This document shows, one piece after another, positions 1 through 64,000 of a stretch of DNA of 64,000 nucleotides. Under the pieces are notes generated by a model. The model worked only from the letters and a program-made list of their open reading frames with translations, searched no databases and was not told where the DNA came from. Where the stretch lies: the NCBI RefSeq assembly GCF_001975725.1, contig NZ_CP019434.1, positions 1,943,486-2,007,485 of the forward strand, read 5' to 3'. The translations under genes were made by a program, and so were the position numbers. Positions within the stretch are counted from its first letter, which is position 1; every line of letters begins with the position of its first letter. This stretch comes from Acidihalobacter ferrooxydans (lineage in GTDB: Bacteria > Pseudomonadota > Gammaproteobacteria > DSM-5130 > Acidihalobacteraceae).

Positions 1-476
1 ACGGCGATACCAGCATGATGTTCCAGGTCGGCAAGCCGACCGTTCTGGGGCAACGCGTCTGCGGCATCGCGCATGAGGCGCTGTGGATCGGTTTGCGCAT
101 GGTCGCGCCCGGCGTACGCCTGGGTGACATCGGTCACGCGATCCAGACCTACGTCGAAGGCCAGCACGCGAGCGTGGTGCGCGAATACTGTGGCCACGGC
201 ATCGGTCTCGGCTTCCACGAAGAGCCGCAGGTGCTGCATTACGGCAAACCGAACACCGGACTCACACTCAAACCCGGCATGACCTTCACGATCGAACCGA
301 TGGTCAATGCCGGGCGCGCGCCGGTGCGCGTGCTGCCCGATGCCTGGACCGTGGTTACCAAGGATCACAGCCTGTCGGCACAATGGGAACACACCGTCCT
401 CGTCACCGAGACGGGGCATGAAGTGCTCACTCTGCGCAAGGATGAACGCGAAGCGTCCGCGCAGGGCGCTGCTTGA
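1..476 (+). CDS. map: Methionine aminopeptidase type I, C-terminal part
   Basis: Removes the N-terminal methionine from nascent proteins in the cytosol. The reading frame is open from base 3, so the gene starts upstream of the window and about 100 residues are missing. Visible hallmarks of the pita-bread metalloprotease fold are the second metal aspartate in GDTS, the histidine in YCGHGIG, the glutamate in TIEPMVNAG and the last metal glutamate in QWEHT. The C-terminal end (EVLTLRKDE plus a short tail) matches the usual family end. The stop TGA shares one base with the ATG of glnD, so the two are probably cotranscribed. Identity is secure; only the start is unseen. Confidence 0.95.
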   Translation, partial: GDTSMMFQVGKPTVLGQRVCGIAHEALWIGLRMVAPGVRLGDIGHAIQTYVEGQHASVVREYCGHGIGLGFHEEPQVLHYGKPNTGLTLKPGMTFTIEPMVNAGRAPVRVLPDAWTVVTKDHSLSAQWEHTVLVTETGHEVLTLRKDEREASAQGAA

Positions 477-3175
477 TGGACGCGCCGACTACGCTGGAAC
501 ACCACCCGGACTGGCCGCCAACGCTCGCGACGCATTACGATCTCGACACGGCAGAACAGCGCTTTTGCGCAGCGGCTGACAAAATCGCTGCGGGTCGCGA
601 GATAATCCAGGCTGCGACCGCCGCGATTGCAGACGCCTTCGCTGCAGGAGTCCTGGCCGACGATTTGGTGCACGGCCGGGCCGCGGTGCTGGACCGGATT
701 CTGCGCGCCTGCTGGCAGCATGTCGGACTGAGCGTCGACGGCGACCTGGCGCTCATCGCCGTCGGCGGTTACGGACGCGGTGAATTGCTGCCCGCCTCGG
801 ACATCGATCTCCTGCTGCTCTGCACCGCGACACCCGACGAGGCCCGCGGCGAGGCCATCTCCACCTTCATCCGGCTATTGTGGGATATGGGACTGCACGT
901 CGGGCACAGCGTCCGCACGCTCAACGAATGCGAAGACGAAGCGATCCGTGACGTGACCGTCGTAACGAACCTCATGGAGGCCCGTCTGCTGGCCGGCAAC
1001 GAGGACCTCTACGATCTGCTTGAGGCCAGTATCGCCCCGGAACGCATCTGGCCCAGCCGGGAGTTTTTTTCCGCCAAACTGGACGAACAGGCTCGCCGAC
1101 ACCGAAAATTCGGCGACAGCGCATACGGTCTGGAGCCAAACGTCAAAGACGGCCCCGGCGGACTGCGCGACATCCAGATGATCGGCTGGGTGAGCAAGCG
1201 CCACCTGCACGCCCGACGCATGAGCGAACTGGTTCATCACGGTTTTCTGACCGACGAGGAATACCACGAACTCAAGGCAGGCCAGTCCTACCTCTGGCGT
1301 GTGCGCTTCGCCCTGCATACCCTGGCCGGGCGCGGCGAGGATCGCCTGTTGTTCGATCAGCAGCGCGCCCTGGCAGACCTGTTCGGCTATCACGACGCCA
1401 CCGCCAATCTGGCCATCGAGCAGTTCATGCAGACGTACTATCGCACCGTCATGCGTCTGGAACGACTCAACGAGATGCTTTTGCAGCATTACAAGGAAGC
1501 CATTCTCTATGCCACCGTCACCGCCGAACCGGAATTTCTGAACGATCATTTTCAGGTCAGCCGCGGCTTCATCGAAGTTCGGTATCCGCAGGTATTCAGT
1601 ACCTATCCACCGGCATTGCTCGAACTGTTTCTGCTCAGCGCACAACATCCACACATCGAAGGGGTACGCGCCAGCACGATCCGCCTGCTGCGCCAGCACC
1701 GGCATCTGATTGACGAGACCTTCCGCAACGATCTGATCTGCCGCAACCTGTTCATGCAGATACTGCGACAACCGCACGGCGTGACCACACAATTACGGCG
1801 CATGAACCGTTACGGCATCCTTGCCGCCTATCTGCCCGCGTTCGCGCTGATCGTCGGACGCATGCAATACGACCTGTTCCATGTCTATACCGTGGACGAA
1901 CACACGCTCATGGTACTGCGCAACGTACGCCGCTACAGCTTCCCCGAGCTGGCAGACGACACGCCGGGCTGCGCGGAAATCTTCGCGCGCGTGCCAGCGC
2001 CTGAAGTGCTCTATCTCGCCGCCCTCTTTCACGACATCGCCCAAGGCCGCGGCGGCGACCACTCTGAACTCGGTGCCCGCGATGCGGAGGATTTCTGCCG
2101 CCTGCATGGCCTGCCTGAAGACCAGGTGGCGCTGGTCAGTTGGCTGGTACGCAATCATCTCATGATGTCCATGACCGCTCAGCGCAAGGACATCAGTGAT
2201 CCCGACATCGTCCTCGAATTCGCCCGAAAGGTCGGGACGCAACGCTATCTCGACCATATTTATCTGCTCACCATAGCCGACATTCGCGCTACCAATCCGA
2301 ACCCCTGGAACTCCTGGCGGCAGTCGCTGCTGGCCGAGCTTCACCGGGCTACCACCAGCGTATTCAAACAGGGACTGGAAACGCCACAAAGCGGACACGA
2401 ACTCATCGCGCAAGTCCAGATCGACGCACTGCGGCTGCTGCGCGAACAAGGGCTGTCGCGGCGCGGTGCCCTCCAGATCTGGGAAGATCTGAGCGACGAC
2501 TATTTTCTACGCCATAGCGCCGACGAAATAAGCTGGCATACCCGTGCGATCCTCGAACACGGCGCCGGAAAAAACCCCGTCGTACGCATCCGCGCGCAAT
2601 CGAACCGCGGCGGCAGCGAAATCTGCATTTACGCCCCGGAAGCCCAGCACGTGTTCGCGCATGTCACCAGCACGCTGGACCGACTCGGCCTGGACATCGT
2701 CGAAGCGCGCATCACCTCTGCCCGGCGCGGTATGGTGCTCGACACCTTCATCATTCTCGAAGAAGACGGCGCGCCGGTCAGCGAAGACTTTCGACTCAAT
2801 GAAATCACCTCCAGCCTGCGCACAACGCTGGCGGACGTGAACGCGACCCCCGCCGAGGTCAAGCGCCGCCTGCCACGACGCCTGCGACATTTCCAGGTGC
2901 CGACCCAGATTCACTTCAGTCACGCCGAAGGGCAACACTGGAGCGCAATCCAACTGACCACCGGCGATCGCCCCGGACTTCTGTCCGCCATCGGCCAGGC
3001 GCTCATCGCCAGCAAGCTACGTATCCACAATGCCCGCATCACGACCATAGGCGCGCAGGCGGACGACATTTTCTATGTCACCGAAGAAGACGACAGCCTG
3101 CTCACCGACACGGGCCGCCAGGCGGAAGTCAAGCGGGCCATCCTGCAGGCGCTGGACGCGAATGACGCGGCATGA
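476..3175 (+). CDS. glnD: Bifunctional [protein-PII] uridylyltransferase/uridylyl-removing enzyme
   Basis: Senses glutamine and uridylylates or deuridylylates PII proteins, controlling glutamine synthetase and nitrogen regulation. 899 residues, the usual length. Order: nucleotidyltransferase domain with GGYGRGE and the DID metal aspartates near residues 96-111; GlnD linker region; HD domain with LFHDIAQGRGGDHS near residue 520; two C-terminal ACT domains starting near residues 713 and 820 (glutamine sensing). A TTG lies one codon earlier, but the ATG overlapping the map stop (TGATG) is preferred. The map-glnD-dapC order is conserved in many gammaproteobacteria. No defects seen. Confidence 0.97.
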   Translation: MDAPTTLEHHPDWPPTLATHYDLDTAEQRFCAAADKIAAGREIIQAATAAIADAFAAGVLADDLVHGRAAVLDRILRACWQHVGLSVDGDLALIAVGGYGRGELLPASDIDLLLLCTATPDEARGEAISTFIRLLWDMGLHVGHSVRTLNECEDEAIRDVTVVTNLMEARLLAGNEDLYDLLEASIAPERIWPSREFFSAKLDEQARRHRKFGDSAYGLEPNVKDGPGGLRDIQMIGWVSKRHLHARRMSELVHHGFLTDEEYHELKAGQSYLWRVRFALHTLAGRGEDRLLFDQQRALADLFGYHDATANLAIEQFMQTYYRTVMRLERLNEMLLQHYKEAILYATVTAEPEFLNDHFQVSRGFIEVRYPQVFSTYPPALLELFLLSAQHPHIEGVRASTIRLLRQHRHLIDETFRNDLICRNLFMQILRQPHGVTTQLRRMNRYGILAAYLPAFALIVGRMQYDLFHVYTVDEHTLMVLRNVRRYSFPELADDTPGCAEIFARVPAPEVLYLAALFHDIAQGRGGDHSELGARDAEDFCRLHGLPEDQVALVSWLVRNHLMMSMTAQRKDISDPDIVLEFARKVGTQRYLDHIYLLTIADIRATNPNPWNSWRQSLLAELHRATTSVFKQGLETPQSGHELIAQVQIDALRLLREQGLSRRGALQIWEDLSDDYFLRHSADEISWHTRAILEHGAGKNPVVRIRAQSNRGGSEICIYAPEAQHVFAHVTSTLDRLGLDIVEARITSARRGMVLDTFIILEEDGAPVSEDFRLNEITSSLRTTLADVNATPAEVKRRLPRRLRHFQVPTQIHFSHAEGQHWSAIQLTTGDRPGLLSAIGQALIASKLRIHNARITTIGAQADDIFYVTEEDDSLLTDTGRQAEVKRAILQALDANDAA

Positions 3176-3239
3176 ACCGGCGCATGTCGCGTCGCCTGCA
3201 TCACGGTATACTGACCCTCCGACGACGTCCACACGCACG

Positions 3240-4433
3240 ATGAATCCCGAGCTCGAAAGTCTCCAACCGTATCCGTTCGAGCGCCTTGCGGCGCTGTTTT
3301 CCGGCATCGAAACGCCGCCTGAATCGCGTATTGCGCTGTCCATCGGCGAACCCAAACACGCAACGCCCGGTTTTATCCGTGAAGCGCTGCTTGAACATCT
3401 CCATGGGCTGGCCAATTACCCAACCACGCGAGGCACCACCGTGCTGCGCACGGCAATCGCCGACTGGCTGACACGCCGTTTTGACTTGCCCGTCGGACGT
3501 ATCGACCCCGAACGCCAGGTGCTGCCGGTCAACGGCACCCGCGAAGCGCTGTTCGCGTTTGCGCAGGCAGTCGTCGACCGCACGCGATCAGCGCAAGTGC
3601 TGATGCCGAACCCGTTCTATCAAATCTACGAGGGCGCAGCCTTGCTGGCCGGCGCCGAACCGGTCTATCTGGACTGCACCGCAGACACCGGCTTTCTACC
3701 CGATCTGGACGCCGTCACGGCACAAACCTGGCAACGCTGCCAGCTTGTCTATCTCTGCACGCCGGGTAATCCGGCCGGTGCCGTCGCTTCGGAAAGCTGG
3801 TTGCAACACCTTATCGAGCTGGCTGAAAAACACGATTTTCTCATTGCCTCGGACGAGTGTTACAGCGACATCTATCTCGACGAAAACGCGCCCCCTCCCG
3901 GACTGCTAGGCGCTTGCGAACGCATGGGCAACACCGAGTTCAAACGCTGCATGGTGTTTCACAGCCTGTCGAAGCGCTCCAACGCCCCCGGTCTACGCTC
4001 GGGATTCGTTGCCGGCGATGCCGCCATCCTGGCCAAATTTCTGCTCTACCGCACCTATCACGGCTGCTCCATGCCGCCGCCGACTCAGGCAGCCAGCATT
4101 CAGGCCTGGAGCGACGATGCCCACGTGCGCGTCAACCGGGATGCCTACCGCGCCAAATTCCAGGCGGTTCTCGACATCCTCGACCCCGTCCTTGAGGTCA
4201 GCGCGCCGGCTGGCGGTTTTTACCTGTGGCCGCGCACGCCGATTGCCGACACCGACTTCGCCCGGGAGCTCTACGCGCGAGAAAACGTCGTCGTACTGCC
4301 CGGGCGCTACCTGTCCCGGGCGCATGGCGGCAGCGACCCCGGCGTCGATCATGTCCGCATTGCCCTGGTCGCCCCGGTGGATGAATGCATCGCCGCCGCG
4401 CAACGCATCCGGCACCTGATCGAAAGCCTGTAA
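3240..4433 (+). CDS. dapC: Succinyldiaminopimelate transaminase
   Basis: PLP aminotransferase of fold type I that converts N-succinyl-2-amino-6-ketopimelate to N-succinyl-LL-diaminopimelate in lysine and peptidoglycan precursor synthesis. The frame opens upstream inside the end of glnD, but family similarity begins at MNPELESLQPYPFERL, giving 397 residues, the normal DapC length. The Schiff-base lysine is Lys245 in SLSKRSNAPGLRSGF, and CTPGNPAG is the substrate/cofactor loop. It is followed at once by dapD and, after two small genes, dapE, which supports DapC over a generic AspC-type enzyme. About 65 nt separate it from glnD. Confidence 0.93.
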   Translation: MNPELESLQPYPFERLAALFSGIETPPESRIALSIGEPKHATPGFIREALLEHLHGLANYPTTRGTTVLRTAIADWLTRRFDLPVGRIDPERQVLPVNGTREALFAFAQAVVDRTRSAQVLMPNPFYQIYEGAALLAGAEPVYLDCTADTGFLPDLDAVTAQTWQRCQLVYLCTPGNPAGAVASESWLQHLIELAEKHDFLIASDECYSDIYLDENAPPPGLLGACERMGNTEFKRCMVFHSLSKRSNAPGLRSGFVAGDAAILAKFLLYRTYHGCSMPPPTQAASIQAWSDDAHVRVNRDAYRAKFQAVLDILDPVLEVSAPAGGFYLWPRTPIADTDFARELYARENVVVLPGRYLSRAHGGSDPGVDHVRIALVAPVDECIAAAQRIRHLIESL

Positions 4434-4478
4434 AGCCAGTCAATTCAACCAATTAACAGAAAACGGAGTCACCACCAC

Positions 4479-5300
<822 letters not shown>

Positions 5301-5317
5301 ATCAGGGCAGAACAAGC

Positions 5318-5730
5318 ATGCGCGAATTACTCAGGCTCGTTGGCAACCTGCTCTGGCTGATCTTCGGCGGGCTGGCGATGGCACTCGCCTGGTGGTTGGC
5401 CGGCCTGTTGATGGTACTCACCATCATCGGCATCCCCTGGGCGCGCTCGGCCTTCGTCATCGGACGGTTCACACTATGGCCCTTCGGCTACCGCGTGGTC
5501 GAACGGCGTGAACTGTTTGGCCGCGACGATTTCGGCAGCGGCCTGCTTGGCCTGCTCGGCAATCTCATCTGGTTCGTCCTCGCCGGCCTCTGGCTGGCTA
5601 TCGGACACCTGCTCTCGGCACTGGCCTGCTTCATCACGCTGATCGGCATCCCGTTCGGCCTCCAGCATCTGAAACTGGCGCAACTTTCGCTGTTCCCGAT
5701 CGGCAAAACCATAATCCCGATAGACGCGCT

Positions 5731-5734
<4 letters not shown>
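5318..5734 (+). CDS. YccF domain inner-membrane protein
   Basis: 138-residue predicted inner-membrane protein with two YccF domains: each half has a hydrophobic stretch followed by a GIPxG/A-type motif (TIIGIPWARS and TLIGIPFGLQHLKLA), and there are about four membrane segments. The frame is open far upstream within dapD; the start MRELLRLVGNLLW is chosen because it follows the dapD stop by 17 nt and begins the conserved domain. It overlaps the next gene by 4 nt (ATGA). The molecular role of YccF proteins is not established. Its place inside the dap cluster is probably just cotranscription. Confidence 0.85.
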
Positions 5735-7244
<1,510 letters not shown>

Positions 7245-7272
7245 AAAGAAGCAGCTTTCGGCTTTATCCGGG

Positions 7273-7400
7273 TTGAACCCAGATAATTCGTTAGGGATAT
7301 GCGTCCTTGCCTGATCTTTCAATCGAAAGATTGCTTCTTCGCTGTGAAACCAGACCTCTGCGCAATCATAACCTCGCCTCATGGAATAGCCGGGTTATAA
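7273..7400 (+). repeat. Dispersed intergenic palindromic repeat, family 1, copy A
   Basis: 128-bp non-coding element with degenerate terminal inverted repeats: the left end reads AACCCAGATAATTCGTTAGG and the right end, inverted, AACCCGGCTATTCCATGAGG. The inner block (TTGCCTGATCTTTCAAT, then a CCAGACCTCTGCGCAATCAT stretch) is shared with the copies at 8176, 10693, 12862 and 34101. It lies between the convergent genes dapE and the AT-hook gene. Same orientation as copies B and D. Confidence 0.8.
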
Positions 7401-7485
7401 AAATCGGGAACCGGTATCTACTTCCCATCCGCCTCGCCATGCAGCAAGAGTCCGAGAGGCTCCTGTCTGACTCACAGAATCAGCA

Positions 7486-7505
7486 AAGGCTCCCGAGGGA
7501 GCCTT
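7486..7505. terminator. Perfect hairpin, possible terminator for the AT-hook gene
   Basis: A 20-nt perfect inverted repeat: a ten-base arm AAAGGCTCCC and its complement with no spare loop bases in plain reading. It lies 31 nt beyond the stop of the leftward AT-hook gene and downstream of dapE. T-runs on either side are short (TTT), so intrinsic termination is plausible in both directions but not certain. Confidence 0.55.
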
Positions 7506-7536
7506 TGTGTGTAGTCTAACGCGAAGGCCCTGCCGT

Positions 7537-8001
7537 TCACGCATTCTTGCGCGGCCGACCACGGCGTTTTTTCGGTTCCGCGGCCTTTTGCACCTTGGCC
7601 AGTTCCTTCGTGCTCCAGTTCGTGACAAATTTATTCAAAGCCTTCTGCTGTTTTTCAAACAGTTTCAGAGCCGCTTTCTCACGCTGCTGTGATGCCTTGA
7701 GTTCGACCTTCAGTGCTTCGATCTGCGCCGCAGCCTTATCCAGCCTGGCTTGGAAACGTCCTTCAATCTCGCGTTCGAACTCCATCACCAGCGACATGGC
7801 CTTTGGTGGGCGACCGCGGCGTGCAGACGTTGCGCCGGCTGATTTCGGTGGCCGGCCGCGACGACGCGGCGTGGTATCGCCGGTTGCATTTTTGCGTGGT
7901 CGGCCTGGGCCGCGCTTAACCGGCGCGGGTTGTGTGGTCACGTCCGTTTCAGTTGCAGGCATTTCGACTGCGGGCGTTTCCGTGGACTGTTCTTCACTCA
8001 T
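7537..8001 (-). CDS. AT-hook protein with coiled coil (function unknown)
   Basis: 154 residues. Four AT-hook-like cores bind, in other proteins, the minor groove of AT-rich DNA: GPGRPRKN (about residue 31), RRGRPPKS (47), RRGRPPKA (61) and RRGRPRKN at the very C-terminus. Between the third and the fourth is a long charged helix (about residues 70-140) with heptad character, likely a coiled coil. The first 28 residues are acidic and Thr/Pro-rich. Very basic overall; likely a nucleoid-associated or regulatory DNA-binding protein. I do not recognise a named family. It stands alone between two copies of the family 1 repeat, with a hairpin after its stop. Confidence 0.75.
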   Translation of the reverse strand: MSEEQSTETPAVEMPATETDVTTQPAPVKRGPGRPRKNATGDTTPRRRGRPPKSAGATSARRGRPPKAMSLVMEFEREIEGRFQARLDKAAAQIEALKVELKASQQREKAALKLFEKQQKALNKFVTNWSTKELAKVQKAAEPKKRRGRPRKNA

Positions 8002-8175
8002 TGCTGACTCCGGTAATTCAACATGCTAAACAACACGATGTTATTTATTTCGCGGAATAATTATTGGGGATAATCCTGCGTCATGCAAGGCGTTGATGCG
8101 TCATTATTGGTTTTTTTCATCGTATGGCCTGGCTGCGATATGCCCGAGTAAATGCTTTTCTGCGGATTATCGACG

Positions 8176-8346
8176 TTCAATCCGGATAATCCATTATCTC
8201 AGCAACTCCCTTGCTTGATCTTTGAATCCACAGTTTGTTTCTTCGCCTGGGCATAGTGCGACAATGCCGCTTGCTCAGAAAACTCCCTGTCAATCCAGAT
8301 CTCTGCGCAATCATCACTTCTTCTAATGGAATGCCATGGTTCAACC
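8176..8346 (+). repeat. Dispersed intergenic palindromic repeat, family 1, copy B
   Basis: 171-bp copy in the 385-bp gap between the 5' end of the AT-hook gene and the 3' end of lptG. Left end TTCAATCCGGATAATCCATT; right end, inverted, GGTTGAACCATGGCATTCCA. Contains the shared blocks TTGCTTGATCTTTGAATCCA and CAATCCAGATCTCTGCGC. It has about 30 bp more in the middle than copy A. No reading frame is conserved. Confidence 0.85.
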
Positions 8347-8386
8347 ATCAAACAAGAGCGCATCGCACCATGCGCTTATCTGAACT

Positions 8387-9451
8387 TCAACGCAGTCGAC
8401 GCAGCGCAAGCAATCCTGCAATTGCAAATAGGATGAGTGGAAACGACGCGCTGAGTAGCGGTGATACCCCGTATACAAGGCCCGCCTGGCCCATCAGTCG
8501 ATTGACGAAATAAAATCCAATACCCACCAGAACGCCGATAAAAAGCCGCTGACCCGCCCCGCCGGAACGTAATGACCCGAACACGAACGGTACCGCCAGA
8601 AGCAACATGACCAAGGCGGAGAGAGGGGTCGTAAAGCGTTGCCAGAACGCCAACTCGTAGCGTGCAGCATCGAGGCCATTGGACTTCAGGTAGCCGATAT
8701 AGCGGGCCAGAGCCACGGCACCCATGTCCCTGGGTCTCGTATCCAGCAAGCCAAACAGGGTGGGTTGTACGAGGGTCGATTGCGCAAGCTCGGCATAGCG
8801 CTTGACCTGAACCTGGTCTGCACTAAACCGACTGACCTCAACCTGTTTCAGTCGCCAGCCTTTGTTTACGTACACCGCGCTTTGCGCCCGAATCACCGCC
8901 TCCAGACGATTGGCTCCATTCACCTCGTAAATGCTGACGTCACGCAATTGATGGTTTGGCAGCACATGCCCGATATGAATATACCGGCTACCGTCGCGCG
9001 CCCAGACATCTTGCTCGGAAGCGATGACCGTCGAACCGGCCTGAACCGCCAGTTTCAGTGCCTGTGCCTTGTTTTCTCCGGCCGGCGCGAGCCATTCCCC
9101 CAGCGCCACGGCCACGCAGACCATCACAATCCCGGCACGCAACACCGCACGTACGACACCACCGATGGACACACCAGCGGCCCGCATCGCGATCAATTCG
9201 CTGTTGGCGGACATGGCCCCGAGGCTCATAATCGAACCGATCAGGACGGAACTCGGAAACAACTCGTACATCCGCTGGGGCTCGGTATAGAGCGAATACA
9301 GGAAAATCTGCGCGAGACTCAATCCGCCCTTTCCGGAGCCGTCCAACTGACCGAGAAAACCGAACACCCAATCGAGCAGCGAAAGCACGAACAGCGCCAG
9401 TAGCGCTCCCGATATAACGGACCTTACCAAATAACGGTTGAGAATTTTCAT
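8387..9451 (-). CDS. lptG: LPS export ABC transporter permease LptG
   Basis: Inner-membrane permease that, with LptF and the LptB ATPase, extracts LPS and feeds the LptC-LptA bridge. 354 residues from the ATG that overlaps the lptF stop (ATGA); the frame is open further upstream, but the extra residues belong to lptF-coding DNA. Topology: three N-terminal membrane helices (after MKILNRYLVRSV), a large periplasmic beta-jellyroll (about residues 115-260), three C-terminal helices. LptG is told from LptF by order and by the N-terminus. Translationally coupled to lptF. Confidence 0.95.
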   Translation of the reverse strand: MKILNRYLVRSVISGALLALFVLSLLDWVFGFLGQLDGSGKGGLSLAQIFLYSLYTEPQRMYELFPSSVLIGSIMSLGAMSANSELIAMRAAGVSIGGVVRAVLRAGIVMVCVAVALGEWLAPAGENKAQALKLAVQAGSTVIASEQDVWARDGSRYIHIGHVLPNHQLRDVSIYEVNGANRLEAVIRAQSAVYVNKGWRLKQVEVSRFSADQVQVKRYAELAQSTLVQPTLFGLLDTRPRDMGAVALARYIGYLKSNGLDAARYELAFWQRFTTPLSALVMLLLAVPFVFGSLRSGGAGQRLFIGVLVGIGFYFVNRLMGQAGLVYGVSPLLSASFPLILFAIAGLLALRRLR

Positions 9452-10545
9452 TGCGCCACTCGCGCGCGTTTGCGCCGACCCGAACGCTGCCGCGCCCGCC
9501 GCCACCACAATATAGAACCGAACAGCACGAACAGCACATGCGGCCACCACATGCCGATCCACGCGGGCACGACGCCCTGCTCCATCCAGGATTTAGCGAC
9601 GATGAGTAAATTCGCGTAAAAAACGTAAATCAGAATCGCCACCGCGAGGCGACTGTAACGCCCCTGACGCGGCCTGACATAGCTCAGCGGAACCGCGATA
9701 AAAATCAGGATAAGCACCGATATGGGAACCGACAAACGCCACTGCAATTCGGCCAGATCTTTCATGCTTCCGTCCTGCCACAATTTCAGGCTGGAGCGTG
9801 CATTGCCCTTGTCCGAGGCGCCGCTGAGCGAGGGCAAGGCAAGTGTTGCGGCATAGTGCTTGAATTTGAGAATACGAAAATCCGCTTGTCCGGGGCTGCC
9901 CTCATAACGCACACCATCGTGCAGCATCAAAACGCGTTGCCCCGTTGCCGAATCGGTTTTTTGCGTGCCGTCATGCGCCAACAGCACAATCCGCTTGCCA
10001 TTGTGATTCGATTGCACGAATACATTTTCCACGACACGCCCGCCGTGGCGCATGCCGCCAATAAAGCCAACCGCTCGCCCGGAATCAAACGTAAGAAAAC
10101 GCCCTGATGAAATGGCTGCCAGGCTCATGCGTTGCTGGCCCTCGCGCTGGATGGTATCGCTTTTGGCCGAGGCCCAGGGGTATACAGCCAACATCAGCCA
10201 TAGCAACAGCAGTGCAAGCGGCACGGCCAGCAGTAACAGGCCGGAATAAATCCGTCCTTGTCCGATACCCGCCGCCTGTAACGCAGCCATCTCGCTATCG
10301 CGATAGAGGCGCCCCAACGTCAGCATTGTGGCCAGGAACAACGCCACTGGCGTCAGCAACATCATAGCCTTGAGACTTTCTACTGCCACCAGCGGGGCCA
10401 GCAGAGCAACCGGCAGATTGCCTCCCGCACTGTAGCCCAGCAAGCGCACGAAGGTGCTGCCCACGATGACCAACCCCAGTACCAGACCGACAGCGATCTG
10501 GCTGATAAGGACTTCAGAAATCAGATAACGGTCAACAATACGCAT
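9448..10545 (-). CDS. lptF: LPS export ABC transporter permease LptF
   Basis: Partner of LptG in the LptB2FG LPS extractor. 365 residues from MRIVDRYLISEV; an upstream in-frame Met would add eleven proline-rich residues without family support. Six membrane helices in two groups of three flank a periplasmic domain (about residues 120-265). The motif YRDSEMAALQAAGIGQGRI is the cytoplasmic coupling-helix region contacting LptB. Divergent from pepA, as in E. coli and many gammaproteobacteria, with a 391-bp AT-rich intergenic region. Confidence 0.95.
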   Translation of the reverse strand: MRIVDRYLISEVLISQIAVGLVLGLVIVGSTFVRLLGYSAGGNLPVALLAPLVAVESLKAMMLLTPVALFLATMLTLGRLYRDSEMAALQAAGIGQGRIYSGLLLLAVPLALLLLWLMLAVYPWASAKSDTIQREGQQRMSLAAISSGRFLTFDSGRAVGFIGGMRHGGRVVENVFVQSNHNGKRIVLLAHDGTQKTDSATGQRVLMLHDGVRYEGSPGQADFRILKFKHYAATLALPSLSGASDKGNARSSLKLWQDGSMKDLAELQWRLSVPISVLILIFIAVPLSYVRPRQGRYSRLAVAILIYVFYANLLIVAKSWMEQGVVPAWIGMWWPHVLFVLFGSILWWRRARQRSGRRKRARVAQ

Positions 10546-10619
10546 GTAGGCAGGTCGCTGAGGGGGCGGGCGAAACAATTAATGACGATCACGAAATTAA
10601 TAATTATTTCATATCGTTA

Positions 10620-10649
10620 TTGAACACATATAATACATTACGCTATAAA
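10620..10649 (+). promoter_or_regulatory. Candidate sigma70 promoter for pepA
   Basis: TTGAAC at 10620-10625 and TATAAA at 10644-10649, with an 18-nt spacer, in a strongly AT-rich stretch between the divergent lptF and pepA. It would give a leader of about 280 nt that includes repeat copy D. Read by eye against the consensus only. Confidence 0.45.
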
Positions 10650-10692
10650 TAGTTGATTAGTGATTGAATTGACGGACACCTTATCCGATCTG

Positions 10693-10787
10693 ATGCAGCG
10701 CAACGATGCCGCTCAGCGAAGGAAATTCCCTGTGAATCCAGATCTCTGCGCGATCATCATCGCGCCTGATGAGGCGTCGGGGTTAAA
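10693..10787 (+). repeat. Dispersed intergenic palindromic repeat, family 1, copy D (partial)
   Basis: Shares with copy B the order CAACGATGCCGCT, CTGTGAATCCAGATCTCTGC and CGCCTGATGAGG, and ends in GGGGTTAAA, equivalent to the terminal inverted repeat. The left end is eroded. It sits in the pepA leader, followed by a GC-rich stretch up to the pepA start. Confidence 0.7.
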
Positions 10788-10936
10788 TCCGCCGGGGCGG
10801 GGCGAAGCGCCCTCGCCGCAAGGTCGGCTACGCCGCCTGCGCTTATCGGACGGACAAGTTTGCCATAGAATGCGCTATCGACCGTATGACAGCACGGCGC
10901 ATCACGCGAAACAACACACCTGTTCGAGGAAGCCAC

Positions 10937-12424
10937 ATGGAATTCAAAACCGTTACAACTGCATTAGAACGCATCAAGACATCGTGCCTGGTCATCGGTC
11001 TATATCAGGGAACCCAAACCGACACGGTGTTCACATCCCTGGACACAGTGACCGGCGGTTGGCTCAGCAAACAAATCAAGCGTGGCGACATCACCGGCGC
11101 CAAAGGACAGACACTCTATCTCTATGATCCCCCCGGACTCAAAGCCGAGCGCCTGCTGCTGATCGGTTGTGGCGATGCTGCCGCCTTCGGCGAACGCGGT
11201 TATATCGAGGCGAATCAAACGGCCGCACGCACCTTGTCCGGCGGTGGCGCGAAACAGGCGGTCAACACGCTGCCGGCTCTAAGCGTCGGGCAGCGCGATG
11301 CAGACTGGAAAACGACGCAGGCCGTACTCGCCGCCGAATACGCGCTGTATACATTCGACGAATTCAAAACGGCTTCCGCCTCTCCCAAGCAGGCCCTCAA
11401 GCGCCTCGATCTGTGGATGCCTGAAGCGCCGGCCGCGACCACACTGGCCCGCGCTGTTGCGACCGCCCACGGCGTCGCCTTCGCTCGCGACCTGGCGAAT
11501 CGCCCCGGTAACGTTTGCCATCCGACCTACCTGGCCAAGCAAGCCAAGGCGCTCAAGAAGCGTTTCGATAGCATCGAGCTGGATGTGCTGGACGAAGCGG
11601 CTATGGAGAAACTCGGCATGGGCGCTTTTCTTGCCGTCTCCAAAGGTAGCGCGCAGCCCGGAAAATTGATTGTCATGCAGTACCGCGGTGGAGAAAAAAA
11701 TGCCAAACCGATCGCCCTGGTCGGCAAAGGCGTCACCTTCGATACTGGCGGCATTTCGATCAAGCCGGCTGCGCAAATGGACGAAATGAAATTCGACATG
11801 GGCGGTGCTGCCAGTGTGTTCGGTACACTGCTGGCATGCGCCGAAGCCAAGCTTGAACTCAACATCGTCGGCGTGATCGCCGCCGCCGAAAACATGCCCG
11901 GTGGACGCGCCAGCCGCCCCGGCGACATCGTCAAAACACTTTCCGGGCAGAGCGTTGAAATTCTCAACACCGACGCGGAGGGTCGCCTGGTACTGTGTGA
12001 TGCCCTGACCTACGTCGAACGCTTCGAGCCAAGCGCGGTGGTTGACATGGCCACCCTGACCGGCGCCTGCATCGTCGCACTGGGCCATGAAGTCAGCGCC
12101 ATACTCGGCAACCACCCGCCACTGATCGATGCGCTCAAGCATGCTGGACAGGAAACCTTTGACCGCATCTGGGAACTGCCCTTGCTGGACGAATACCAGG
12201 ACCAACTCAAGAGCAATTTCGCTGACATGGCCAACATTGGTGGGCGTGCCGGCGGTACGATCACCGCAGCATGCTTCCTATCGCGCTTTACCAGGAAATA
12301 CAACTGGGCACACCTTGATATAGCAGGCACCGCCTGGGTCAGCGGCGACAAAAAGGGCGCAACGGGACGCCCTGTGCCACTGCTGGTCGAATATCTCACG
12401 CACTGCGCGGCAGATCCGTCCTGA
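10937..12424 (+). CDS. pepA: Leucyl aminopeptidase (M17)
   Basis: Hexameric di-metal aminopeptidase; in E. coli it is also an accessory DNA-binding protein in Xer recombination and carAB control. 495 residues from MEFKTVTTALERI; the frame is open further upstream but the N-terminal domain begins here. Active-site features: GKGVTFDTGGISIKP (near residue 263, metal Asp and catalytic Lys) and NTDAEGRLVL (near residue 344), the M17 signature. Divergent from lptFG and followed after one base by holC, the classical order. Confidence 0.96.
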   Translation: MEFKTVTTALERIKTSCLVIGLYQGTQTDTVFTSLDTVTGGWLSKQIKRGDITGAKGQTLYLYDPPGLKAERLLLIGCGDAAAFGERGYIEANQTAARTLSGGGAKQAVNTLPALSVGQRDADWKTTQAVLAAEYALYTFDEFKTASASPKQALKRLDLWMPEAPAATTLARAVATAHGVAFARDLANRPGNVCHPTYLAKQAKALKKRFDSIELDVLDEAAMEKLGMGAFLAVSKGSAQPGKLIVMQYRGGEKNAKPIALVGKGVTFDTGGISIKPAAQMDEMKFDMGGAASVFGTLLACAEAKLELNIVGVIAAAENMPGGRASRPGDIVKTLSGQSVEILNTDAEGRLVLCDALTYVERFEPSAVVDMATLTGACIVALGHEVSAILGNHPPLIDALKHAGQETFDRIWELPLLDEYQDQLKSNFADMANIGGRAGGTITAACFLSRFTRKYNWAHLDIAGTAWVSGDKKGATGRPVPLLVEYLTHCAADPS

Positions 12425-12425
12425 T

Positions 12426-12854
12426 ATGACCCATGTGGATTTCTATGTACTTGACACCACCGACGAGACGGCGCGCTTGCGCGCCGTCTGCCGGCTGGCG
12501 CAAGACGTTTTCAGCGCCGCACGACAACTGCATATCCATACGCAGGACGCGCCGCAAACCCAGCGCCTGGACAGCCTGCTCTGGACTTTTCAGGACATCA
12601 GTTTTCTGCCCCATGCAGTTGCGCAAACGGGCACCAGAACCGCACCCATTACCCTGCGGCACGATTACACGCCTGAAGCCGGTATCGACGTGTTGATCAA
12701 TCTGGCGGTCGAGCCGCCCGCTTTTTTCAGCCAATTCGAGCGCGTGATCGAAATCGTCGACGAACAACCCGCAGTGCGCAAAGCGGGACGCACACGCTAT
12801 CGCTTCTACCGGGATCGCGGCTATCCTCTACAGCATCACCCATTGAACGCCTGA
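12426..12854 (+). CDS. holC: DNA polymerase III chi subunit
   Basis: 142-residue clamp-loader accessory subunit that links the gamma complex (through psi) to SSB. The N-terminal MTHVDFYVLD and the block LLWTFQDISFLPHA (residues about 50-65) are typical. The C-terminal half (RYRFYRDRGYPLQHHPL) is conserved. Starts one base after the pepA stop, the usual pepA-holC arrangement. The next gene expected in many relatives is valS; here a repeat and a hypothetical gene follow instead. Confidence 0.93.
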   Translation: MTHVDFYVLDTTDETARLRAVCRLAQDVFSAARQLHIHTQDAPQTQRLDSLLWTFQDISFLPHAVAQTGTRTAPITLRHDYTPEAGIDVLINLAVEPPAFFSQFERVIEIVDEQPAVRKAGRTRYRFYRDRGYPLQHHPLNA

Positions 12855-12861
12855 CTTTGCG

Positions 12862-13001
12862 TTCAACCCGGATGACTCATTAGGCGAGGCCTTGACTGCA
12901 TAGAGATTTGGATTCACAGGGAATTTTCTGAGCGAAGAAGATTCTCTGTAGATTCAAAGATCAAGCAAAAGAACCTCTCCTAATGGATTATCCGGGTTCA
13001 A
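12862..13001 (-). repeat. Dispersed intergenic palindromic repeat, family 1, copy C (best-preserved ends)
   Basis: 140 bp between holC and the next gene. The ends are near-perfect inverted repeats of about 28 bp: left AACCCGGATGACTCATTAGG, right (inverted) AACCCGGATAATCCATTAGG. The inner block reads GATTTGGATTCACAGGGAA, i.e. the reverse of copies A, B and D. It starts 8 nt after the holC stop and ends 16 nt before the next start codon. Confidence 0.88.
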
Positions 13002-13017
13002 GTATCCGGGAGATCCC

Positions 13018-13572
13018 ATGAGCGAAAAACCCCCTGCGCAAGCCATCATCCCAACCCTGCGCGATCTGGTGTTCCCAGGCAACCAGACATCGACCAGACA
13101 TCGCGCGAATGGTGAAGAAGCCAGCGAAAATATCGTGCATGACGGCAGTGACGAGCCGTTCATCCTGCTCCCGGATACGGATGATCCCGACCGGCCCACA
13201 CCTCACACGATGCCGCCCGCACCCACTACCGACCAAACGCGTGCATCACGTCACGAGGATGTTCTCGCCCCGCCCACCACACCGCTTCAACAACGCGTGA
13301 GCCCGCCGTCCGACTACAGCATTGAAGAAATCGATCTTGATGAGCTGTTGAGCGACGTTCAGAGCCAAGCGCCCGTGCCTGCGCCTGACACAACGCAAAA
13401 GCCCCCCCTTACGCCGATCGAAATGCCCGATGAACCCACGTTCTCCGAATCCGCCACTGCAGCCCCCGATGAAACGGCAATCCGCGCCGCGGTGCGCGAA
13501 GTGCTCATCAAGGAACTGGATCGGCTGACGGATCGGATCACGGCGGCGCTGGCGGCGCACATGCGCCGCTAA
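13018..13572 (+). CDS. Hypothetical protein with conserved C-terminal helix
   Basis: 184 residues, start supported by GGGAGA nine bases upstream. Composition is acidic, Pro/Thr-rich and probably disordered from residue 20 to 145, with a short acidic patch (SIEEIDLDELLSDV, about 101-114). Only the last 35 residues look folded: an amphipathic helix AIRAAVREVLIKELDRLTDRI. Proteins of this build lie after holC in several gammaproteobacteria, perhaps as polar or membrane-recruited factors, but I recognise no named family and give no function. Confidence 0.65.
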   Translation: MSEKPPAQAIIPTLRDLVFPGNQTSTRHRANGEEASENIVHDGSDEPFILLPDTDDPDRPTPHTMPPAPTTDQTRASRHEDVLAPPTTPLQQRVSPPSDYSIEEIDLDELLSDVQSQAPVPAPDTTQKPPLTPIEMPDEPTFSESATAAPDETAIRAAVREVLIKELDRLTDRITAALAAHMRR

Positions 13573-13600
13573 CCAGCGCTGTGAATTTCGCTCAAGCGGG

Positions 13601-13712
13601 CGCGCGCGAAGGGTAGTGTCAGGCGAAAAAACGCAATTTACAGCGCGTATATGAGCATTAGGCGCTCGGTATTGACGCCTTGTCCTGCCGCCGTTCAACA
13701 ACCTTGCCGGGC
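13601..13712 (+). repeat. Inverted-repeat element, family 2, degenerate copy
   Basis: Shares with the elements at 45750 and 60208 the string CGCGCGAAGG...CAGGCGAAAA, then TTTACAGCGCGTATATG, GAGCAT and GACGCC...CTGCCGCC. The ends are decayed. It lies between the hypothetical gene and the class V aminotransferase. Confidence 0.6.
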
Positions 13713-13836
13713 CCGTTGCGCACTGGCGTTGGCAGGTGTTGCTCTGGCGTTTGTGCCTGAACTGTCATCCTGAGTAAAATGCTAGGTTTTACCAGGCCGG
13801 GCTCTACAGACCCGGCCGTCAACACAGGAGTCCTCC

Positions 13837-15048
13837 ATGCCCCAGAGTTTTCATCCGCCGCAGCGTATGCTGCTCGGCCCCGGCCCGTCCGATGTCAGTC
13901 CGCGTGTGCTCGAAGCCATGGCCCGCCCGACCATTGGCCACCTCGATCCGCAGTTCGTGGCGATGATGGACGAACTGAAAAGCATGCTGCAGTACGCCCT
14001 ACGCACGAAAAACGCGCTGACGCTCCCCGTCTCAGCGCCCGGCTCGGCCGGCATGGAAACCGCTTTCGTCAACCTGGTCGAACCCGGCGACACCGTGATC
14101 GTTTGCCAGAATGGCGTGTTCGGTGGACGCATGAAGGAAAATGTCGAACGCTGCGGCGCCACGCCGGCCATGGTCGAGGACGAATGGGGTCAGCCGGTCG
14201 ATCCGCAAAAGCTTGAAGACGCGCTCAAGGCGCATCCCGAAGCGCGTACCGTGGCCTTCGTGCAGGCGGAAACCTCAACCGGCGCCGAATCCGATACGCG
14301 CACGCTGGTCGAAATCGCGCATCGGCATGACTGCCTCGCCATCGTCGACGCCGTCACCGCGCTGGGCGGCACACCGATCGAGACTGATGCCTGGGGCATC
14401 GATGCGATCTACTCGGGCAGCCAGAAATGCCTGTCCTGCACACCGGGGCTGTCGCCAGTGAGTTTCAGCGAAGCGGCCATCGCGCGCATTCGCGCGCGCA
14501 CGCACAAAGTCCAGAGCTGGTTCCTCGACCTGAATCTGGTGATGGGTTACTGGGGGCAAGGTGCCAAGCGCGCCTATCATCACACCGCGCCGATCAACGC
14601 GCTGTACGGCTTGCACGAATCGCTCGTCATGCTCCAGGAAGAAGGCCTCGAAAACGCCTGGGCGCGCCACCGGAGCAATCACATCGCGCTGCGCGATGGG
14701 CTGGAAGCGATGGGCCTGTCCTTTATCGTCGCGACGGATTATCGCCTGCCGCAACTCAATGCGGTACGCGTGCCCGCAGGTGTGGATGAAGCCGCGGTAC
14801 GCGCGGCCCTGCTGACCGACTACAGCATCGAAATCGGCGCCGGTCTCGGCCCGCTGGCCGGGCAGATCTGGCGCATCGGCCTGATGGGCTATGCCAGCAA
14901 CCCGCGCAACGTGTACGTGCTGCTTGGCGCGCTGGAATCGATCCTCGCCGCGCAAGGGTACAAGCTGACACGCGGAGATGCGCTGGCAGCCGCGCAAGCG
15001 GCTCATGCCGCGCAGACCGACGCGCCGAAGGCAGCGGTCAACGACTGA
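13837..15048 (+). CDS. Class V aminotransferase (serine/alanine-glyoxylate aminotransferase type)
   Basis: 403-residue PLP enzyme of the serine/alanine-glyoxylate aminotransferase family. It probably transfers amino groups between serine or alanine and glyoxylate, as in photorespiration or C2 salvage; the exact substrate pair cannot be told from sequence. The Schiff-base lysine is Lys197 in SGSQKCLSC; the aspartate of AIVDAVTALG contacts the pyridine ring; the N-terminal LLGPGPSDVSPRVLEAM is diagnostic. A strong AGGAG site precedes the start. The last 30 residues are an Ala-rich tail beyond the usual fold. Stands alone. Confidence 0.87.
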   Translation: MPQSFHPPQRMLLGPGPSDVSPRVLEAMARPTIGHLDPQFVAMMDELKSMLQYALRTKNALTLPVSAPGSAGMETAFVNLVEPGDTVIVCQNGVFGGRMKENVERCGATPAMVEDEWGQPVDPQKLEDALKAHPEARTVAFVQAETSTGAESDTRTLVEIAHRHDCLAIVDAVTALGGTPIETDAWGIDAIYSGSQKCLSCTPGLSPVSFSEAAIARIRARTHKVQSWFLDLNLVMGYWGQGAKRAYHHTAPINALYGLHESLVMLQEEGLENAWARHRSNHIALRDGLEAMGLSFIVATDYRLPQLNAVRVPAGVDEAAVRAALLTDYSIEIGAGLGPLAGQIWRIGLMGYASNPRNVYVLLGALESILAAQGYKLTRGDALAAAQAAHAAQTDAPKAAVND

Positions 15049-15453
15049 GCGCACGCCGGGGAGCCTGTGCGACCTGAAAGATCGCGGCGAAGCGAGCGGG
15101 TCAATGGACCCATAATCCCATCGCCGCGGTCGAATCGTTTCAAGACCGACAGATTCCCGGGGCTCGCGCCGCGAAGGGGCGCCTGACGCGCCCTTCGTCA
15201 TTGAGCGCAGCTGTGCAACTTGTCCGACGGGTACCAATCATCGCCCTGCCCTACATGGCGCCGAAATTGCTGCGAGATTGACGAACCCGGTCACGCAGGC
15301 GCTGCCGTCGTGCTTGTGCACTGGCCACGGGCATAAGCGGCATCGAAGTGCCCGGGTTGAACCATTTTGGGGCGTGTTGACGTGACATCGGGCGCGTGCG
15401 GCGCTCATCGTTACCGCCATCGCGCAATGGATAACGCCCACGGAATCGACCTT
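15049..15453. other. Intergenic region without a clear gene
   Basis: 405 bp between the aminotransferase and the GH15-like gene. Apart from one GC-rich hairpin (15172-15197) and a lone CCCGGGTTGAACC at about 15351, which resembles one terminal repeat of family 1, I see nothing that supports a gene or RNA. Confidence 0.5.
15172..15197 (+). terminator. GC-rich hairpin after the aminotransferase gene
   Basis: Arms CGAAGGGGCGC and GCGCCCTTCG pair with one bulged G around a five-base loop (CTGAC). It lies about 125 nt beyond the stop. No T-tract follows, so intrinsic termination is only a possibility. Confidence 0.3.
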
Positions 15454-18400
15454 ATGAAGCGCTCGGCCACGAACCCGCTCGACACGTACTATCAGCAAGT
15501 CAGCCGAATCATTCTGGCGCGCCAGAATCCCATCACGGGCCTGCTGCCGGCCAGCACGGCGATCACCGCGCACGGCGATTACACCGATGCCTGGGTGCGC
15601 GACAACGTCTACAGCATCCTCGCCGCATGGGGCCTTGGGCTGGCCTACCGTCGGCAGGACGAAAGCGCCGGACGCACCGTTTTACTGGAGCAGAGCGTGG
15701 TCAAACTGATGCGCGGCCTGCTCACGGCGATGATGCGTCAGGCGCCCAAGGTCGAGCGGTTCAAGCAGACGCTGGACCCGCTCGATGCGCTTCACGCCAA
15801 GTACGACACGGCCACCGGCGACGTCGTGGTCGGCGACAACGAATGGGGACACCTGCAACTCGACGCGACCGCCCTGTTTCTGCTCATGCTCGCGCAAATG
15901 ATCGCCTCCGGCCTGCGTATCATCTTCACCCTCGATGAAGTGAACTTCGTACAAAACCTCGTGCACTACATCGGGCGCGCCTACCGCACCCCGGATTACG
16001 GCATCTGGGAACGCGGCAACAAGGCCAATCACGGCATCGCCGAGATCAACAGCAGCTCGGTCGGCATGGCCAAGGCCGCGCTCGAAGCGATGAACGGTTT
16101 CAATCTGTTCGGCACCGGCGGCGGCCAGTCCTCGGTGATCCATGTCGTGCCGGACGAGATCGCCCGCGCCCGCATCACTCTGGAATCCACGTTGCCCAAG
16201 GAATCGCTCTCCAAGGAAGTCGATGCGGCCACCTTGAGTGTCGTGGGTTTCCCCGCCTTCGCCGTGGGCAACAGCGCTCTCGTCGAACGCACCGTGGCCG
16301 AAGTCGTGCGCAAGCTGGAAGGCCGCTACGGCTGCGCCCGGTTTCTGCGCGACGGCCATCAGACCGTGATCGAAGACCCCAGTCGGCTGCACTACGAACC
16401 CGAAGAAATGCTCCAGTTCGAGCACATCGAATGCGAATGGCCCCTGTTCTTCACCTATCTGCTGCTGTATCACCTGTACCGCGGACACGCGGATGAAGCC
16501 CGTCTTTATCGCGAAAAACTCGATGCCCTGCTGGTCGAGCGCGACGGCGACCGGCTGCTGCCTGAGCTGTATCGTGTGCCGCGCGAACGGATCGAGGCGG
16601 AAAAAGCCATGCCGCACAGCCAGGTGCGCGAACCGAACGAAAATGTGCCCCTGGTCTGGGCGCAGAGCCTGTACATCCTTGGCACGCTGATCCAGGATGG
16701 CCTGCTCGATGTCTCCGACCTCGATCCACTGGGTCGTCGGCTGCGTGTCGGCCGCCGCCGTGGCCGTCGCGTCCAGTTCGCTCTGCTGGCCGACTCGCCC
16801 CACGTCAAGGCCACCCTGGAGGAACAGGGCATCAAGAGCGAAACGCTGGCCGAAGTCGCGCCCGTTCGCGTGCATGATGCCGATGCTCTGGCCACGGCCT
16901 ATTGCCAGCTCGGACGCAACTCCCGTCTGGGCCTCAGCGGACGTCCGCTGCGCCATCTGCGCGCCCTGGCAACCAGTTCCGTCTATACCTTCGAAGGCCA
17001 GAAAAGAGTCTTCCAGCCCCGCTTCATGAACCGGCATGATTTCTACCTCGCGCTGGATAACGCGATGCTGGTGGAACGACTGAAAATGGAACTGGCCTAC
17101 GTCAGCAAGCAGTGGGACGCACCCGGCCGGCCCCTGGTCGTTATCGTCGTCAAGGAACGCATGCTGTCCGAAAAAGGCAGCCGCGCCCTCCTGGGGTTCA
17201 TCGAAGCCTGTCGCGAGGGCATGGTCGAGGATACCCCGGTGCAACTCGGCCGACTCGCGAGCTTCCTACCCACTGCCGGGCGCGAGCAGATAGACAACCT
17301 GCACGGCTACCGCTTCCCGGAAGAATCCGACGAACTGACCGATCGCCCCTGTTTCGCCCTGCTGCCGGTCAGCGATGAGACGCCAACCGCCGCCGGCGAT
17401 CCTGTGCTACGCCACGAAGCCTCCGATGCAGACCTCCTCCACATCCTCACGCACACCGGCGACCTGCGTCGGCAATTCGATGCGCTCATGGCGCTTGAAA
17501 CGCGCCGCGGCCTGGATTTCGACACCGGCATGCGGGACGCCCAGGGACGCCCCGCATCGGTCCGCGCTCTGTTCGAGGAAATTTATATCCGCGCGTGCGA
17601 AGCGCGGCAATGGCGCCTGATCCGGCTCAGCGCGAACGTTCTGCAGAAGCACGATATCGACCTGGAAGGCGCCGCCACCGACCTCGTAGTGCGGCGCAAG
17701 GCCTTCAGCGTCTCACGCTCCTACAACCGCCACTCCACCTTTCATCGGCCCGTCGGGGCCTATGAAATTCTTCGCACCATCCGCGAATTCAACGCGGACG
17801 ACCCGCGCGCCCAGATTCTTACCCAGGAACTCATCCTCAATCTCGGCCTGCTGATACGCTCGCACTCTGAACTGCTGGACAACATGCCCCTGATCCGCGC
17901 CGGGCAACTGCTGCACCTGATCGCCGTGCGCCAGCGGCGCAGCGGACAAAGCACGGTCGATGACGCGCTGGATACGCTCATGGAAATGGCGCCCCACGAA
18001 CTCGCCAGCGCGCTGCGCGATGTGCTGACGCACTACCATGCCGCGGAGAATGCCATGCTCCAATTCGAGCGCATGCAGGTCAGTGCCGACTCCAGCGGCA
18101 TGCTGCGGGTGCACTTCGACAGCCAGATGGACCCTGACAATGCCGATGCCGGCGACTGGCATCAATGGCGCTCTATCCAGGGCAGCATCGGCCGCTACCC
18201 CGACACGTTTTTCGAAGGCGTTTGGGACATCGTCAACCAGAGTCGCGGCCTCGTGATCGGCGATCAATGGAACCCTAAACGCCGGATCGACCACACGTTG
18301 TGCGCCGATATGACCCGTGGCGAAAAATTGTTTCAGAATCGCGTCGAGCATATTCTCAACAAGACGCCCGCCGCGGACGCCCGCCAACTCTATATCGAGG

Positions 18401-18660
18401 CACTGCAGGTGCTGATGGTCGTGATGTGGAAAAACCCCAGGCTGCGCATCGACGACACCTTGTTCCTTGACGTCATCATCGGCCACGCGGTACGTCTGGC
18501 CTGGGAACAGGAACACTGCGAGCAACCGCGTGAATACGATGAGCAACAACGTGCCGCCGCCTGGGCGACGTTCTACCTCAGTCCACCCTCAGTGGTTGCC
18601 AACCACTTCATGAATGCACTCGCCTTCCTGCTCAACATCGAGGCAAGAGAAGCCGTTTAA
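15454..18660 (+). CDS. GH15 / phosphorylase-kinase regulatory subunit-like protein
   Basis: 1068 residues from this ATG (a second in-frame ATG nine codons upstream at 15427, and a TTG at 15367, are alternatives; none has a strong ribosome site). The N-terminal block, with TYYQQVSRIILARQNP, ITGLLPAST and DYTDAWVRDNVYSILAAWGL, is that of the glucoamylase-like (GH15) domain of phosphorylase kinase alpha/beta subunits, and similarity continues to the C-terminus (GSIGRYPDTFFEGVWDIVNQ, FYLSPPSVVANHFMNALAFL). Bacterial members of this large family are known from cyanobacteria and some gammaproteobacteria, with no settled function; glucan sensing or hydrolysis is inferred. No kinase or phosphorylase gene adjoins it. 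Confidence 0.82.
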   Translation: MKRSATNPLDTYYQQVSRIILARQNPITGLLPASTAITAHGDYTDAWVRDNVYSILAAWGLGLAYRRQDESAGRTVLLEQSVVKLMRGLLTAMMRQAPKVERFKQTLDPLDALHAKYDTATGDVVVGDNEWGHLQLDATALFLLMLAQMIASGLRIIFTLDEVNFVQNLVHYIGRAYRTPDYGIWERGNKANHGIAEINSSSVGMAKAALEAMNGFNLFGTGGGQSSVIHVVPDEIARARITLESTLPKESLSKEVDAATLSVVGFPAFAVGNSALVERTVAEVVRKLEGRYGCARFLRDGHQTVIEDPSRLHYEPEEMLQFEHIECEWPLFFTYLLLYHLYRGHADEARLYREKLDALLVERDGDRLLPELYRVPRERIEAEKAMPHSQVREPNENVPLVWAQSLYILGTLIQDGLLDVSDLDPLGRRLRVGRRRGRRVQFALLADSPHVKATLEEQGIKSETLAEVAPVRVHDADALATAYCQLGRNSRLGLSGRPLRHLRALATSSVYTFEGQKRVFQPRFMNRHDFYLALDNAMLVERLKMELAYVSKQWDAPGRPLVVIVVKERMLSEKGSRALLGFIEACREGMVEDTPVQLGRLASFLPTAGREQIDNLHGYRFPEESDELTDRPCFALLPVSDETPTAAGDPVLRHEASDADLLHILTHTGDLRRQFDALMALETRRGLDFDTGMRDAQGRPASVRALFEEIYIRACEARQWRLIRLSANVLQKHDIDLEGAATDLVVRRKAFSVSRSYNRHSTFHRPVGAYEILRTIREFNADDPRAQILTQELILNLGLLIRSHSELLDNMPLIRAGQLLHLIAVRQRRSGQSTVDDALDTLMEMAPHELASALRDVLTHYHAAENAMLQFERMQVSADSSGMLRVHFDSQMDPDNADAGDWHQWRSIQGSIGRYPDTFFEGVWDIVNQSRGLVIGDQWNPKRRIDHTLCADMTRGEKLFQNRVEHILNKTPAADARQLYIEALQVLMVVMWKNPRLRIDDTLFLDVIIGHAVRLAWEQEHCEQPREYDEQQRAAAWATFYLSPPSVVANHFMNALAFLLNIEAREAV

Positions 18661-19012
18661 GCTGAGTGACCCGATGACCTGACTGGCCCTGCGCTGCGAA
18701 GCCGAAGCCGAAGCCGAAGCCGAAGCGTCAAACAAATCTCTGCACGGCGCCTCATCCGGTAGACGCTCAATCACCTGTTCGCCTTCTTATCCCCCTGCCC
18801 CGTTGCAGCGTCAAGCCTGAAACCCCTTGCCCCGAATATTTCACGGGGGGCGCGACGATCATGACGGGCCGAACGTTGAGCACGAGCCTCGCAAATTTAT
18901 GTCAGAAAAACCATTGATTCGGTAATTTTTCCGCACAAGGAGAACCATAGGGAAAGTCTGTGGTCATAAACCTCAGCGCATGAAGTCAAAAAAATGAATG
19001 GGAGAGTCGCCT
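18661..19012. other. Intergenic region with short tandem repeat
   Basis: 352 bp between the GH15-like gene and the YbjQ/PspA operon. It contains a hexamer tandem repeat (listed separately) and becomes AT-rich from about 18880, where the promoter of the next operon probably lies. No convincing reading frame. Confidence 0.5.
18697..18727 (+). repeat. Hexanucleotide tandem repeat, five units
   Basis: Five uninterrupted copies of CGAAGC (18697-18726) just downstream of the GH15-like gene. Seen directly. Such a simple repeat can change in copy number by slippage; no gene function depends on it here. Confidence 0.9.
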
Positions 19013-19393
19013 ATGAGCTCGGATTTTGACCAGTGTACCGCCTGGATTCGGCGCGCCCAGGGCGATATGAAGGCTTTTGTCGAAGGTCTGGCAGCGCGTC
19101 TGGAAGGTGATCTGCCCGGGATGGTGGAAGTCGAACGAAAAAAAGATGGGTTGTTCGCCAAGACCCATCATGTGCAAGCCATCCGCATACATACCGATAA
19201 TAATGATTACCTGCTTCGCCATGAAGGCGCTCATTTCAGTACGGTGCGGGCCAAAACGGTGCGCGGCGTGGTTTTGAAACACGAAGATTTACCCCTCACC
19301 GCATGGCTCGAAAGCCTGATGAAAGATCTGGGCGATTTGTCGGGTGAAATGCAGGGGGCGAGCACCGCTCTGCACGATTTTCTTATGGGGTAA
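19013..19393 (+). CDS. Hypothetical protein, first gene of the YbjQ-PspA operon
   Basis: 126 residues, soluble. Start chosen at the ATG preceded by GGGAGAG; an in-frame ATG five codons earlier overlaps that site. Mixed alpha/beta composition with a basic patch [16 protein letters not shown] (about 38-53) and a C-terminal amphipathic helix ([20 protein letters not shown]). I recognise no family. It is followed after 17 nt by the first tandem-YbjQ gene, so it is probably part of the same envelope-stress unit. Confidence 0.75.
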
Positions 19394-19410
19394 CACCCCA
19401 GGGAGGAGGC

Positions 19411-20388
19411 ATGTCCATTTGGGACAAGATCAAGCACGGTATTGAAGAAGTCGCCCAGGATGTCCCCCGCGCAGCACAAAACCTCGGCCAAAATCTGGGG
19501 CATGGAATTCGCGCCCAAACGCCCGAAGAAATGCAGCGTTGCGCCGAATGGGAACAAGCCCTGCAACAGCGCCGACTGCCTGACTTTGTGCAGCAGCGCA
19601 TGGCCAAGGCCCGTCAGGGCGATTTGCCATGGATCAGCACAGCCAATGCCGCTGAGCTACTCCTTCAGCGTAGCCACGGTGTACAGCCGATTGGCATGGT
19701 CACCGGGAATTGCTGGTACCACTTCGGCTATTCCTGGACCCAGGGACATTACGATGGTTGGCACACGGCAGTAGAACGGATGCGGCTCGAAGCCATTGCA
19801 CTCGGCGCCAATGCCATTGTCGATGTCCGCATGAAAGTGCGCCACGGTGAAGGCGAGGATATGGATTATGGCGTCACCGGAACCGCCATCCGCTTCCGTG
19901 ACCTGCCTCCCGCCGCCGAGCCGTTGGTAGCCACCGTATCGGCACTGGAATTTGTACGACTCCTGGAAGATGGCGTGGTACCCGTCGGCATCGCTATCGG
20001 GGCTTATTTCGACTGGTATATGCCGTGGGCGGGAACTGTAGTGGAGCAGACCTCTCGACAAGCCCCTTTTGCGGCCCGCTATTGGAACATGGAAATCACC
20101 GATCTTTCCAATTTCCAGGCCAATGTCCGGCGTCGCGCTCTTTACGATTTGCAGGAGGATGGTCGGCGCATGGCGGCCGGTGTTCTTGCGCATACCAGCT
20201 ATACGCAGATGTTCCGGGTTCCTGACGATCAAAACAGCCCTGAGCGGTTTCTTTGCCGCCATATCAGCATCGGCACTGCCGTCAGCTATCTTCCGAAAAA
20301 TCCGCCTCAACACGAGTTGCTGCCCATCGTATCGCTGGCAGATCATCCCCTGGCTCCAATGAGCAACCCCATCAAGGATCTGATATGA
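19411..20388 (+). CDS. Tandem YbjQ/UPF0145-like (heavy-metal-binding fold) protein, 325 aa
   Basis: 325 residues. The N-terminal 45 residues form an amphipathic, possibly membrane-associated segment ([18 protein letters not shown]). Two YbjQ-like domains follow (about 75-165 and 175-305). The first keeps the family pattern well: a glycine-rich strand [13 protein letters not shown], a helix with arginines and glutamates, [14 protein letters not shown], and the terminal VTGTAIRF. The second is more divergent and retains [16 protein letters not shown] and [11 protein letters not shown] strong GGGAGGAGG site precedes the start. The 'heavy-metal-binding' label comes from the family name; no metal ligands are obvious here. 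Confidence 0.78.
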
Positions 20389-21209
20389 CCGACACTCAAG
20401 AACAACTTGCTCCTCATGCCGTGGAGCGCCTGAAGGGCTTGCGCTCGCAAGGCAGCCATGAAGGGATTTTCACCTCCGATTTATCGGTGAATGAATTTGT
20501 GATGGTGCGAAAAGCCAACTTCGAGCCTTTGGGGCTGGTGGTGGGCTCCTGTATTTATCACATGGGAATCCAGTATGGAAACTGGAACCAGAACATGGAA
20601 ATGGACGTTCTTTCTCAGGCCATGTATCAGGCTCGTGAGTTGGCTATCAGTCGCATGGAGCAGGAGTCCATTCTTCTCCGAGCCGATGGCATTGTCGGCG
20701 TGCGCCTGGAAGTCAAGCGCATGGAATGGGATCAGGACATTCTGGAATTCATGGCGATTGGCACCGCGATTGCCCATCGCAGCGGAGCCTCCGGATTCAA
20801 GGGAGTGAATGGCAAGCCCTTCACCAGCGATCTGAGTGGCCAGGATTTCTGGATGCTCCTGCAGGCCGGCTACCGCCCCATGGAAATGGTCATGGGATCC
20901 TGTGTGTACCACGTGGCTCATCAAGGACTGTTGAAATCCATGGGCAACGTGGGACGCAACACGGAGATGGAACAATTCACGCAGGCGATGTATGACGCTC
21001 GCGAACTGGCCATGGAACGCATGCAGCGCGAAGCCCATGAAGCACAAGCCGATGGCATCACAGGTGTGCAACTTCATGAAGGCAGTCACAACTGGAAACC
21101 TCACATCATCGAGTTTTTTGCCGTCGGCACAGCCGTCAAGGCCATGGAAAATGCGGATGCTCTGGTGGATGGACTCAATCCACAGCTGGTTATTCCCGTC
21201 AACGATTGA
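20385..21209 (+). CDS. Tandem YbjQ/UPF0145-like protein, 274 aa
   Basis: 274 residues, starting on an ATGA overlap with the preceding gene. It carries two close copies of the same module: residues about 27-145 and 147-265, each with a (F)TSDLS motif, a strand [10 protein letters not shown] or [10 protein letters not shown], a helix [15 protein letters not shown] or [15 protein letters not shown], then ADGI(V/T)GV and a terminal GTA(I/V). The two halves are alike enough to imply an internal duplication. YbjQ proteins assemble into rings; function unknown. Genetic coupling to pspA suggests work at the membrane. Confidence 0.8.
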
Positions 21210-21238
21210 ATCGCGACCCTGTCGCGAGGAGTGCTTCA

Positions 21239-21976
21239 ATGTCTTTATTCAAACACGCCTCGGAGATTCTCCAGGCCAAGGTCAATCATTTTCTCAATAA
21301 CGTCGAGGATCCTTCGGAAACCCTCGATCTTTCCTACGAAAAAATGATTTCCAATCTGCAGGATACGAAACGACATCTGGCTGACGTCTATGCCGAAAAG
21401 GTGTCTCTGGAAAACCAGATGGCAAGCGCACAAAAAGCTGCAGACAAGGCCGATGCGGACGCCAAAACCGCCTTGTCTGCCAATCGCGAGGATCTGGCAC
21501 GCGCGGAACTGGCCCAGAAACAGACGCAGTTGCAGAAAGTGGCCAGTCTCAAGGAAGCCCACGATACGGTTGCCGCTCAAGCGCAGAAACTGGAAGACTA
21601 CGAACGCAAACTGCAAGATCATATTGAGCAGTTCCGCACCCGGAAAGAAGTCATGAAAGCTGAAATGACTGCCGCTCAATCGGAGGTCAAGGCCGGCGAG
21701 TCTCTGGCAGGAATCGGTCAGGGGATGGACGATGCCAGTGAAGCGATGCGTCGCGTGCAGGATCGCACCCTGCAAATGGAGTCCAAGGCCACCGCGATGG
21801 ATGGACTGATCGAATCCGGAGCGCTGAGTGATCCTCTGGATAACCGCAGTCAGACCGATAAGGAAATGGATCAGGTGCGATCCGGCAGTGGTGTAGAGGA
21901 CGATCTTGCCCGCCTGAAAGCAGAGATGGCCAAAGAAAAAGCAGAGCCCTCCACCGATGATTCAAACAAGCGCTGA
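21239..21976 (+). CDS. pspA: PspA/IM30 family membrane-remodelling protein
   Basis: 245 residues, nearly all coiled coil, as in PspA/Vipp1: an N-terminal amphipathic helix (MSLFKHASEILQAKVNHFLN), then DLSYEKMISNLQDTKRHLAD and long heptad-rich helices to about residue 190, followed by a charged tail. Such proteins form ESCRT-III-like helical polymers that protect the inner membrane. Start at the ATG with AGGAG eight bases upstream. No pspF, pspB or pspC neighbour and no sigma54 promoter seen; here pspA is the last gene after two YbjQ-type genes, a non-enterobacterial context. Confidence 0.9.
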   Translation: MSLFKHASEILQAKVNHFLNNVEDPSETLDLSYEKMISNLQDTKRHLADVYAEKVSLENQMASAQKAADKADADAKTALSANREDLARAELAQKQTQLQKVASLKEAHDTVAAQAQKLEDYERKLQDHIEQFRTRKEVMKAEMTAAQSEVKAGESLAGIGQGMDDASEAMRRVQDRTLQMESKATAMDGLIESGALSDPLDNRSQTDKEMDQVRSGSGVEDDLARLKAEMAKEKAEPSTDDSNKR

Positions 21977-22239
21977 GAGTCACCTCTTGCCGGTTCGCAA
22001 AAAACGTCGTGCTTGAAGCTCACGAGAAAAGCGTCGCCGCATCGCATCTCTGAGCGATATCTCTTTCGGCAGGAGGCGGCATTGCAGGCAAGCCTGCTGA
22101 TGGGATAACTGAAGATAGATCGATGATCGCGGCGTCGATGTCCGGTACGGAGCAATTTCGTCAGGCGGATCGGAACGCTGTTTATGCCCCCTCTTCCCGG
22201 CCCCGATATCATGCAGGCGCGCCTTGTGTGCCCGCTGAT
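21977..22239. other. Intergenic region without a recognisable gene
   Basis: 263 bp between pspA and the first IS remnant. No reading frame, hairpin with T-tract or RNA gene that I can support. Confidence 0.4.
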
Positions 22240-22878
22240 TGCGTATTTCGCGTGATTCGGCCACCTGTTTCACGGTGATTCGGCCAGGGCAGTCGGAGCG
22301 AAGCGACGCAGGGTTTGCATTGTTACTCGGAGTCGGTGGAGACGGTCAAGTTCCTGGCTCGCCGTTTGCGCATGGACTCACCCTTGAGGGTGCTTCGGTA
22401 GGCGTTGTGCACGAGGCGGTCGAGGATCGCATCGGCCAGTGTCGGATCGCCGATAATCTCGTGCCAGTGATCGACCGGTAGCTGGCTGGTCACGAGGGTT
22501 GAGTGAAGGCCGTGACGGTCATCGAGCAGTTCCAACAGGTCACGCCGCGCCTCGGCGTCCAGGTGCGTCAGCCCCCAGTCATCGAGCCGCAGCAGGCTCG
22601 TCTTAGCCAGTGTCTGCATGCGTTTTGGAAAGTAGCCATCAGCGTGGCGTGGCGGTAGTCGACCCTCAGAAAGCTGTTTATTTGGCTTAATCAGGTACAA
22701 CCGCATATGTAGGTGGAAATACTTACGCTCGGTCAATTCGCGATCGGCACGTAGGCCAAGGTGTTCCTCGAAGCTCAAAATGTCGAGCCCAGACACGTTC
22801 TGTCGATCACGCAGCGCCCGCCTTGCGCATGCCGGTCAGGTACAGTTGCAGGAGCTTGTCCAGAGTGGGATGGTGCAA
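22240..22878 (-). mobile_element. IS21-family remnant (one terminus plus decayed istB)
   Basis: The terminus starts TGCGTATTTCGCGTGATTC and carries two direct repeats of GTGATTCGGCCA (22252 and 22276), the multiple-terminal-repeat layout of IS21-family ends. It is followed by a defective istB. istA and the other end are absent; coding similarity stops just before the xylulokinase gene, so a deletion or insertion joined this remnant to xylB. Confidence 0.7.
22323..22877 (-). pseudogene. istB: IstB (IS21 helper ATPase), frameshifted and internally deleted
   Basis: The start region encodes [20 protein letters not shown], the IstB N-terminus, then a stop appears and the frame shifts near base 22830, after which [20 protein letters not shown] continues. 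About 60 residues holding the Walker A region are missing; the sequence resumes at [15 protein letters not shown] (Walker B/sensor part) and runs to the usual end ([19 protein letters not shown]). The product cannot be a working ATPase. Confidence 0.8.
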
Positions 22879-22894
22879 CTAACGGGAGAAGTAA

Positions 22895-24352
22895 ATGTAT
22901 TTGGGCATTGATCTGGGCACATCGGGCGTCAAAGCGCTGTTACTGGATGAGGAAGGGAGCGTATGCGCGAGACATACCGAGGCGCTACCGATTTCACGCC
23001 CGAGCGCGCTGTGGGCCGAACAAAATCCCACCGACTGGTGGCATGCCACCGACGCCACCGTCCGCGCGCTCGGGCGGGAACATGCGCTGGACACGGTACG
23101 CGCTATCGGCCTCAGCGGACAGATGCACGGCGCCACCCTGCTTGATGCGCGTGGTCGGGTTCTGCGTCCGGCCATCCTGTGGAACGATGGACGCAGCACC
23201 GCCCAATGCGCCGAACTCGAGCAACGGGTGCCGGACGCGCGGCGCATCACAGGCAACCTGATTATGCCCGGATTCACCGCCCCGAAACTGCTCTGGGTGC
23301 AGGAGAACGAGCCTGCCGTGTTCGGCGCCGTAGCCCACGTACTGCTGCCCAAGGACTATCTGCGCCTGCGCTTAACCGGGGAGTATGCCAGCGACATGTC
23401 CGACAGCGCCGGCACCATGTGGCTGGATGTAGGTGGCCGTGACTGGAGCGACGAAATGCTCGCCGCGAGCGGTCTCGACCGAAGGCACATGCCAGCATTG
23501 TATGAAGGCGACCAAATCACCGGGCACTTGCATGCGGAGATCGCTCGCGCATGGGGCATGAAGCGCGTGCCGGTGGTCGCCGGTGGCGGTGACAATGCCG
23601 CGGGTGCCATTGGTGTGGGGCTTTATCGCCCCGGGCAGGCGATGCTTTCGCTGGGAACCTCTGGTGTGTACTTTGCGGTCAGCGACGGTTTTCTCAGCAA
23701 TCCGGACAACGCGGTGCACAGCTTCTGCCACGCGCTGCCCGACACGTGGCACCTGATGTCGGTGATGCTCAGCGCGGCCTCCTGCTTGGACTGGGCCGCT
23801 CGCCTGACCGGCACCCCTGACGTGGCAACACTGCTGCGCGAAGCCGCGCGTGCCTCTGACATCGAGTCCCTGCCCTGGTTCCTGCCCTACCTATCAGGCG
23901 AACGCACGCCCCACAACGATCCGTACGCCAAGGGCGTGTTCTTCGGCCTAACCCATCGGCACGGGCGACCCGAACTCGCCCGTGCTGTGCTCGAGGGCGT
24001 CGGATTCGGTCTCGCGGACGGTATCGCCGCTGTTGGTTCCGCGGGTCAGAATGCCGATCGGATCACCTTAATCGGTGGTGGCGCGCGCAGTGCATTGTGG
24101 CGTCAGATGCTGGCTGATATCAGCGGTCGAACATTGGAATATCGCAGCGGCAGTGAAATCGGGCCGGCACTTGGCGCGGCCCGGCTGGCGCACCTCGCGC
24201 TGGAACCCGACAAAAACCGGATGGATCTGCTGCCACAACTGCCTTTGGAAGAAATACACGAGCCCACACGTGAGCGTCACGAAATCTTCGCGCGCCGTCG
24301 CGAGACTTTCAGCGAACTTTATCGGAAACTGCGTAGCCTAATGCAGGGCTAG
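22895..24352 (+). CDS. xylB: Xylulokinase
   Basis: 485-residue FGGY-family kinase that phosphorylates D-xylulose to D-xylulose 5-phosphate. N-terminal domain begins YLGIDLGTSGVKALLLDEEG (ATP loop); SGQMHGATLLD and ILWNDGRS are sugar-binding motifs; the catalytic aspartate is in GGGDNAAGAIG near residue 232. Length equals E. coli XylB. GGGAGAAG precedes the start. It is flanked on the left by a decayed IS21 element and on the right by an IS1182-like end; its stop codon TAG is part of the CTAG at that junction. No xylose isomerase or transporter is nearby, so it looks like a moved single gene. Confidence 0.9.
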   Translation: MYLGIDLGTSGVKALLLDEEGSVCARHTEALPISRPSALWAEQNPTDWWHATDATVRALGREHALDTVRAIGLSGQMHGATLLDARGRVLRPAILWNDGRSTAQCAELEQRVPDARRITGNLIMPGFTAPKLLWVQENEPAVFGAVAHVLLPKDYLRLRLTGEYASDMSDSAGTMWLDVGGRDWSDEMLAASGLDRRHMPALYEGDQITGHLHAEIARAWGMKRVPVVAGGGDNAAGAIGVGLYRPGQAMLSLGTSGVYFAVSDGFLSNPDNAVHSFCHALPDTWHLMSVMLSAASCLDWAARLTGTPDVATLLREAARASDIESLPWFLPYLSGERTPHNDPYAKGVFFGLTHRHGRPELARAVLEGVGFGLADGIAAVGSAGQNADRITLIGGGARSALWRQMLADISGRTLEYRSGSEIGPALGAARLAHLALEPDKNRMDLLPQLPLEEIHEPTRERHEIFARRRETFSELYRKLRSLMQG

Positions 24353-24612
24353 CAGCTTGTCGGACTTGGTCGGTTGAGACGGGCAGAATGGCGTATCACC
24401 CCGAGAGCCTGATCCGATGAGCCACTTTTGAACGATAGATCGTGAGACCGACTACCTTTTGGCGCCTTCGGTACAAAACTGGTTGCCGGGGTCGCACTTG
24501 GCACGTTACATCGTGGATGTCGTCGAGAGTCTGGATCTATCGAAGTTGGAGCATGCCGACGCTGGCCGAGGCAGCAGATCGTAATAGCCTCCCCGACGGC
24601 ATCATGAGTTAA
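24353..24612 (+). pseudogene. IS1182-like transposase, N-terminal fragment with left IS end
   Basis: The left end CAGCTTGTCGGACTTGG directly follows a CTAG tetramer. The frame then encodes YLLAPSVQNWLPGSHLARYI and VDVVESLDLSKLEHADAGRG, typical of the N-terminus of IS1182-type DDE transposases, before a stop. The remainder is lost or displaced by the IS256 copy inserted to the right. Confidence 0.65.
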
Positions 24613-25982
24613 TGTCAAATCTGGTGTACGGTTCCTCAGGCGGCGTTCCTGTTTGACTGGTTGATGACTTGCTCTCCGTTGCGGAATTCGACGTTGTTCA
24701 CGACGAGTTCCAATTTGTTGAATCCCTTGATTCGTTTCCATCGCTTTTGAGCGCTCTGCAGCAGTTTGAACACCATGGCCAAGGTGGTGTCGCGTGACCC
24801 ACAGTTGCGTGAGCGCTTGGTCCTCAGGCGAACGGTGGCAAAGGTCGACTCGATGGGGTTGGTTGTGCGGATGCGCACCCAGTGCTCAGCCGGGAAGTCG
24901 TAGAAGGCCAGCAGCGCCTCTCGGTCTTTGTGCAGACACTCCATCGCCTTGGGGTACTTGGCGCTGAAGCGTTTGAGCGTACGATCAAACGCGGCGTGGG
25001 CCTGCTCACGGGTCTCGGCCATCCAGATTTCTTGCACCGCGGCCTTGACCTTGGGTTGCATGGGCTTGGGCAGTTTGTTCAGGACGTTGGCCGTTTTGTG
25101 TACCCAGCAGCGCTGGTGGCGCGTGTCGGCAAACACCTTGTTCAGCGCCTTCCAAAATCCCAAGGCCCCATCACCGATGGCCAGCTTCGGCCCCTGTGCC
25201 AGACCCCGCTCAGCCAACCCGGTCAGCAACTCCCGCCAGCTGGCCTCGGACTCGCGTACCCCGTCCTCCACCGCGATCAGCTCTTTGTGACCGTGCTCGG
25301 TGACACCGATAATGACTAGCAGACACAGTCGATCATCCATGCGCACGTTGCTGTACACGCCATCCGCCCACCAGTACACGTAACGTCGTTCGCTGAGGTC
25401 GCGACTCGACCAGGCGCGATGCTCATCGCTCCACTGCTGCTTCAGACGCGAGACGGTGTTGGCCGACAAGCCCTTGGCTGCATCGCCCAGCAAGGCCGAT
25501 AGCGCCTCTTGGTAGTCCCCGGTGGACACACCCTTGAGGTAAAGCCACGGGATCAGTTCCTCGACACTGCGGGCGCGCTTGAGATACGGCGGCAACAACG
25601 CGGAGTGAAATCGCGCGCCCTCGCCGCTGCGGTCGCGCACCTTCGGCACCCGCACCGTCACATCACCGATACCCGTCTGCACCGTGCGCTCGGGCAGGTA
25701 GCCATTGCGCACCACGGCCTGACGACCGTCGTCCAGACGCCGCTGCGCGACACCATCCAGAAAGCTCTCCAGCTCCATCTCCACGGCCTTGGCGATCAGA
25801 TCCCGGGCACCGGCCCGCAGCAGCGCGTGCAGCGGGTCTGTCTCTTCAATCTCTGGCTGTGAAAGAACCTTCGGCTTAAACTTGCTCATGGCGTATCCAC
25901 CTCTGTTGACTGTGATCTTGGTCGTGATCAGTCAGCAGGGTACGCCACCTAATTCAGGACTCGTCGTACACCAGAATTCACA
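24613..25982 (-). mobile_element. IS256-family insertion sequence, apparently complete
   Basis: 1370 bp bounded by imperfect inverted repeats: TGTCAAATCTGGTGTACG at the left end and, inverted, TGTGAATTCTGGTGTACG at the right end. It contains one intact transposase gene. No clear 8-9 bp target duplication is visible (left flank TGAGTTAA, right flank ATAACTCC). It splits an older IS1182-like remnant. Confidence 0.85.
24636..25889 (-). CDS. IS256-family (mutator-type) transposase
   Basis: 417 residues, intact. The DDE catalytic core is seen as the aspartate in [10 protein letters not shown], the aspartate in [13 protein letters not shown] and the glutamate in [15 protein letters not shown]; the C/H signature [14 protein letters not shown] lies before the last residue. 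Length and motif spacing are normal for the family, so this copy may still be active. The start has [13 protein letters not shown] and the coding region fills nearly the whole element. Confidence 0.93.
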
Positions 25983-25996
25983 ATAACTCCGGCATC

Positions 25997-26345
25997 ATAG
26001 CCTCCACGACGGCATCAATCTGGCCGATGAGATCAACCATCGGGAACAGCGCCTGGAGGCGATCGCGCAGGCCAAAACAAAGATCGAGGCACGGGCTCGG
26101 GAACAGGCCGAGTACGAAGCCAAACTGGCCACACGCGTGGCCAATGAAGCCGCCACAGGCAAGAAGCTCAGAGGCAAGCTCCTGCAGTCGCCTCAGGCGG
26201 TGCGAGCGACCAAATCAATCTGACCGACGAAGACTCGGCATCATAAAGACGAATGGCATCAGCTTCGAGCAGTGCTTCAACTCTCAGGCCATCGTCGACA
26301 CCGAAAGCATGCTGATCATGGCCCTCATGTCACTCAGGCTAGCCA
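25997..26345 (+). pseudogene. IS1182-like transposase, internal/C-terminal fragment with frameshifts
   Basis: Encodes LADEINHREQRLEAIAQAK, then IEARAREQAEYEAKL and TGKKLRGKLLQSPQAV up to a stop; after shifts of frame, DQINLTDED and GISFEQCFNSQAIVDTESML follow. These are successive parts of the DDE domain of IS1182-type transposases. With the fragment left of the IS256 copy it forms the remains of one older element. The end before the DUF779 gene is not clear. Confidence 0.65.
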
Positions 26346-26363
26346 CGACAAGAGGGGTAGCTA

Positions 26364-26765
26364 TCAACTGGAATCACTCTCTGCTGTTTGTAGCGCGGCA
26401 AATTCCTCGTCTGTAAATAGGCGCGAGCGGGTGAGGAAACGTTTGCCCTCCGGCCCCTCTAGCGAAAACATGCCACCGCGCCCCGGGACCACATCGATAA
26501 TCAGTTGAGTGTGTTTCCAATAATCGAATTGAGACTCACTCATATAAAAGAGCGCACCTCCGATCTGACCAAGCAAGCGATCACTAGCGCCAACCAAGAA
26601 TTCACCTTGCGGATAGCACATCGGTGCACTGCCATCGCAGCATCCGCCAGATTGATGAAACATCAATTCGCCATGCTTTTTTTGTAATATCTCGATCAAT
26701 TCGAGCGCTTTTGCTGTTGCTGTCACGCGCGGCAGCGGAGCGGAAGTCATCTTATCCTTGTTCAT
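26364..26765 (-). CDS. DUF779 protein, aldehyde-dehydrogenase partner
   Basis: 133 residues. DUF779 proteins occur almost only next to acetaldehyde-type aldehyde dehydrogenases, as here (145 nt downstream of the dehydrogenase gene). Conserved features: FHQSGGCCDGSAPMCYP with three cysteines near residues 42-50, a plausible metal or redox site, and WKHTQLIIDVVPGRGGMFSLE near the C-terminus. GAGGTG precedes the chosen ATG. The biochemical role is not established. Base composition is less GC-rich than the backbone. Confidence 0.88.
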   Translation of the reverse strand: MNKDKMTSAPLPRVTATAKALELIEILQKKHGELMFHQSGGCCDGSAPMCYPQGEFLVGASDRLLGQIGGALFYMSESQFDYWKHTQLIIDVVPGRGGMFSLEGPEGKRFLTRSRLFTDEEFAALQTAESDSS

Positions 26766-26910
26766 TATTCACCTCACGCCTGAAATTCATAAATGACCAT
26801 CATTATGTAGTGGTAGACGGAAAATTCGGCATCGAAGCCGCGGTTGACCAATGACTGCGTTCGCCAAAGATGAGTGACGACTCCGATGCCGATTCCACGC
26901 ATGTTTCAGC

Positions 26911-28437
26911 TTAGAAAAAACCCATTGGTTTTTCACTGTAACTGAGCAACATATTCTTGGTCTGTTGATAATGATCAAGCATCATCTTGTGATTTTCTCG
27001 ACCGATACCGGACTGCTTGTACCCGCCGAACGCGGCGTGCGCCGGATAAAGATGGTAACAGTTGGTCCACACGCGACCCGCCTGAATACCACGACCGAGG
27101 CGAAAAGCTGTGTTCACATTTCGCGTCCATAGACCTGCGCCAAGTCCATATAGGGTATCATTGGCAATTTCAAGCGCCTCGGCCTCATCCTTGAACGTGG
27201 TCACAGACAGCACCGGCCCAAAAATTTCTTCCTGGAAAATGCGCATTTTGTTGTGACCCTTGAATACGGTGGGTTTGATGTAAAACCCGCCTTGCAACTC
27301 GCCGCCCAAGTCATTGCGTTCGCCGCCAATCAGGCACTCGGCACCTTCCTGTTGCCCTAGATCAAGATAGGACAGAATTTTTTCCATTTGTTCTTGCGAT
27401 GCCTGAGCGCCGATCATCGTGGTCGGATCCAGTGGGTTACCCTGTTTAATTGCCGCGACGCGCGCCAGCGCACGTTCCATGAATTCATCGTAAATGGACT
27501 CCTGGATCAAAGCACGCGAAGGGCAGGTACATACTTCGCCCTGGTTCAGAGCAAACATGGCAAAACCTTCCAGCGCCTTGTCCAGGAAATCATCGTCACG
27601 ATCCATCACGTCCGCTAAAAAAATATTTGGCGATTTGCCGCCAAGTTCCAGTGTGACGGGAATGATGTTCTGACTTGCGTACTGCATGATCAGACGGCCC
27701 GTGGTGGTTTCTCCGGTGAAAGCGATCTTTGCAATGCGCTTGTTGGTGGCCAGAGGCTTGCCAGCTTCGAGACCAAAGCCATTGACCACATTGACCACGC
27801 CCGGCGGCAACAGATCCTCGATCAGTTCCATCAACACAAGGATTGAGGCCGGCGTTTGTTCGGCCGGTTTAAGCACCACGCAGTTACCAGCAGCCAATGC
27901 GGGCGCCAGCTTCCACGTCGCCATCAGTATCGGGAAGTTCCAAGGGATGATCTGCCCGACCACCCCAAGCGGCTCCTTGAAATGGTAGGCATACGTTTCG
28001 TGATCAATTTCACTAACCGTACCTTCCTCGGCGCGAATGCAGCCGGCAAAATAGCGAAAATGATCAATCGCTAGCGGTATATCAGCGATCGTGGTTTCGC
28101 GAATTGGCTTACCGTTATCCCAGGTTTCCACCGTTGCCAGAAGATCAAGATTCTCCTCCATTCTGTCAGCGATACGGTTGAGAATCAGCGCGCGTTCGGC
28201 CGGAGATGTACGCCCCCACGCGCCCTTGGCAGCATGCGCAGCGTCCAGCGCCAGTTCGATGTCGCCAGCCTGAGACCGAGACACTTCGCATAATACCTGG
28301 CCGGTCACCGGGGTAACGTTTTCGAAGTACTGCCCGTCAACGGGCTCGACCCATTGACCGTTGATATAATTTCCGTAACGCGCCTTGAAAGGCGACGTGA
28401 CACCCTCTGCCAGGACATCGATCGCTTGGGTAGACAT
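26911..28437 (-). CDS. NAD(P)-dependent acetaldehyde/aldehyde dehydrogenase (AldB/ExaC type)
   Basis: 508-residue ALDH-superfamily enzyme, most likely oxidising acetaldehyde or other short aldehydes to acids. Catalytic cysteine in [12 protein letters not shown] (near residue 302), general-base glutamate in LELGGKSPN, nucleotide motif [11 protein letters not shown]. The C-terminus ([12 protein letters not shown]) is that of the AldB/ExaC/AcoD group. Its 5' region carries a sigma54-type promoter and it is divergent from an AcoR-like activator, so induction by alcohols, acetoin or aldehydes is expected by analogy. DUF779 gene follows in the same direction. Confidence 0.93.
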
Positions 28438-28500
28438 GACATAACTCCTCTATTGCGTTGTTGTCACGGGCAACCTTCGGATTGCCTCCTACAAACGATG

Positions 28501-28516
28501 AGCAGATTCCATGCCT
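28501..28516 (-). promoter_or_regulatory. Putative sigma54 (-24/-12) promoter of the aldehyde dehydrogenase gene
   Basis: On the minus strand AGGCATGGAATCTGCT matches TGGCAC-N5-TTGC in GGCA and TGC, with the invariant GG and GC exactly ten bases apart. Transcription would begin about 50 nt before the ATG. The divergent neighbour encodes a sigma54 activator, which supports the call. Confidence 0.65.
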
Positions 28517-28628
28517 ACCGGCACGCCCTAATCTCTTCCACGCTGCGAAGACGGCATGAGTATTAGCTGGGCCTGCACAATTGGTGATTCACGCAGTGAT
28601 CGACTAGGCTTTGAGTGAAGGCAGATTG

Positions 28629-28677
28629 TGTCGCATCTGTCGCGATGTGCAACGCCACAACGTCGCGTCCTGCGACA
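28629..28677. promoter_or_regulatory. Candidate upstream activator sites (TGTCGCA / TGCGACA)
   Basis: TGTCGCA at 28629 and TGCGACA at 28671 form an inverted pair, with TGTCGCG at 28638 between them. They lie roughly 110-175 bp upstream of the sigma54 promoter, a usual distance for an enhancer-binding protein, and just before the activator's own start. Pattern read by eye only. Confidence 0.4.
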
Positions 28678-28686
28678 GGAGGTTCC

Positions 28687-30543
28687 ATGCGTGGCCCTAC
28701 CATCAAAACCCACACCGACATCGAAAGTGCGCGCCGCCAATTCTTCGAACACGGACGGATGCCATCGCCCTCTGTTTCGAATGTTATCGCTCAATCATGG
28801 TTACGCTGCGCTGATCGTCTTGATCCCGACGCCCGACCGCCGATAGAGATCACCGAATGGAAGACGTTGGAACACCGTCGCGACCTGCATGCAGAACTAC
28901 GCAGGGCGGCACTGCCTGAACTCGACGCATTGGCAGAGCTTCTTCGCGGCAGCGAGAGCCTGGTTCTGCTTGCCGACACCGAAGGTTTGATACTTGATAC
29001 CGTCGGAAATACTGATTTTCTGGATAAAACTGCCCGCATCGCGCTGCAACCGGGCGCAATCTGGTCGGAGGCGCAACGGGGTACCAACGCCATTGGTACC
29101 ACACTGGCCGAAGAGCGCGCCGTTGAGGTGCTGGGTCGAGAGCACTTCCTTGAATGCAACGAAATTCTGAACTGCCATGCCGCGCCCATCCTGAATACTC
29201 GCGGCGAAATCTGTGCGGTGATGGATGTCTCCAGCAACTCGCGGCTGAACAATCTACACGCTCTTGGCATGGTACGTATGGCGATACGGATCGTCGAGCA
29301 TCGTTTGACCTACACAGTGCCCGCAGATTGCCGTGTACTGCGTCTGCACCAACAAGCGCAATTGTTGGGTTCATATCGGGAGGGCGTGCTGATCCTGCGT
29401 GACGAACACATCGTTGGCGCCAACCGAACCGCCGTACAACTGTTACACACACATTGGCAAGAGCTGCTCGACACACCTCTTGAACAATGGCTGGAAACGG
29501 GCGGTGATCCGCGCGCCAGCATTGCTCGAACACTCGATGGTCGCCAGTTGCATACTGCCCGGCAGTGCACACCCTCACCTAAACCACGTCCGCGTGCCCC
29601 GGCTATAAACGACGGATTCATCGATGACCCGAGCACAAGCGTTCAACTGGAACAGGCGGTCGCGGTGCTCAATGCCGGCATCGCCGTGCTCGTTTGTGGC
29701 GAAACAGGTACGGGCAAAGAAGTATTTGCCCGCAGATTGCATGCCCGCAGTCATCGCCGTAGCGGTCCTTTTGTCGCCATCAACTGTGCTGCGCTGCCCG
29801 AAACGTTGATCGAATCAGAGCTGTTTGGCTACACCGATGGCGCCTTCACCGGCGCCCGTCGCAAGGGGGCGTTGGGTCGTATCCGCGAGGCCGACGGCGG
29901 GGTACTGTTTCTCGACGAAATTGGCGATATGCCTCTCGCACTCCAAGCACGACTGCTGCGCGTGCTACAAGACCGCACTGTCATACCGTTAGGTTGTGGT
30001 ACACCGGTTACCGTCGATTTCGATCTCATCTGCGCGACAAACCGCCGGCTTGAGCCTCTGAGCGCGGCAGGACGGTTTCGAAAAGATCTGTACTACCGCA
30101 TCCAGGGTTACAACGTCCGCTTGTCTGCGTTACGCGAACGGCACGACCGCATTGCGTTTATCCTTAGCCTGTTCGAGCACCTCGACACGAGCAACCGGCA
30201 ACTCTCACCACAGACCTTGCAATACTTGGCGGCTCATCCATGGCCCGGCAATCTGCGTCAACTGACTAACGCTTTACGAACCTTGATCGCCCTGACACCG
30301 CCGGGCAGCACAATCGAAGTAGAGACTCTGCCTGATGACCTGCTGGGCGATTCCAGCGACTGCATGGCGTTCCCGCCACTGCTGGGCGGTGATCTGCGTG
30401 CGCTCAACCGAGCTGCAATCGAACGTGCTCTGGAAATGGCGAACGGGTCAGTCAGTAAGGCGGCCCGCCAACTCGGCGTACACCGCAGCACACTTTACCG
30501 AAGGCTGCGCGACCCGGCTGGCAACAAGCCACATTGTCAGTAG
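28687..30543 (+). CDS. AcoR-like sigma54-dependent transcriptional activator
   Basis: 618 residues from the ATG with AGGAGG six bases upstream; an in-frame upstream start would add 24 residues without support. Order: N-terminal region and GAF sensor domain (about 50-200); AAA+ domain with Walker A GETGTGKEVF (near 337), the sigma54-contacting loop GAFTGA (near 385) and Walker B GGVLFLDEIGDM; C-terminal Fis-type helix-turn-helix (SVSKAARQLGVHRSTLYRRL). This is the architecture of AcoR/ExaE-type activators of acetoin and alcohol genes. It probably drives the divergent aldehyde dehydrogenase. Confidence 0.92.
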   Translation: MRGPTIKTHTDIESARRQFFEHGRMPSPSVSNVIAQSWLRCADRLDPDARPPIEITEWKTLEHRRDLHAELRRAALPELDALAELLRGSESLVLLADTEGLILDTVGNTDFLDKTARIALQPGAIWSEAQRGTNAIGTTLAEERAVEVLGREHFLECNEILNCHAAPILNTRGEICAVMDVSSNSRLNNLHALGMVRMAIRIVEHRLTYTVPADCRVLRLHQQAQLLGSYREGVLILRDEHIVGANRTAVQLLHTHWQELLDTPLEQWLETGGDPRASIARTLDGRQLHTARQCTPSPKPRPRAPAINDGFIDDPSTSVQLEQAVAVLNAGIAVLVCGETGTGKEVFARRLHARSHRRSGPFVAINCAALPETLIESELFGYTDGAFTGARRKGALGRIREADGGVLFLDEIGDMPLALQARLLRVLQDRTVIPLGCGTPVTVDFDLICATNRRLEPLSAAGRFRKDLYYRIQGYNVRLSALRERHDRIAFILSLFEHLDTSNRQLSPQTLQYLAAHPWPGNLRQLTNALRTLIALTPPGSTIEVETLPDDLLGDSSDCMAFPPLLGGDLRALNRAAIERALEMANGSVSKAARQLGVHRSTLYRRLRDPAGNKPHCQ

Positions 30544-30814
30544 CCCTGTGATGAATGAGCTGTCGTCATGGCGCGCAGAACATTAGTGGTGCATGACCAG
30601 TTCGAGCACCGCCACCTGAGCTCGGTGAAGTGAAATTTCGCCGACCTTGCGCTTGGCGCGGGCTACTGCCCGGGTAGTGGCCAGACAAGAATCGATCTGA
30701 GCGGCGAATGGTTTGGGCCACCGATACTGTGCACCTGCCTGCGGCCAGTCTCAACATACCGCATTGAGGAGGCGTGCAAGGTTATTGAGCGCGAGGGGAG
30801 AGTGCAGCAGGCGT

Positions 30815-31589
30815 CTACCCGCCGAGCGTGAACGGTATCAACGCCGGAGCGAGACAGATTCGGTCATTGCAGGCCTGGATTCTCAGCGAACCATGGATCG
30901 GATGCGGCACCGATAGCTCTGTCGGTAAAGTGATGCGGATGATCACGTCGCCAGTGTAGACGCGCAGACCCTCACGCGCGAATGCCGGCTCAATGAGATG
31001 CGCCTTCGGGTATTCGATCCGTGTGGGCGTGATTCCTTCGAGATGGACGACAGTAGGGATGAGGTAAGCGAACGTGGCCGTATGCGCATTGACGTGATAG
31101 CCGGTGGCGATATGCAGATACAGCACGATTCCCGGCTTGCCCCCAACAGGCGCGCGCACCGCCTCAAGGCGGGCCACGGCGGCACTATTGGTTACCTGGA
31201 AAGTCTGCGAAGCTATCGCGGTACGGCTTTGCCGGACGAGGCTTGCCAGGCGGATGCGCTGAGCTTTCGGCAGTGCGTTCAGGCGTGCCAGTAGATAACC
31301 CCAATGCAAGGGATTGGCTGCAATCTGGCTACTGATGTGTTCCAGTGCGGCGCGTGCAGCCTGGGTATAGCGGGCTTTGTGGGTCAGTTCACCCAGACGA
31401 AGCAGCAGCACGATGGCCGCCGAAATGCCTGCAGGCCGATGGATGTCCCCGAGCGTACGGGGTGCGATGGGCAGCGTCAGGTCCTGACCGGTTTCGATCA
31501 AAGCCCCGCTCGGTTGCCTGAAATGCGCGAGGATAGCCTCGCCAAGCAGGCTGGCACGCGCTAACCATCTCGGCGCGGTATCGGCCTGA
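30815..31589 (-). pseudogene. C-terminal remnant of a DUF255 (YyaL-type) thioredoxin-like protein with DsbD-type end
   Basis: Coding similarity begins at the junction with an IS3 end (QADTAPRWLARASLLGEAIL) and continues through a stretch like the C-terminal six-hairpin part of DUF255/YyaL proteins (ISAAIVLLLRLGELTHKARY), then a beta-rich tail (GLRVYTGDVIIRITLPTELS, QACNDRICLAPA) resembling the N-terminal domain of DsbD with a cysteine pair. The front of the gene, including the thioredoxin-like domain, is missing. In the opposite strand orientation to the integrase that replaces it. Reading frame is open further to 31825 but that part is IS and integrase DNA. Confidence 0.6.
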
Positions 31590-31655
31590 ACCGCCCCGGG
31601 GTTTTGCGGAGGCTCCAACACTTGAGAGAATGGAGCCATGAACAAGTCAAATACG
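31587..31655 (+). mobile_element. IS3-family left end (remnant)
   Basis: Begins TGAACCGCCCCGGGGTTTTG, the terminal sequence of a common IS3-family group, followed at the expected distance by GAGAATGGAGCC and ATGAACAAGTCAAA, the start of its orfA. The element then breaks off and integrase coding sequence follows in frame. Confidence 0.6.
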
Positions 31656-32684
31656 CTCCAAGACTTCATTGCCGCGCACAGGCAACGCGGGGTCAAGACC
31701 TCGACCATCAACCACTCGCTGCAAACCGTTCGCCGCATCTGTAACCTGGCTGCCGGGGAATGGATTGACGAACACGGTCTGACTTGGCTCGAACATGCGC
31801 CCAAGATCAAGTTCCTACCCGTCAAGGATCGTCGTCAACCCTATCCGCTGGGCTGGGAAGAGCGACGGCATCTGCTCCAACAACTTCCGGAACATCTCGC
31901 CAGAATGGCGCTCTTTGCCGCCAACAGCGGTTGCCGGGAGGCCGAGATCTGCGCACTTCGCTGGGACTGGGAAGTCGAGGTTCCCGAGATGAACACAAGC
32001 GTGTTCATCATCCCGGAGACGTTCGTCAAGAACGGCGAGGAACGGCTGGTGGTGCTCAACGATGTGGCGCGCTCGATCATCGAGGGTCAGCGGGGGCAAC
32101 ATCCTGAACGGGTGTTCGTCAGTCGCGGACGACCGGTGAACGGGATCAACAACCTCTCATGGAAACGGGGGCGCATCGTTGCGGCGCTGGCGCACATTCG
32201 GGACTCAGACGACTGTGGCGGCATTGAGGCGTCGGTGGAGCGTGCCGACAAGGATGTCATCGCCACCGTGTGGGGTGTCAAACGCGGCAAGCGCGTGGAG
32301 TCGATCTACACGTGGGGCGAATACGCCAAGGAGCGCGCCGCAAAGGGAAAGCCCGTCGAACGTTTGCAGTACAAGGACTATGACGTGCCGCAGCAGATGC
32401 TCGCCAAGGCACGACAGCGGTTCATCGACGAGCATTGGCAAGCCTTTGCGGCGTTTTCGAGGGTGCGTGTGCACAATCTCAAGCACACCTTCGGGCGCAG
32501 GCTACGTGCGGCAGGCGTGGGCTTCGAGGACCGTCAGGACCTGCTCGGGCACCGTTCGGGGCGCATGACGACGCACTATTCGGCGGCCGAGCTGGGCAAC
32601 CTGATCGAGGCGGCGAATCGGGTCTGCGGGTCAAAGTCCCGCAAAAGTCCCGCACTCATGGTCCTCAAACGCAAAAGGGGTTAG
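31638..32684 (+). CDS. Tyrosine recombinase (phage-type integrase), N-terminally truncated and fused to an IS3 OrfA start
   Basis: 348 residues. The first five or six (MNKSN) come from an IS3 orfA; from LQDFIAAHRQRGVKTSTINH the frame is a tyrosine recombinase missing its arm-binding domain and part of its core-binding domain. Catalytic residues: first arginine in SGCREAEICALRW, the HNLKHTFGRRL box (Lys in place of the usual second Arg, common in this subgroup), GH in LLGHRSG, and the nucleophile Tyr in TTHYSAAEL. About 80-90 extra residues lie between LSWKRGR and FSRVRVHNLKH compared with the shorter spacing I expect. It points towards, and ends 39 nt from, tRNA-Pro, its likely attachment site. 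Confidence 0.8.
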   Translation: MNKSNTLQDFIAAHRQRGVKTSTINHSLQTVRRICNLAAGEWIDEHGLTWLEHAPKIKFLPVKDRRQPYPLGWEERRHLLQQLPEHLARMALFAANSGCREAEICALRWDWEVEVPEMNTSVFIIPETFVKNGEERLVVLNDVARSIIEGQRGQHPERVFVSRGRPVNGINNLSWKRGRIVAALAHIRDSDDCGGIEASVERADKDVIATVWGVKRGKRVESIYTWGEYAKERAAKGKPVERLQYKDYDVPQQMLAKARQRFIDEHWQAFAAFSRVRVHNLKHTFGRRLRAAGVGFEDRQDLLGHRSGRMTTHYSAAELGNLIEAANRVCGSKSRKSPALMVLKRKRG

Positions 32685-32721
32685 AGGAAATGCCGCTAAC
32701 CCGCTGTAAATCTTATGGAAT

Positions 32722-32800
<79 letters not shown>

Positions 32801-32923
32801 TACAAGACGACGAATATTACCCGAAGCCTGTCTTCATGCGCAAACGTGTGTGATTGTGGCCCACGCTGTCTATCCCTTACCATAGGCGCGACTACAAGCA
32901 GGTAGAAATCCTGGCTGACCATT

Positions 32924-33787
32924 ATGGGTAAAGACGTCACCGCACTGATCGACAAGCTCAACCGCAGCAGTACGCCTTATTCGGATCCGCTCTCGCGCAT
33001 CGATTGGGCGTCACTGGATCTGCGCGGATGGTGGCTGCCCCAGGCCGCAACAAGTCTGTACGGACTGCCTGAATTTGAGGCGCTGCCCGAAACACAGCGC
33101 ATTCGCGTATCGCAGCATGAATTTGTCAACTTCATCGAAAAAGCGCTGTGGCTGGAAGGCATTTTCATGGAGCGCATCAGCCGGGCGCTGGCGGATTCGC
33201 TTGGCGACCCGGCAGCCACGACCTATCGTCTGCACGAATTACGCGAAGAGGCTGGCCATAGCCTTATGTTTCTCGATTTGATTCGCCGCAGCGGGCTGAG
33301 TTTCAGTCCAGGGGCTTTCAAACGCCCCGGACTGGCCACACTGGTTGGTCGCCATGCGCCGTACGACTCGGCCGCGTTCTGGATCGCCGTCCTGATCGGC
33401 GAACAGATTCCGGATCATATGAACCGTTTTATCCGCCAACATCGCGAAGAAATTTCGCCCGCGATTTACGATGTCATCACCACGCATGCCATCGACGAAG
33501 CGCGTCATATCGCACATGCCCGCAAAACGCTCGACAGTCAGATGAACACGCGCTGGACACTGCTCATGCGGCTCTACCCGCCATTGCTGAATCGAATTTT
33601 TCGCCAGTTCGTGCAGGCATTCTATTTCCCAACGGCTGAATTGTATGAACTGGCCGGATTGAACGACGGTGCGTACTGGCAAAAAGCCGCGCGCCGCAAC
33701 CAGCGACACCTCGCCTTCGTCGATCAATGCGTCGCCAGCACGGTCAGACAGCTTGCTGATTACAACATTCATTTGAAATGGCGCTGA
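32924..33787 (+). CDS. AurF-like diiron protein
   Basis: 287-residue, all-helical protein resembling the p-aminobenzoate N-oxygenase AurF family (diiron, ferritin-like). Likely metal ligands: a glutamate in NFIEKALWLEG, the pair of RLHELREEAGHSLMF (ExxH), the glutamate in LIGEQIPDHM and EARH in HAIDEARHIAHARK. Such enzymes hydroxylate or N-oxygenate small molecules or lipid-linked substrates; the substrate here is unknown. The gene stands alone after tRNA-Pro; no electron-transfer partner is adjacent. Confidence 0.7.
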   Translation: MGKDVTALIDKLNRSSTPYSDPLSRIDWASLDLRGWWLPQAATSLYGLPEFEALPETQRIRVSQHEFVNFIEKALWLEGIFMERISRALADSLGDPAATTYRLHELREEAGHSLMFLDLIRRSGLSFSPGAFKRPGLATLVGRHAPYDSAAFWIAVLIGEQIPDHMNRFIRQHREEISPAIYDVITTHAIDEARHIAHARKTLDSQMNTRWTLLMRLYPPLLNRIFRQFVQAFYFPTAELYELAGLNDGAYWQKAARRNQRHLAFVDQCVASTVRQLADYNIHLKWR

Positions 33788-34100
33788 GCATCCGCATTGC
33801 ACATCCATCGGCTGCTGCATTTTTGCGCGGCTGATACTTCATACGCACTGCAATGGTGCGCATCGCATTCTGGATGTTTCATGAATAGGCGCTGGTAGCG
33901 TGCCGGACAGGGGTTTCACAAGAGACATCAGAAGAAGCGGTGTATCGGTGATGGCCACCAACTGAGTCAATATCTCTCGCAGAATCAATGGCCGACGAGA
34001 TCGGCGGGAAGTTGTGCAACATTCGCGTCAAGCCAAACCTGATCCAGCTACCAACATGTGAGTACCCGCAAGCGCGTGGCATGCATTCTGCTTTTCATGT
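33788..34100. other. Intergenic region without a recognisable gene
   Basis: 313 bp between the AurF-like gene and repeat copy E. Short frames on both strands lack ribosome sites and any familiar motif. Confidence 0.4.
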
Positions 34101-34269
34101 TTCAACCCGGATAATCCATCAGGCGAGGGAATAATTGCGCAAAGATTTGGATTCACAGGAAAGTCGCTGCAGCGAGCGGCATAGCTTCGCCATACCAGAG
34201 CGAATAAAGTTTCCTATATATTCATATTTTTAGCAAGAATATCTCACCTAAAAGATCATCTATGTTCAA
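34101..34269 (-). repeat. Dispersed intergenic palindromic repeat, family 1, copy E
   Basis: 169 bp. Left end AACCCGGATAATCCATCAGG is well kept; the right end (CACCTAAAAGATCATCTATG) is eroded. Inner block GATTTGGATTCACAGGAA is in the same orientation as copy C, and there is the same extra middle segment as in copy B. Lies about 130 bp upstream of the molybdenum hydroxylase genes. Confidence 0.8.
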
Positions 34270-34397
34270 GGATCCCCTTTAGCGGATCACGCAATGGACA
34301 CTGAGGTGTTTGCCTGTCCGACACGCACTGATCCAGCGACAATCAATCCAATACCCGGATAGCAACTGATCGACATCCGCACTTGAGCCACGCGACA

Positions 34398-36647
34398 ATG
34401 ACGCAATACCGCCAGGACCCCGCCCCCGTTCGTATCGACGCGCAGGAGAAGACCAACGGCACGGCGCACTACGTCGACGACATCCCCTGCACGGACCCGC
34501 TCTATGCCGCTACAGTGCGCACCCGGCTGCCGGGCGGGCGGCTGCGCGCGCTGCGCAGACGCGCCGATTTTGACTGGGACGGCTTTGTCGTCGTCACTGC
34601 GGACGACATTCCGGGCGAAAATGCGCTCAAGATGATCCAGCACGATCAGCCACTACTGGTCGCCGATCGTTTCCGCCACGCGGGCGAACCGGTCGCGCTG
34701 CTGGCTCACAGCGACCCCGCGCGGCTGGCCGCCGGCATCGCCGCTATCGAACTCGACGAAACCATTGACCAGCCGCCGCTGTTCGATCTCGACGAAGCGC
34801 TGCATTCCAGCACGCAGATCGTCCCCGGCAACGTCTTCACCGAATACCGCCTGCACAAAGGCGCCCTCGCCAACGGTGAGGCGGCGGCCAGCGTCCTCAT
34901 CGAAGGCGTTTTCCACACCCCCGCGCAGGAACAGTTGTACATCGAACCGCAAGGCATGATCGCGCAAGTGTTGCCGAATGGCGTGCTGCGCGTGATCGGC
35001 TCCATGCAATGTCCCTATTACGTGCTCGACGCGCTGGTCGTCGCCACCGGACTGTCGGCGGAACGCATCCAGGTCGTCCAGACCACCACCGGCGGTGGCT
35101 TTGGCGGCAAGGAAGACTACCCGTCGATGATCGCCTGCCACGCCGCGCTGCTCGCACTCAAGGCCGGTGGGCGCCCGGTCAAGCTGATCTATGAACGCGG
35201 CGAGGATCTGCGCGTCACGCCCAAGCGGCACCCCTCGCGCACCCGCATCCGCCTCGGCGCCGACACCGACGGCCGGCTCACCCTGATCGATATCGACTTC
35301 GCGCTCGACGGCGGCGCCTACCTCACGCTCAGCCCGGTGGTGCTCTCGCGCGGCGTGATTCACGCGCCCGGCCCGTACCGCTGCGACAACATTTCCGTGC
35401 ATGGCCGCGCGGTTGCCACCAACCATCCGCCGAATGGCGCCTTCCGCGGCTTCGGCGCGCCACAAAGCATTTTCGCCATGGAAGCGGCGATGGACCGGCT
35501 GGCCGATGCGCTCGGCCTCGACCCCGCCGAACTGCGCCGCCGCAATCTGCTCGAAACCGGCGACACCTTCCCCACCGGCAACCGTGTCGGCGACGATGCG
35601 GCCATGCAGGCAGTGCTGGTGCAGGCGTTGCGGGAGAGTGATTACAGCGCCCGCCGCGCTGCGCATGATGCCTGGAACCGCGCCGGTCACGGCACCCGCC
35701 GGGGGATCGGCCTGGCAACCTTCGCCCACGGCTCCGGCTTCACCGGCAACGGCGAGGTTAATCTGCGCTCGCGCGCCGGGCTGCGCGCACTGCCCGACGG
35801 TCGGGTTGAAATTCTCGCCTCGACCGCCGAAATCGGCCAGGGCATGGCCACCACCTTCGCCCAGATCGCCGCCGCCGCACTGAAACTGCCGCTCGCACAG
35901 GTGCGCATGGCGCCGACCGACACCCGCCAGGTGCCCAACTCTGGCCCGACGGTGGCCTCGCGCACCTGCATGGTGGTCGGGCGCATCGTGCAGGACGCCG
36001 CCGCCCAGCTCATTGCCCGGCTGCAACGCGATGCCGGCCTGCCCGCAGACTATGCACCCGGCGATTTCGCCCACGCCTGCCGCCGCCATCACGAGACGCA
36101 CGGCCCACTGGTTGAAATTGCCCAGTACAAAGCCCCGCCCGGCGATGCCTGGGACGAAGCGACCTTCACCGGCCCGGCCTACGCCGCCTATGCCTGGGCC
36201 GCCTACGTCGCCGACGTCGAAGTCGATCTCGCCACGCTGGAAACGCGCGTCACCGATTTCGTCGCGGTGCAGGAAATCGGCCGCGCCATCCACCCCGTAA
36301 TCGCGCAGGGTCAGATCGAGGGCGGCGTCGCGCAGGGCATCGGCTACGCGCTATACGAAGACATCGCGTGGGGCGAGGACGGCGTAATGGCCAACGACCG
36401 CCTGACCAATTACATCATCCCGACCAGCGCCGACCTGCCGCCGCTGCGCGTCTATTTCCAGGAAACCGCCACCGACGCACCCGGCCCGCAGAGTGCGAAA
36501 GGACTCGGCGAGCTGCCCATAGACGGCCCCGCGCCGGCCATCGCCAACGCTGTACGCCACGCGTTAGGCGTTGATGTGGATCGCCTGCCCCTGTTTCCCG
36601 AATACCTTCTGGACCTCTTCGACAACCACAAAAAGGATGTTGCATGA
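34398..36647 (+). CDS. Xanthine dehydrogenase-family molybdopterin-binding subunit
   Basis: 749 residues, the large Mo-cofactor subunit of a three-subunit hydroxylase. Motifs: GGGFGGKED near residue 235 (the Glu after the Lys corresponds to the active-site Glu that binds purine in xanthine dehydrogenases), GAFRGFGAPQ near 352 with the conserved Arg, and the catalytic base in KGLGELP near the C-terminus. A TTG five codons upstream is an alternative start; neither has a strong ribosome site. Followed by a NUP gene on an ATGA overlap, then the FeS and FAD subunits. Substrate (purine, pyrimidine or other N-heterocycle) cannot be decided. Confidence 0.9.
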   Translation: MTQYRQDPAPVRIDAQEKTNGTAHYVDDIPCTDPLYAATVRTRLPGGRLRALRRRADFDWDGFVVVTADDIPGENALKMIQHDQPLLVADRFRHAGEPVALLAHSDPARLAAGIAAIELDETIDQPPLFDLDEALHSSTQIVPGNVFTEYRLHKGALANGEAAASVLIEGVFHTPAQEQLYIEPQGMIAQVLPNGVLRVIGSMQCPYYVLDALVVATGLSAERIQVVQTTTGGGFGGKEDYPSMIACHAALLALKAGGRPVKLIYERGEDLRVTPKRHPSRTRIRLGADTDGRLTLIDIDFALDGGAYLTLSPVVLSRGVIHAPGPYRCDNISVHGRAVATNHPPNGAFRGFGAPQSIFAMEAAMDRLADALGLDPAELRRRNLLETGDTFPTGNRVGDDAAMQAVLVQALRESDYSARRAAHDAWNRAGHGTRRGIGLATFAHGSGFTGNGEVNLRSRAGLRALPDGRVEILASTAEIGQGMATTFAQIAAAALKLPLAQVRMAPTDTRQVPNSGPTVASRTCMVVGRIVQDAAAQLIARLQRDAGLPADYAPGDFAHACRRHHETHGPLVEIAQYKAPPGDAWDEATFTGPAYAAYAWAAYVADVEVDLATLETRVTDFVAVQEIGRAIHPVIAQGQIEGGVAQGIGYALYEDIAWGEDGVMANDRLTNYIIPTSADLPPLRVYFQETATDAPGPQSAKGLGELPIDGPAPAIANAVRHALGVDVDRLPLFPEYLLDLFDNHKKDVA

Positions 36648-37660
36648 AACGCCTGCTCCACACTGCCCTCTTCCTGTTGCTGGCCGCCCCCGTTGCCGTT
36701 TTCGCCGCCATCCCGGTCAAGGTCATGGTGCTCACCGCCTTCCCGCCCGAACTGGCACCCTGGGTCAAGCACATGCACGACCCCGCTCTGGTCAAGGTGG
36801 CGGGCGCCTACGCGCCTGTGTGGTGCGAAAAAGACGGTGTCTGCGTGACCGAAACCGGCGAGGCACAAGTCAACTCCGCCACCACAGTCGCCGCCCTGCT
36901 CGCCAGTCCGCAGCTCGATCTTAAACAGGCCCTGTTTCTGCGCGCCGGCATCGCCGGCGGTCCGCCGTGGGGCAACGACACGCTCGGCGGCGCCTATTGG
37001 GCCAATTGGGTCGTCTCGTGGGATCTCGGCCATCACCTCACCGCGCTGTCGCACGACGCGCCCGAGCCGCTGTTCCTACCGCTCGGCAACGACCATCCGC
37101 CGCTCGGCACCCACGCCTTCGAACTCAATCCCCGGCTGGTCAAACCCGCCTACCACGTGACCCGGCACACCAGGCTGGCTGACGACGCCTCGGCCATCGC
37201 CGACCGCAAGCTTTACCCGACGCAGACCGGGCGCACGCCCAACGTCGCCATCGGCGCCACCATCACCGGCGACGACTACTGGTCCGGCGTCGCGCTTTCG
37301 CGTGTTGCCCAGCGCATCGTCAGCCACTACAGCCACGGCGAGGCGCACTACGCCACCACCGCCATGGAAGACACCGGTGACGCCGGCGCGCTCGCTCGCC
37401 GCGGCCTGCTCTCGCACTACCTGAGCCTGCGCACCATCAGCGATTTCGACCAGCCCCCGGCCGGTCAGACCGCCGCCGCCATGCTGCTCTCGCATCAGTA
37501 CCCCGGCGGCCACATCGCCTTCGAAAACGCCTACCGCGTCGGCATGGCCTTTGTCGACTACGTACTTGCCCATCCCGCTCAAATGGCCAAAATCTACGCT
37601 GCCGACACCGTGCCCACCGTCCACTACCCACTCACCGCCGCCGCAGCCATGGGAAAATAA
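36644..37660 (+). CDS. NUP-family (purine nucleoside permease) protein, exported
   Basis: 338 residues with a clear signal peptide (MKRLLHTALFLLLAAPVAVFA), so the mature protein is periplasmic. The rest matches the NUP family, distantly related to nucleoside phosphorylases: PPELAPWVK near the start, FLRAGIAGGPPWGNDTLGG (substrate loop) and AMEDTGDAGAL. Despite its name the family has no membrane helices; binding or cleaving nucleosides outside the inner membrane is more likely than transport. Starts by ATGA overlap with the molybdenum subunit gene and ends 4 nt before the FeS subunit, so it is cotranscribed within the hydroxylase operon. Confidence 0.82.
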   Translation: MKRLLHTALFLLLAAPVAVFAAIPVKVMVLTAFPPELAPWVKHMHDPALVKVAGAYAPVWCEKDGVCVTETGEAQVNSATTVAALLASPQLDLKQALFLRAGIAGGPPWGNDTLGGAYWANWVVSWDLGHHLTALSHDAPEPLFLPLGNDHPPLGTHAFELNPRLVKPAYHVTRHTRLADDASAIADRKLYPTQTGRTPNVAIGATITGDDYWSGVALSRVAQRIVSHYSHGEAHYATTAMEDTGDAGALARRGLLSHYLSLRTISDFDQPPAGQTAAAMLLSHQYPGGHIAFENAYRVGMAFVDYVLAHPAQMAKIYAADTVPTVHYPLTAAAAMGK

Positions 37661-37664
37661 GGCC

Positions 37665-38117
37665 ATGACGATCCACATCACCGTCAACGGCACCACCCAC
37701 GCCACCGCGTCCGCGCCGGACACGCGCCTGCTCGACTACCTGCGCGAAGAACTGCATCTGACCGGTACCAAGGAAGGCTGCGGCGAGGGCGAATGCGGCG
37801 CCTGCGCCGTGCTGCTCGACGGCGTCCTGGTCAATAGTTGCCTCGTCCCGCTCGGCCAGCTCGACGGCGCCGCCGTCACCAGCATCGAAGGACTGCCGCC
37901 CGACTCGGCGCTCGCCCGCGCCTTCGGCCGCGCCGGCGGCACGCAATGCGGAATCTGCACCCCGGGCATGATGCTCGCCGCCACCGCCCTGCTCAATGAG
38001 CACCCCAGGCCGACGCTGGCGCAAATCCGCGCCGGACTCGACGGCAACCTCTGTCGCTGCACCGGCTACACGCGCATCTACGCCGCCGTCGCCGAAGCCG
38101 CCGAGGAACCGGATTGA
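37665..38117 (+). CDS. Xanthine dehydrogenase-family 2Fe-2S subunit
   Basis: 150 residues with two [2Fe-2S] clusters: the plant-ferredoxin type motif in KEGCGEGECGACAVLLDG (with a fourth Cys in VNSCLVPL) and the C-terminal CGICTPGMM...CRCTGY motif. It passes electrons from the Mo centre to FAD. The frame is open upstream inside the NUP gene; the start MTIHITVNG fits the family and lies four bases after the preceding stop. Confidence 0.94.
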   Translation: MTIHITVNGTTHATASAPDTRLLDYLREELHLTGTKEGCGEGECGACAVLLDGVLVNSCLVPLGQLDGAAVTSIEGLPPDSALARAFGRAGGTQCGICTPGMMLAATALLNEHPRPTLAQIRAGLDGNLCRCTGYTRIYAAVAEAAEEPD

Positions 38118-38965
38118 TGTGGCACAAACCCACCACGCTGGCCGACGCCCTGACACTGCTCGCCGAAGCGGCCAAGCGCCCGTGCGTGATCGCCGGCGGT
38201 ACCGACCTGATGGTCGAACGCCAGCTCGGCAAAACGGTCACGCCCGAAGCCTGGCTCGACGTGAGCGCCCTGAATGCGCTGCATGAAATCGACGCCGCCC
38301 CGGATACCTTGCGCATCGGCGCCGCCACCTCGCTGCGTACCGTCGCCCGGCACGCCGACGTGCAGGCCCGCTGGCCCATGCTTGCCGCCTCGGCTGCGCT
38401 GACCGGCGCTACCCCGATCCAGAACCGCGCCACGCTGGGCGGCAATCTCGTCAACGCCTCGCCCGCCGCCGACAACCCGCCCGTGCTGCTGGCCTACGGC
38501 GCCGAGATCGAACTCGCCAGTGTGCGCGGCATCCGCCTACTACCCCTCACCGAGTTCTATACCGGCTATCGCCAGACCGTGCTCGCCGCCGACGAACTGG
38601 TCATCGCCGTGCGCCTGCCGACGCCGCCAGAGAACGCCCGGCACTACTACCGCAAGGTCGGCACGCGTCAGGCCCAGGCCATCGCTAAGCTCAGCCTCGC
38701 CGCGCTCTACGAGTTGGACGCCGCCGGCAAAATCACCGCCATGCGCTGCGGCATGGCCAGCGTCGCCGCCACGCCTGCCGCGCTGCCGGGGCTTGCCGCG
38801 TGGCTGCGCGGCCAGACACCTGCCACCGTCGACCCCGCTGCGCTGCGCGCGCAGCTCGCCCTTGAAATCACGCCTATCGACGATATCCGGTCCACACGCG
38901 CGTATCGCCTGGAAGTTGCTGCGCGATTGATCGAAGATTCACTCACCGACCTTTCCGATCATTGA
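38117..38965 (+). CDS. Xanthine dehydrogenase-family FAD-binding subunit
   Basis: 282 residues (CoxM/CutM type). FAD contacts in AGGTDLMVERQLG near residue 30 and in TPIQNRATLGGNLVNASPAAD near residue 100. The C-terminal CO-dehydrogenase flavoprotein domain ends in TRAYRLEVAARLIEDSL. Starts on TGATG shared with the FeS subunit stop. With the genes at 34398 and 37665 it forms a complete molybdenum hydroxylase. Confidence 0.93.
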   Translation: MWHKPTTLADALTLLAEAAKRPCVIAGGTDLMVERQLGKTVTPEAWLDVSALNALHEIDAAPDTLRIGAATSLRTVARHADVQARWPMLAASAALTGATPIQNRATLGGNLVNASPAADNPPVLLAYGAEIELASVRGIRLLPLTEFYTGYRQTVLAADELVIAVRLPTPPENARHYYRKVGTRQAQAIAKLSLAALYELDAAGKITAMRCGMASVAATPAALPGLAAWLRGQTPATVDPAALRAQLALEITPIDDIRSTRAYRLEVAARLIEDSLTDLSDH

Positions 38966-38975
38966 GGAATTCACC

Positions 38976-39551
38976 ATGCAAACTGCCCTGCTTGAAAAAA
39001 CCTATGTCGACGTTCCGCTGGTGGACGCCACAGTCGAGAACATCGCGCCCTATGGTCTGATGATCGGTGACAGCGTGCACAAACCCGGTCTTTCCATTCC
39101 GTTCTACCGCGGCAGCGTCGAAGAAGGCGAAAACCTCGACTTCGTCTACAACGAACGGGCCGTCGTGCGCACCGCGCGCATCTCCCACCGCAGCCCCGAA
39201 ATCATCTGGCTGGAGCGTCATACGCGCATGACGCAACTTTTCGTCGGTCTCGGCAGCACGCCCTTCGTCATGGTGCTCGGCAAGCCGAACCTGGAGGACA
39301 AGCTGCCCGTGCTTGAAGACGTGGTGGCCTTCCGCATTCCGCCGGGCCACGGCATCATGATCCATCGCGGCACCTGGCACGATTTCCCGATGGCCTTCGA
39401 AGGCACACCCGTCACCGTGCTGACCATGAACTCCCAGGAAGTGGTCGAAGCCCTCGCCGCCGCCAGGGAACCGGCCGACATGGACACCGGTGACGTGTAC
39501 AAGATCGACATCGCCAAACACATGGGCAAAACTTTGCGGGTGCCGTTCTGA
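38976..39551 (+). CDS. Ureidoglycolate lyase (AllA)-like protein
   Basis: 191-residue cupin-fold protein. Ureidoglycolate lyases release urea and glyoxylate in the last step of allantoin breakdown. Matching features: WLERHTRMTQLFVGLGSTPF and HRGTWHDFPMAFEG, with conserved histidines. Longer at the N-terminus than E. coli AllA. GAGGA site precedes the start, 10 nt after the FAD subunit gene. No allantoinase or allantoicase is present in the window, so the true substrate may be a different ureido acid produced by this cluster. Confidence 0.75.
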   Translation: MQTALLEKTYVDVPLVDATVENIAPYGLMIGDSVHKPGLSIPFYRGSVEEGENLDFVYNERAVVRTARISHRSPEIIWLERHTRMTQLFVGLGSTPFVMVLGKPNLEDKLPVLEDVVAFRIPPGHGIMIHRGTWHDFPMAFEGTPVTVLTMNSQEVVEALAAAREPADMDTGDVYKIDIAKHMGKTLRVPF

Positions 39552-40035
39552 GGTTTTTGGATCGAGCATGCACATCGACGTAACCATGAGGCCTGATCAC
39601 GCATCGGGGTTGTCTGGCCTCGGCGCGCGCTCCCGCTGGAAGAGAAGCTGGGAAAGGGAGAGCTTTGCCCGGTTTTTGCCGGTTGCACCGAGTGACGAGT
39701 ACGCTTTGACCCCATTGCTGTCGACTGGCACGGCAATGCGCCAAAGATCGCCTGTCCCAGCGGGCAACCGTACGCCCGCTCGCCGGAACGGGGCTCGCGG
39801 CCACGCGCTTCCTGCGTGGAGCCGCTTGGCCGGCATCCTGTCGGCCATCCCCGCTCAGTCTCAGCCGCACGCGCGCACGGCAGACGATCAAGGGAAACCG
39901 AACGTCAAAGGCCCAACCTTTCATGCCGGTTGGACCGACGTAAAAAGCCTGACATCAGGCGCTTCAAGCCTGGCTCGACGCCACGTCAGGCGTCTGCAGG
40001 TATTTTCCATTTCATAATAATCGAGGGCAAAAACA
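39552..40035. other. Intergenic region without a recognisable gene
   Basis: 484 bp after the AllA-like gene. Short frames on the plus strand have no ribosome site and no family resemblance. A loose inverted repeat (CCTGACATCAGGCG...CGCCACGTCAGGCG region near 39950-39995) is the only structure I see. Confidence 0.4.
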
Positions 40036-40290
40036 ATGAGAAACATCTTTTTCTTCGACACCATGCTGACCCCGAAGATCATCACGGTGGTGTACTGGTT
40101 GGTTCTGCTGGGGGTGCTGTTCTTCGGCCTGAGCATGATGTTCGGGGGATACGGGGGCTTTACCGCAGGAAAATTTTTCATGGGTCTGGTCTATATCATC
40201 GGTGGCGCCATCGGCGTTCGCATCTATGCGGAGTTGCTGATCGTGCTGTTTAAAATGAACGAAGCCCTGCAGGAAATGCGTCACAAGTGA
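40036..40290 (+). CDS. DUF4282 small membrane protein
   Basis: 84 residues: a short N-terminal FFFDTMLTPKII, then two membrane helices (about 15-35 and 45-70) and a charged C-terminus. This is the DUF4282 pattern (domain of unknown function, two helices). GAGGG precedes the start at a good distance. Not obviously linked to the catabolic cluster. Confidence 0.8.
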   Translation: MRNIFFFDTMLTPKIITVVYWLVLLGVLFFGLSMMFGGYGGFTAGKFFMGLVYIIGGAIGVRIYAELLIVLFKMNEALQEMRHK

Positions 40291-40493
40291 AATGATCGCC
40301 CATCCGCATCAACGAGGAGAAAAGAGGGTAAACCCTGCGGTATGTGCCGTCTGGGCCGACACAGTCGGCTCGACAGCGGCGGCCGCGGTTCCCTGGTTTC
40401 ATCGTGCACCTGGCAAGGTTTGGCTCCAGCCGCGCCTGAAATGCTCGATTCAAGCGCATCGAACCGGTAGCGGTCACGGTTTTTGTCCTGCCC

Positions 40494-40590
40494 GAAGTCT
40501 GTCGGAGCGGGAAGCTCATGGCGAAGCAAGCGGGAAACGGCCCCATCATCTCATTGCCGCAGCCGATGGTTTCCCGGCTCGACAGACTTC
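40494..40590. repeat. Inverted-repeat element, possible decayed MITE
   Basis: Ends GAAGTCTGTCG (40494-40504) and CGACAGACTTC (40580-40590) are perfect inverted repeats of 11 bp, extended imperfectly by GAGCGGGAA/TTTCCCGGCT. The string AGTCTGTCGGA also occurs in the end of the element at 45929, so the two may be related. Confidence 0.5.
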
Positions 40591-40765
40591 CAGCCTGGTT
40601 AATGCCTTGCCTAAACCCGGCATCTCGGGTGCGCTTCTTTCGCCCCTTTCTTTGCGTGCTCAGCGAAAGGATCTCGCATGCCGCGCCCTGCCTTCGGCAG
40701 ATGCCGGACCGATCATATCGCGTGAAACCAAGTCATCCTGCCTAGATAAAACACATAAAAACAAT

Positions 40766-40801
40766 TTGTTGAATAATTTTTATAACGTTAAACATCACTA
40801 T
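40766..40801 (+). promoter_or_regulatory. AT-rich promoter/operator region of the ring-opening operon
   Basis: TTGTTG followed after 17 nt by TAAACA is a weak sigma70-like pair. It overlaps a near-palindrome centred on AACGTT (TTTATAACGTTAAAC), which could bind a regulator. No regulator gene is found in the cluster. Confidence 0.35.
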
Positions 40802-40841
40802 ACTCAGCCCAACCTGCTCAATACCTGCGAGGCCTAGACCC

Positions 40842-41939
40842 ATGCGCGTCATCGCCCACCGCTTCCCGACCACCGGCCCGAGCGACGTATCCGGCCTTGC
40901 CACCCAGCTCGACGCCGGCGAACTGCGCGCGCAAGACATCCTCGCTATTATCGGCAAAACCGAGGGCAACGGCGGCCTCAACGACTTCACCCGCGAGCTG
41001 GCGACGCGCGCGCTGGGCGACCTGCTCGCGCCCCAGCTCGGCTGCGCGCCCGCCGAAATCGAAGATCGCGTCGTGCTGTCCTTCTCCGGCGGCACGGAAG
41101 GCGTCACCAGCCCGCATCTGCTCGTGCTCGCACGCACCGGCGAACCACTCACCACGCCGCGAGCCGAAAAGCGCCTCGCCGTCGCCACCGGCTACACGCG
41201 TGCCTTCGAGCCATGGGAGGTTGGCTATCGGCCGATGATTGAGGAAACCGCGCGCGTGGTACGCGAACTGATGCGGGAACTGAAAATCGACGATCCCGCC
41301 GACGTGCATCTGGCGCAGATCAAGGGCGCGATCCCGGATGCGGACGAAGAACAACGCGCCGCCGCCGAAGCCGAGGGACGCCCGCTGCGCAGCGACATGG
41401 TCGGCTCGCGCGCCGCCTCCGCGCTGGGCGTGGCGCTGGCGCTGGACGAAGTGGCGGAAGACAGCATCGGCGACCGCGTCGTGTGCCGCGACTGGTCGCT
41501 GTACTCCACCCGCGCCAGCGTGTCGGCCAAACCGGGCCTGCTGCGCTCGGAAATCACCCTGCTCGCCAACTCCGCCTGGTGGGACGGCGACCTCGTCATC
41601 GAGCACGGAGTGATGCGCGACATTATCGATCTCGACGCCATCCGCGCAGTGCTTGCCCGCCTCGGCCTGGAAGCCCCCGGCCAGCTCGCGCCCGAGCAGA
41701 CCGCGCGGCTGGTGGGCCTCTTCGCCAAATCCGACGCCGACCCGCGCAACACCATCCGCGGCCGCCGCCACACCATGTGGACCGACGCAGACATTTCCGA
41801 CATGCGCTACTCGCGCTGCGTGGTGGCCGCCCTGCTAGCCGGCGTGACCGGCGAGACGGCGGTATATGTCTCCACCCGGGCCGAACATCAGGGGCCGCTC
41901 GGCGGTGGCCCGGTGGCCATCATCGCACGCGCCGAATGA
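40842..41939 (+). CDS. Ring-opening amidohydrolase (cyanuric acid hydrolase/barbiturase family)
   Basis: 365 residues. The family hydrolyses cyclic ureides: AtzD/TrzD open cyanuric acid, Bar opens barbiturate. Three pseudo-symmetric units each supply a Ser-Lys pair. Visible: Lys39 in AIIGKTEGNGG; Ser82 in SFSGGTEGVTS; Lys in HLAQIKGA; the middle Ser region with GSRAASALGVALAL; and the C-terminal HQGPLGGGP. Sequence alone does not separate cyanuric acid hydrolase from barbiturase. It overlaps xdhC by ATGA and leads the run xdhC-atzG-atzE-like, so its product is probably passed to the AtzE-like amidase. Confidence 0.88.
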   Translation: MRVIAHRFPTTGPSDVSGLATQLDAGELRAQDILAIIGKTEGNGGLNDFTRELATRALGDLLAPQLGCAPAEIEDRVVLSFSGGTEGVTSPHLLVLARTGEPLTTPRAEKRLAVATGYTRAFEPWEVGYRPMIEETARVVRELMRELKIDDPADVHLAQIKGAIPDADEEQRAAAEAEGRPLRSDMVGSRAASALGVALALDEVAEDSIGDRVVCRDWSLYSTRASVSAKPGLLRSEITLLANSAWWDGDLVIEHGVMRDIIDLDAIRAVLARLGLEAPGQLAPEQTARLVGLFAKSDADPRNTIRGRRHTMWTDADISDMRYSRCVVAALLAGVTGETAVYVSTRAEHQGPLGGGPVAIIARAE

Positions 41940-42910
41940 ACAATCCCGCCCGCCAGTTTGTCGCGCAGCCCGTCGCCGAAGCACTGATCGTGCGCGTGCG
42001 CGGGTCGGCGCCGGTTGCGGTCGGCAACAGCATGCGCCTGCTCCGCGACGGGCGCTGGGACGGCACCGTCGGTGGCGGACACCTGGAACACGCCTTGCGC
42101 GATTCACTGCGAACCCTCGCCGGCGACACCGCCGCCCCGCGGCGCTTCGACTTCACCCTCGGTGCCGGCAGTGACCAGTGTTGCGGCGGGCGCGTCGAGG
42201 CTTGCGCCCTGCCGATCCCGCCCCTGTTCGGCGCGCTGTATGCGCCCGGTGCGGCACGCGTCTACACCGTCAACGGCACCGCGCTCAGTCTCGCCGGCGG
42301 CACCACCGCCGACGGTCGCTGGCGCGGCGCGCCCGCCGCCCGCGCCGCGCTCGCCGGCGTAAACGAAGCAGGCTATAGCCCCGACGGGCACTGGTTCGTG
42401 CTGCCCGCCACGCCGCGCACGCCGCTATGGCTGTTCGGCGCCGGTCATGTCGCCCGCGCGCTGGCCCGCTGCGCTGCCGAGCTGGATTTCGCCATCGACG
42501 TCTTCGACGCGCGCGACGAATGGGCCGATCCGACCGCCTTCCCTGACGATATCCGGCTGCACCGCGAGATCGAACCCGCCGCGCTGGCGCAACCGCCGCG
42601 TACTGCCGTGATCCTCGTGATGACCCACAGCCATACCCTGGACTACGCCCTGCTCGAACACTTCCTGCCGCAGCCGCTCGCCTATCTCGGCGTGATCGGC
42701 AGCCGTTCCAAGGCCACGCGTTTTTACCATGCGCTGCAACGCGACGGTCATTCGCTACCACCGCAACTGCACATGCCCATCGGCCTGCCGGGTCTGGGCA
42801 AACGCCCGGCCGAAATCGCCATCAGCGTGCTCGCCGAACTCCTTGCCCTGCGCCAGCGCGACGCCGGGCAAACCGCACCCACACACAGACCCACGCAAGG
42901 ACTCTCATGA
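41936..42910 (+). CDS. xdhC: XdhC-type molybdenum cofactor maturation protein
   Basis: 324 residues. XdhC binds molybdenum cofactor, promotes its sulfuration and inserts it into xanthine dehydrogenase-type enzymes. N-terminal domain with the Cys pair in GSDQCCGGRVEA and TVGGGHLEHALRD; C-terminal Rossmann domain starting PLWLFGAGHVARALARC and containing VILVMTHSHTLDY and GVIGSRSKATRF. Starts by ATGA overlap with the amidohydrolase gene and ends in the same way with the next gene. Serves the hydrolase encoded 4 kb upstream. Confidence 0.92.
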   Translation: MNNPARQFVAQPVAEALIVRVRGSAPVAVGNSMRLLRDGRWDGTVGGGHLEHALRDSLRTLAGDTAAPRRFDFTLGAGSDQCCGGRVEACALPIPPLFGALYAPGAARVYTVNGTALSLAGGTTADGRWRGAPAARAALAGVNEAGYSPDGHWFVLPATPRTPLWLFGAGHVARALARCAAELDFAIDVFDARDEWADPTAFPDDIRLHREIEPAALAQPPRTAVILVMTHSHTLDYALLEHFLPQPLAYLGVIGSRSKATRFYHALQRDGHSLPPQLHMPIGLPGLGKRPAEIAISVLAELLALRQRDAGQTAPTHRPTQGLS

Positions 42911-43089
42911 CACCCGAAGAACTGGACGCCTACATCGACCTCACCGCCGCGCAGCAGAAACTGACCATCGAGCCGGCCTGGCGCGAATCCGTGGTCACGT
43001 TCTATCAACTCGCCGCGCGCATGGCCGAGGTACTCGAAGGCCACCCGCTCCCGCCGGAAGAAGAACCGGCCCCGGTGTTCACGGCATGA
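42907..43089 (+). CDS. AtzG-like small protein (DUF4089)
   Basis: 60 residues, GatC-like in build. AtzG binds and stabilises the amidase AtzE (1-carboxybiuret hydrolase), as GatC does for GatA. The helical block AYIDLTAAQQKLTIEPAWRE and VTFYQLAARMAEVLEGHPLP are typical of DUF4089. It overlaps both xdhC (ATGA) and the amidase gene (ATGA), so the two partners are translated together. Confidence 0.85.
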   Translation: MTPEELDAYIDLTAAQQKLTIEPAWRESVVTFYQLAARMAEVLEGHPLPPEEEPAPVFTA

Positions 43090-44477
43090 GTGCGCTGCCC
43101 AAAACCGGCGTTGAACTGGCCGCGGCGATCCGCGCCGGCGAGTTGAGCGCCACCGAAGCCACGCAAGCCACACTGACACGCATCGAGCAGCACAACCCCG
43201 GGCTCGGCGCCTTCACTGACATCACCGCCGAACGGGCGCTCCGTGAAGCCGCCGAGGTCGACCGCCGACGCGCGCGTGGCAGCGAACCCGGTCCGCTGGC
43301 CGGCGTGCCCTACGCGGTCAAGAACCTGTACGACATCGAAGGCATGACCACCCTCGCCGGCTCCAAAATCAACCGCGACGACCCACCCGCACGGGAAGAC
43401 GCCACCCTCATCAGCCGCCTCAAACAGGCCGGCGCGATTCTCTGCGGCGGCCTCAACATGGGTGAATACGCCTACGATTTCACCGGTGAAAACGCCCACG
43501 TCGGCCCCTCGCGCAACCCGCACAACCCTGCCCACATGACCGGTGGTTCCAGCGGCGGCAGCGGCGCTGCGGTGGGCGCGAATCTGGTGCCCCTTGCGCT
43601 GGGGTCGGACACCAACGGCTCGATCCGCGTGCCCGCCTCGCTGTGCGGCATTTTCGGCCTCAAACCCACCTTCGGACGCCTGTCGCGCGCCGGCAGTTTT
43701 GCCTTCTGTCCGAGCCTCGATCACCTCGGCCCGCTGGCGCGCAGCGTCGCCGATCTGGCCGCAAGCTACGATGCAATGCAAGGCCCGGACATACGCGATC
43801 CGGTCTGTCAGAAGCGCTTGCCGGAGACGACCGCCGAACAGCTTGGACAAGGCGCCGACGGCCTGCGCATCGCCGTCGCCGGCGGCTACTTCCGCCAGCA
43901 GGGCACCCCCCAGGCATTCGCCGCGGTCGAGCGCGTCGCCCGCACGCTGGGCGTCGACACCGAAGCCGAATTGCCCGAAGCCGGCCGCGCCCGCGCTGCC
44001 GCCTATCTCATCACCAACGCCGAAAGCAGCAATCTGCATCTCGACCGTCTGCGCGCCCGCGCCGCAGACTACGACCCGGACGTGCGTGACCGCATGCTGG
44101 CCGGCGCACTGCTTCCTGCTGACTGGTATCTGCAAGCGCAACGTTTCCGTCGCTGGTATCAACATGAAGTACTGCGCGTGTTCCGCCGCCACGACGTTCT
44201 CATCGCCCCGGCCACGCCGATGACCGCGCCGCCCATCGGCCAGCGCACGATGACGCTGGAGGGGCAGGAAATGCTGGTGCGCCCGCATCTTGGCCTGTAT
44301 ACCCAGCCGATTTCCTTCATCGGTCTGCCGGTGGTGGTGGTGCCGGTACAGACGCCGGGCGAACTGCCCATCGGCGTGCAGATCATCGCCGCACCATGGC
44401 GCGAGGAACACGCCCTTCGTGTCGCCGCGCAACTCGAAGCCGAAGGCTTCACCGCGCCCGAAGCCGCACTGGACTGA
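43086..44477 (+). CDS. AtzE-like amidase (amidase-signature family)
   Basis: 463-residue amidase-signature hydrolase. Catalytic triad: Lys in [12 protein letters not shown] (near residue 79), cis-Ser and nucleophile Ser in [16 protein letters not shown] (near 152-176 region). Annotated AtzE proteins hydrolyse 1-carboxybiuret formed after cyanuric acid ring opening; here the partner could equally be a ureido acid such as ureidomalonate. The start overlaps the AtzG-like gene. Frame is open far upstream but only this start gives the domain. High GC and strong codon bias like its neighbours. Confidence 0.88.
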
Positions 44478-44484
44478 CTCGACC

Positions 44485-44682
44485 ATGCGGGCGTCTGTCT
44501 ATCAGGTGGACAGAGTCCCCCGTCGCCAAGCCAACATGCCCCTATCGGAACGGCCCGGACGAGGCGCTTTCGCCTACGCATCCGACACCCGCGACGCCGT
44601 GCTCGCAACACTTGCCAGCGCTGCCGCACAGCCTGCGCAACGCGCGGGCGCGGCCATGCGCAAACAATCCAATAACGACTGA
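44485..44682 (+). CDS. Possible small protein (65 aa), uncertain
   Basis: An open frame of 65 residues between the amidase and the AtzH-like gene ([20 protein letters not shown] at its start; Ala/Arg-rich). Starts 7 nt after the amidase stop and ends 16 nt before the next start, so its spacing is operon-like, but there is no clear ribosome site and no family I recognise. It may be a chance frame in GC-rich DNA. Confidence 0.3.
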
Positions 44683-44698
44683 AACACGAGACCTGCCC

Positions 44699-45082
44699 AT
44701 GCTCGAAATCAACCGCCCCGAAGTCCTTGCCGAAGTCACCGACGCCTTCGAGCGTTACGAAACGGCTTTGATCAACAACGATGTCGAAGTGCTCGATGAG
44801 CTGTTCTGGAACAGCAAGCACACCCTGCGCTATGGCGTGAGCGAGAACCTCTACGGCTATGCCGCCATCGCCGCCTTCCGTGCCTCGCGCCCATCCCAGG
44901 GATTGCAACGCGAACTGGTCAACACCACCCTCACCACCTACGGTCACGACTTCGCCACCGCCAACACCGAATTCCTGCGCAACGGCGGCGCGGTACACGG
45001 CCGCCAGAGCCAGACCTGGATGCGCACGTCCGAGGGCTGGCGCGTGGTCGCCGCGCACGTCAGCCTGATGCCCAAGGCGTGA
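44699..45082 (+). CDS. AtzH-like protein (DUF3225, NTF2/SnoaL-like fold)
   Basis: 127 residues. Members of this family accompany AtzE/AtzG in many genomes. Features: [21 protein letters not shown] (N-terminal helices of the NTF2-like cone), [21 protein letters not shown] and the terminal [20 protein letters not shown] strand pair. AtzH of the triazine plasmid is an amidohydrolase of another fold in some reports, so only the genetic association is firm; catalytic or chaperone role unknown. Last base pair overlaps the GTG start of the next gene. Confidence 0.75.
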
Positions 45083-45678
45083 TCGGCGCGGTCATCCTTG
45101 CCGGCGGTCAATCGCGCCGCTCAGGCCGCATCCACAAAGCCTGCCGCCTCCTGCCCGGCGAACGCCGCAGCTGGCTAGACCGCCAGATCGATGCTCTGCG
45201 CGCGGCCGGCATCATACGCATCGTGCTGGTGCTCGGTTATCGCCCGCGGCGCGTGCTCACCTGCCTGCACCGCAACGTGTCAGTCGTGAGCAATCCAAAC
45301 CCCGAGCGCGGTGCCTTCGCCGCTCTGCAAAGCGGCCTGGCAAGCGGTCGCGGCGACCGTCTCATCGTGCCGCTCGATACCCCCCTGCCCAACGCCATGC
45401 GACTGCGCCAACTGATCAAAGCCCTACACGGGGTCGACGCGGCGCTGCCGACCGATCGCCGCGGGCGCGGTAGTCATCCTGTGGCACTGACCGACGGGTA
45501 TGCGCAAGGTCTACGCGCGATTGCGCCAACCGGCCCGGACGCACGGCTCGACCGCCAACTGCATGCGCTGAGCCCGCAACACTGCCGACGATTGCGCCTG
45601 TATGCGTCATCCCAACGACACAACCTCAACACACCCCGAGCCTGGCGCGCCTACCTGAACCGTCGTCGCGGCTTGTAA
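45079..45678 (+). CDS. MocA/MobA-like nucleotidyltransferase
   Basis: 199 residues, starting at GTG overlapping the previous stop (GTGA). N-terminal [20 protein letters not shown] corresponds to the nucleotide-binding loop of the NTP-transferase family, with [17 protein letters not shown] carrying the metal aspartate. Near a molybdenum hydroxylase and xdhC, a MocA-type role (cytidylylation of molybdenum cofactor) is the natural guess. The GxxxRxGxxK loop has an extra spacing and the C-terminus is Arg-rich, so it is a divergent member. Confidence 0.7.
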
Positions 45679-45749
45679 AAGCGTACCGGGATAGATTCGC
45701 TCCAGACCGTAGATACCAGCGCTGCTCAGATTGCCACCCGGCGAACCCG

Positions 45750-45895
45750 TTTAACAGGCTGTTGTTGTCTACTCATGCGGCACGCCAGAGCGTTAAAATC
45801 GGGCTCTTGTGCTCATTTACGCGCTGTAAACTGCGCTTTTTCGCCCGACAATCCTTCTCTCGCACTCGCCTGAGCAACAACAACAGCCTGTTAAA
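45750..45895 (-). repeat. MITE-like element, family 2, with perfect ends
   Basis: 146 bp, bounded by perfect inverted repeats TTTAACAGGCTGTTGTTG. The interior (on the minus strand) contains GGATTGTCGGGCGAAAA, TTTACAGCGCGTAAATG and GGCGTGCCGCATGAG, shared with the copies at 13601 and 60208. No reading frame. No obvious target duplication. Confidence 0.88.
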
Positions 45896-45928
45896 GCACG
45901 CCATTTCACTCGCGTAATGTTAGCCAGC

Positions 45929-46099
45929 CTAGGAGCCTGTCGGATTTGGAAAGAATCGGCTGCGGCGGTGGGATAATGGGCCCATTTCCACGCTCTTTTT
46001 CGTCGAATAGAACCACTATTGTCCTCAAAAGAGAGCGAGAAACTGGTCACCATTCCCCACTCGCCTCGCTTCGATCCTCCAAGTCCGACAGACTCCTAG
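45929..46099 (+). repeat. MITE-like element, family 3, with IS1182-like ends
   Basis: 171 bp. Ends are inverted repeats GAGCCTGTCGGATTTGGA and (inverted) GAGTCTGTCGGACTTGGA, each preceded by CTAG. The IS1182-like end at 24353 also follows CTAG and reads CAGCTTGTCGGACTTGG. The interior has no open frame of note. Probably a non-autonomous derivative mobilised by such a transposase. Confidence 0.75.
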
Positions 46100-46302
46100 C
46101 CAGAAGCCTTTACCGCAAACACGTCCGGCGCCGCGAAACGGCAAGCAGGGCCGTGTCTACCGTCCGTTTTCCCGAGGGGTATAAACAAGTGCAAGAACCG
46201 TCATTTATGCACGAAATCAGGGCCGACAGCGCCCTCAAGCCTGCGATAACTCCTGTTATCCATATGTTTTATATACATAATTAAAACTGGCTGGTATTTT
46301 GC

Positions 46303-46316
46303 TTGACGTGTATCAA
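46303..46316 (+). promoter_or_regulatory. FNR/Anr-like palindrome before the permease gene
   Basis: TTGACGTGTATCAA fits TTGAT-N4-ATCAA with one mismatch. It is only 34 nt before the start codon, too close for classical class II activation, so it may be coincidental or act as a repressor site. TTGACG could also be read as a -35 element. Confidence 0.3.
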
Positions 46317-46349
46317 GTGAGTGTTTCAATGCCCAAGTGAGACTTTGAA

Positions 46350-47672
46350 ATGAGTTATCTAACCCGTGAAGCAGCCGTGATCGATCACGAACTCGGCGCA
46401 GAATATGAGCACACCCCAGTGCCGCATGACAAACGCCGTGGTACTGCATCTGTTGCACTGATCTGGGCCGGCTTTCCGATGGGCCTCTCCACCTTTGTCT
46501 CAGGTTCACTGCTGGCGGAACTGGTCGGCGTCAAGGCTGCGCTGGCGGCCACCCTGCTCGGTAACCTGGCACTGCTGCTCTATGTCGGTCTGCTCGGCAG
46601 ACTCGCCGCGCAAACCGGCGAAAGTTTTGCTCTGCAGGCAAAACGCGTGTTTGGCAGCAAGGGCTATCGTCTCGCATCAACCTTTCTCTCGACTATCGTC
46701 ATTGGCTGGTTCGCGGTCAATGCCGGCATCGGCGCCGAACTACTCAAGAGCAACTACGGACTATCCTACGCTTGGGTCGTCATTCTCATGTCCATCGCCT
46801 ACGCCTTCATTGCCTTCCTCGGCGTGCGTGCGCTGCATTGGATAAGCCTTTTTTCCGTCAGCCTTTTTCTTATGGTTGCTGGCGTTACACTGGTCGATAT
46901 TTCTGCACAGGGATCGCTGTCTGCCGCGCTCGACTACGCTGGCGCGCACCCGTTGCATCACATGGCCTTCGGCACCGCCGTCGCCATTGTCATCGCCAAA
47001 TTCCTCGATAGTGGCACGCAAACCGCCGATTTCAACCGATGGGCGCCGAACACACGGGGCTCGTGGCTGGCCACCGCCGCGGCCTTCCCGCTCGGTCTCG
47101 GGTTGCCGATGGCGCTTGGCATACTGGTCATGGGTGCGCTGCAAGGCGGCGGCGCTTTCGCGCACGGCAACGTAGTCGGTTTCCTGCTCGCCAATCATGA
47201 GACTGCCATCAGCGTGCTGGTCTTTACCTTCATTGTGATCAACACCGGCTCCGTGGCTTCGCACTGTGCCTACAACGCCGCCACCGGCTGGTCCGGAGCC
47301 ACCGGGCTACCGATGCGCCTGGTCGCTATCGTTATTGGCACCTTTGCCCTCGGCCTTACGCTCTCGGGCTTCTGGCATCTCTACATTCCCTGGCTGATCT
47401 TCCTCGGCATCCTAGTGCCGCCGCTCGGCACCACGATCCTCGCCGAGGCCGTGATCACGCATCAAAAGGGCGAGTCTCCACTGCCGGCCTGGCGCTGGAG
47501 CGCTTTTGCCGCCTGGGCGGTCGGCGCGCTGGCCGGCTACGCGAACTATCGCTTCATGCCTGCCTTCCCGACTCCGATCGCCGCCTTTCTCGCCACCCTG
47601 CTCTGTTACTTCCTGTTGCGCGGCTTCGCTCCCGCACCCAGACCGCTATCAACAACCATTGGGGAGGAGTGA
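46350..47672 (+). CDS. NCS1-family cytosine/purine permease (CodB-like)
   Basis: 440 residues with about 12 membrane helices, of the nucleobase-cation-symport-1 family (CodB branch). Conserved: IWAGFPMGLSTFVSGSLL in helix 1, AGIGAELL and WISLFSVSLFLMVAGV, and FNRWAPNTRGSWLATAAAF after helix 6. Expected to import a nucleobase or related heterocycle with a cation. Its location after the hydroxylase/ring-opening genes, same strand, suggests it brings in the pathway substrate, though two MITE-like elements and 670 bp separate it from the MocA-like gene. Confidence 0.88.
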   Translation: MSYLTREAAVIDHELGAEYEHTPVPHDKRRGTASVALIWAGFPMGLSTFVSGSLLAELVGVKAALAATLLGNLALLLYVGLLGRLAAQTGESFALQAKRVFGSKGYRLASTFLSTIVIGWFAVNAGIGAELLKSNYGLSYAWVVILMSIAYAFIAFLGVRALHWISLFSVSLFLMVAGVTLVDISAQGSLSAALDYAGAHPLHHMAFGTAVAIVIAKFLDSGTQTADFNRWAPNTRGSWLATAAAFPLGLGLPMALGILVMGALQGGGAFAHGNVVGFLLANHETAISVLVFTFIVINTGSVASHCAYNAATGWSGATGLPMRLVAIVIGTFALGLTLSGFWHLYIPWLIFLGILVPPLGTTILAEAVITHQKGESPLPAWRWSAFAAWAVGALAGYANYRFMPAFPTPIAAFLATLLCYFLLRGFAPAPRPLSTTIGEE

Positions 47673-47708
47673 TGCACAAACGTCAGCGGATGTTCGCGCT
47701 GTACCTAT

Positions 47709-48544
47709 CTAAGCTCTCGCCTCCCGAATCGTTTCGTATGCCAGCTTGATTTGCTGCGTCTTCTCCGTCGCAAGCTGGATCATTTCTTCCGGCAAGCCTT
47801 TCGAGACCAGCTTATCGGGGTGGTTCTGACTCATCAGCTTGCGGTAGGCCCGCTTGACTTCATCGTCGGTGGCCGATTCCGGCAGTTCCAGCACGGCATA
47901 GGCTTGCTTCAGGCGCGACTGCGGCGTTTCGCCCGCCTGGCTCCAGCCGCCGCCGGCATGCCCCCTGTGCTGCTGCCCGCCGCCGAAGCTGCCCTGCATG
48001 CCCATGACTGCGGCCATACGGGCGAGCAATAACTGGAATTTGAGCTGCGAGATGCCCAGGCTTTGACAGATGTGCAGCAGCACGACTTGCTCGGCTCCAT
48101 CGACCATGCCGTCGGCGAGCGCGGCGGTGATCTGAATTTCCAGGAACATCTGAATCAGGCTGCTGCGCCGATGGACGACTTGTTTGAATTGCTCGAGCAC
48201 CGCGTCAAGGTCGAAATCCGGGGACTTGCCGCGGTTGAACAGTTCGATCGCGACGTGCTGCTGTTCGGCATTGAGCTGCATGTGCTGCATGACGTTGCGC
48301 GCCATCGCGATTTCGCGCTCGCTGACTCGCCCGTCGGCCTTGGCGACATGCCCCATCACCGCGAAGGTGGCGGTGAAAAACGCCGCCTGCGTGGTGCTTT
48401 GTTGATCGGACAAGCGTGCCTGGCGGGTGTCGTACTGATCCTTTTTCTTATCGACCTGATGGCCGATCACGCCGCCGATCATCGCGCCGAGTGGCCCGCC
48501 AAGCGCGAACCCGGCGGCTGCGCCGACTCCTTTGCCCCACCAAC

Positions 48545-48548
<4 letters not shown>
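47709..48548 (-). CDS. DjlA-like co-chaperone (TerB + J domain)
   Basis: 279 residues. N-terminal glycine-rich hydrophobic segment (GKGVGAAAGFALGGPLGAMI) likely a membrane anchor; TerB-like domain (about 55-165, with AVMGHVAKADGRVSEREIAM); Gly/Gln/His linker; C-terminal J domain (about 210-279) with the essential HPD in NHPDKLVSKG. This is the order of DjlA, a DnaK co-chaperone at the inner membrane. Starts on ATGA overlap with the aldolase gene and ends the leftward smc operon. Confidence 0.88.
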
Positions 48549-53882
<5,334 letters not shown>

Positions 53883-53884
53883 AG

Positions 53885-56800
53885 TCAACTCACTGCCATG
53901 CGGGCCGCTTCGTCGAGGTCGACCGCAACCATGCGCGACACGCCCGGCTCGCGCATGGTCACGCCGATCAGGTGATCGGCAGCCTCCATGCTCACTTTGT
54001 TGTGCGTGATCATGATGAACTGCACGCGTTCGGCCATGTCGCGCACGAGATTGGCGAAACGCCCGACATTGGCCTCGTCGAGCGGCGCATCCACTTCGTC
54101 AAGCATACAGAATGGCGCCGGATTCAGCTCGAAAATGGCGAATACCAGCGCCACGGCGGTCAGCGCCTTCTCACCGCCGGACATCAGATTGATCGTCGAC
54201 AGTCGCTTGCCGGGCGGGCGCGCGAGCACCGCGACGCCGGTGCTGAGCAGATCGTCGCCGGTCATTTCCAGCCGTGCCTCGCCACCACCGAACAGACGCG
54301 GGAACATGTCCTTGAGCTGGGTATTGACGCGCTCAAAGGTGTCGCGGAAACGGCTACGTGTCTCGCGGTCGATCTTGCCGATCGCCGCCTCCAGCGTGGT
54401 CAACGCATCGGTCAGGTCGGCGTGCTGAGCATCGAGATAGTCCGCGCGCTCGCTCTCGGTCTGATATTCCTCGATCGCAGCGAGATTGATCGCGCCGAGC
54501 CGCTGGAGCCGCTGTTCGAGTTCCTGAACCTGTTTTTCCCAGGCCGGGATCGATGCCTCGGGCGCGCGTTCGGCCTGCAACTGTGCGCGGTCAAAGCCGG
54601 TTTCGGCGAACTGTTCTCGCAGGGTTTCGCCACGCACGCGCACGGATTCCAGAGCCAGCCGGCGTTCGTTCTGCTGTTCACGCAATCCTTCGACCTCACG
54701 CTCGATTTCCAGCCGCGCCCGATCGGCTTCGCGCAGCTCGGTTTCGAGATTCTGCACGGCGGTGCGCGCCGCGGCCAGCTCGGCATCGACCTGACCGCGT
54801 TGTTCGAGCAGGGCAGCGAGCTGTTCGGACAGGTGCTCGGTGGGGGTCAGGTCGGCGTCCAGCTCTCGGCGCAATCCGGTGGCGCGTTGCTCAAGCTGGG
54901 TCAACTGTTCGGCTCCACGTTGGACGGCCTGCTGCGTGGCGGCCAGTTCGGTGCGCAGACCTTCGAGCGTTAATGCGAGGCGGTGGTGTTCGTCGCGCCG
55001 GGTCTGGGTGGCCTGGCGGGCCTGCGCCAGCGCGGACGACAGCGCGTTACGCTGCGCATTCAGCGTCTCGCGTTCAGCCGCGTGATGCTCCATTGTGGAG
55101 ACGGCCTGATTACGCGCGCGGGTCGCGCTCTGCAAGGCCTCGCGGTCGCGCGCATGGCGCTCATCGATTTCGCCCAATTCCTGCTGAATCGCTTCGGCGC
55201 GTTGGCGCAGTTGCTCCAGCCGCGCACGTTGCGAACCGAGCCGGGCTTCGTCCGCGGCCAGCGAACGGTGCGCTTCGTTGACCCGCGTTTGCAGCTTCGT
55301 GCGCTCATCTTCATGTTGACGCAGCGCGACACGCGCCCTCTCCTGCGCCTCGGCCAGCGCGGCGACATCGGCCTCGCGTGCCTGGCGCGCTTGCTGCAAT
55401 CGGGCGATTTCCTCACCGCGGGCAAGTATACCGGCGTGTTCTTCGTCCTCGCCCGGCAAGCGCAACCAGCTTCGGCCGATCCATTCTCCCGCCGGCGTGA
55501 TGAAGGATTCGCCGACGTCAAGCGTGTCGCGACGACCTAATGCATCCTCCAGCGTGTCGGCAAGACGCACGCCGCTCAACAGGTCGGCGACCGGCCAGGC
55601 CGATGTCACCTGCGCGGCCAGTTCGCCGGCTCCCGTCGCATGGTCCGCGCGGCCTATGAACTCACGCGGCGCGGCGGGGTCGGCGGCGGCGCTCATGACC
55701 TCGTCCAGCCGCTCCACGCAGACCGCGCCGAGCTGCGCACCGAGCACGGCTTCGACCGCACGCTCCCAGCCACCACCGACCCGGATGCTTTCGCCCAGAC
55801 GCGGCGCCTGTGCCAGGCCGTGTGCTTCAAGCCAGGCCTTGCGCCCGCCTTCGCGCGTGCCGAGTGCCGACTGTTGCAAGGCCTCCAGCGAAGCCAGCCG
55901 ACCGCTCGTGGTTTGCAGCTCGCGGCGAACCTCGTCGAGCCGCTGATTGCTATCGCGCGCCTGATTGCGGACGTGCTCGATAGCCTGTTGCGCGGCGTCA
56001 AGCTGTGTCTGTTCCTGCTCCAGTCGCGCCCGATCTGCGTCAACGCTTTCGGTCAGGCGCTTGATTTCAGCCTCGACCGCGCTCGTGTCAAGCCCATCGG
56101 CTTCCCTGACCAGCCGTTCGCGTCGCGCGTCCAGCGTGGCAAGCTGGCGTTCGAGATGTTCCATACGCGTGCGCTCGACCTGCGCCCGTTGAGCGGGTTC
56201 GGCGGCGCGCTGGTTGAATGCATCCCACCCGGTCTGCCATTCGCGCATGGCCTGATCGGCCTGTTCCTGCGCCGCCAGCGCAGCGGTTTCGGCCTGCGCG
56301 GCGGTGGCCAGCGCCGGCTCGCGCTCGGTCATTTCGTGCTGCAGGCGCGCGGCTTTGGTTTCGTCCGCATCCAGTGTGCGGCGGGCCACGCCGAGCTGCG
56401 CTTCGGCCTGTTCGAGCGCCTGGGAGCGCTGCGTGCGCAGCATTTCGGCATGTTTGATGGCTTGTTCGGTGCGCGTAATTTCGCCGCCGATCTGGTAATA
56501 GCGACTCTGCACGCCGCTCAGGGCTTCGTTTCGCAGGTTGAGCTGCTCGCGCCCCTTGAGCAGCTCGGTTTCGCGGGCGCGCAGGCCGGCGATGGCCGCT
56601 TCGAGCGCATTTTGCGCGCTCTGAATGCTCTGTTCGCGCCGGGCCGCTTCGGCATCGAGTTCTTCCAGGCGCAACCCGATCAATTCGGCGCGCAGGCGGC
56701 GTTCCTGGCCCTTGAGGTCCTTGTAGCGTTCGGCGGTGTGCGCCTGGCGCTTGAGGTGGGCGAGATGCTTGGCGACTTCCTCGCGCAGATCGTCCAGCCG

Positions 56801-57376
56801 TTCGAGGTTTTCGCGCGTATGACGAATGCGGTTCTCGGTCTCGCGGCGACGTTCCTTGTATTTGGAAATGCCGGCCGCCTCTTCCAGATAGACCCGCAAC
56901 TCCTCGGGCTTGGCCTCGATCAGACGCGTGATCATGCCCTGTTCGATAATCGCGTAGCTGCGCGGGCCGAGGCCGGTGCCGAGGAAGATGTCGGTGATGT
57001 CGCGGCGCCGGCAGCGCGTGCCGTTCAGGAAGTATTGCGACTGACCATCGCGCGCGGCGAGCCGCTTGACGGCGATTTCCGCATACTGCGCGTACTGCCC
57101 CCCCAGCGTGCCGTCGGAATTGTCGAATACCAGTTCGACCGACGCCTGACCGACCGGTTTGCGCGCCGAGGAACCATTGAAAATGACATCCTCCATCGAT
57201 TCGCCGCGCAGATACTTGGCAGACGACTCACCCATCACCCAGCGCACGGCATCGATGGTGTTCGATTTACCACAGCCGTTCGGGCCGACGATGGCGACGC
57301 GCTGGCTGGTAAGCTCAATCGTGGTGGGATCGACGAAGGACTTGAAACCGGCGAGTTTTATCTTGCTCAAACGCAT
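53885..57376 (-). CDS. smc: Chromosome partition protein SMC
   Basis: 1163 residues. N-terminal ATP-binding part with Walker [19 protein letters not shown] (from residue 31) and the Q-loop; long coiled coils with many Gln/Ala/Leu/Glu heptads (about 170-500 and 660-990) flanking a hinge (about 510-640, [16 protein letters not shown]); C-terminal ABC signature [15 protein letters not shown] and Walker [13 protein letters not shown]. Start at [14 protein letters not shown]; upstream in-frame codons are non-conserved. First gene of the smc-zipA-ligA operon; no scpAB nearby. Confidence 0.96.
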
Positions 57377-57487
57377 GGGCGATTCGCGTCGATCATCGGA
57401 GTGTCGGGGCGTTATACTGCGCGGCTTCGTCGGCCAGGAGTCTGGAAACCGACTGCTCATCACGCACTATATAAGGATGCTTTACCT

Positions 57488-57877
57488 ATGGCGACCAAGC
57501 CTAGCAAGGAACTCGAAACTTTTCCCAACCCGCAGCCGGCGCGCGATTATACCATCCGTATTCGCATCCCGGAGTTCACCTGTCTGTGCCCCGTTACGGG
57601 CCAGCCCGATTTCGCCACGCTGCACCTCGAATACGTACCCGAAGCGCGTTGCGTTGAACTCAAGGCGTTGAAGCTGTACATCTGGACGTACCGCGATCAG
57701 GGCGCGTTTCACGAGGCCGTGACCAACGAAATCCTACAGCATCTGGTCGACGCGATCAGCCCGCGCTTCATGCGCCTGACGTCCGAATTCAACGTCCGCG
57801 GCGGCATCTACACCACCGTTGTCGCCGAACATCGCGCTGCGGACTGGGTGCCGCCGACGCCGGTGCAATTGCCCTGA
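57488..57877 (+). CDS. queF: NADPH-dependent 7-cyano-7-deazaguanine reductase, type I (preQ1 synthase)
   Basis: 129 residues. Reduces preQ0 to preQ1 in queuosine synthesis. Active-site Cys34 and Asp41 in [15 protein letters not shown], and the FHE of [10 protein letters not shown] are the QueF signature; the short form (single tunnelling-fold domain) is type I. Frame is open for kilobases upstream, but only [14 protein letters not shown] starts the domain, 111 bp from the divergent smc start. The next gene begins four bases after its stop. Confidence 0.95.
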
Positions 57878-57880
57878 GCC

Positions 57881-59209
57881 ATGGCCGGCATCCCGGTCTA
57901 TCTGGGCGTGGATGTCGGCACCAGCGGTGCGCGCGCGCTGGCCATCGACACTGCGGGTACCGTGCGCGGCTCGGCGCACATCGCCCTGCCCGCCCCCACC
58001 TGCACGGATAACGGCGGTCAGCAGCAAGCCCCGGAACTCTGGTGGCGGGCACTGCTCGCGGTGCTCCGGCAGCTTGCCGACGCGCTACCGCCCGCCCTCG
58101 AACCCAAAGCGTTAGCGCTGGACGGCACGTCGGGCACCTTGCTGCTGACCGACCGCAACGGGTATCCACTCCACCCCGCCCTGCTGTACGCCGACCGGCG
58201 CGCCGCCGCACAGGCGCGACGCATCGCCGCCGTCGCCCCCGCGCAGAGCGGCGCGCATGGCGCGACCTCCGCCCTGGCGAAACTGCTGTGGTTACGCGAG
58301 CAGGGTCTGGCACACGCTGCCCATGCACTGCACCAGTCCGACTGGCTGCTCGGCAGGCTCGGCGCGCCCTGGGGCGTATCCGACGAAAACAACGCCTTGA
58401 AACTCGGCTACGATCCCGTCGCGCGTGCCTGGCCGCAATGGCTTGGCGAACTCGATGTGCCGCCGGACATGCTGCCGCAGGTATACGAGCCCGGAACGCC
58501 CGTCGGCCTGCTGAACGGAGAACTTGCGGCACATCTGGGCTTGCCCGACAGCCTGACGCTGGTCGCCGGCACGACGGACAGCGTCGCCGCCTTCATCGCC
58601 ACCGGCGCCCGCACGCCAGGCGACGGCGTGACTTCGCTGGGCAGCACGCTGGCGCTCAAACTGGTGAGCAGCAGGCCGGTATTCGCGCCAGAGATGGGTA
58701 TCTACAGCCATCGTCTTGGCCATCTGTGGCTGGCCGGCGGCGCCTCCAACACGGGCGGCGCCGTGCTACGCGCGCATTTCAGCGACGCGGAAATTGCCCG
58801 CTTCAGCCTCGCCATCGATCCGCACGCGCCTACCGGCCTCGATTACTACCCCTTGTCGCGCCCTGGCGAGCGTTTCCCCGTCGCCGATCCCGATCTGCCG
58901 CCACGCCTGACGCCGCGCCCGGCGGATCGCAAGACCTTTTTCCAGGCCCTCCTCGAAGGCATCGCTGCCGTGGAGAAGCTTGGCTACGCCCGACTGGGCG
59001 AAGCCGGGGCGGACACACTGCAAAGTGTACGCAGCGTTGGCGGTGGCGCGGTCAATACGGCGTGGACGACACTGCGCGCGCACACGCTCGGCGTACCCAT
59101 GTCGCCGGCCACGCACAGCGCAGCGGCCTACGGCGCGGCCGTGCTGGCCCGCCAACGCTCAGACGAAACCGCTCACCAGATACTTGAGCGCGATAATCGC
59201 GAGCAGTAG
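57881..59209 (+). CDS. FGGY-family kinase, D-ribulokinase type
   Basis: 442 residues. N-terminal YLGVDVGTSGARALAID, DGTSGTLLLTDRNG and SALAKLLWL match the short FGGY kinases of cyanobacteria and plants that phosphorylate D-ribulose; the catalytic Asp is in VAGTTDSVAAFIATGA; C-terminal block GLDYYPLSRPGERFPVADPD and RSVGGGAVN is also typical. Different subfamily from the xylulokinase at 22895. It follows queF directly and overlaps the convergent TSUP gene by 51 nt at its 3' end. Confidence 0.82.
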   Translation: MAGIPVYLGVDVGTSGARALAIDTAGTVRGSAHIALPAPTCTDNGGQQQAPELWWRALLAVLRQLADALPPALEPKALALDGTSGTLLLTDRNGYPLHPALLYADRRAAAQARRIAAVAPAQSGAHGATSALAKLLWLREQGLAHAAHALHQSDWLLGRLGAPWGVSDENNALKLGYDPVARAWPQWLGELDVPPDMLPQVYEPGTPVGLLNGELAAHLGLPDSLTLVAGTTDSVAAFIATGARTPGDGVTSLGSTLALKLVSSRPVFAPEMGIYSHRLGHLWLAGGASNTGGAVLRAHFSDAEIARFSLAIDPHAPTGLDYYPLSRPGERFPVADPDLPPRLTPRPADRKTFFQALLEGIAAVEKLGYARLGEAGADTLQSVRSVGGGAVNTAWTTLRAHTLGVPMSPATHSAAAYGAAVLARQRSDETAHQILERDNREQ

Positions 59210-59935
59210 CAGAGTCGCACGTAAAAAGGCCACTTCGCTGATACGCAGATGCAGACGGTTGCCGAACCACAGCCCGACAGCCATGGCTGGCAGCAGCAGG
59301 AAAAATGCGCCTACCTGCGAGAAGGCAAGAAGACCGAAAAACACGTACAAGCCGATGCGGATCACGTTGTCGATCAGCGCGATCCCCTGGAAGGTCGCGC
59401 GAAAAGCGCGCTTTTCCAGCTTGCGCATCTGAAAATAGGCCACCAGCGGTGGCCCGCCACCGCCATACAAGCTGCCGATAACGCCGCCGAAGGTGCCGAG
59501 CGGCAATCCCCAGCCGCGCGCAATGCGCGGCAAACGCTCAGGCTTTACCCAGAGGGCATAGAGCACGTAAAGCGCGAGAAAAAAGCCCAGAAACAAGGTC
59601 AGATGCTGTGCCGGTGTCGAATACAACAACCACGCGCCGAATACCATGCCGACGAGACTGCCCGGCAGCAGCCAGCTTAGCTCGGGCCAGCGTATGTGCT
59701 TGAAATCGTAGCCGCTGAGCAGAATCGAACCGACGATATCGAGCAGCAATACCATCGGCACCACCAGCTTGATCGGAAACATAAACGTCAGCAGGCCGAC
59801 CATGATGAGGCCAGAGCCGAAGCCGATGGTGGCACGCACATAGCCAGCAGCAAACACGATCAGTCCCGCGAGCAGCCAGGTCAGCGGCTGGGACAGCAGC
59901 AACGCGGCATCGAGTTGCGTATGTATCAAATGCAA
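59159..59935 (-). CDS. TSUP (TauE/SafE) family permease
   Basis: 258 residues, about eight membrane helices. Typical of sulfite/organosulfonate or sulfur-compound exporters: GYVRATIGFGSGLIMVGLL in the first half and GGVIGSLYGGGGPPLVAYF in the second, the two internal repeats of the family. The start is a TTG with AAGGA eight bases upstream; no ATG fits. 3' end overlaps the ribulokinase gene by 51 nt. Substrate unknown. Confidence 0.82.
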   Translation of the reverse strand: MHLIHTQLDAALLLSQPLTWLLAGLIVFAAGYVRATIGFGSGLIMVGLLTFMFPIKLVVPMVLLLDIVGSILLSGYDFKHIRWPELSWLLPGSLVGMVFGAWLLYSTPAQHLTLFLGFFLALYVLYALWVKPERLPRIARGWGLPLGTFGGVIGSLYGGGGPPLVAYFQMRKLEKRAFRATFQGIALIDNVIRIGLYVFFGLLAFSQVGAFFLLLPAMAVGLWFGNRLHLRISEVAFLRATLLLLAIIALKYLVSGFV

Positions 59936-60207
59936 AACAAATCCTTCCGGCCACTGGCCGCATAGTGAGATGGGAATGGGTCATGCACGCAGCCAGAAAG
60001 ATTCGGCGCAATGACCAAAGAATGAGGCGACCGGAGCCCTATCGGTGCGTAGCGACCGACCGAGCGGTCTGAACCAGTTTACCGCCAGATGGCGACAAGA
60101 TGAAATAGGCTGGCATCTCTGCCGATGCCTGCGCTGATGTACGCTTAGGCGTACGTGCCGCTACGCTTCGCCAAGTCCACTCTATTCCAGAGTTGAGGCA
60201 AGCACTC
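59936..60207. other. Intergenic region without a recognisable gene
   Basis: 272 bp between the TSUP gene and the family 2 repeat; no frame with a ribosome site, no hairpin with T-tract that I trust. Confidence 0.4.
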
Positions 60208-60343
60208 ACAAGGCTATTGTTGGCTCTCAGGCGAGTGCGCGCGAAGAATTGTCGGGCGAACAGCATCGTTTACAGCGCGTATATGCGCACAAGAGCCCGA
60301 TTATGACGCCCTGGCGTGCCGCATGCGGAGACAATAACAGCTT
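60208..60343 (+). repeat. MITE-like element, family 2, copy next to folE
   Basis: 136 bp with decayed ends (AAGGCTATTGTTGG and ACAATAACAGCTT are inverted) and the shared interior GAATTGTCGGGCGAACA, TTTACAGCGCGTATATG and GGCGTGCCGCATGCGG. It ends two bases before the stop codon of the leftward folE gene, so folE transcription runs into it. Confidence 0.75.
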
Positions 60344-60345
60344 CG

Positions 60346-60903
60346 CTAAGGGCGAATCAGACGCAGAAACTCAGCGCGGGTATCCGTATTGCTGCGGAAA
60401 TGGCCGAGCATCACGGAGGTTGTCATGCTCGAGTTCTGCTTTTCCACGCCGCGCATCATCATGCACAGGTGACGGGCCTGGACGACGACACCAACGCCAT
60501 GCGCGTCGGTCACGGTTTGCACAGCATCGGCGATCTGCCGGGTCAGTCCCTCCTGAATTTGCAGGCGGCGCGCATACATGTCGACGATGCGGGCGATTTT
60601 GGACAGCCCCAGCACTTTGCCGTTAGGTAAATAGGCCACATGCGCTTTACCGATGAACGGCAGCATGTGATGTTCGCACATCGAATACAGTTCGATGTCG
60701 CGTACCAGCACCATCTCGTCCATATCGGACTCGAACAGTGCGCCATTGACGACCTCGTCGAGCGTCTGCTGGTACCCTCGGGTCAGAAACTGAAACGCCT
60801 TGGCCGCACGTTGCGGCGTATCGAGCAGGCCGTCACGTTCAAGCGGCTCGCCCGTGCTGCGAATGATTTCGCGATAATGAGTTTCCAGTTGTTCCAGTTC
60901 CAT
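60346..60903 (-). CDS. folE: GTP cyclohydrolase I
   Basis: 185 residues. Converts GTP to 7,8-dihydroneopterin triphosphate for folate (and queuosine, linking it to queF). Zinc ligands: Cys and His in [13 protein letters not shown] and the Cys in [12 protein letters not shown]. The purine-binding and catalytic His in this region are intact. C-terminus ([16 protein letters not shown]) is normal. Stands alone, 180 bp of AT-rich DNA upstream. Confidence 0.96.
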
Positions 60904-61085
60904 TGGATATATCTCCTACGCCGGTCGGCTCGCCGCGTATAATTGTACAGATATTATACAAGCCGAAGGTACATCTGCGACAGCATGAGCTGCGCGTTGT
61001 TCTGAGATATGTTTTTCTTTATAAACAATTAAATATAATATATTTATTTCAAATTACATGAAATTTACGATTGCGCGCCTGCCAC

Positions 61086-61907
61086 TCAATAACGCAAACA
61101 GCGCCCGTCAGGATGATAAACCGGGCTGTGGTCGAGGTAGTTTTCGAGATGCACGGTGATCTGATCGGCATCAATCATCACCACGCCGTAGGCGGGTGGT
61201 TCGTGAGTGAAGCAGTCATCGGAGGCGACGAAATCCAGCATTGACTGGTGCGCGGTGGCCGGCAGCGTGGAATACGGGATGCCGCGCCAGCTTCCGAAGA
61301 TCGGGCGGTGGATGTGACCGAAAAACAGATGGCGTATGTTCTTGCGACCCGTAACGACTTCCGCAAAGGCTTGCGCATCGGGCGCCAGCAGGTTGATGTC
61401 GTCAAAAGCCCTGACGCCGACACCGAACGGCGGATGATGCATGCACAGGAAAACCGGTTCCTGCCCGGCTTCATCCAGACGATCATGCAGCCAGCGCGCC
61501 CGCCCACTGTCGAAGTAACCGGCTGGTGGATTGCTCGCGTGTGCCGTCGGTTTGACTGTGTCCAGCAGAATCAGGCGTCCTGCGGAGGTGGCATGCACCC
61601 ACTGTACGAAGCCGCCCGCATCGCGCGGAACCTCGTCGAACGCACAACAGAAACGTTCACGGTCATCGTGGTTGCCGATCAACGTCAGCACGGGCATCGG
61701 CAGCGGTGCCAGCAGTTCGCGTAAAAGCTCGTAGGCCTGCGGATCACCGCGATGCGCAAGGTCGCCCGTGATGATGCAAGCCTCGGCATCGGTGTGCCGT
61801 GCCTGAATATGAGCGATGGCTGCGGCCAGACGCTGCGCGGGATCGAGTCCGTACAACGCGCGCCCTGGCGGGACGAGATGCGGGTCGGTCAGATGGATCA
61901 GTTTCAT
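61086..61907 (-). CDS. GpdQ-like metallophosphoesterase
   Basis: 273 residues, the class III cyclic-nucleotide/glycerophosphodiesterase fold. Metal motifs in order: LTDPHLV (Asp, His), ITGDLAHRGDP (Asp), LIGNHDDRERF (Asn, His), MHHPPFGVG (His) and FGHIHRPIF (two His). Resembles GpdQ and CpdA; substrate (glycerophosphodiester, cAMP or another diester) is open. It is the last gene of an ABC importer operon, overlapping the ATPase gene by ATGA, so it probably processes an imported phosphodiester or phosphonate. Confidence 0.85.
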   Translation of the reverse strand: MKLIHLTDPHLVPPGRALYGLDPAQRLAAAIAHIQARHTDAEACIITGDLAHRGDPQAYELLRELLAPLPMPVLTLIGNHDDRERFCCAFDEVPRDAGGFVQWVHATSAGRLILLDTVKPTAHASNPPAGYFDSGRARWLHDRLDEAGQEPVFLCMHHPPFGVGVRAFDDINLLAPDAQAFAEVVTGRKNIRHLFFGHIHRPIFGSWRGIPYSTLPATAHQSMLDFVASDDCFTHEPPAYGVVMIDADQITVHLENYLDHSPVYHPDGRCLRY

Positions 61908-62977
61908 GGCGGGTCAGCGAGGACAATGGCGTGCTCCGCATCCCAGGCGGCATGCACGCGGCTCCCAACGTCGAGTGCGGTAGCCTGCGCGGTGGGCACA
62001 TCGGCGAACACATCGGCACCGGCGTCCAGAGCGATGTTGAGCCGCGTGGTGCCGCCCAGGAATACGCGCTCGCGCACCGTGCCGGGCAGCGTGTCCGGCG
62101 GGATGCCAGCGCCGTTGAGGGCACTCACGCGCACATGTTCTGGACGCAGATACAGGCTGACCGGGATATTGCGCGCCAGCCCGCGCGCCTGCACGGTCGG
62201 CAGACGCAGATCCTTGACCCTGACCACGCCGCCTTCACTGTCGGCCACCTGCCCGCTCAGCACGCTGGCGATGCCGATGAACCGGGCGACGAAACGATGC
62301 GTGGGTGCCTGGTAGATTTCGAGGGGTGTCCCAACCTGCACCAGATTGCCTTCGTACATGACTGCCACGCGGTCGGAAATGGACAGCGCTTCTTCCTGAT
62401 CGTGCGTGACGAACACGGTGGTAATGCCGGTTTCGCGCTGGATGCGGCGAATTTCCTCGCGCAGTTGCACCCGCACCTTGGCGTCGAGCGCCGAGAGCGG
62501 TTCGTCGAGCAGCAACAGGGTCGGCTGGATCGCCAGTGCGCGCGCCAAGGCGACACGCTGCTGCTGGCCTCCGGATAACTGATGCGGATACTTGTCGGCG
62601 TGGTCGGCCAGACCGACGAGATCGAGCATCTCGGCGACCCGCCGACGCTGCTCGGCGGCGGCGAGCTTGCGCACGCGCAGCCCGAAACGCACGTTGTCGG
62701 CGGCGCTCATGTTGGGAAACAGGCTGTAGGCCTGGAACACCATGCCCATGTTGCGTCGGCTGGCCGGCACGCCGGTAATGTCCGTATCGCCCAGCAGCAC
62801 GCGTCCGCCGTCGGCACGCTCGAAGCCAGCGAGAATGCGCAGCAGCGTCGTCTTGCCGCAACCGGAAGGGCCAAGCAGTGACAGGAATTCGCCGGGCGGC
62901 AACTCCAGCGAAATATCGTGCAGCACGGTGCGCTCGCCGTAGCGCTTGGCGACACGTTCGATCGAGAGATACGACAT
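61904..62977 (-). CDS. ABC importer ATPase (spermidine/putrescine or phosphonate type)
   Basis: 357 residues. Walker A GPSGCGKTTLLRILAG, Q-loop FQAYSLFPNMS, ABC signature LSGGQQQRVALARALA, Walker B LLLLDEPLSALDAK and H-loop VTHDQEEALS, followed by a TOBE/OB-fold regulatory domain (about 250-357), as in PotA, PhnT and FbpC. Start MSYLSIERV overlaps the preceding permease stop by one base. The transported solute is not fixed by the sequence; the adjoining phosphodiesterase favours a phosphorus compound. Confidence 0.92.
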   Translation of the reverse strand: MSYLSIERVAKRYGERTVLHDISLELPPGEFLSLLGPSGCGKTTLLRILAGFERADGGRVLLGDTDITGVPASRRNMGMVFQAYSLFPNMSAADNVRFGLRVRKLAAAEQRRRVAEMLDLVGLADHADKYPHQLSGGQQQRVALARALAIQPTLLLLDEPLSALDAKVRVQLREEIRRIQRETGITTVFVTHDQEEALSISDRVAVMYEGNLVQVGTPLEIYQAPTHRFVARFIGIASVLSGQVADSEGGVVRVKDLRLPTVQARGLARNIPVSLYLRPEHVRVSALNGAGIPPDTLPGTVRERVFLGGTTRLNIALDAGADVFADVPTAQATALDVGSRVHAAWDAEHAIVLADPP

Positions 62978-63756
62978 CAGCGGGCTCCCCCAAGTTGCGC
63001 CTGCCCGCGTCCGGTCAGCAGGACACCGAGCATGGCCAGCCAGGTGATGACAAAACTGAGCAGCGTCAGCGCGGCGGCCTCGGTCGCGGAAGTCTGGCCG
63101 ATGTAATTGATGTACACCGCGAAGGTGTTGAACAGCAGCACGTTGGCAAAGGTGAACTCGCCCATCACAATGGCGATGGTGAGCAACGCGGCGCCGGCCA
63201 GCGCGCTGGTCAGATTGGGCACCAGTACGCGCAGAATCAGCGTCCCCCAACCCGCGCCGAGACTTTGCGAGGCTTCCGTCAGCGTTTTCAGGTCCAGCGA
63301 CCGCATGCCGACGTCCAGCGCACGGTAGGTATAGGGCAATGCGAGTATCACATAGGGCACGACCAGAAAGTTGGCGGTGCCGACGAACCATGAAGGCCCC
63401 GTGTATAGCGCGGTCAAGCCGGCCACCAGAGCAATTGGCGGCACCACGAACGGTAGTACCGACAGCACATCGAACAGCGGTTTGAAGGCTTTTGCTTTCA
63501 AATGCATCCAGAACACGGCCGGGATGAGAAACACCAGAGTGACCGCGATGGTTTCCAGCGCAAGGTGGAGAGAGGTCCAGAGGCTCTCCCACAGCTCGCG
63601 CTGGTGGATCAGATTGATGTAGGCGCTCAGTCCGTAATGATCGCCGCCTTCCCAGAAACTGAAAATACCGGTGGCAATCAACGGCACCACGAAATACACG
63701 CCAGCCAGCAGCAGCATCGCCGCGCCACTCCAGGACATACGCAAGGCGCCGTTCAT
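62977..63756 (-). CDS. ABC importer permease (second)
   Basis: 259 residues with six membrane helices; the inner-membrane-component signature EASQSLGAGWGTLILRVLVP (EAA loop contacting the ATPase) lies near residue 165. PotC/PhnV-like. Overlaps the first permease by four bases and the ATPase by one base. Confidence 0.9.
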   Translation of the reverse strand: MNGALRMSWSGAAMLLLAGVYFVVPLIATGIFSFWEGGDHYGLSAYINLIHQRELWESLWTSLHLALETIAVTLVFLIPAVFWMHLKAKAFKPLFDVLSVLPFVVPPIALVAGLTALYTGPSWFVGTANFLVVPYVILALPYTYRALDVGMRSLDLKTLTEASQSLGAGWGTLILRVLVPNLTSALAGAALLTIAIVMGEFTFANVLLFNTFAVYINYIGQTSATEAAALTLLSFVITWLAMLGVLLTGRGQAQLGGAR

Positions 63757-64000
63757 CGCCGCATCCAGCGGCCGGCGCGGCGCGCGGCGATGGCATAGAA
63801 CAGCATGATGACGACCATCACTGCGATCATCCCGAGCGCCAGTGCGGCACCGGTCTGCGGTGACAACATGACATTTCCGGAAAGCACGTTGCTGATTTCC
63901 ACCGGGACAAGGGCGAGGCTGCCAGAGGTCAATGCATAAGGTGTCGCATAAGCGGAAAACGCGTTGCCGAACAACAGGATGTAAGCCGACATCAGGGAAG
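63753..64000 (-). CDS. ABC importer permease (first), C-terminal part
   Basis: Only the last 80 or so residues are in the window; the gene extends beyond it. The sequence ends AARRAGRWMRR after a membrane helix and contains SLALVPVEISNVLSGNV, typical of the end of PotB/PhnU-type permeases. The operon reads leftward: permease, permease, ATPase, phosphodiesterase. A solute-binding protein gene is expected further to the right. Confidence 0.82.
   Translation of the reverse strand, partial: SLMSAYILLFGNAFSAYATPYALTSGSLALVPVEISNVLSGNVMLSPQTGAALALGMIAVMVVIMLFYAIAARRAGRWMRR

Follow-up and report, generated by a model that had tools for sequence, protein, structure and literature searches.

What compound is taken apart by a gene cluster that combines a molybdenum (Mo) hydroxylase with a ring-opening amidohydrolase and homologues of AtzG, AtzE and AtzH? 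The question is raised by a 64,000-nucleotide stretch of the genome of Acidihalobacter ferrooxydans (the window), a bacterium that is probably an acidophilic oxidiser of sulphur or iron, where a sequence-only reading had outlined import, ring hydroxylation, hydrolytic ring opening and amide hydrolysis at 34398-47672 and had remarked that neither the uracil nor the cyanurate route accounts for everything. All the genes it named are found there on the + strand, the gene content supports the outline, and the remark stands as well. Our results suggest that the cluster probably serves to obtain nitrogen from purine nucleosides and bases, uracil and cyanurate being less likely substrates. What is established is the gene content and linkage, the clade and signature of the ring-opening enzyme, and that searches for uricase, OHCU decarboxylase and HIU hydrolase homologues detected none; from these we infer every reaction.

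Gene content and recurrence of the cluster

The cluster opens with the large subunit of a xanthine dehydrogenase (XDH)-type Mo hydroxylase (34398..36647), which has MoCoBD_1/2 domains and xanthine dehydrogenase/oxidase as its best PDB matches. It is followed by a NUP protein with an apparent signal peptide (36644..37660; PF06516, 5e-63), the [2Fe-2S] subunit (37665..38117; Fer2 and Fer2_2; PucE model 157 bits, below the cut-off of 254) and the FAD subunit (38117..38965, with an alternative TTG start at 38114; FAD_binding_5, 3.7e-42). Next come an AllA-like cupin-fold protein of the ureidoglycolate lyase family (38976..39551; PF04115, 4.6e-11), a ring-opening amidohydrolase of the AtzD/barbiturase family, which has the Toblerone fold (40842..41939; PF09663, 2.3e-129, 432 bits), and an XdhC-type maturation factor (41936..42910; TIGR02964, 165.5 bits with the longer frame scanned, cut-off 161.6). 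An AtzG/HpxX-like small subunit (42907..43089; PF13318, 54.1 bits, cut-off 24) lies immediately upstream of its catalytic partner, an AtzE/HpxY-family amidohydrolase (43086..44477; NF006631, 723.7 bits, cut-off 461), and AtzH/HpxZ (44699..45082) exceeds its equivalog cut-off (NF033625, 204.6 bits against 135). The last two genes encode a MocA/MobA-like nucleotidyltransferase (45079..45678; PF12804, 3.8e-23; MocA model 53.5 bits, below the cut-off of 186), which probably serves Mo cofactor maturation, and a CodB-like NCS1 nucleobase permease (46350..47672; PF02133, 1.6e-14; cytosine permease model NF008241 166.8 bits, below the cut-off of 326).

Between the AllA-like gene and atzD lies a 1.29 kb stretch with dispersed repeats (39552..40841, no strand), which has 43 matches in its own genome, itself included (40 of 114 candidates scored). 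Reading-frame calls put no more than 22 bp between the two genes in the 24 other loci of the same type that have both. The stretch encodes a small DUF4282 membrane protein (40036..40290, +; PF14110, 1.6e-16) with no blastp match in the other AtzD-family loci compared, and it is probably outside the pathway.

Near-identical gene order is found in two further genomes of the same family (G002 and G003) and in Acidithiobacillus, where NUP precedes the large subunit and the permease lies further upstream; in Acidiferrobacter-like loci the order is kept in part. Because of this recurrence, the cluster is far beyond chance.

The ring-opening hydrolase

Five residues separate the groups of this family (Peat et al. 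2013, PMC3758960): R195, T321, R325, G345 and G346 in cyanuric acid hydrolases (CAHs), N195, H321, K325, V345 and S/A346 in barbiturases, and R195, M/T321, R325, T345 and R346 in Group IV, which that paper left uncharacterised, with a role maybe peculiar to acidophiles. Its passages on Group IV give neither gene context nor activity. The window protein has R195, M321, R325, T345 and R346, the Group IV signature, which is shared by 25 other loci, and it keeps all the Ser-Lys positions of the Toblerone family (K42, K162, K296, S85, S233, S344). The Group IV members described in PMC3758960 come from Sulfobacillus and Acidithiobacillus, and the latter genus is also represented among the relatives here; unlike in that account, our loci add purine genes, an AllA-like partner and further fixed K and A positions. 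The 26 Group IV sequences span Acidithiobacillus, the window's family, Acidiferrobacter and metagenome-assembled genomes titled Melainabacteria, Cyanobacteria, Chloroflexi and Blastocatellia.

In our tree these 26 sequences form a single clade (100/100), separate from AtzD, TrzD and the Moorella and Azorhizobium CAHs. The phylogeny against known members that the sequence-only reading had proposed thus places the enzyme apart from the characterised CAHs, and the earlier label of an AtzD/barbiturase-type enzyme is right as to family, the protein itself being better classed as neither AtzD nor Bar. Lysine occupies the position two residues after S233 in 26/26 Group IV sequences and glycine in all 63 other family members, and Thr-Arg at 345/346 is likewise found in 26/26 versus 0/63; these positions belong to active-site loops. 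Because Lys stands where Gly is otherwise fixed, and Arg where other members have Gly, Ser, Asp or Ala, just after two active-site serines, we infer from sequence that the Group IV substrate would be a cyclic ureide with a six-membered ring and a more anionic character than cyanurate or barbiturate.

Two known activities of the family have to be weighed at this point. In the first reading, Group IV would be a cyanuric acid hydrolase and atzD-G-E-H the pathway of Pseudomonas sp. ADP, lying beside an unrelated xanthine dehydrogenase. In favour of this reading, the window protein scores 397.9 bits with the NCBIfam cyanuric acid amidohydrolase model (NF052395, cut-off 360), its closest solved structures are CAHs, AtzG, AtzE and AtzH are in the cluster, and BiuH-like proteins and AtzF occur in relatives. 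Cyanurate has been said not to be a known natural product (PMC4051656); also in favour, it can form by oxidation of uric acid (PMC7948467), and a 2025 paper reports it from Paramecium secretions (PMC12342508). The order D, G, E, H is shared with atzDGEHF of pADP-1, but here the XDH, NUP, AllA-like, XdhC and MocA-like genes precede or interrupt it, D belongs to another clade and the genome has no atzF above the cut-off. The separate clade and the fixed Lys and Thr-Arg also speak against this reading; M321, T345 and R346 depart from the CAH signature, and the protein is not classed as a standard cyanurate hydrolase. Moreover, neither AllA nor XDH is needed for cyanurate degradation, and 1.36 Mb away the same genome holds another AtzD-family gene, adjoining an ABC transporter and a LysR gene, that does carry the CAH signature. 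We consider cyanurate mineralisation unlikely.

The oxidative pyrimidine route, in which the Mo hydroxylase would make barbiturate from uracil or thymine, the Toblerone enzyme would be a barbiturase and AtzG/E/H would equal ureidomalonase, is the most improbable of the alternatives. Barbiturase does belong to the family, a Mo hydroxylase is also near some loci with the barbiturase signature, and the cluster has a cytosine-type permease. However, N195, H321, K325, V345 and S346 are all missing from the window protein, which is therefore not classed as a barbiturase, and relatives have genes for purine deaminases and a protein of nucleosidase fold close by.

Purine-type neighbours in relatives

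The neighbourhoods of the 26 Group IV loci were compared with those of 59 other AtzD-family loci. An AllA-like gene is no more than 1.5 kb away in 25/26 Group IV loci versus 0/59 others, NUP is near atzD in 14/26 versus 0/59, and BiuH-like genes are present in 5 of the 26 and none of the 59. Guanine deaminase-like genes (13/26, two of them weak at 72-77 bits) and gamma-glutamyltransferase (GGT; 11/26) each occur near one of the 59 other loci. As a point against the purine reading, 22 of these 59 have an AtzE-family gene and 20 a Mo hydroxylase nearby. In Acidithiobacillus, typing by family in one locus (L018; the other loci were called via homologous genes) gave a run of TonB, NCS1 permease, guanine deaminase-like, adenosine deaminase, NUP, three XDH subunits, AllA-like, Group IV AtzD, XdhC, AtzG, AtzE, AtzH, MocA-like and GGT, with the XDH maturation genes interleaved among those of the amidohydrolases. 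The L018 GGT matches both chains of 5HFT, presumably the HpxW structure, at 214 and 196 bits, the best single chain being 2i3o (234). Much of this run is listed in RefSeq on the A. caldus megaplasmid; NUP, deaminase, permease and MocA-like genes are not listed in the 29 kb shown, where the gene table is incomplete.

Both G002 and G003 have a gene pair that diverges from the cluster and codes first for adenosine deaminase and second for the allophanate hydrolase AtzF (776 and 759 bits; cut-off 511). Bmp-type ABC genes lie between the pair and XDH in G002, and in a further genome (G004) the pair is kept beside an atzD remnant. Two Bacillota loci (L025, L028) have 5'-deoxyadenosine deaminase-family genes above the cut-off. 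Against the purine reading, the window's cluster itself lacks guanine deaminase, adenosine deaminase and GGT. Elsewhere in its genome, a guanine deaminase-like gene adjoins an 8-oxoguanine deaminase (655.7 bits, cut-off 532) and a GGT gene is present; AtzF was not found above the cut-off. The guanine deaminase matches in the window's, Acidithiobacillus, same-family and Acidiferrobacter-like genomes score about 291-326 bits against a curated cut-off of 375.

Of the canonical uricase-allantoin pathway, three enzymes were looked for: uricase (PF01014; 0/20 genomes), OHCU decarboxylase (PF09349; 0/21) and HIU hydrolase (PF00576; 0/21) were not found in searches that included positive controls. The earlier remark that allantoin-pathway genes other than allA are absent holds genome-wide for these three.

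Could two independent nitrogen modules, one oxidising purines to urate and one hydrolysing triazines or ureides, share one nitrogen-regulated operon? Both would yield ammonia, and in 8/26 Group IV loci the AllA-AtzD pair has no Mo hydroxylase within 9 kb, several of these loci ending at contig ends. In six of the eight an 860-886 aa frame comes next, typed in two cases as an alpha/beta hydrolase-TPP fusion, which suggests that these loci belong to another pathway; one further locus (L029) has neither an AllA-like gene nor a Mo hydroxylase. On the other hand, the genes for XdhC and the MocA-like protein, the expected helpers of the Mo enzyme, sit among atzD and atzG-E-H in an order that is conserved, and neither uricase nor OHCU decarboxylase was found to complete purine oxidation, so that we regard two modules as highly unlikely.

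A candidate route from purines to ammonia

We return to purine catabolism, which is indicated because the neighbours include guanine deaminase-like, adenosine deaminase, nucleosidase-fold NUP and HpxW-like proteins, and because the Mo hydroxylase has XDH pocket residues and adenosine deaminase lies beside allophanate hydrolase in relatives. Uptake would use the NCS1 permease and the NUP protein in the window, whereas relatives would rely on TonB-type and Bmp-type ABC systems. NUP has no PDB match by sequence; its model is weak (pLDDT 66) and resembles MTA/SAH nucleosidase folds (best E 7e-11, query TM-score about 0.5), and with a signal peptide judged by eye it is likely an exported purine nucleosidase or phosphorylase, not a permease. 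Deaminases, whether their genes are part of the cluster or lie outside it, would then supply hypoxanthine, xanthine or urate, products that the Mo hydroxylase may oxidise to urate. Its three subunits come with XdhC, and its large subunit has the residues aligned with bovine XDH E802, R880, F914, F1009, T1010 and E1261, which we take to be the purine-pocket positions and which are kept in 14/14 homologues aligned. The best XDH equivalog score is 428.5 bits against 783.65; because no subunit comes anywhere near an NCBIfam equivalog cut-off, the substrate could be a different heterocycle.

The linked AllA-like protein and Group IV hydrolase would take the purine-derived ring onward, replacing uricase, HIU hydrolase and OHCU decarboxylase and presumably standing in for the allantoin enzymes too. 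The structures closest to the model of the AllA-like protein (pLDDT 86.9) are those of AllA (2bdr, 1xsr, 1xsq, 1yqc), and E80, H82, Q87, W134 and H135 are invariant in 15 sequences; the protein scores 36.5 bits against the AllA equivalog cut-off of 260, and it would split a ureido group off a carbinol carbon. None of the enzymes encoded in the cluster is an obvious candidate for converting urate to a monocyclic six-membered ureide. On chemical grounds, candidate rings are 5-ureidobarbiturate or an anionic derivative of urate, for instance oxonate. We hold at slightly under even chances a route in which XDH, together with the AllA-like protein and the Group IV hydrolase, turns urate into a cyclic ureide (a triazine such as oxonate and a 5-substituted barbiturate are examples) that is then opened to carboxybiuret/biuret or oxalurate.

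In a special case of the purine-scavenging reading, whose likelihood is not added to that of the whole, the AllA-like protein would open the urate imidazole to 5-ureidobarbiturate and Group IV would open the barbiturate ring. This hydrolytic route fits the reaction class of both proteins, barbiturase and AtzD differ at 345/346, among other positions (PMC3758960), and Lys and Arg could hold a larger anionic 5-substituent. It is nevertheless quite unlikely: a limited literature search for pseudouric acid and related terms gave no precedent, and it offers no route to biuret or oxalurate, so that the BiuH-like, AtzF and HpxW-like partners are poorly explained.

For the later steps of the purine route, an acylurea or carboxybiuret-type product would be deaminated by AtzG/AtzE and trimmed by AtzH or, in relatives, handled by a BiuH-like hydrolase; the end products would be allophanate (via AtzF, or urea and urease) and/or oxamate (via an HpxW-like enzyme). 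The AtzE-family protein is 55.6% identical to AtzE of pADP-1 and 52.9% to the Klebsiella HpxY-type protein, and the window's AtzH/HpxZ protein is 67.7% identical to AtzH and 57.9% to HpxZ. The Klebsiella hpxXYZ/hpxW oxalurate module is matched by Y and Z homologues, an X/AtzG-like gene and, in Acidithiobacillus clusters, an HpxW-like GGT. Klebsiella makes oxalurate from urate by the allantoin branch, whose first three enzymes, unlike there, were not found here. BiuH-like, AtzF and Bmp-type ABC genes in relatives resemble those of the triuret/biuret pathway TrtA-BiuH-AtzF (PMC7948467) and the nitrifier biuH clusters (PMC12625717); the nitrifier genomes are reported in the latter without upstream purine degradation genes, whereas here XDH and adenosine deaminase belong to the locus. 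The reductive urate pathway of anaerobes (XdhD-YgfK-SsnA, PMC12507026) and the clostridial xanthinase pathway also break down purines without uricase, but by different enzymes, and the AtzD family is not mentioned in the abstract or Discussion of PMC12507026.

It is close to an even call whether these genes encode a further purine degradation pathway, one that dispenses with both uricase and the reductive enzymes; the Group IV link adds a candidate for such a uricase-free route. This link makes the natural role of the family, and that of Group IV, testable with one enzyme and a few compounds. If real, such a pathway would give one branch of cyanurate hydrolases a natural role and biuret-type metabolites a biological source, and the link suggests that lithotrophs of acid mine settings may draw nitrogen from nucleic-acid debris. 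The Group IV cluster may thus show a natural function of the puzzling AtzD/barbiturase family.

Organization of the cluster in Acidihalobacter ferrooxydans

The genome of A. ferrooxydans is a single contig of 3,448,835 bases, of which the window covers bases 1943486-2007485 with a GC content of 61.5%. Twelve named pathway genes, with a small DUF4282 gene as the thirteenth, lie on the + strand at 34398-47672. In order, the named genes encode the molybdenum hydroxylase large subunit, the NUP (PF06516) protein, the [2Fe-2S] and FAD subunits, the AllA-like protein, the AtzD-family enzyme, XdhC, AtzG, AtzE, AtzH/HpxZ, a MocA-like protein and an NCS1 permease. The sequence-only reading had listed a three-subunit hydroxylase with its maturation factors, a ring-opening enzyme, AtzG-, AtzE-, AtzH- and AllA-like proteins, a NUP protein and a permease, and every gene on that list is accounted for here. 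By their coordinates, frames overlap by 4 bases at six junctions (large subunit-NUP, FeS-FAD, AtzD-XdhC, XdhC-AtzG, AtzG-AtzE and AtzH-MocA), the FeS-FAD overlap holding only with a TTG start. Such overlaps would be predicted by translational coupling, and the six junctions fit it. A scan for promoters and terminators gave counts near the shuffled level (4 against a mean of 2.6, and 15 against a mean of 11.2) and was given no weight.

Dispersed repeats are found at 39552-40841 and 45920-45994. A short repeat (query bases ~930-1060) has at least 37 matches elsewhere in the genome at 70-86% identity, with 40 of 114 candidates scored, and one of these matches lies in the gap before the permease gene. 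The longer element has two other good copies in the genome, at 82-84% identity. The repeats separate the AllA-like gene from atzD, a gap that is at most 22 bp in other Group IV loci. Further downstream, at 52299-53501, two direct repeats of 300 nt, 903 bases apart and 81% identical, lie within a large reading frame with a ZipA_C domain. Upstream of the cluster is a gene of the AurF (p-aminobenzoate N-oxygenase) family (32924-33787). We considered this oxygenase as a missing urate oxidase but did not adopt it, as the genes typed in L018, an Acidithiobacillus locus, do not include it.

Signature and phylogeny of the ring-opening enzyme

The AtzD/barbiturase family has been split into six groups by residues 195, 321, 325, 345 and 346, as outlined in extracts of PMC3758960. 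Groups I-III (R, T, R, G, G) contain the cyanurate hydrolases and Group VI (N, H, K, V, S/A) is barbiturase, while Group IV (R, M/T, R, T, R) was in 2013 uncharacterised and known from Acidithiobacillus and Sulfobacillus, according to the same extracts. In our alignment the window protein (40842-41939) has R, M, R, T, R at these positions. We placed 89 sequences in a maximum-likelihood tree, midpoint-rooted and with long-branch warnings for L003, L051, L037, L032 and others; in it the 26 Group IV sequences form a single clade (100/100), apart from the four characterised cyanurate hydrolases and from the sequences with the barbiturase signature; clade membership was taken from row names in the tree and residues from alignments. 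The family assignment made from the sequence alone is retained, but the Group IV signature and the separate clade show that the enzyme is not a standard cyanuric acid hydrolase or barbiturase. Its best-ranked named matches, among the best 80 of 240 confirmed loci, are from Acidithiobacillus.

Three further alignment positions set Group IV apart. The residue two after Ser233 is Lys in all 26 Group IV sequences versus Gly in all 63 others, the residue two after Lys162 is Ala in 26/26 versus Pro in 63/63, and Thr-Arg directly follows Ser344 in 26/26 versus 0/63. Group IV has therefore gained a positive side chain in each of two active-site loops. This suggests that its substrate may be more anionic, or differently substituted.

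At 397.9 bits the window protein still clears the 360-bit cut-off of the NCBIfam cyanuric acid hydrolase model, so such proteins may be mislabelled by automatic annotation. Despite this score in a curated model, a plain cyanurate hydrolase was rejected as the default reading on clade and signature. We give some weight to a cyanurate pathway, with which AtzG/E/H, the BiuH-like (biuret hydrolase type) proteins of relatives and the allophanate hydrolase AtzF are all compatible; against it, the Group IV clade and signature differ from those of the known hydrolases. A second AtzD-family gene of this genome (bases 623752-624780; L003:9738-10811) does have the cyanuric acid hydrolase signature. It adjoins SsuABC-type ABC transporter, LysR and glyoxalase-like genes and has a very long branch in the tree.

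An oxidative uracil route through barbiturase was rejected here, since the barbiturase signature is missing and the neighbouring genes in relatives are of purine type. Candidates for that route are found in L065 and L078, where AtzD homologues with N195, H321, K325 and V345, but D346, directly follow molybdenum hydroxylase FeS and FAD genes, with an AtzH-like gene nearby. Homologues of a Bradyrhizobium type (Q321, G-G at 345/346) adjoin a less similar molybdenum hydroxylase in L055, L061, L062, L073, L079, L082, L085 and L086, possibly representing another uncharacterised pathway that pairs these two enzymes.

Gene neighbourhoods of Group IV loci

Neighbours were counted around 85 AtzD-family loci, 26 of Group IV and 59 others, within 1.5 kb for AllA-like genes and 9 kb for other genes. 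The named loci, 80 in all, are the top-ranked among 240 confirmed, so that distant members are under-sampled; several loci (for example L014, L020, L022, L026, L027 and L032) are cut by contig ends. L001, L002, L004-L007 and L011 were excluded as duplicates or a remnant, and the paralogue L003 is included in the 59. An AllA-like gene is present at 25/26 Group IV loci versus 0/59 others, and NUP at 14/26 versus 0/59. The same holds for adenosine deaminase (8/26 versus 0/59) and a BiuH-like gene (5/26 versus 0/59), while a guanine deaminase-like gene is found at 13/26 (two at only 72-77 bits) versus 1/59 (46 bits), gamma-glutamyltransferase (GGT) at 11/26 versus 1/59 and AtzH at 11/26 versus 3/59. 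Fisher values for these counts are overstated, because many Acidithiobacillus loci are non-independent. The AtzE family (13/26 versus 22/59) and a molybdenum hydroxylase large subunit (17/26, 15 of them above 1200 bits, versus 20/59 at 171-285 bits) are also common near other loci, so this linkage alone is not peculiar to Group IV.

In Acidithiobacillus the order, with families typed in L018 and like genes in the other loci, is TonB, NCS1 permease, guanine deaminase-like, adenosine deaminase, NUP, xanthine dehydrogenase-type (XDH) large, FeS and FAD subunits, AllA-like, AtzD, XdhC, AtzG, AtzE, AtzH, MocA-like, GGT and LysR. NUP and the deaminases are missing nearby in L019. On the A. caldus SM-1 megaplasmid the RefSeq annotation runs from XDH to GGT and LysR, with no NUP, deaminases, permease or MocA annotated in the 29 kb examined. 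The Acidiferrobacter-like loci L031, L032 and L034 have divergent BiuH-type, guanine deaminase-like, GGT and NUP genes. AtzG-E-H were not found in the two longer of these, L031 and L034, and L032 is cut off after atzD.

The BiuH-type hydrolase of L034 scores 404 bits against a cut-off of 370. Two relatives of the window genome, G002 and G003, have between XdhC and AtzG a gene for a BiuH-like protein 49% identical to it, which in G002 falls under the cut-off (233.9 bits). Both also have a divergent gene pair, adenosine deaminase then AtzF, which in G002 is separated from XDH by Bmp-type ABC transporter genes. In a third genome, G004, a 68-residue Group IV atzD remnant (L011:9830-10033) adjoins the pair, and this lineage has apparently lost the cluster.

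Two of three Bacillota loci, L025 and L028, combine a less similar molybdenum hydroxylase with an AllA-like gene, AtzD, an amidase and a member of the 5'-deoxyadenosine deaminase family, which scores 529.8 and 532.3 bits, respectively, against a cut-off of 522. Also typed were an FAH-type gene (L025) and an NCS1 permease (L028). Eight Group IV loci, several cut by contig ends, have the AllA-AtzD pair with no molybdenum hydroxylase within 9 kb, and here the pair may serve another substrate. In six of the eight a frame of 860-886 aa follows the pair. The two such frames typed (L020:6243-8903 and L023:11123-13711), lying just after the pair, encode a fusion of an alpha/beta hydrolase and a TPP enzyme, that of L020 being of PRK08327 type and preceded by a ketopantoate-reductase-like gene.

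A probable route for purine nitrogen

Since the neighbouring deaminases are purine-acting, purines are favoured over pyrimidines as the substrate class. Residues of the hydroxylase that match E802, R880, F914, F1009, T1010 and E1261 of bovine xanthine dehydrogenase are kept in 14/14 aligned cluster homologues, a count without L009 and the weakly similar L025 and L028 (profile alignments left out frames more than 1.3 times the median). The subunits score far under the curated equivalog cut-offs, and the enzyme might act on a different heterocycle. The predicted NUP structure (pLDDT 66) has a nucleosidase fold, with MTA/SAH nucleosidases as best matches at query TM-scores of ~0.5. Elsewhere in the A. 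ferrooxydans genome an 8-oxoguanine deaminase gene (655.7 bits, cut-off 532) adjoins one for a guanine deaminase-like protein (290.8 bits, cut-off 375), and there is a GGT that shares 54.6% identity with the GGT in the Acidithiobacillus cluster. Against the purine reading, several of the purine genes of A. ferrooxydans lie away from the cluster, and fewer are seen in the A. caldus copy.

A classical urate-allantoin route with genes elsewhere was rejected on searches for uricase, OHCU decarboxylase and HIU hydrolase. With positive controls run, uricase was found in 0/20 genomes searched, and OHCU decarboxylase and HIU hydrolase each in 0/21, most genomes having no completeness figure and the 21 including G004 with its atzD remnant.

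In the purine route that we propose, nucleosides would be split outside the cytoplasm and the bases imported, deaminases would strip amino groups and XDH would then yield urate. The AllA-like protein shares the fold of AllA, with 2bdr, 1xsr, 1xsq and 1yqc as its best matches, and conserves E, H, Q, W and H; its reaction may therefore be the release, or else the transfer, of a ureido group from a carbinol carbon. A six-membered cyclic ureide would be opened by the Group IV enzyme, for which oxonate and 5-ureidobarbiturate are candidates on chemical grounds. AtzG/E/H or the BiuH-like enzyme could then dismantle an acylurea or carboxybiuret; in extracts of PMC6219798 and PMC7948467 such steps belong to cyanurate and triuret pathways. 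Chemical oxidation of uric acid gives triuret and cyanuric acid (PMC7948467, in extract), which makes a biuret-type intermediate from urate chemically reasonable. The AtzE-family protein is 55.6% identical to AtzE versus 52.9% to HpxY, values not decisive between the two. The end point would be allophanate, through AtzF, or urea with urease. AtzF is over its cut-off in 10/21 genomes, A. ferrooxydans not among them, and urease is present in A. ferrooxydans. A two-carbon amide would be processed by the HpxW-like amidohydrolase, for which the comparison is partial, the Klebsiella HpxW frame being just 411 aa in the record used.

The individual parts are already known, and databases annotate each singly. 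Among the best-ranked matches in the open-licence PMC literature we found no report of the combined cluster's function, and the best-ranked papers there on a purine role of AtzD or ring-opening amidohydrolases, or on purine degradation in Acidithiobacillus, likewise contained nothing on it. The purine degradation pathways discussed in extracts of PMC12507026 are the oxidative, xanthinase and reductive ones. If the purine reading is true, the cluster would be a further variant beside these three.
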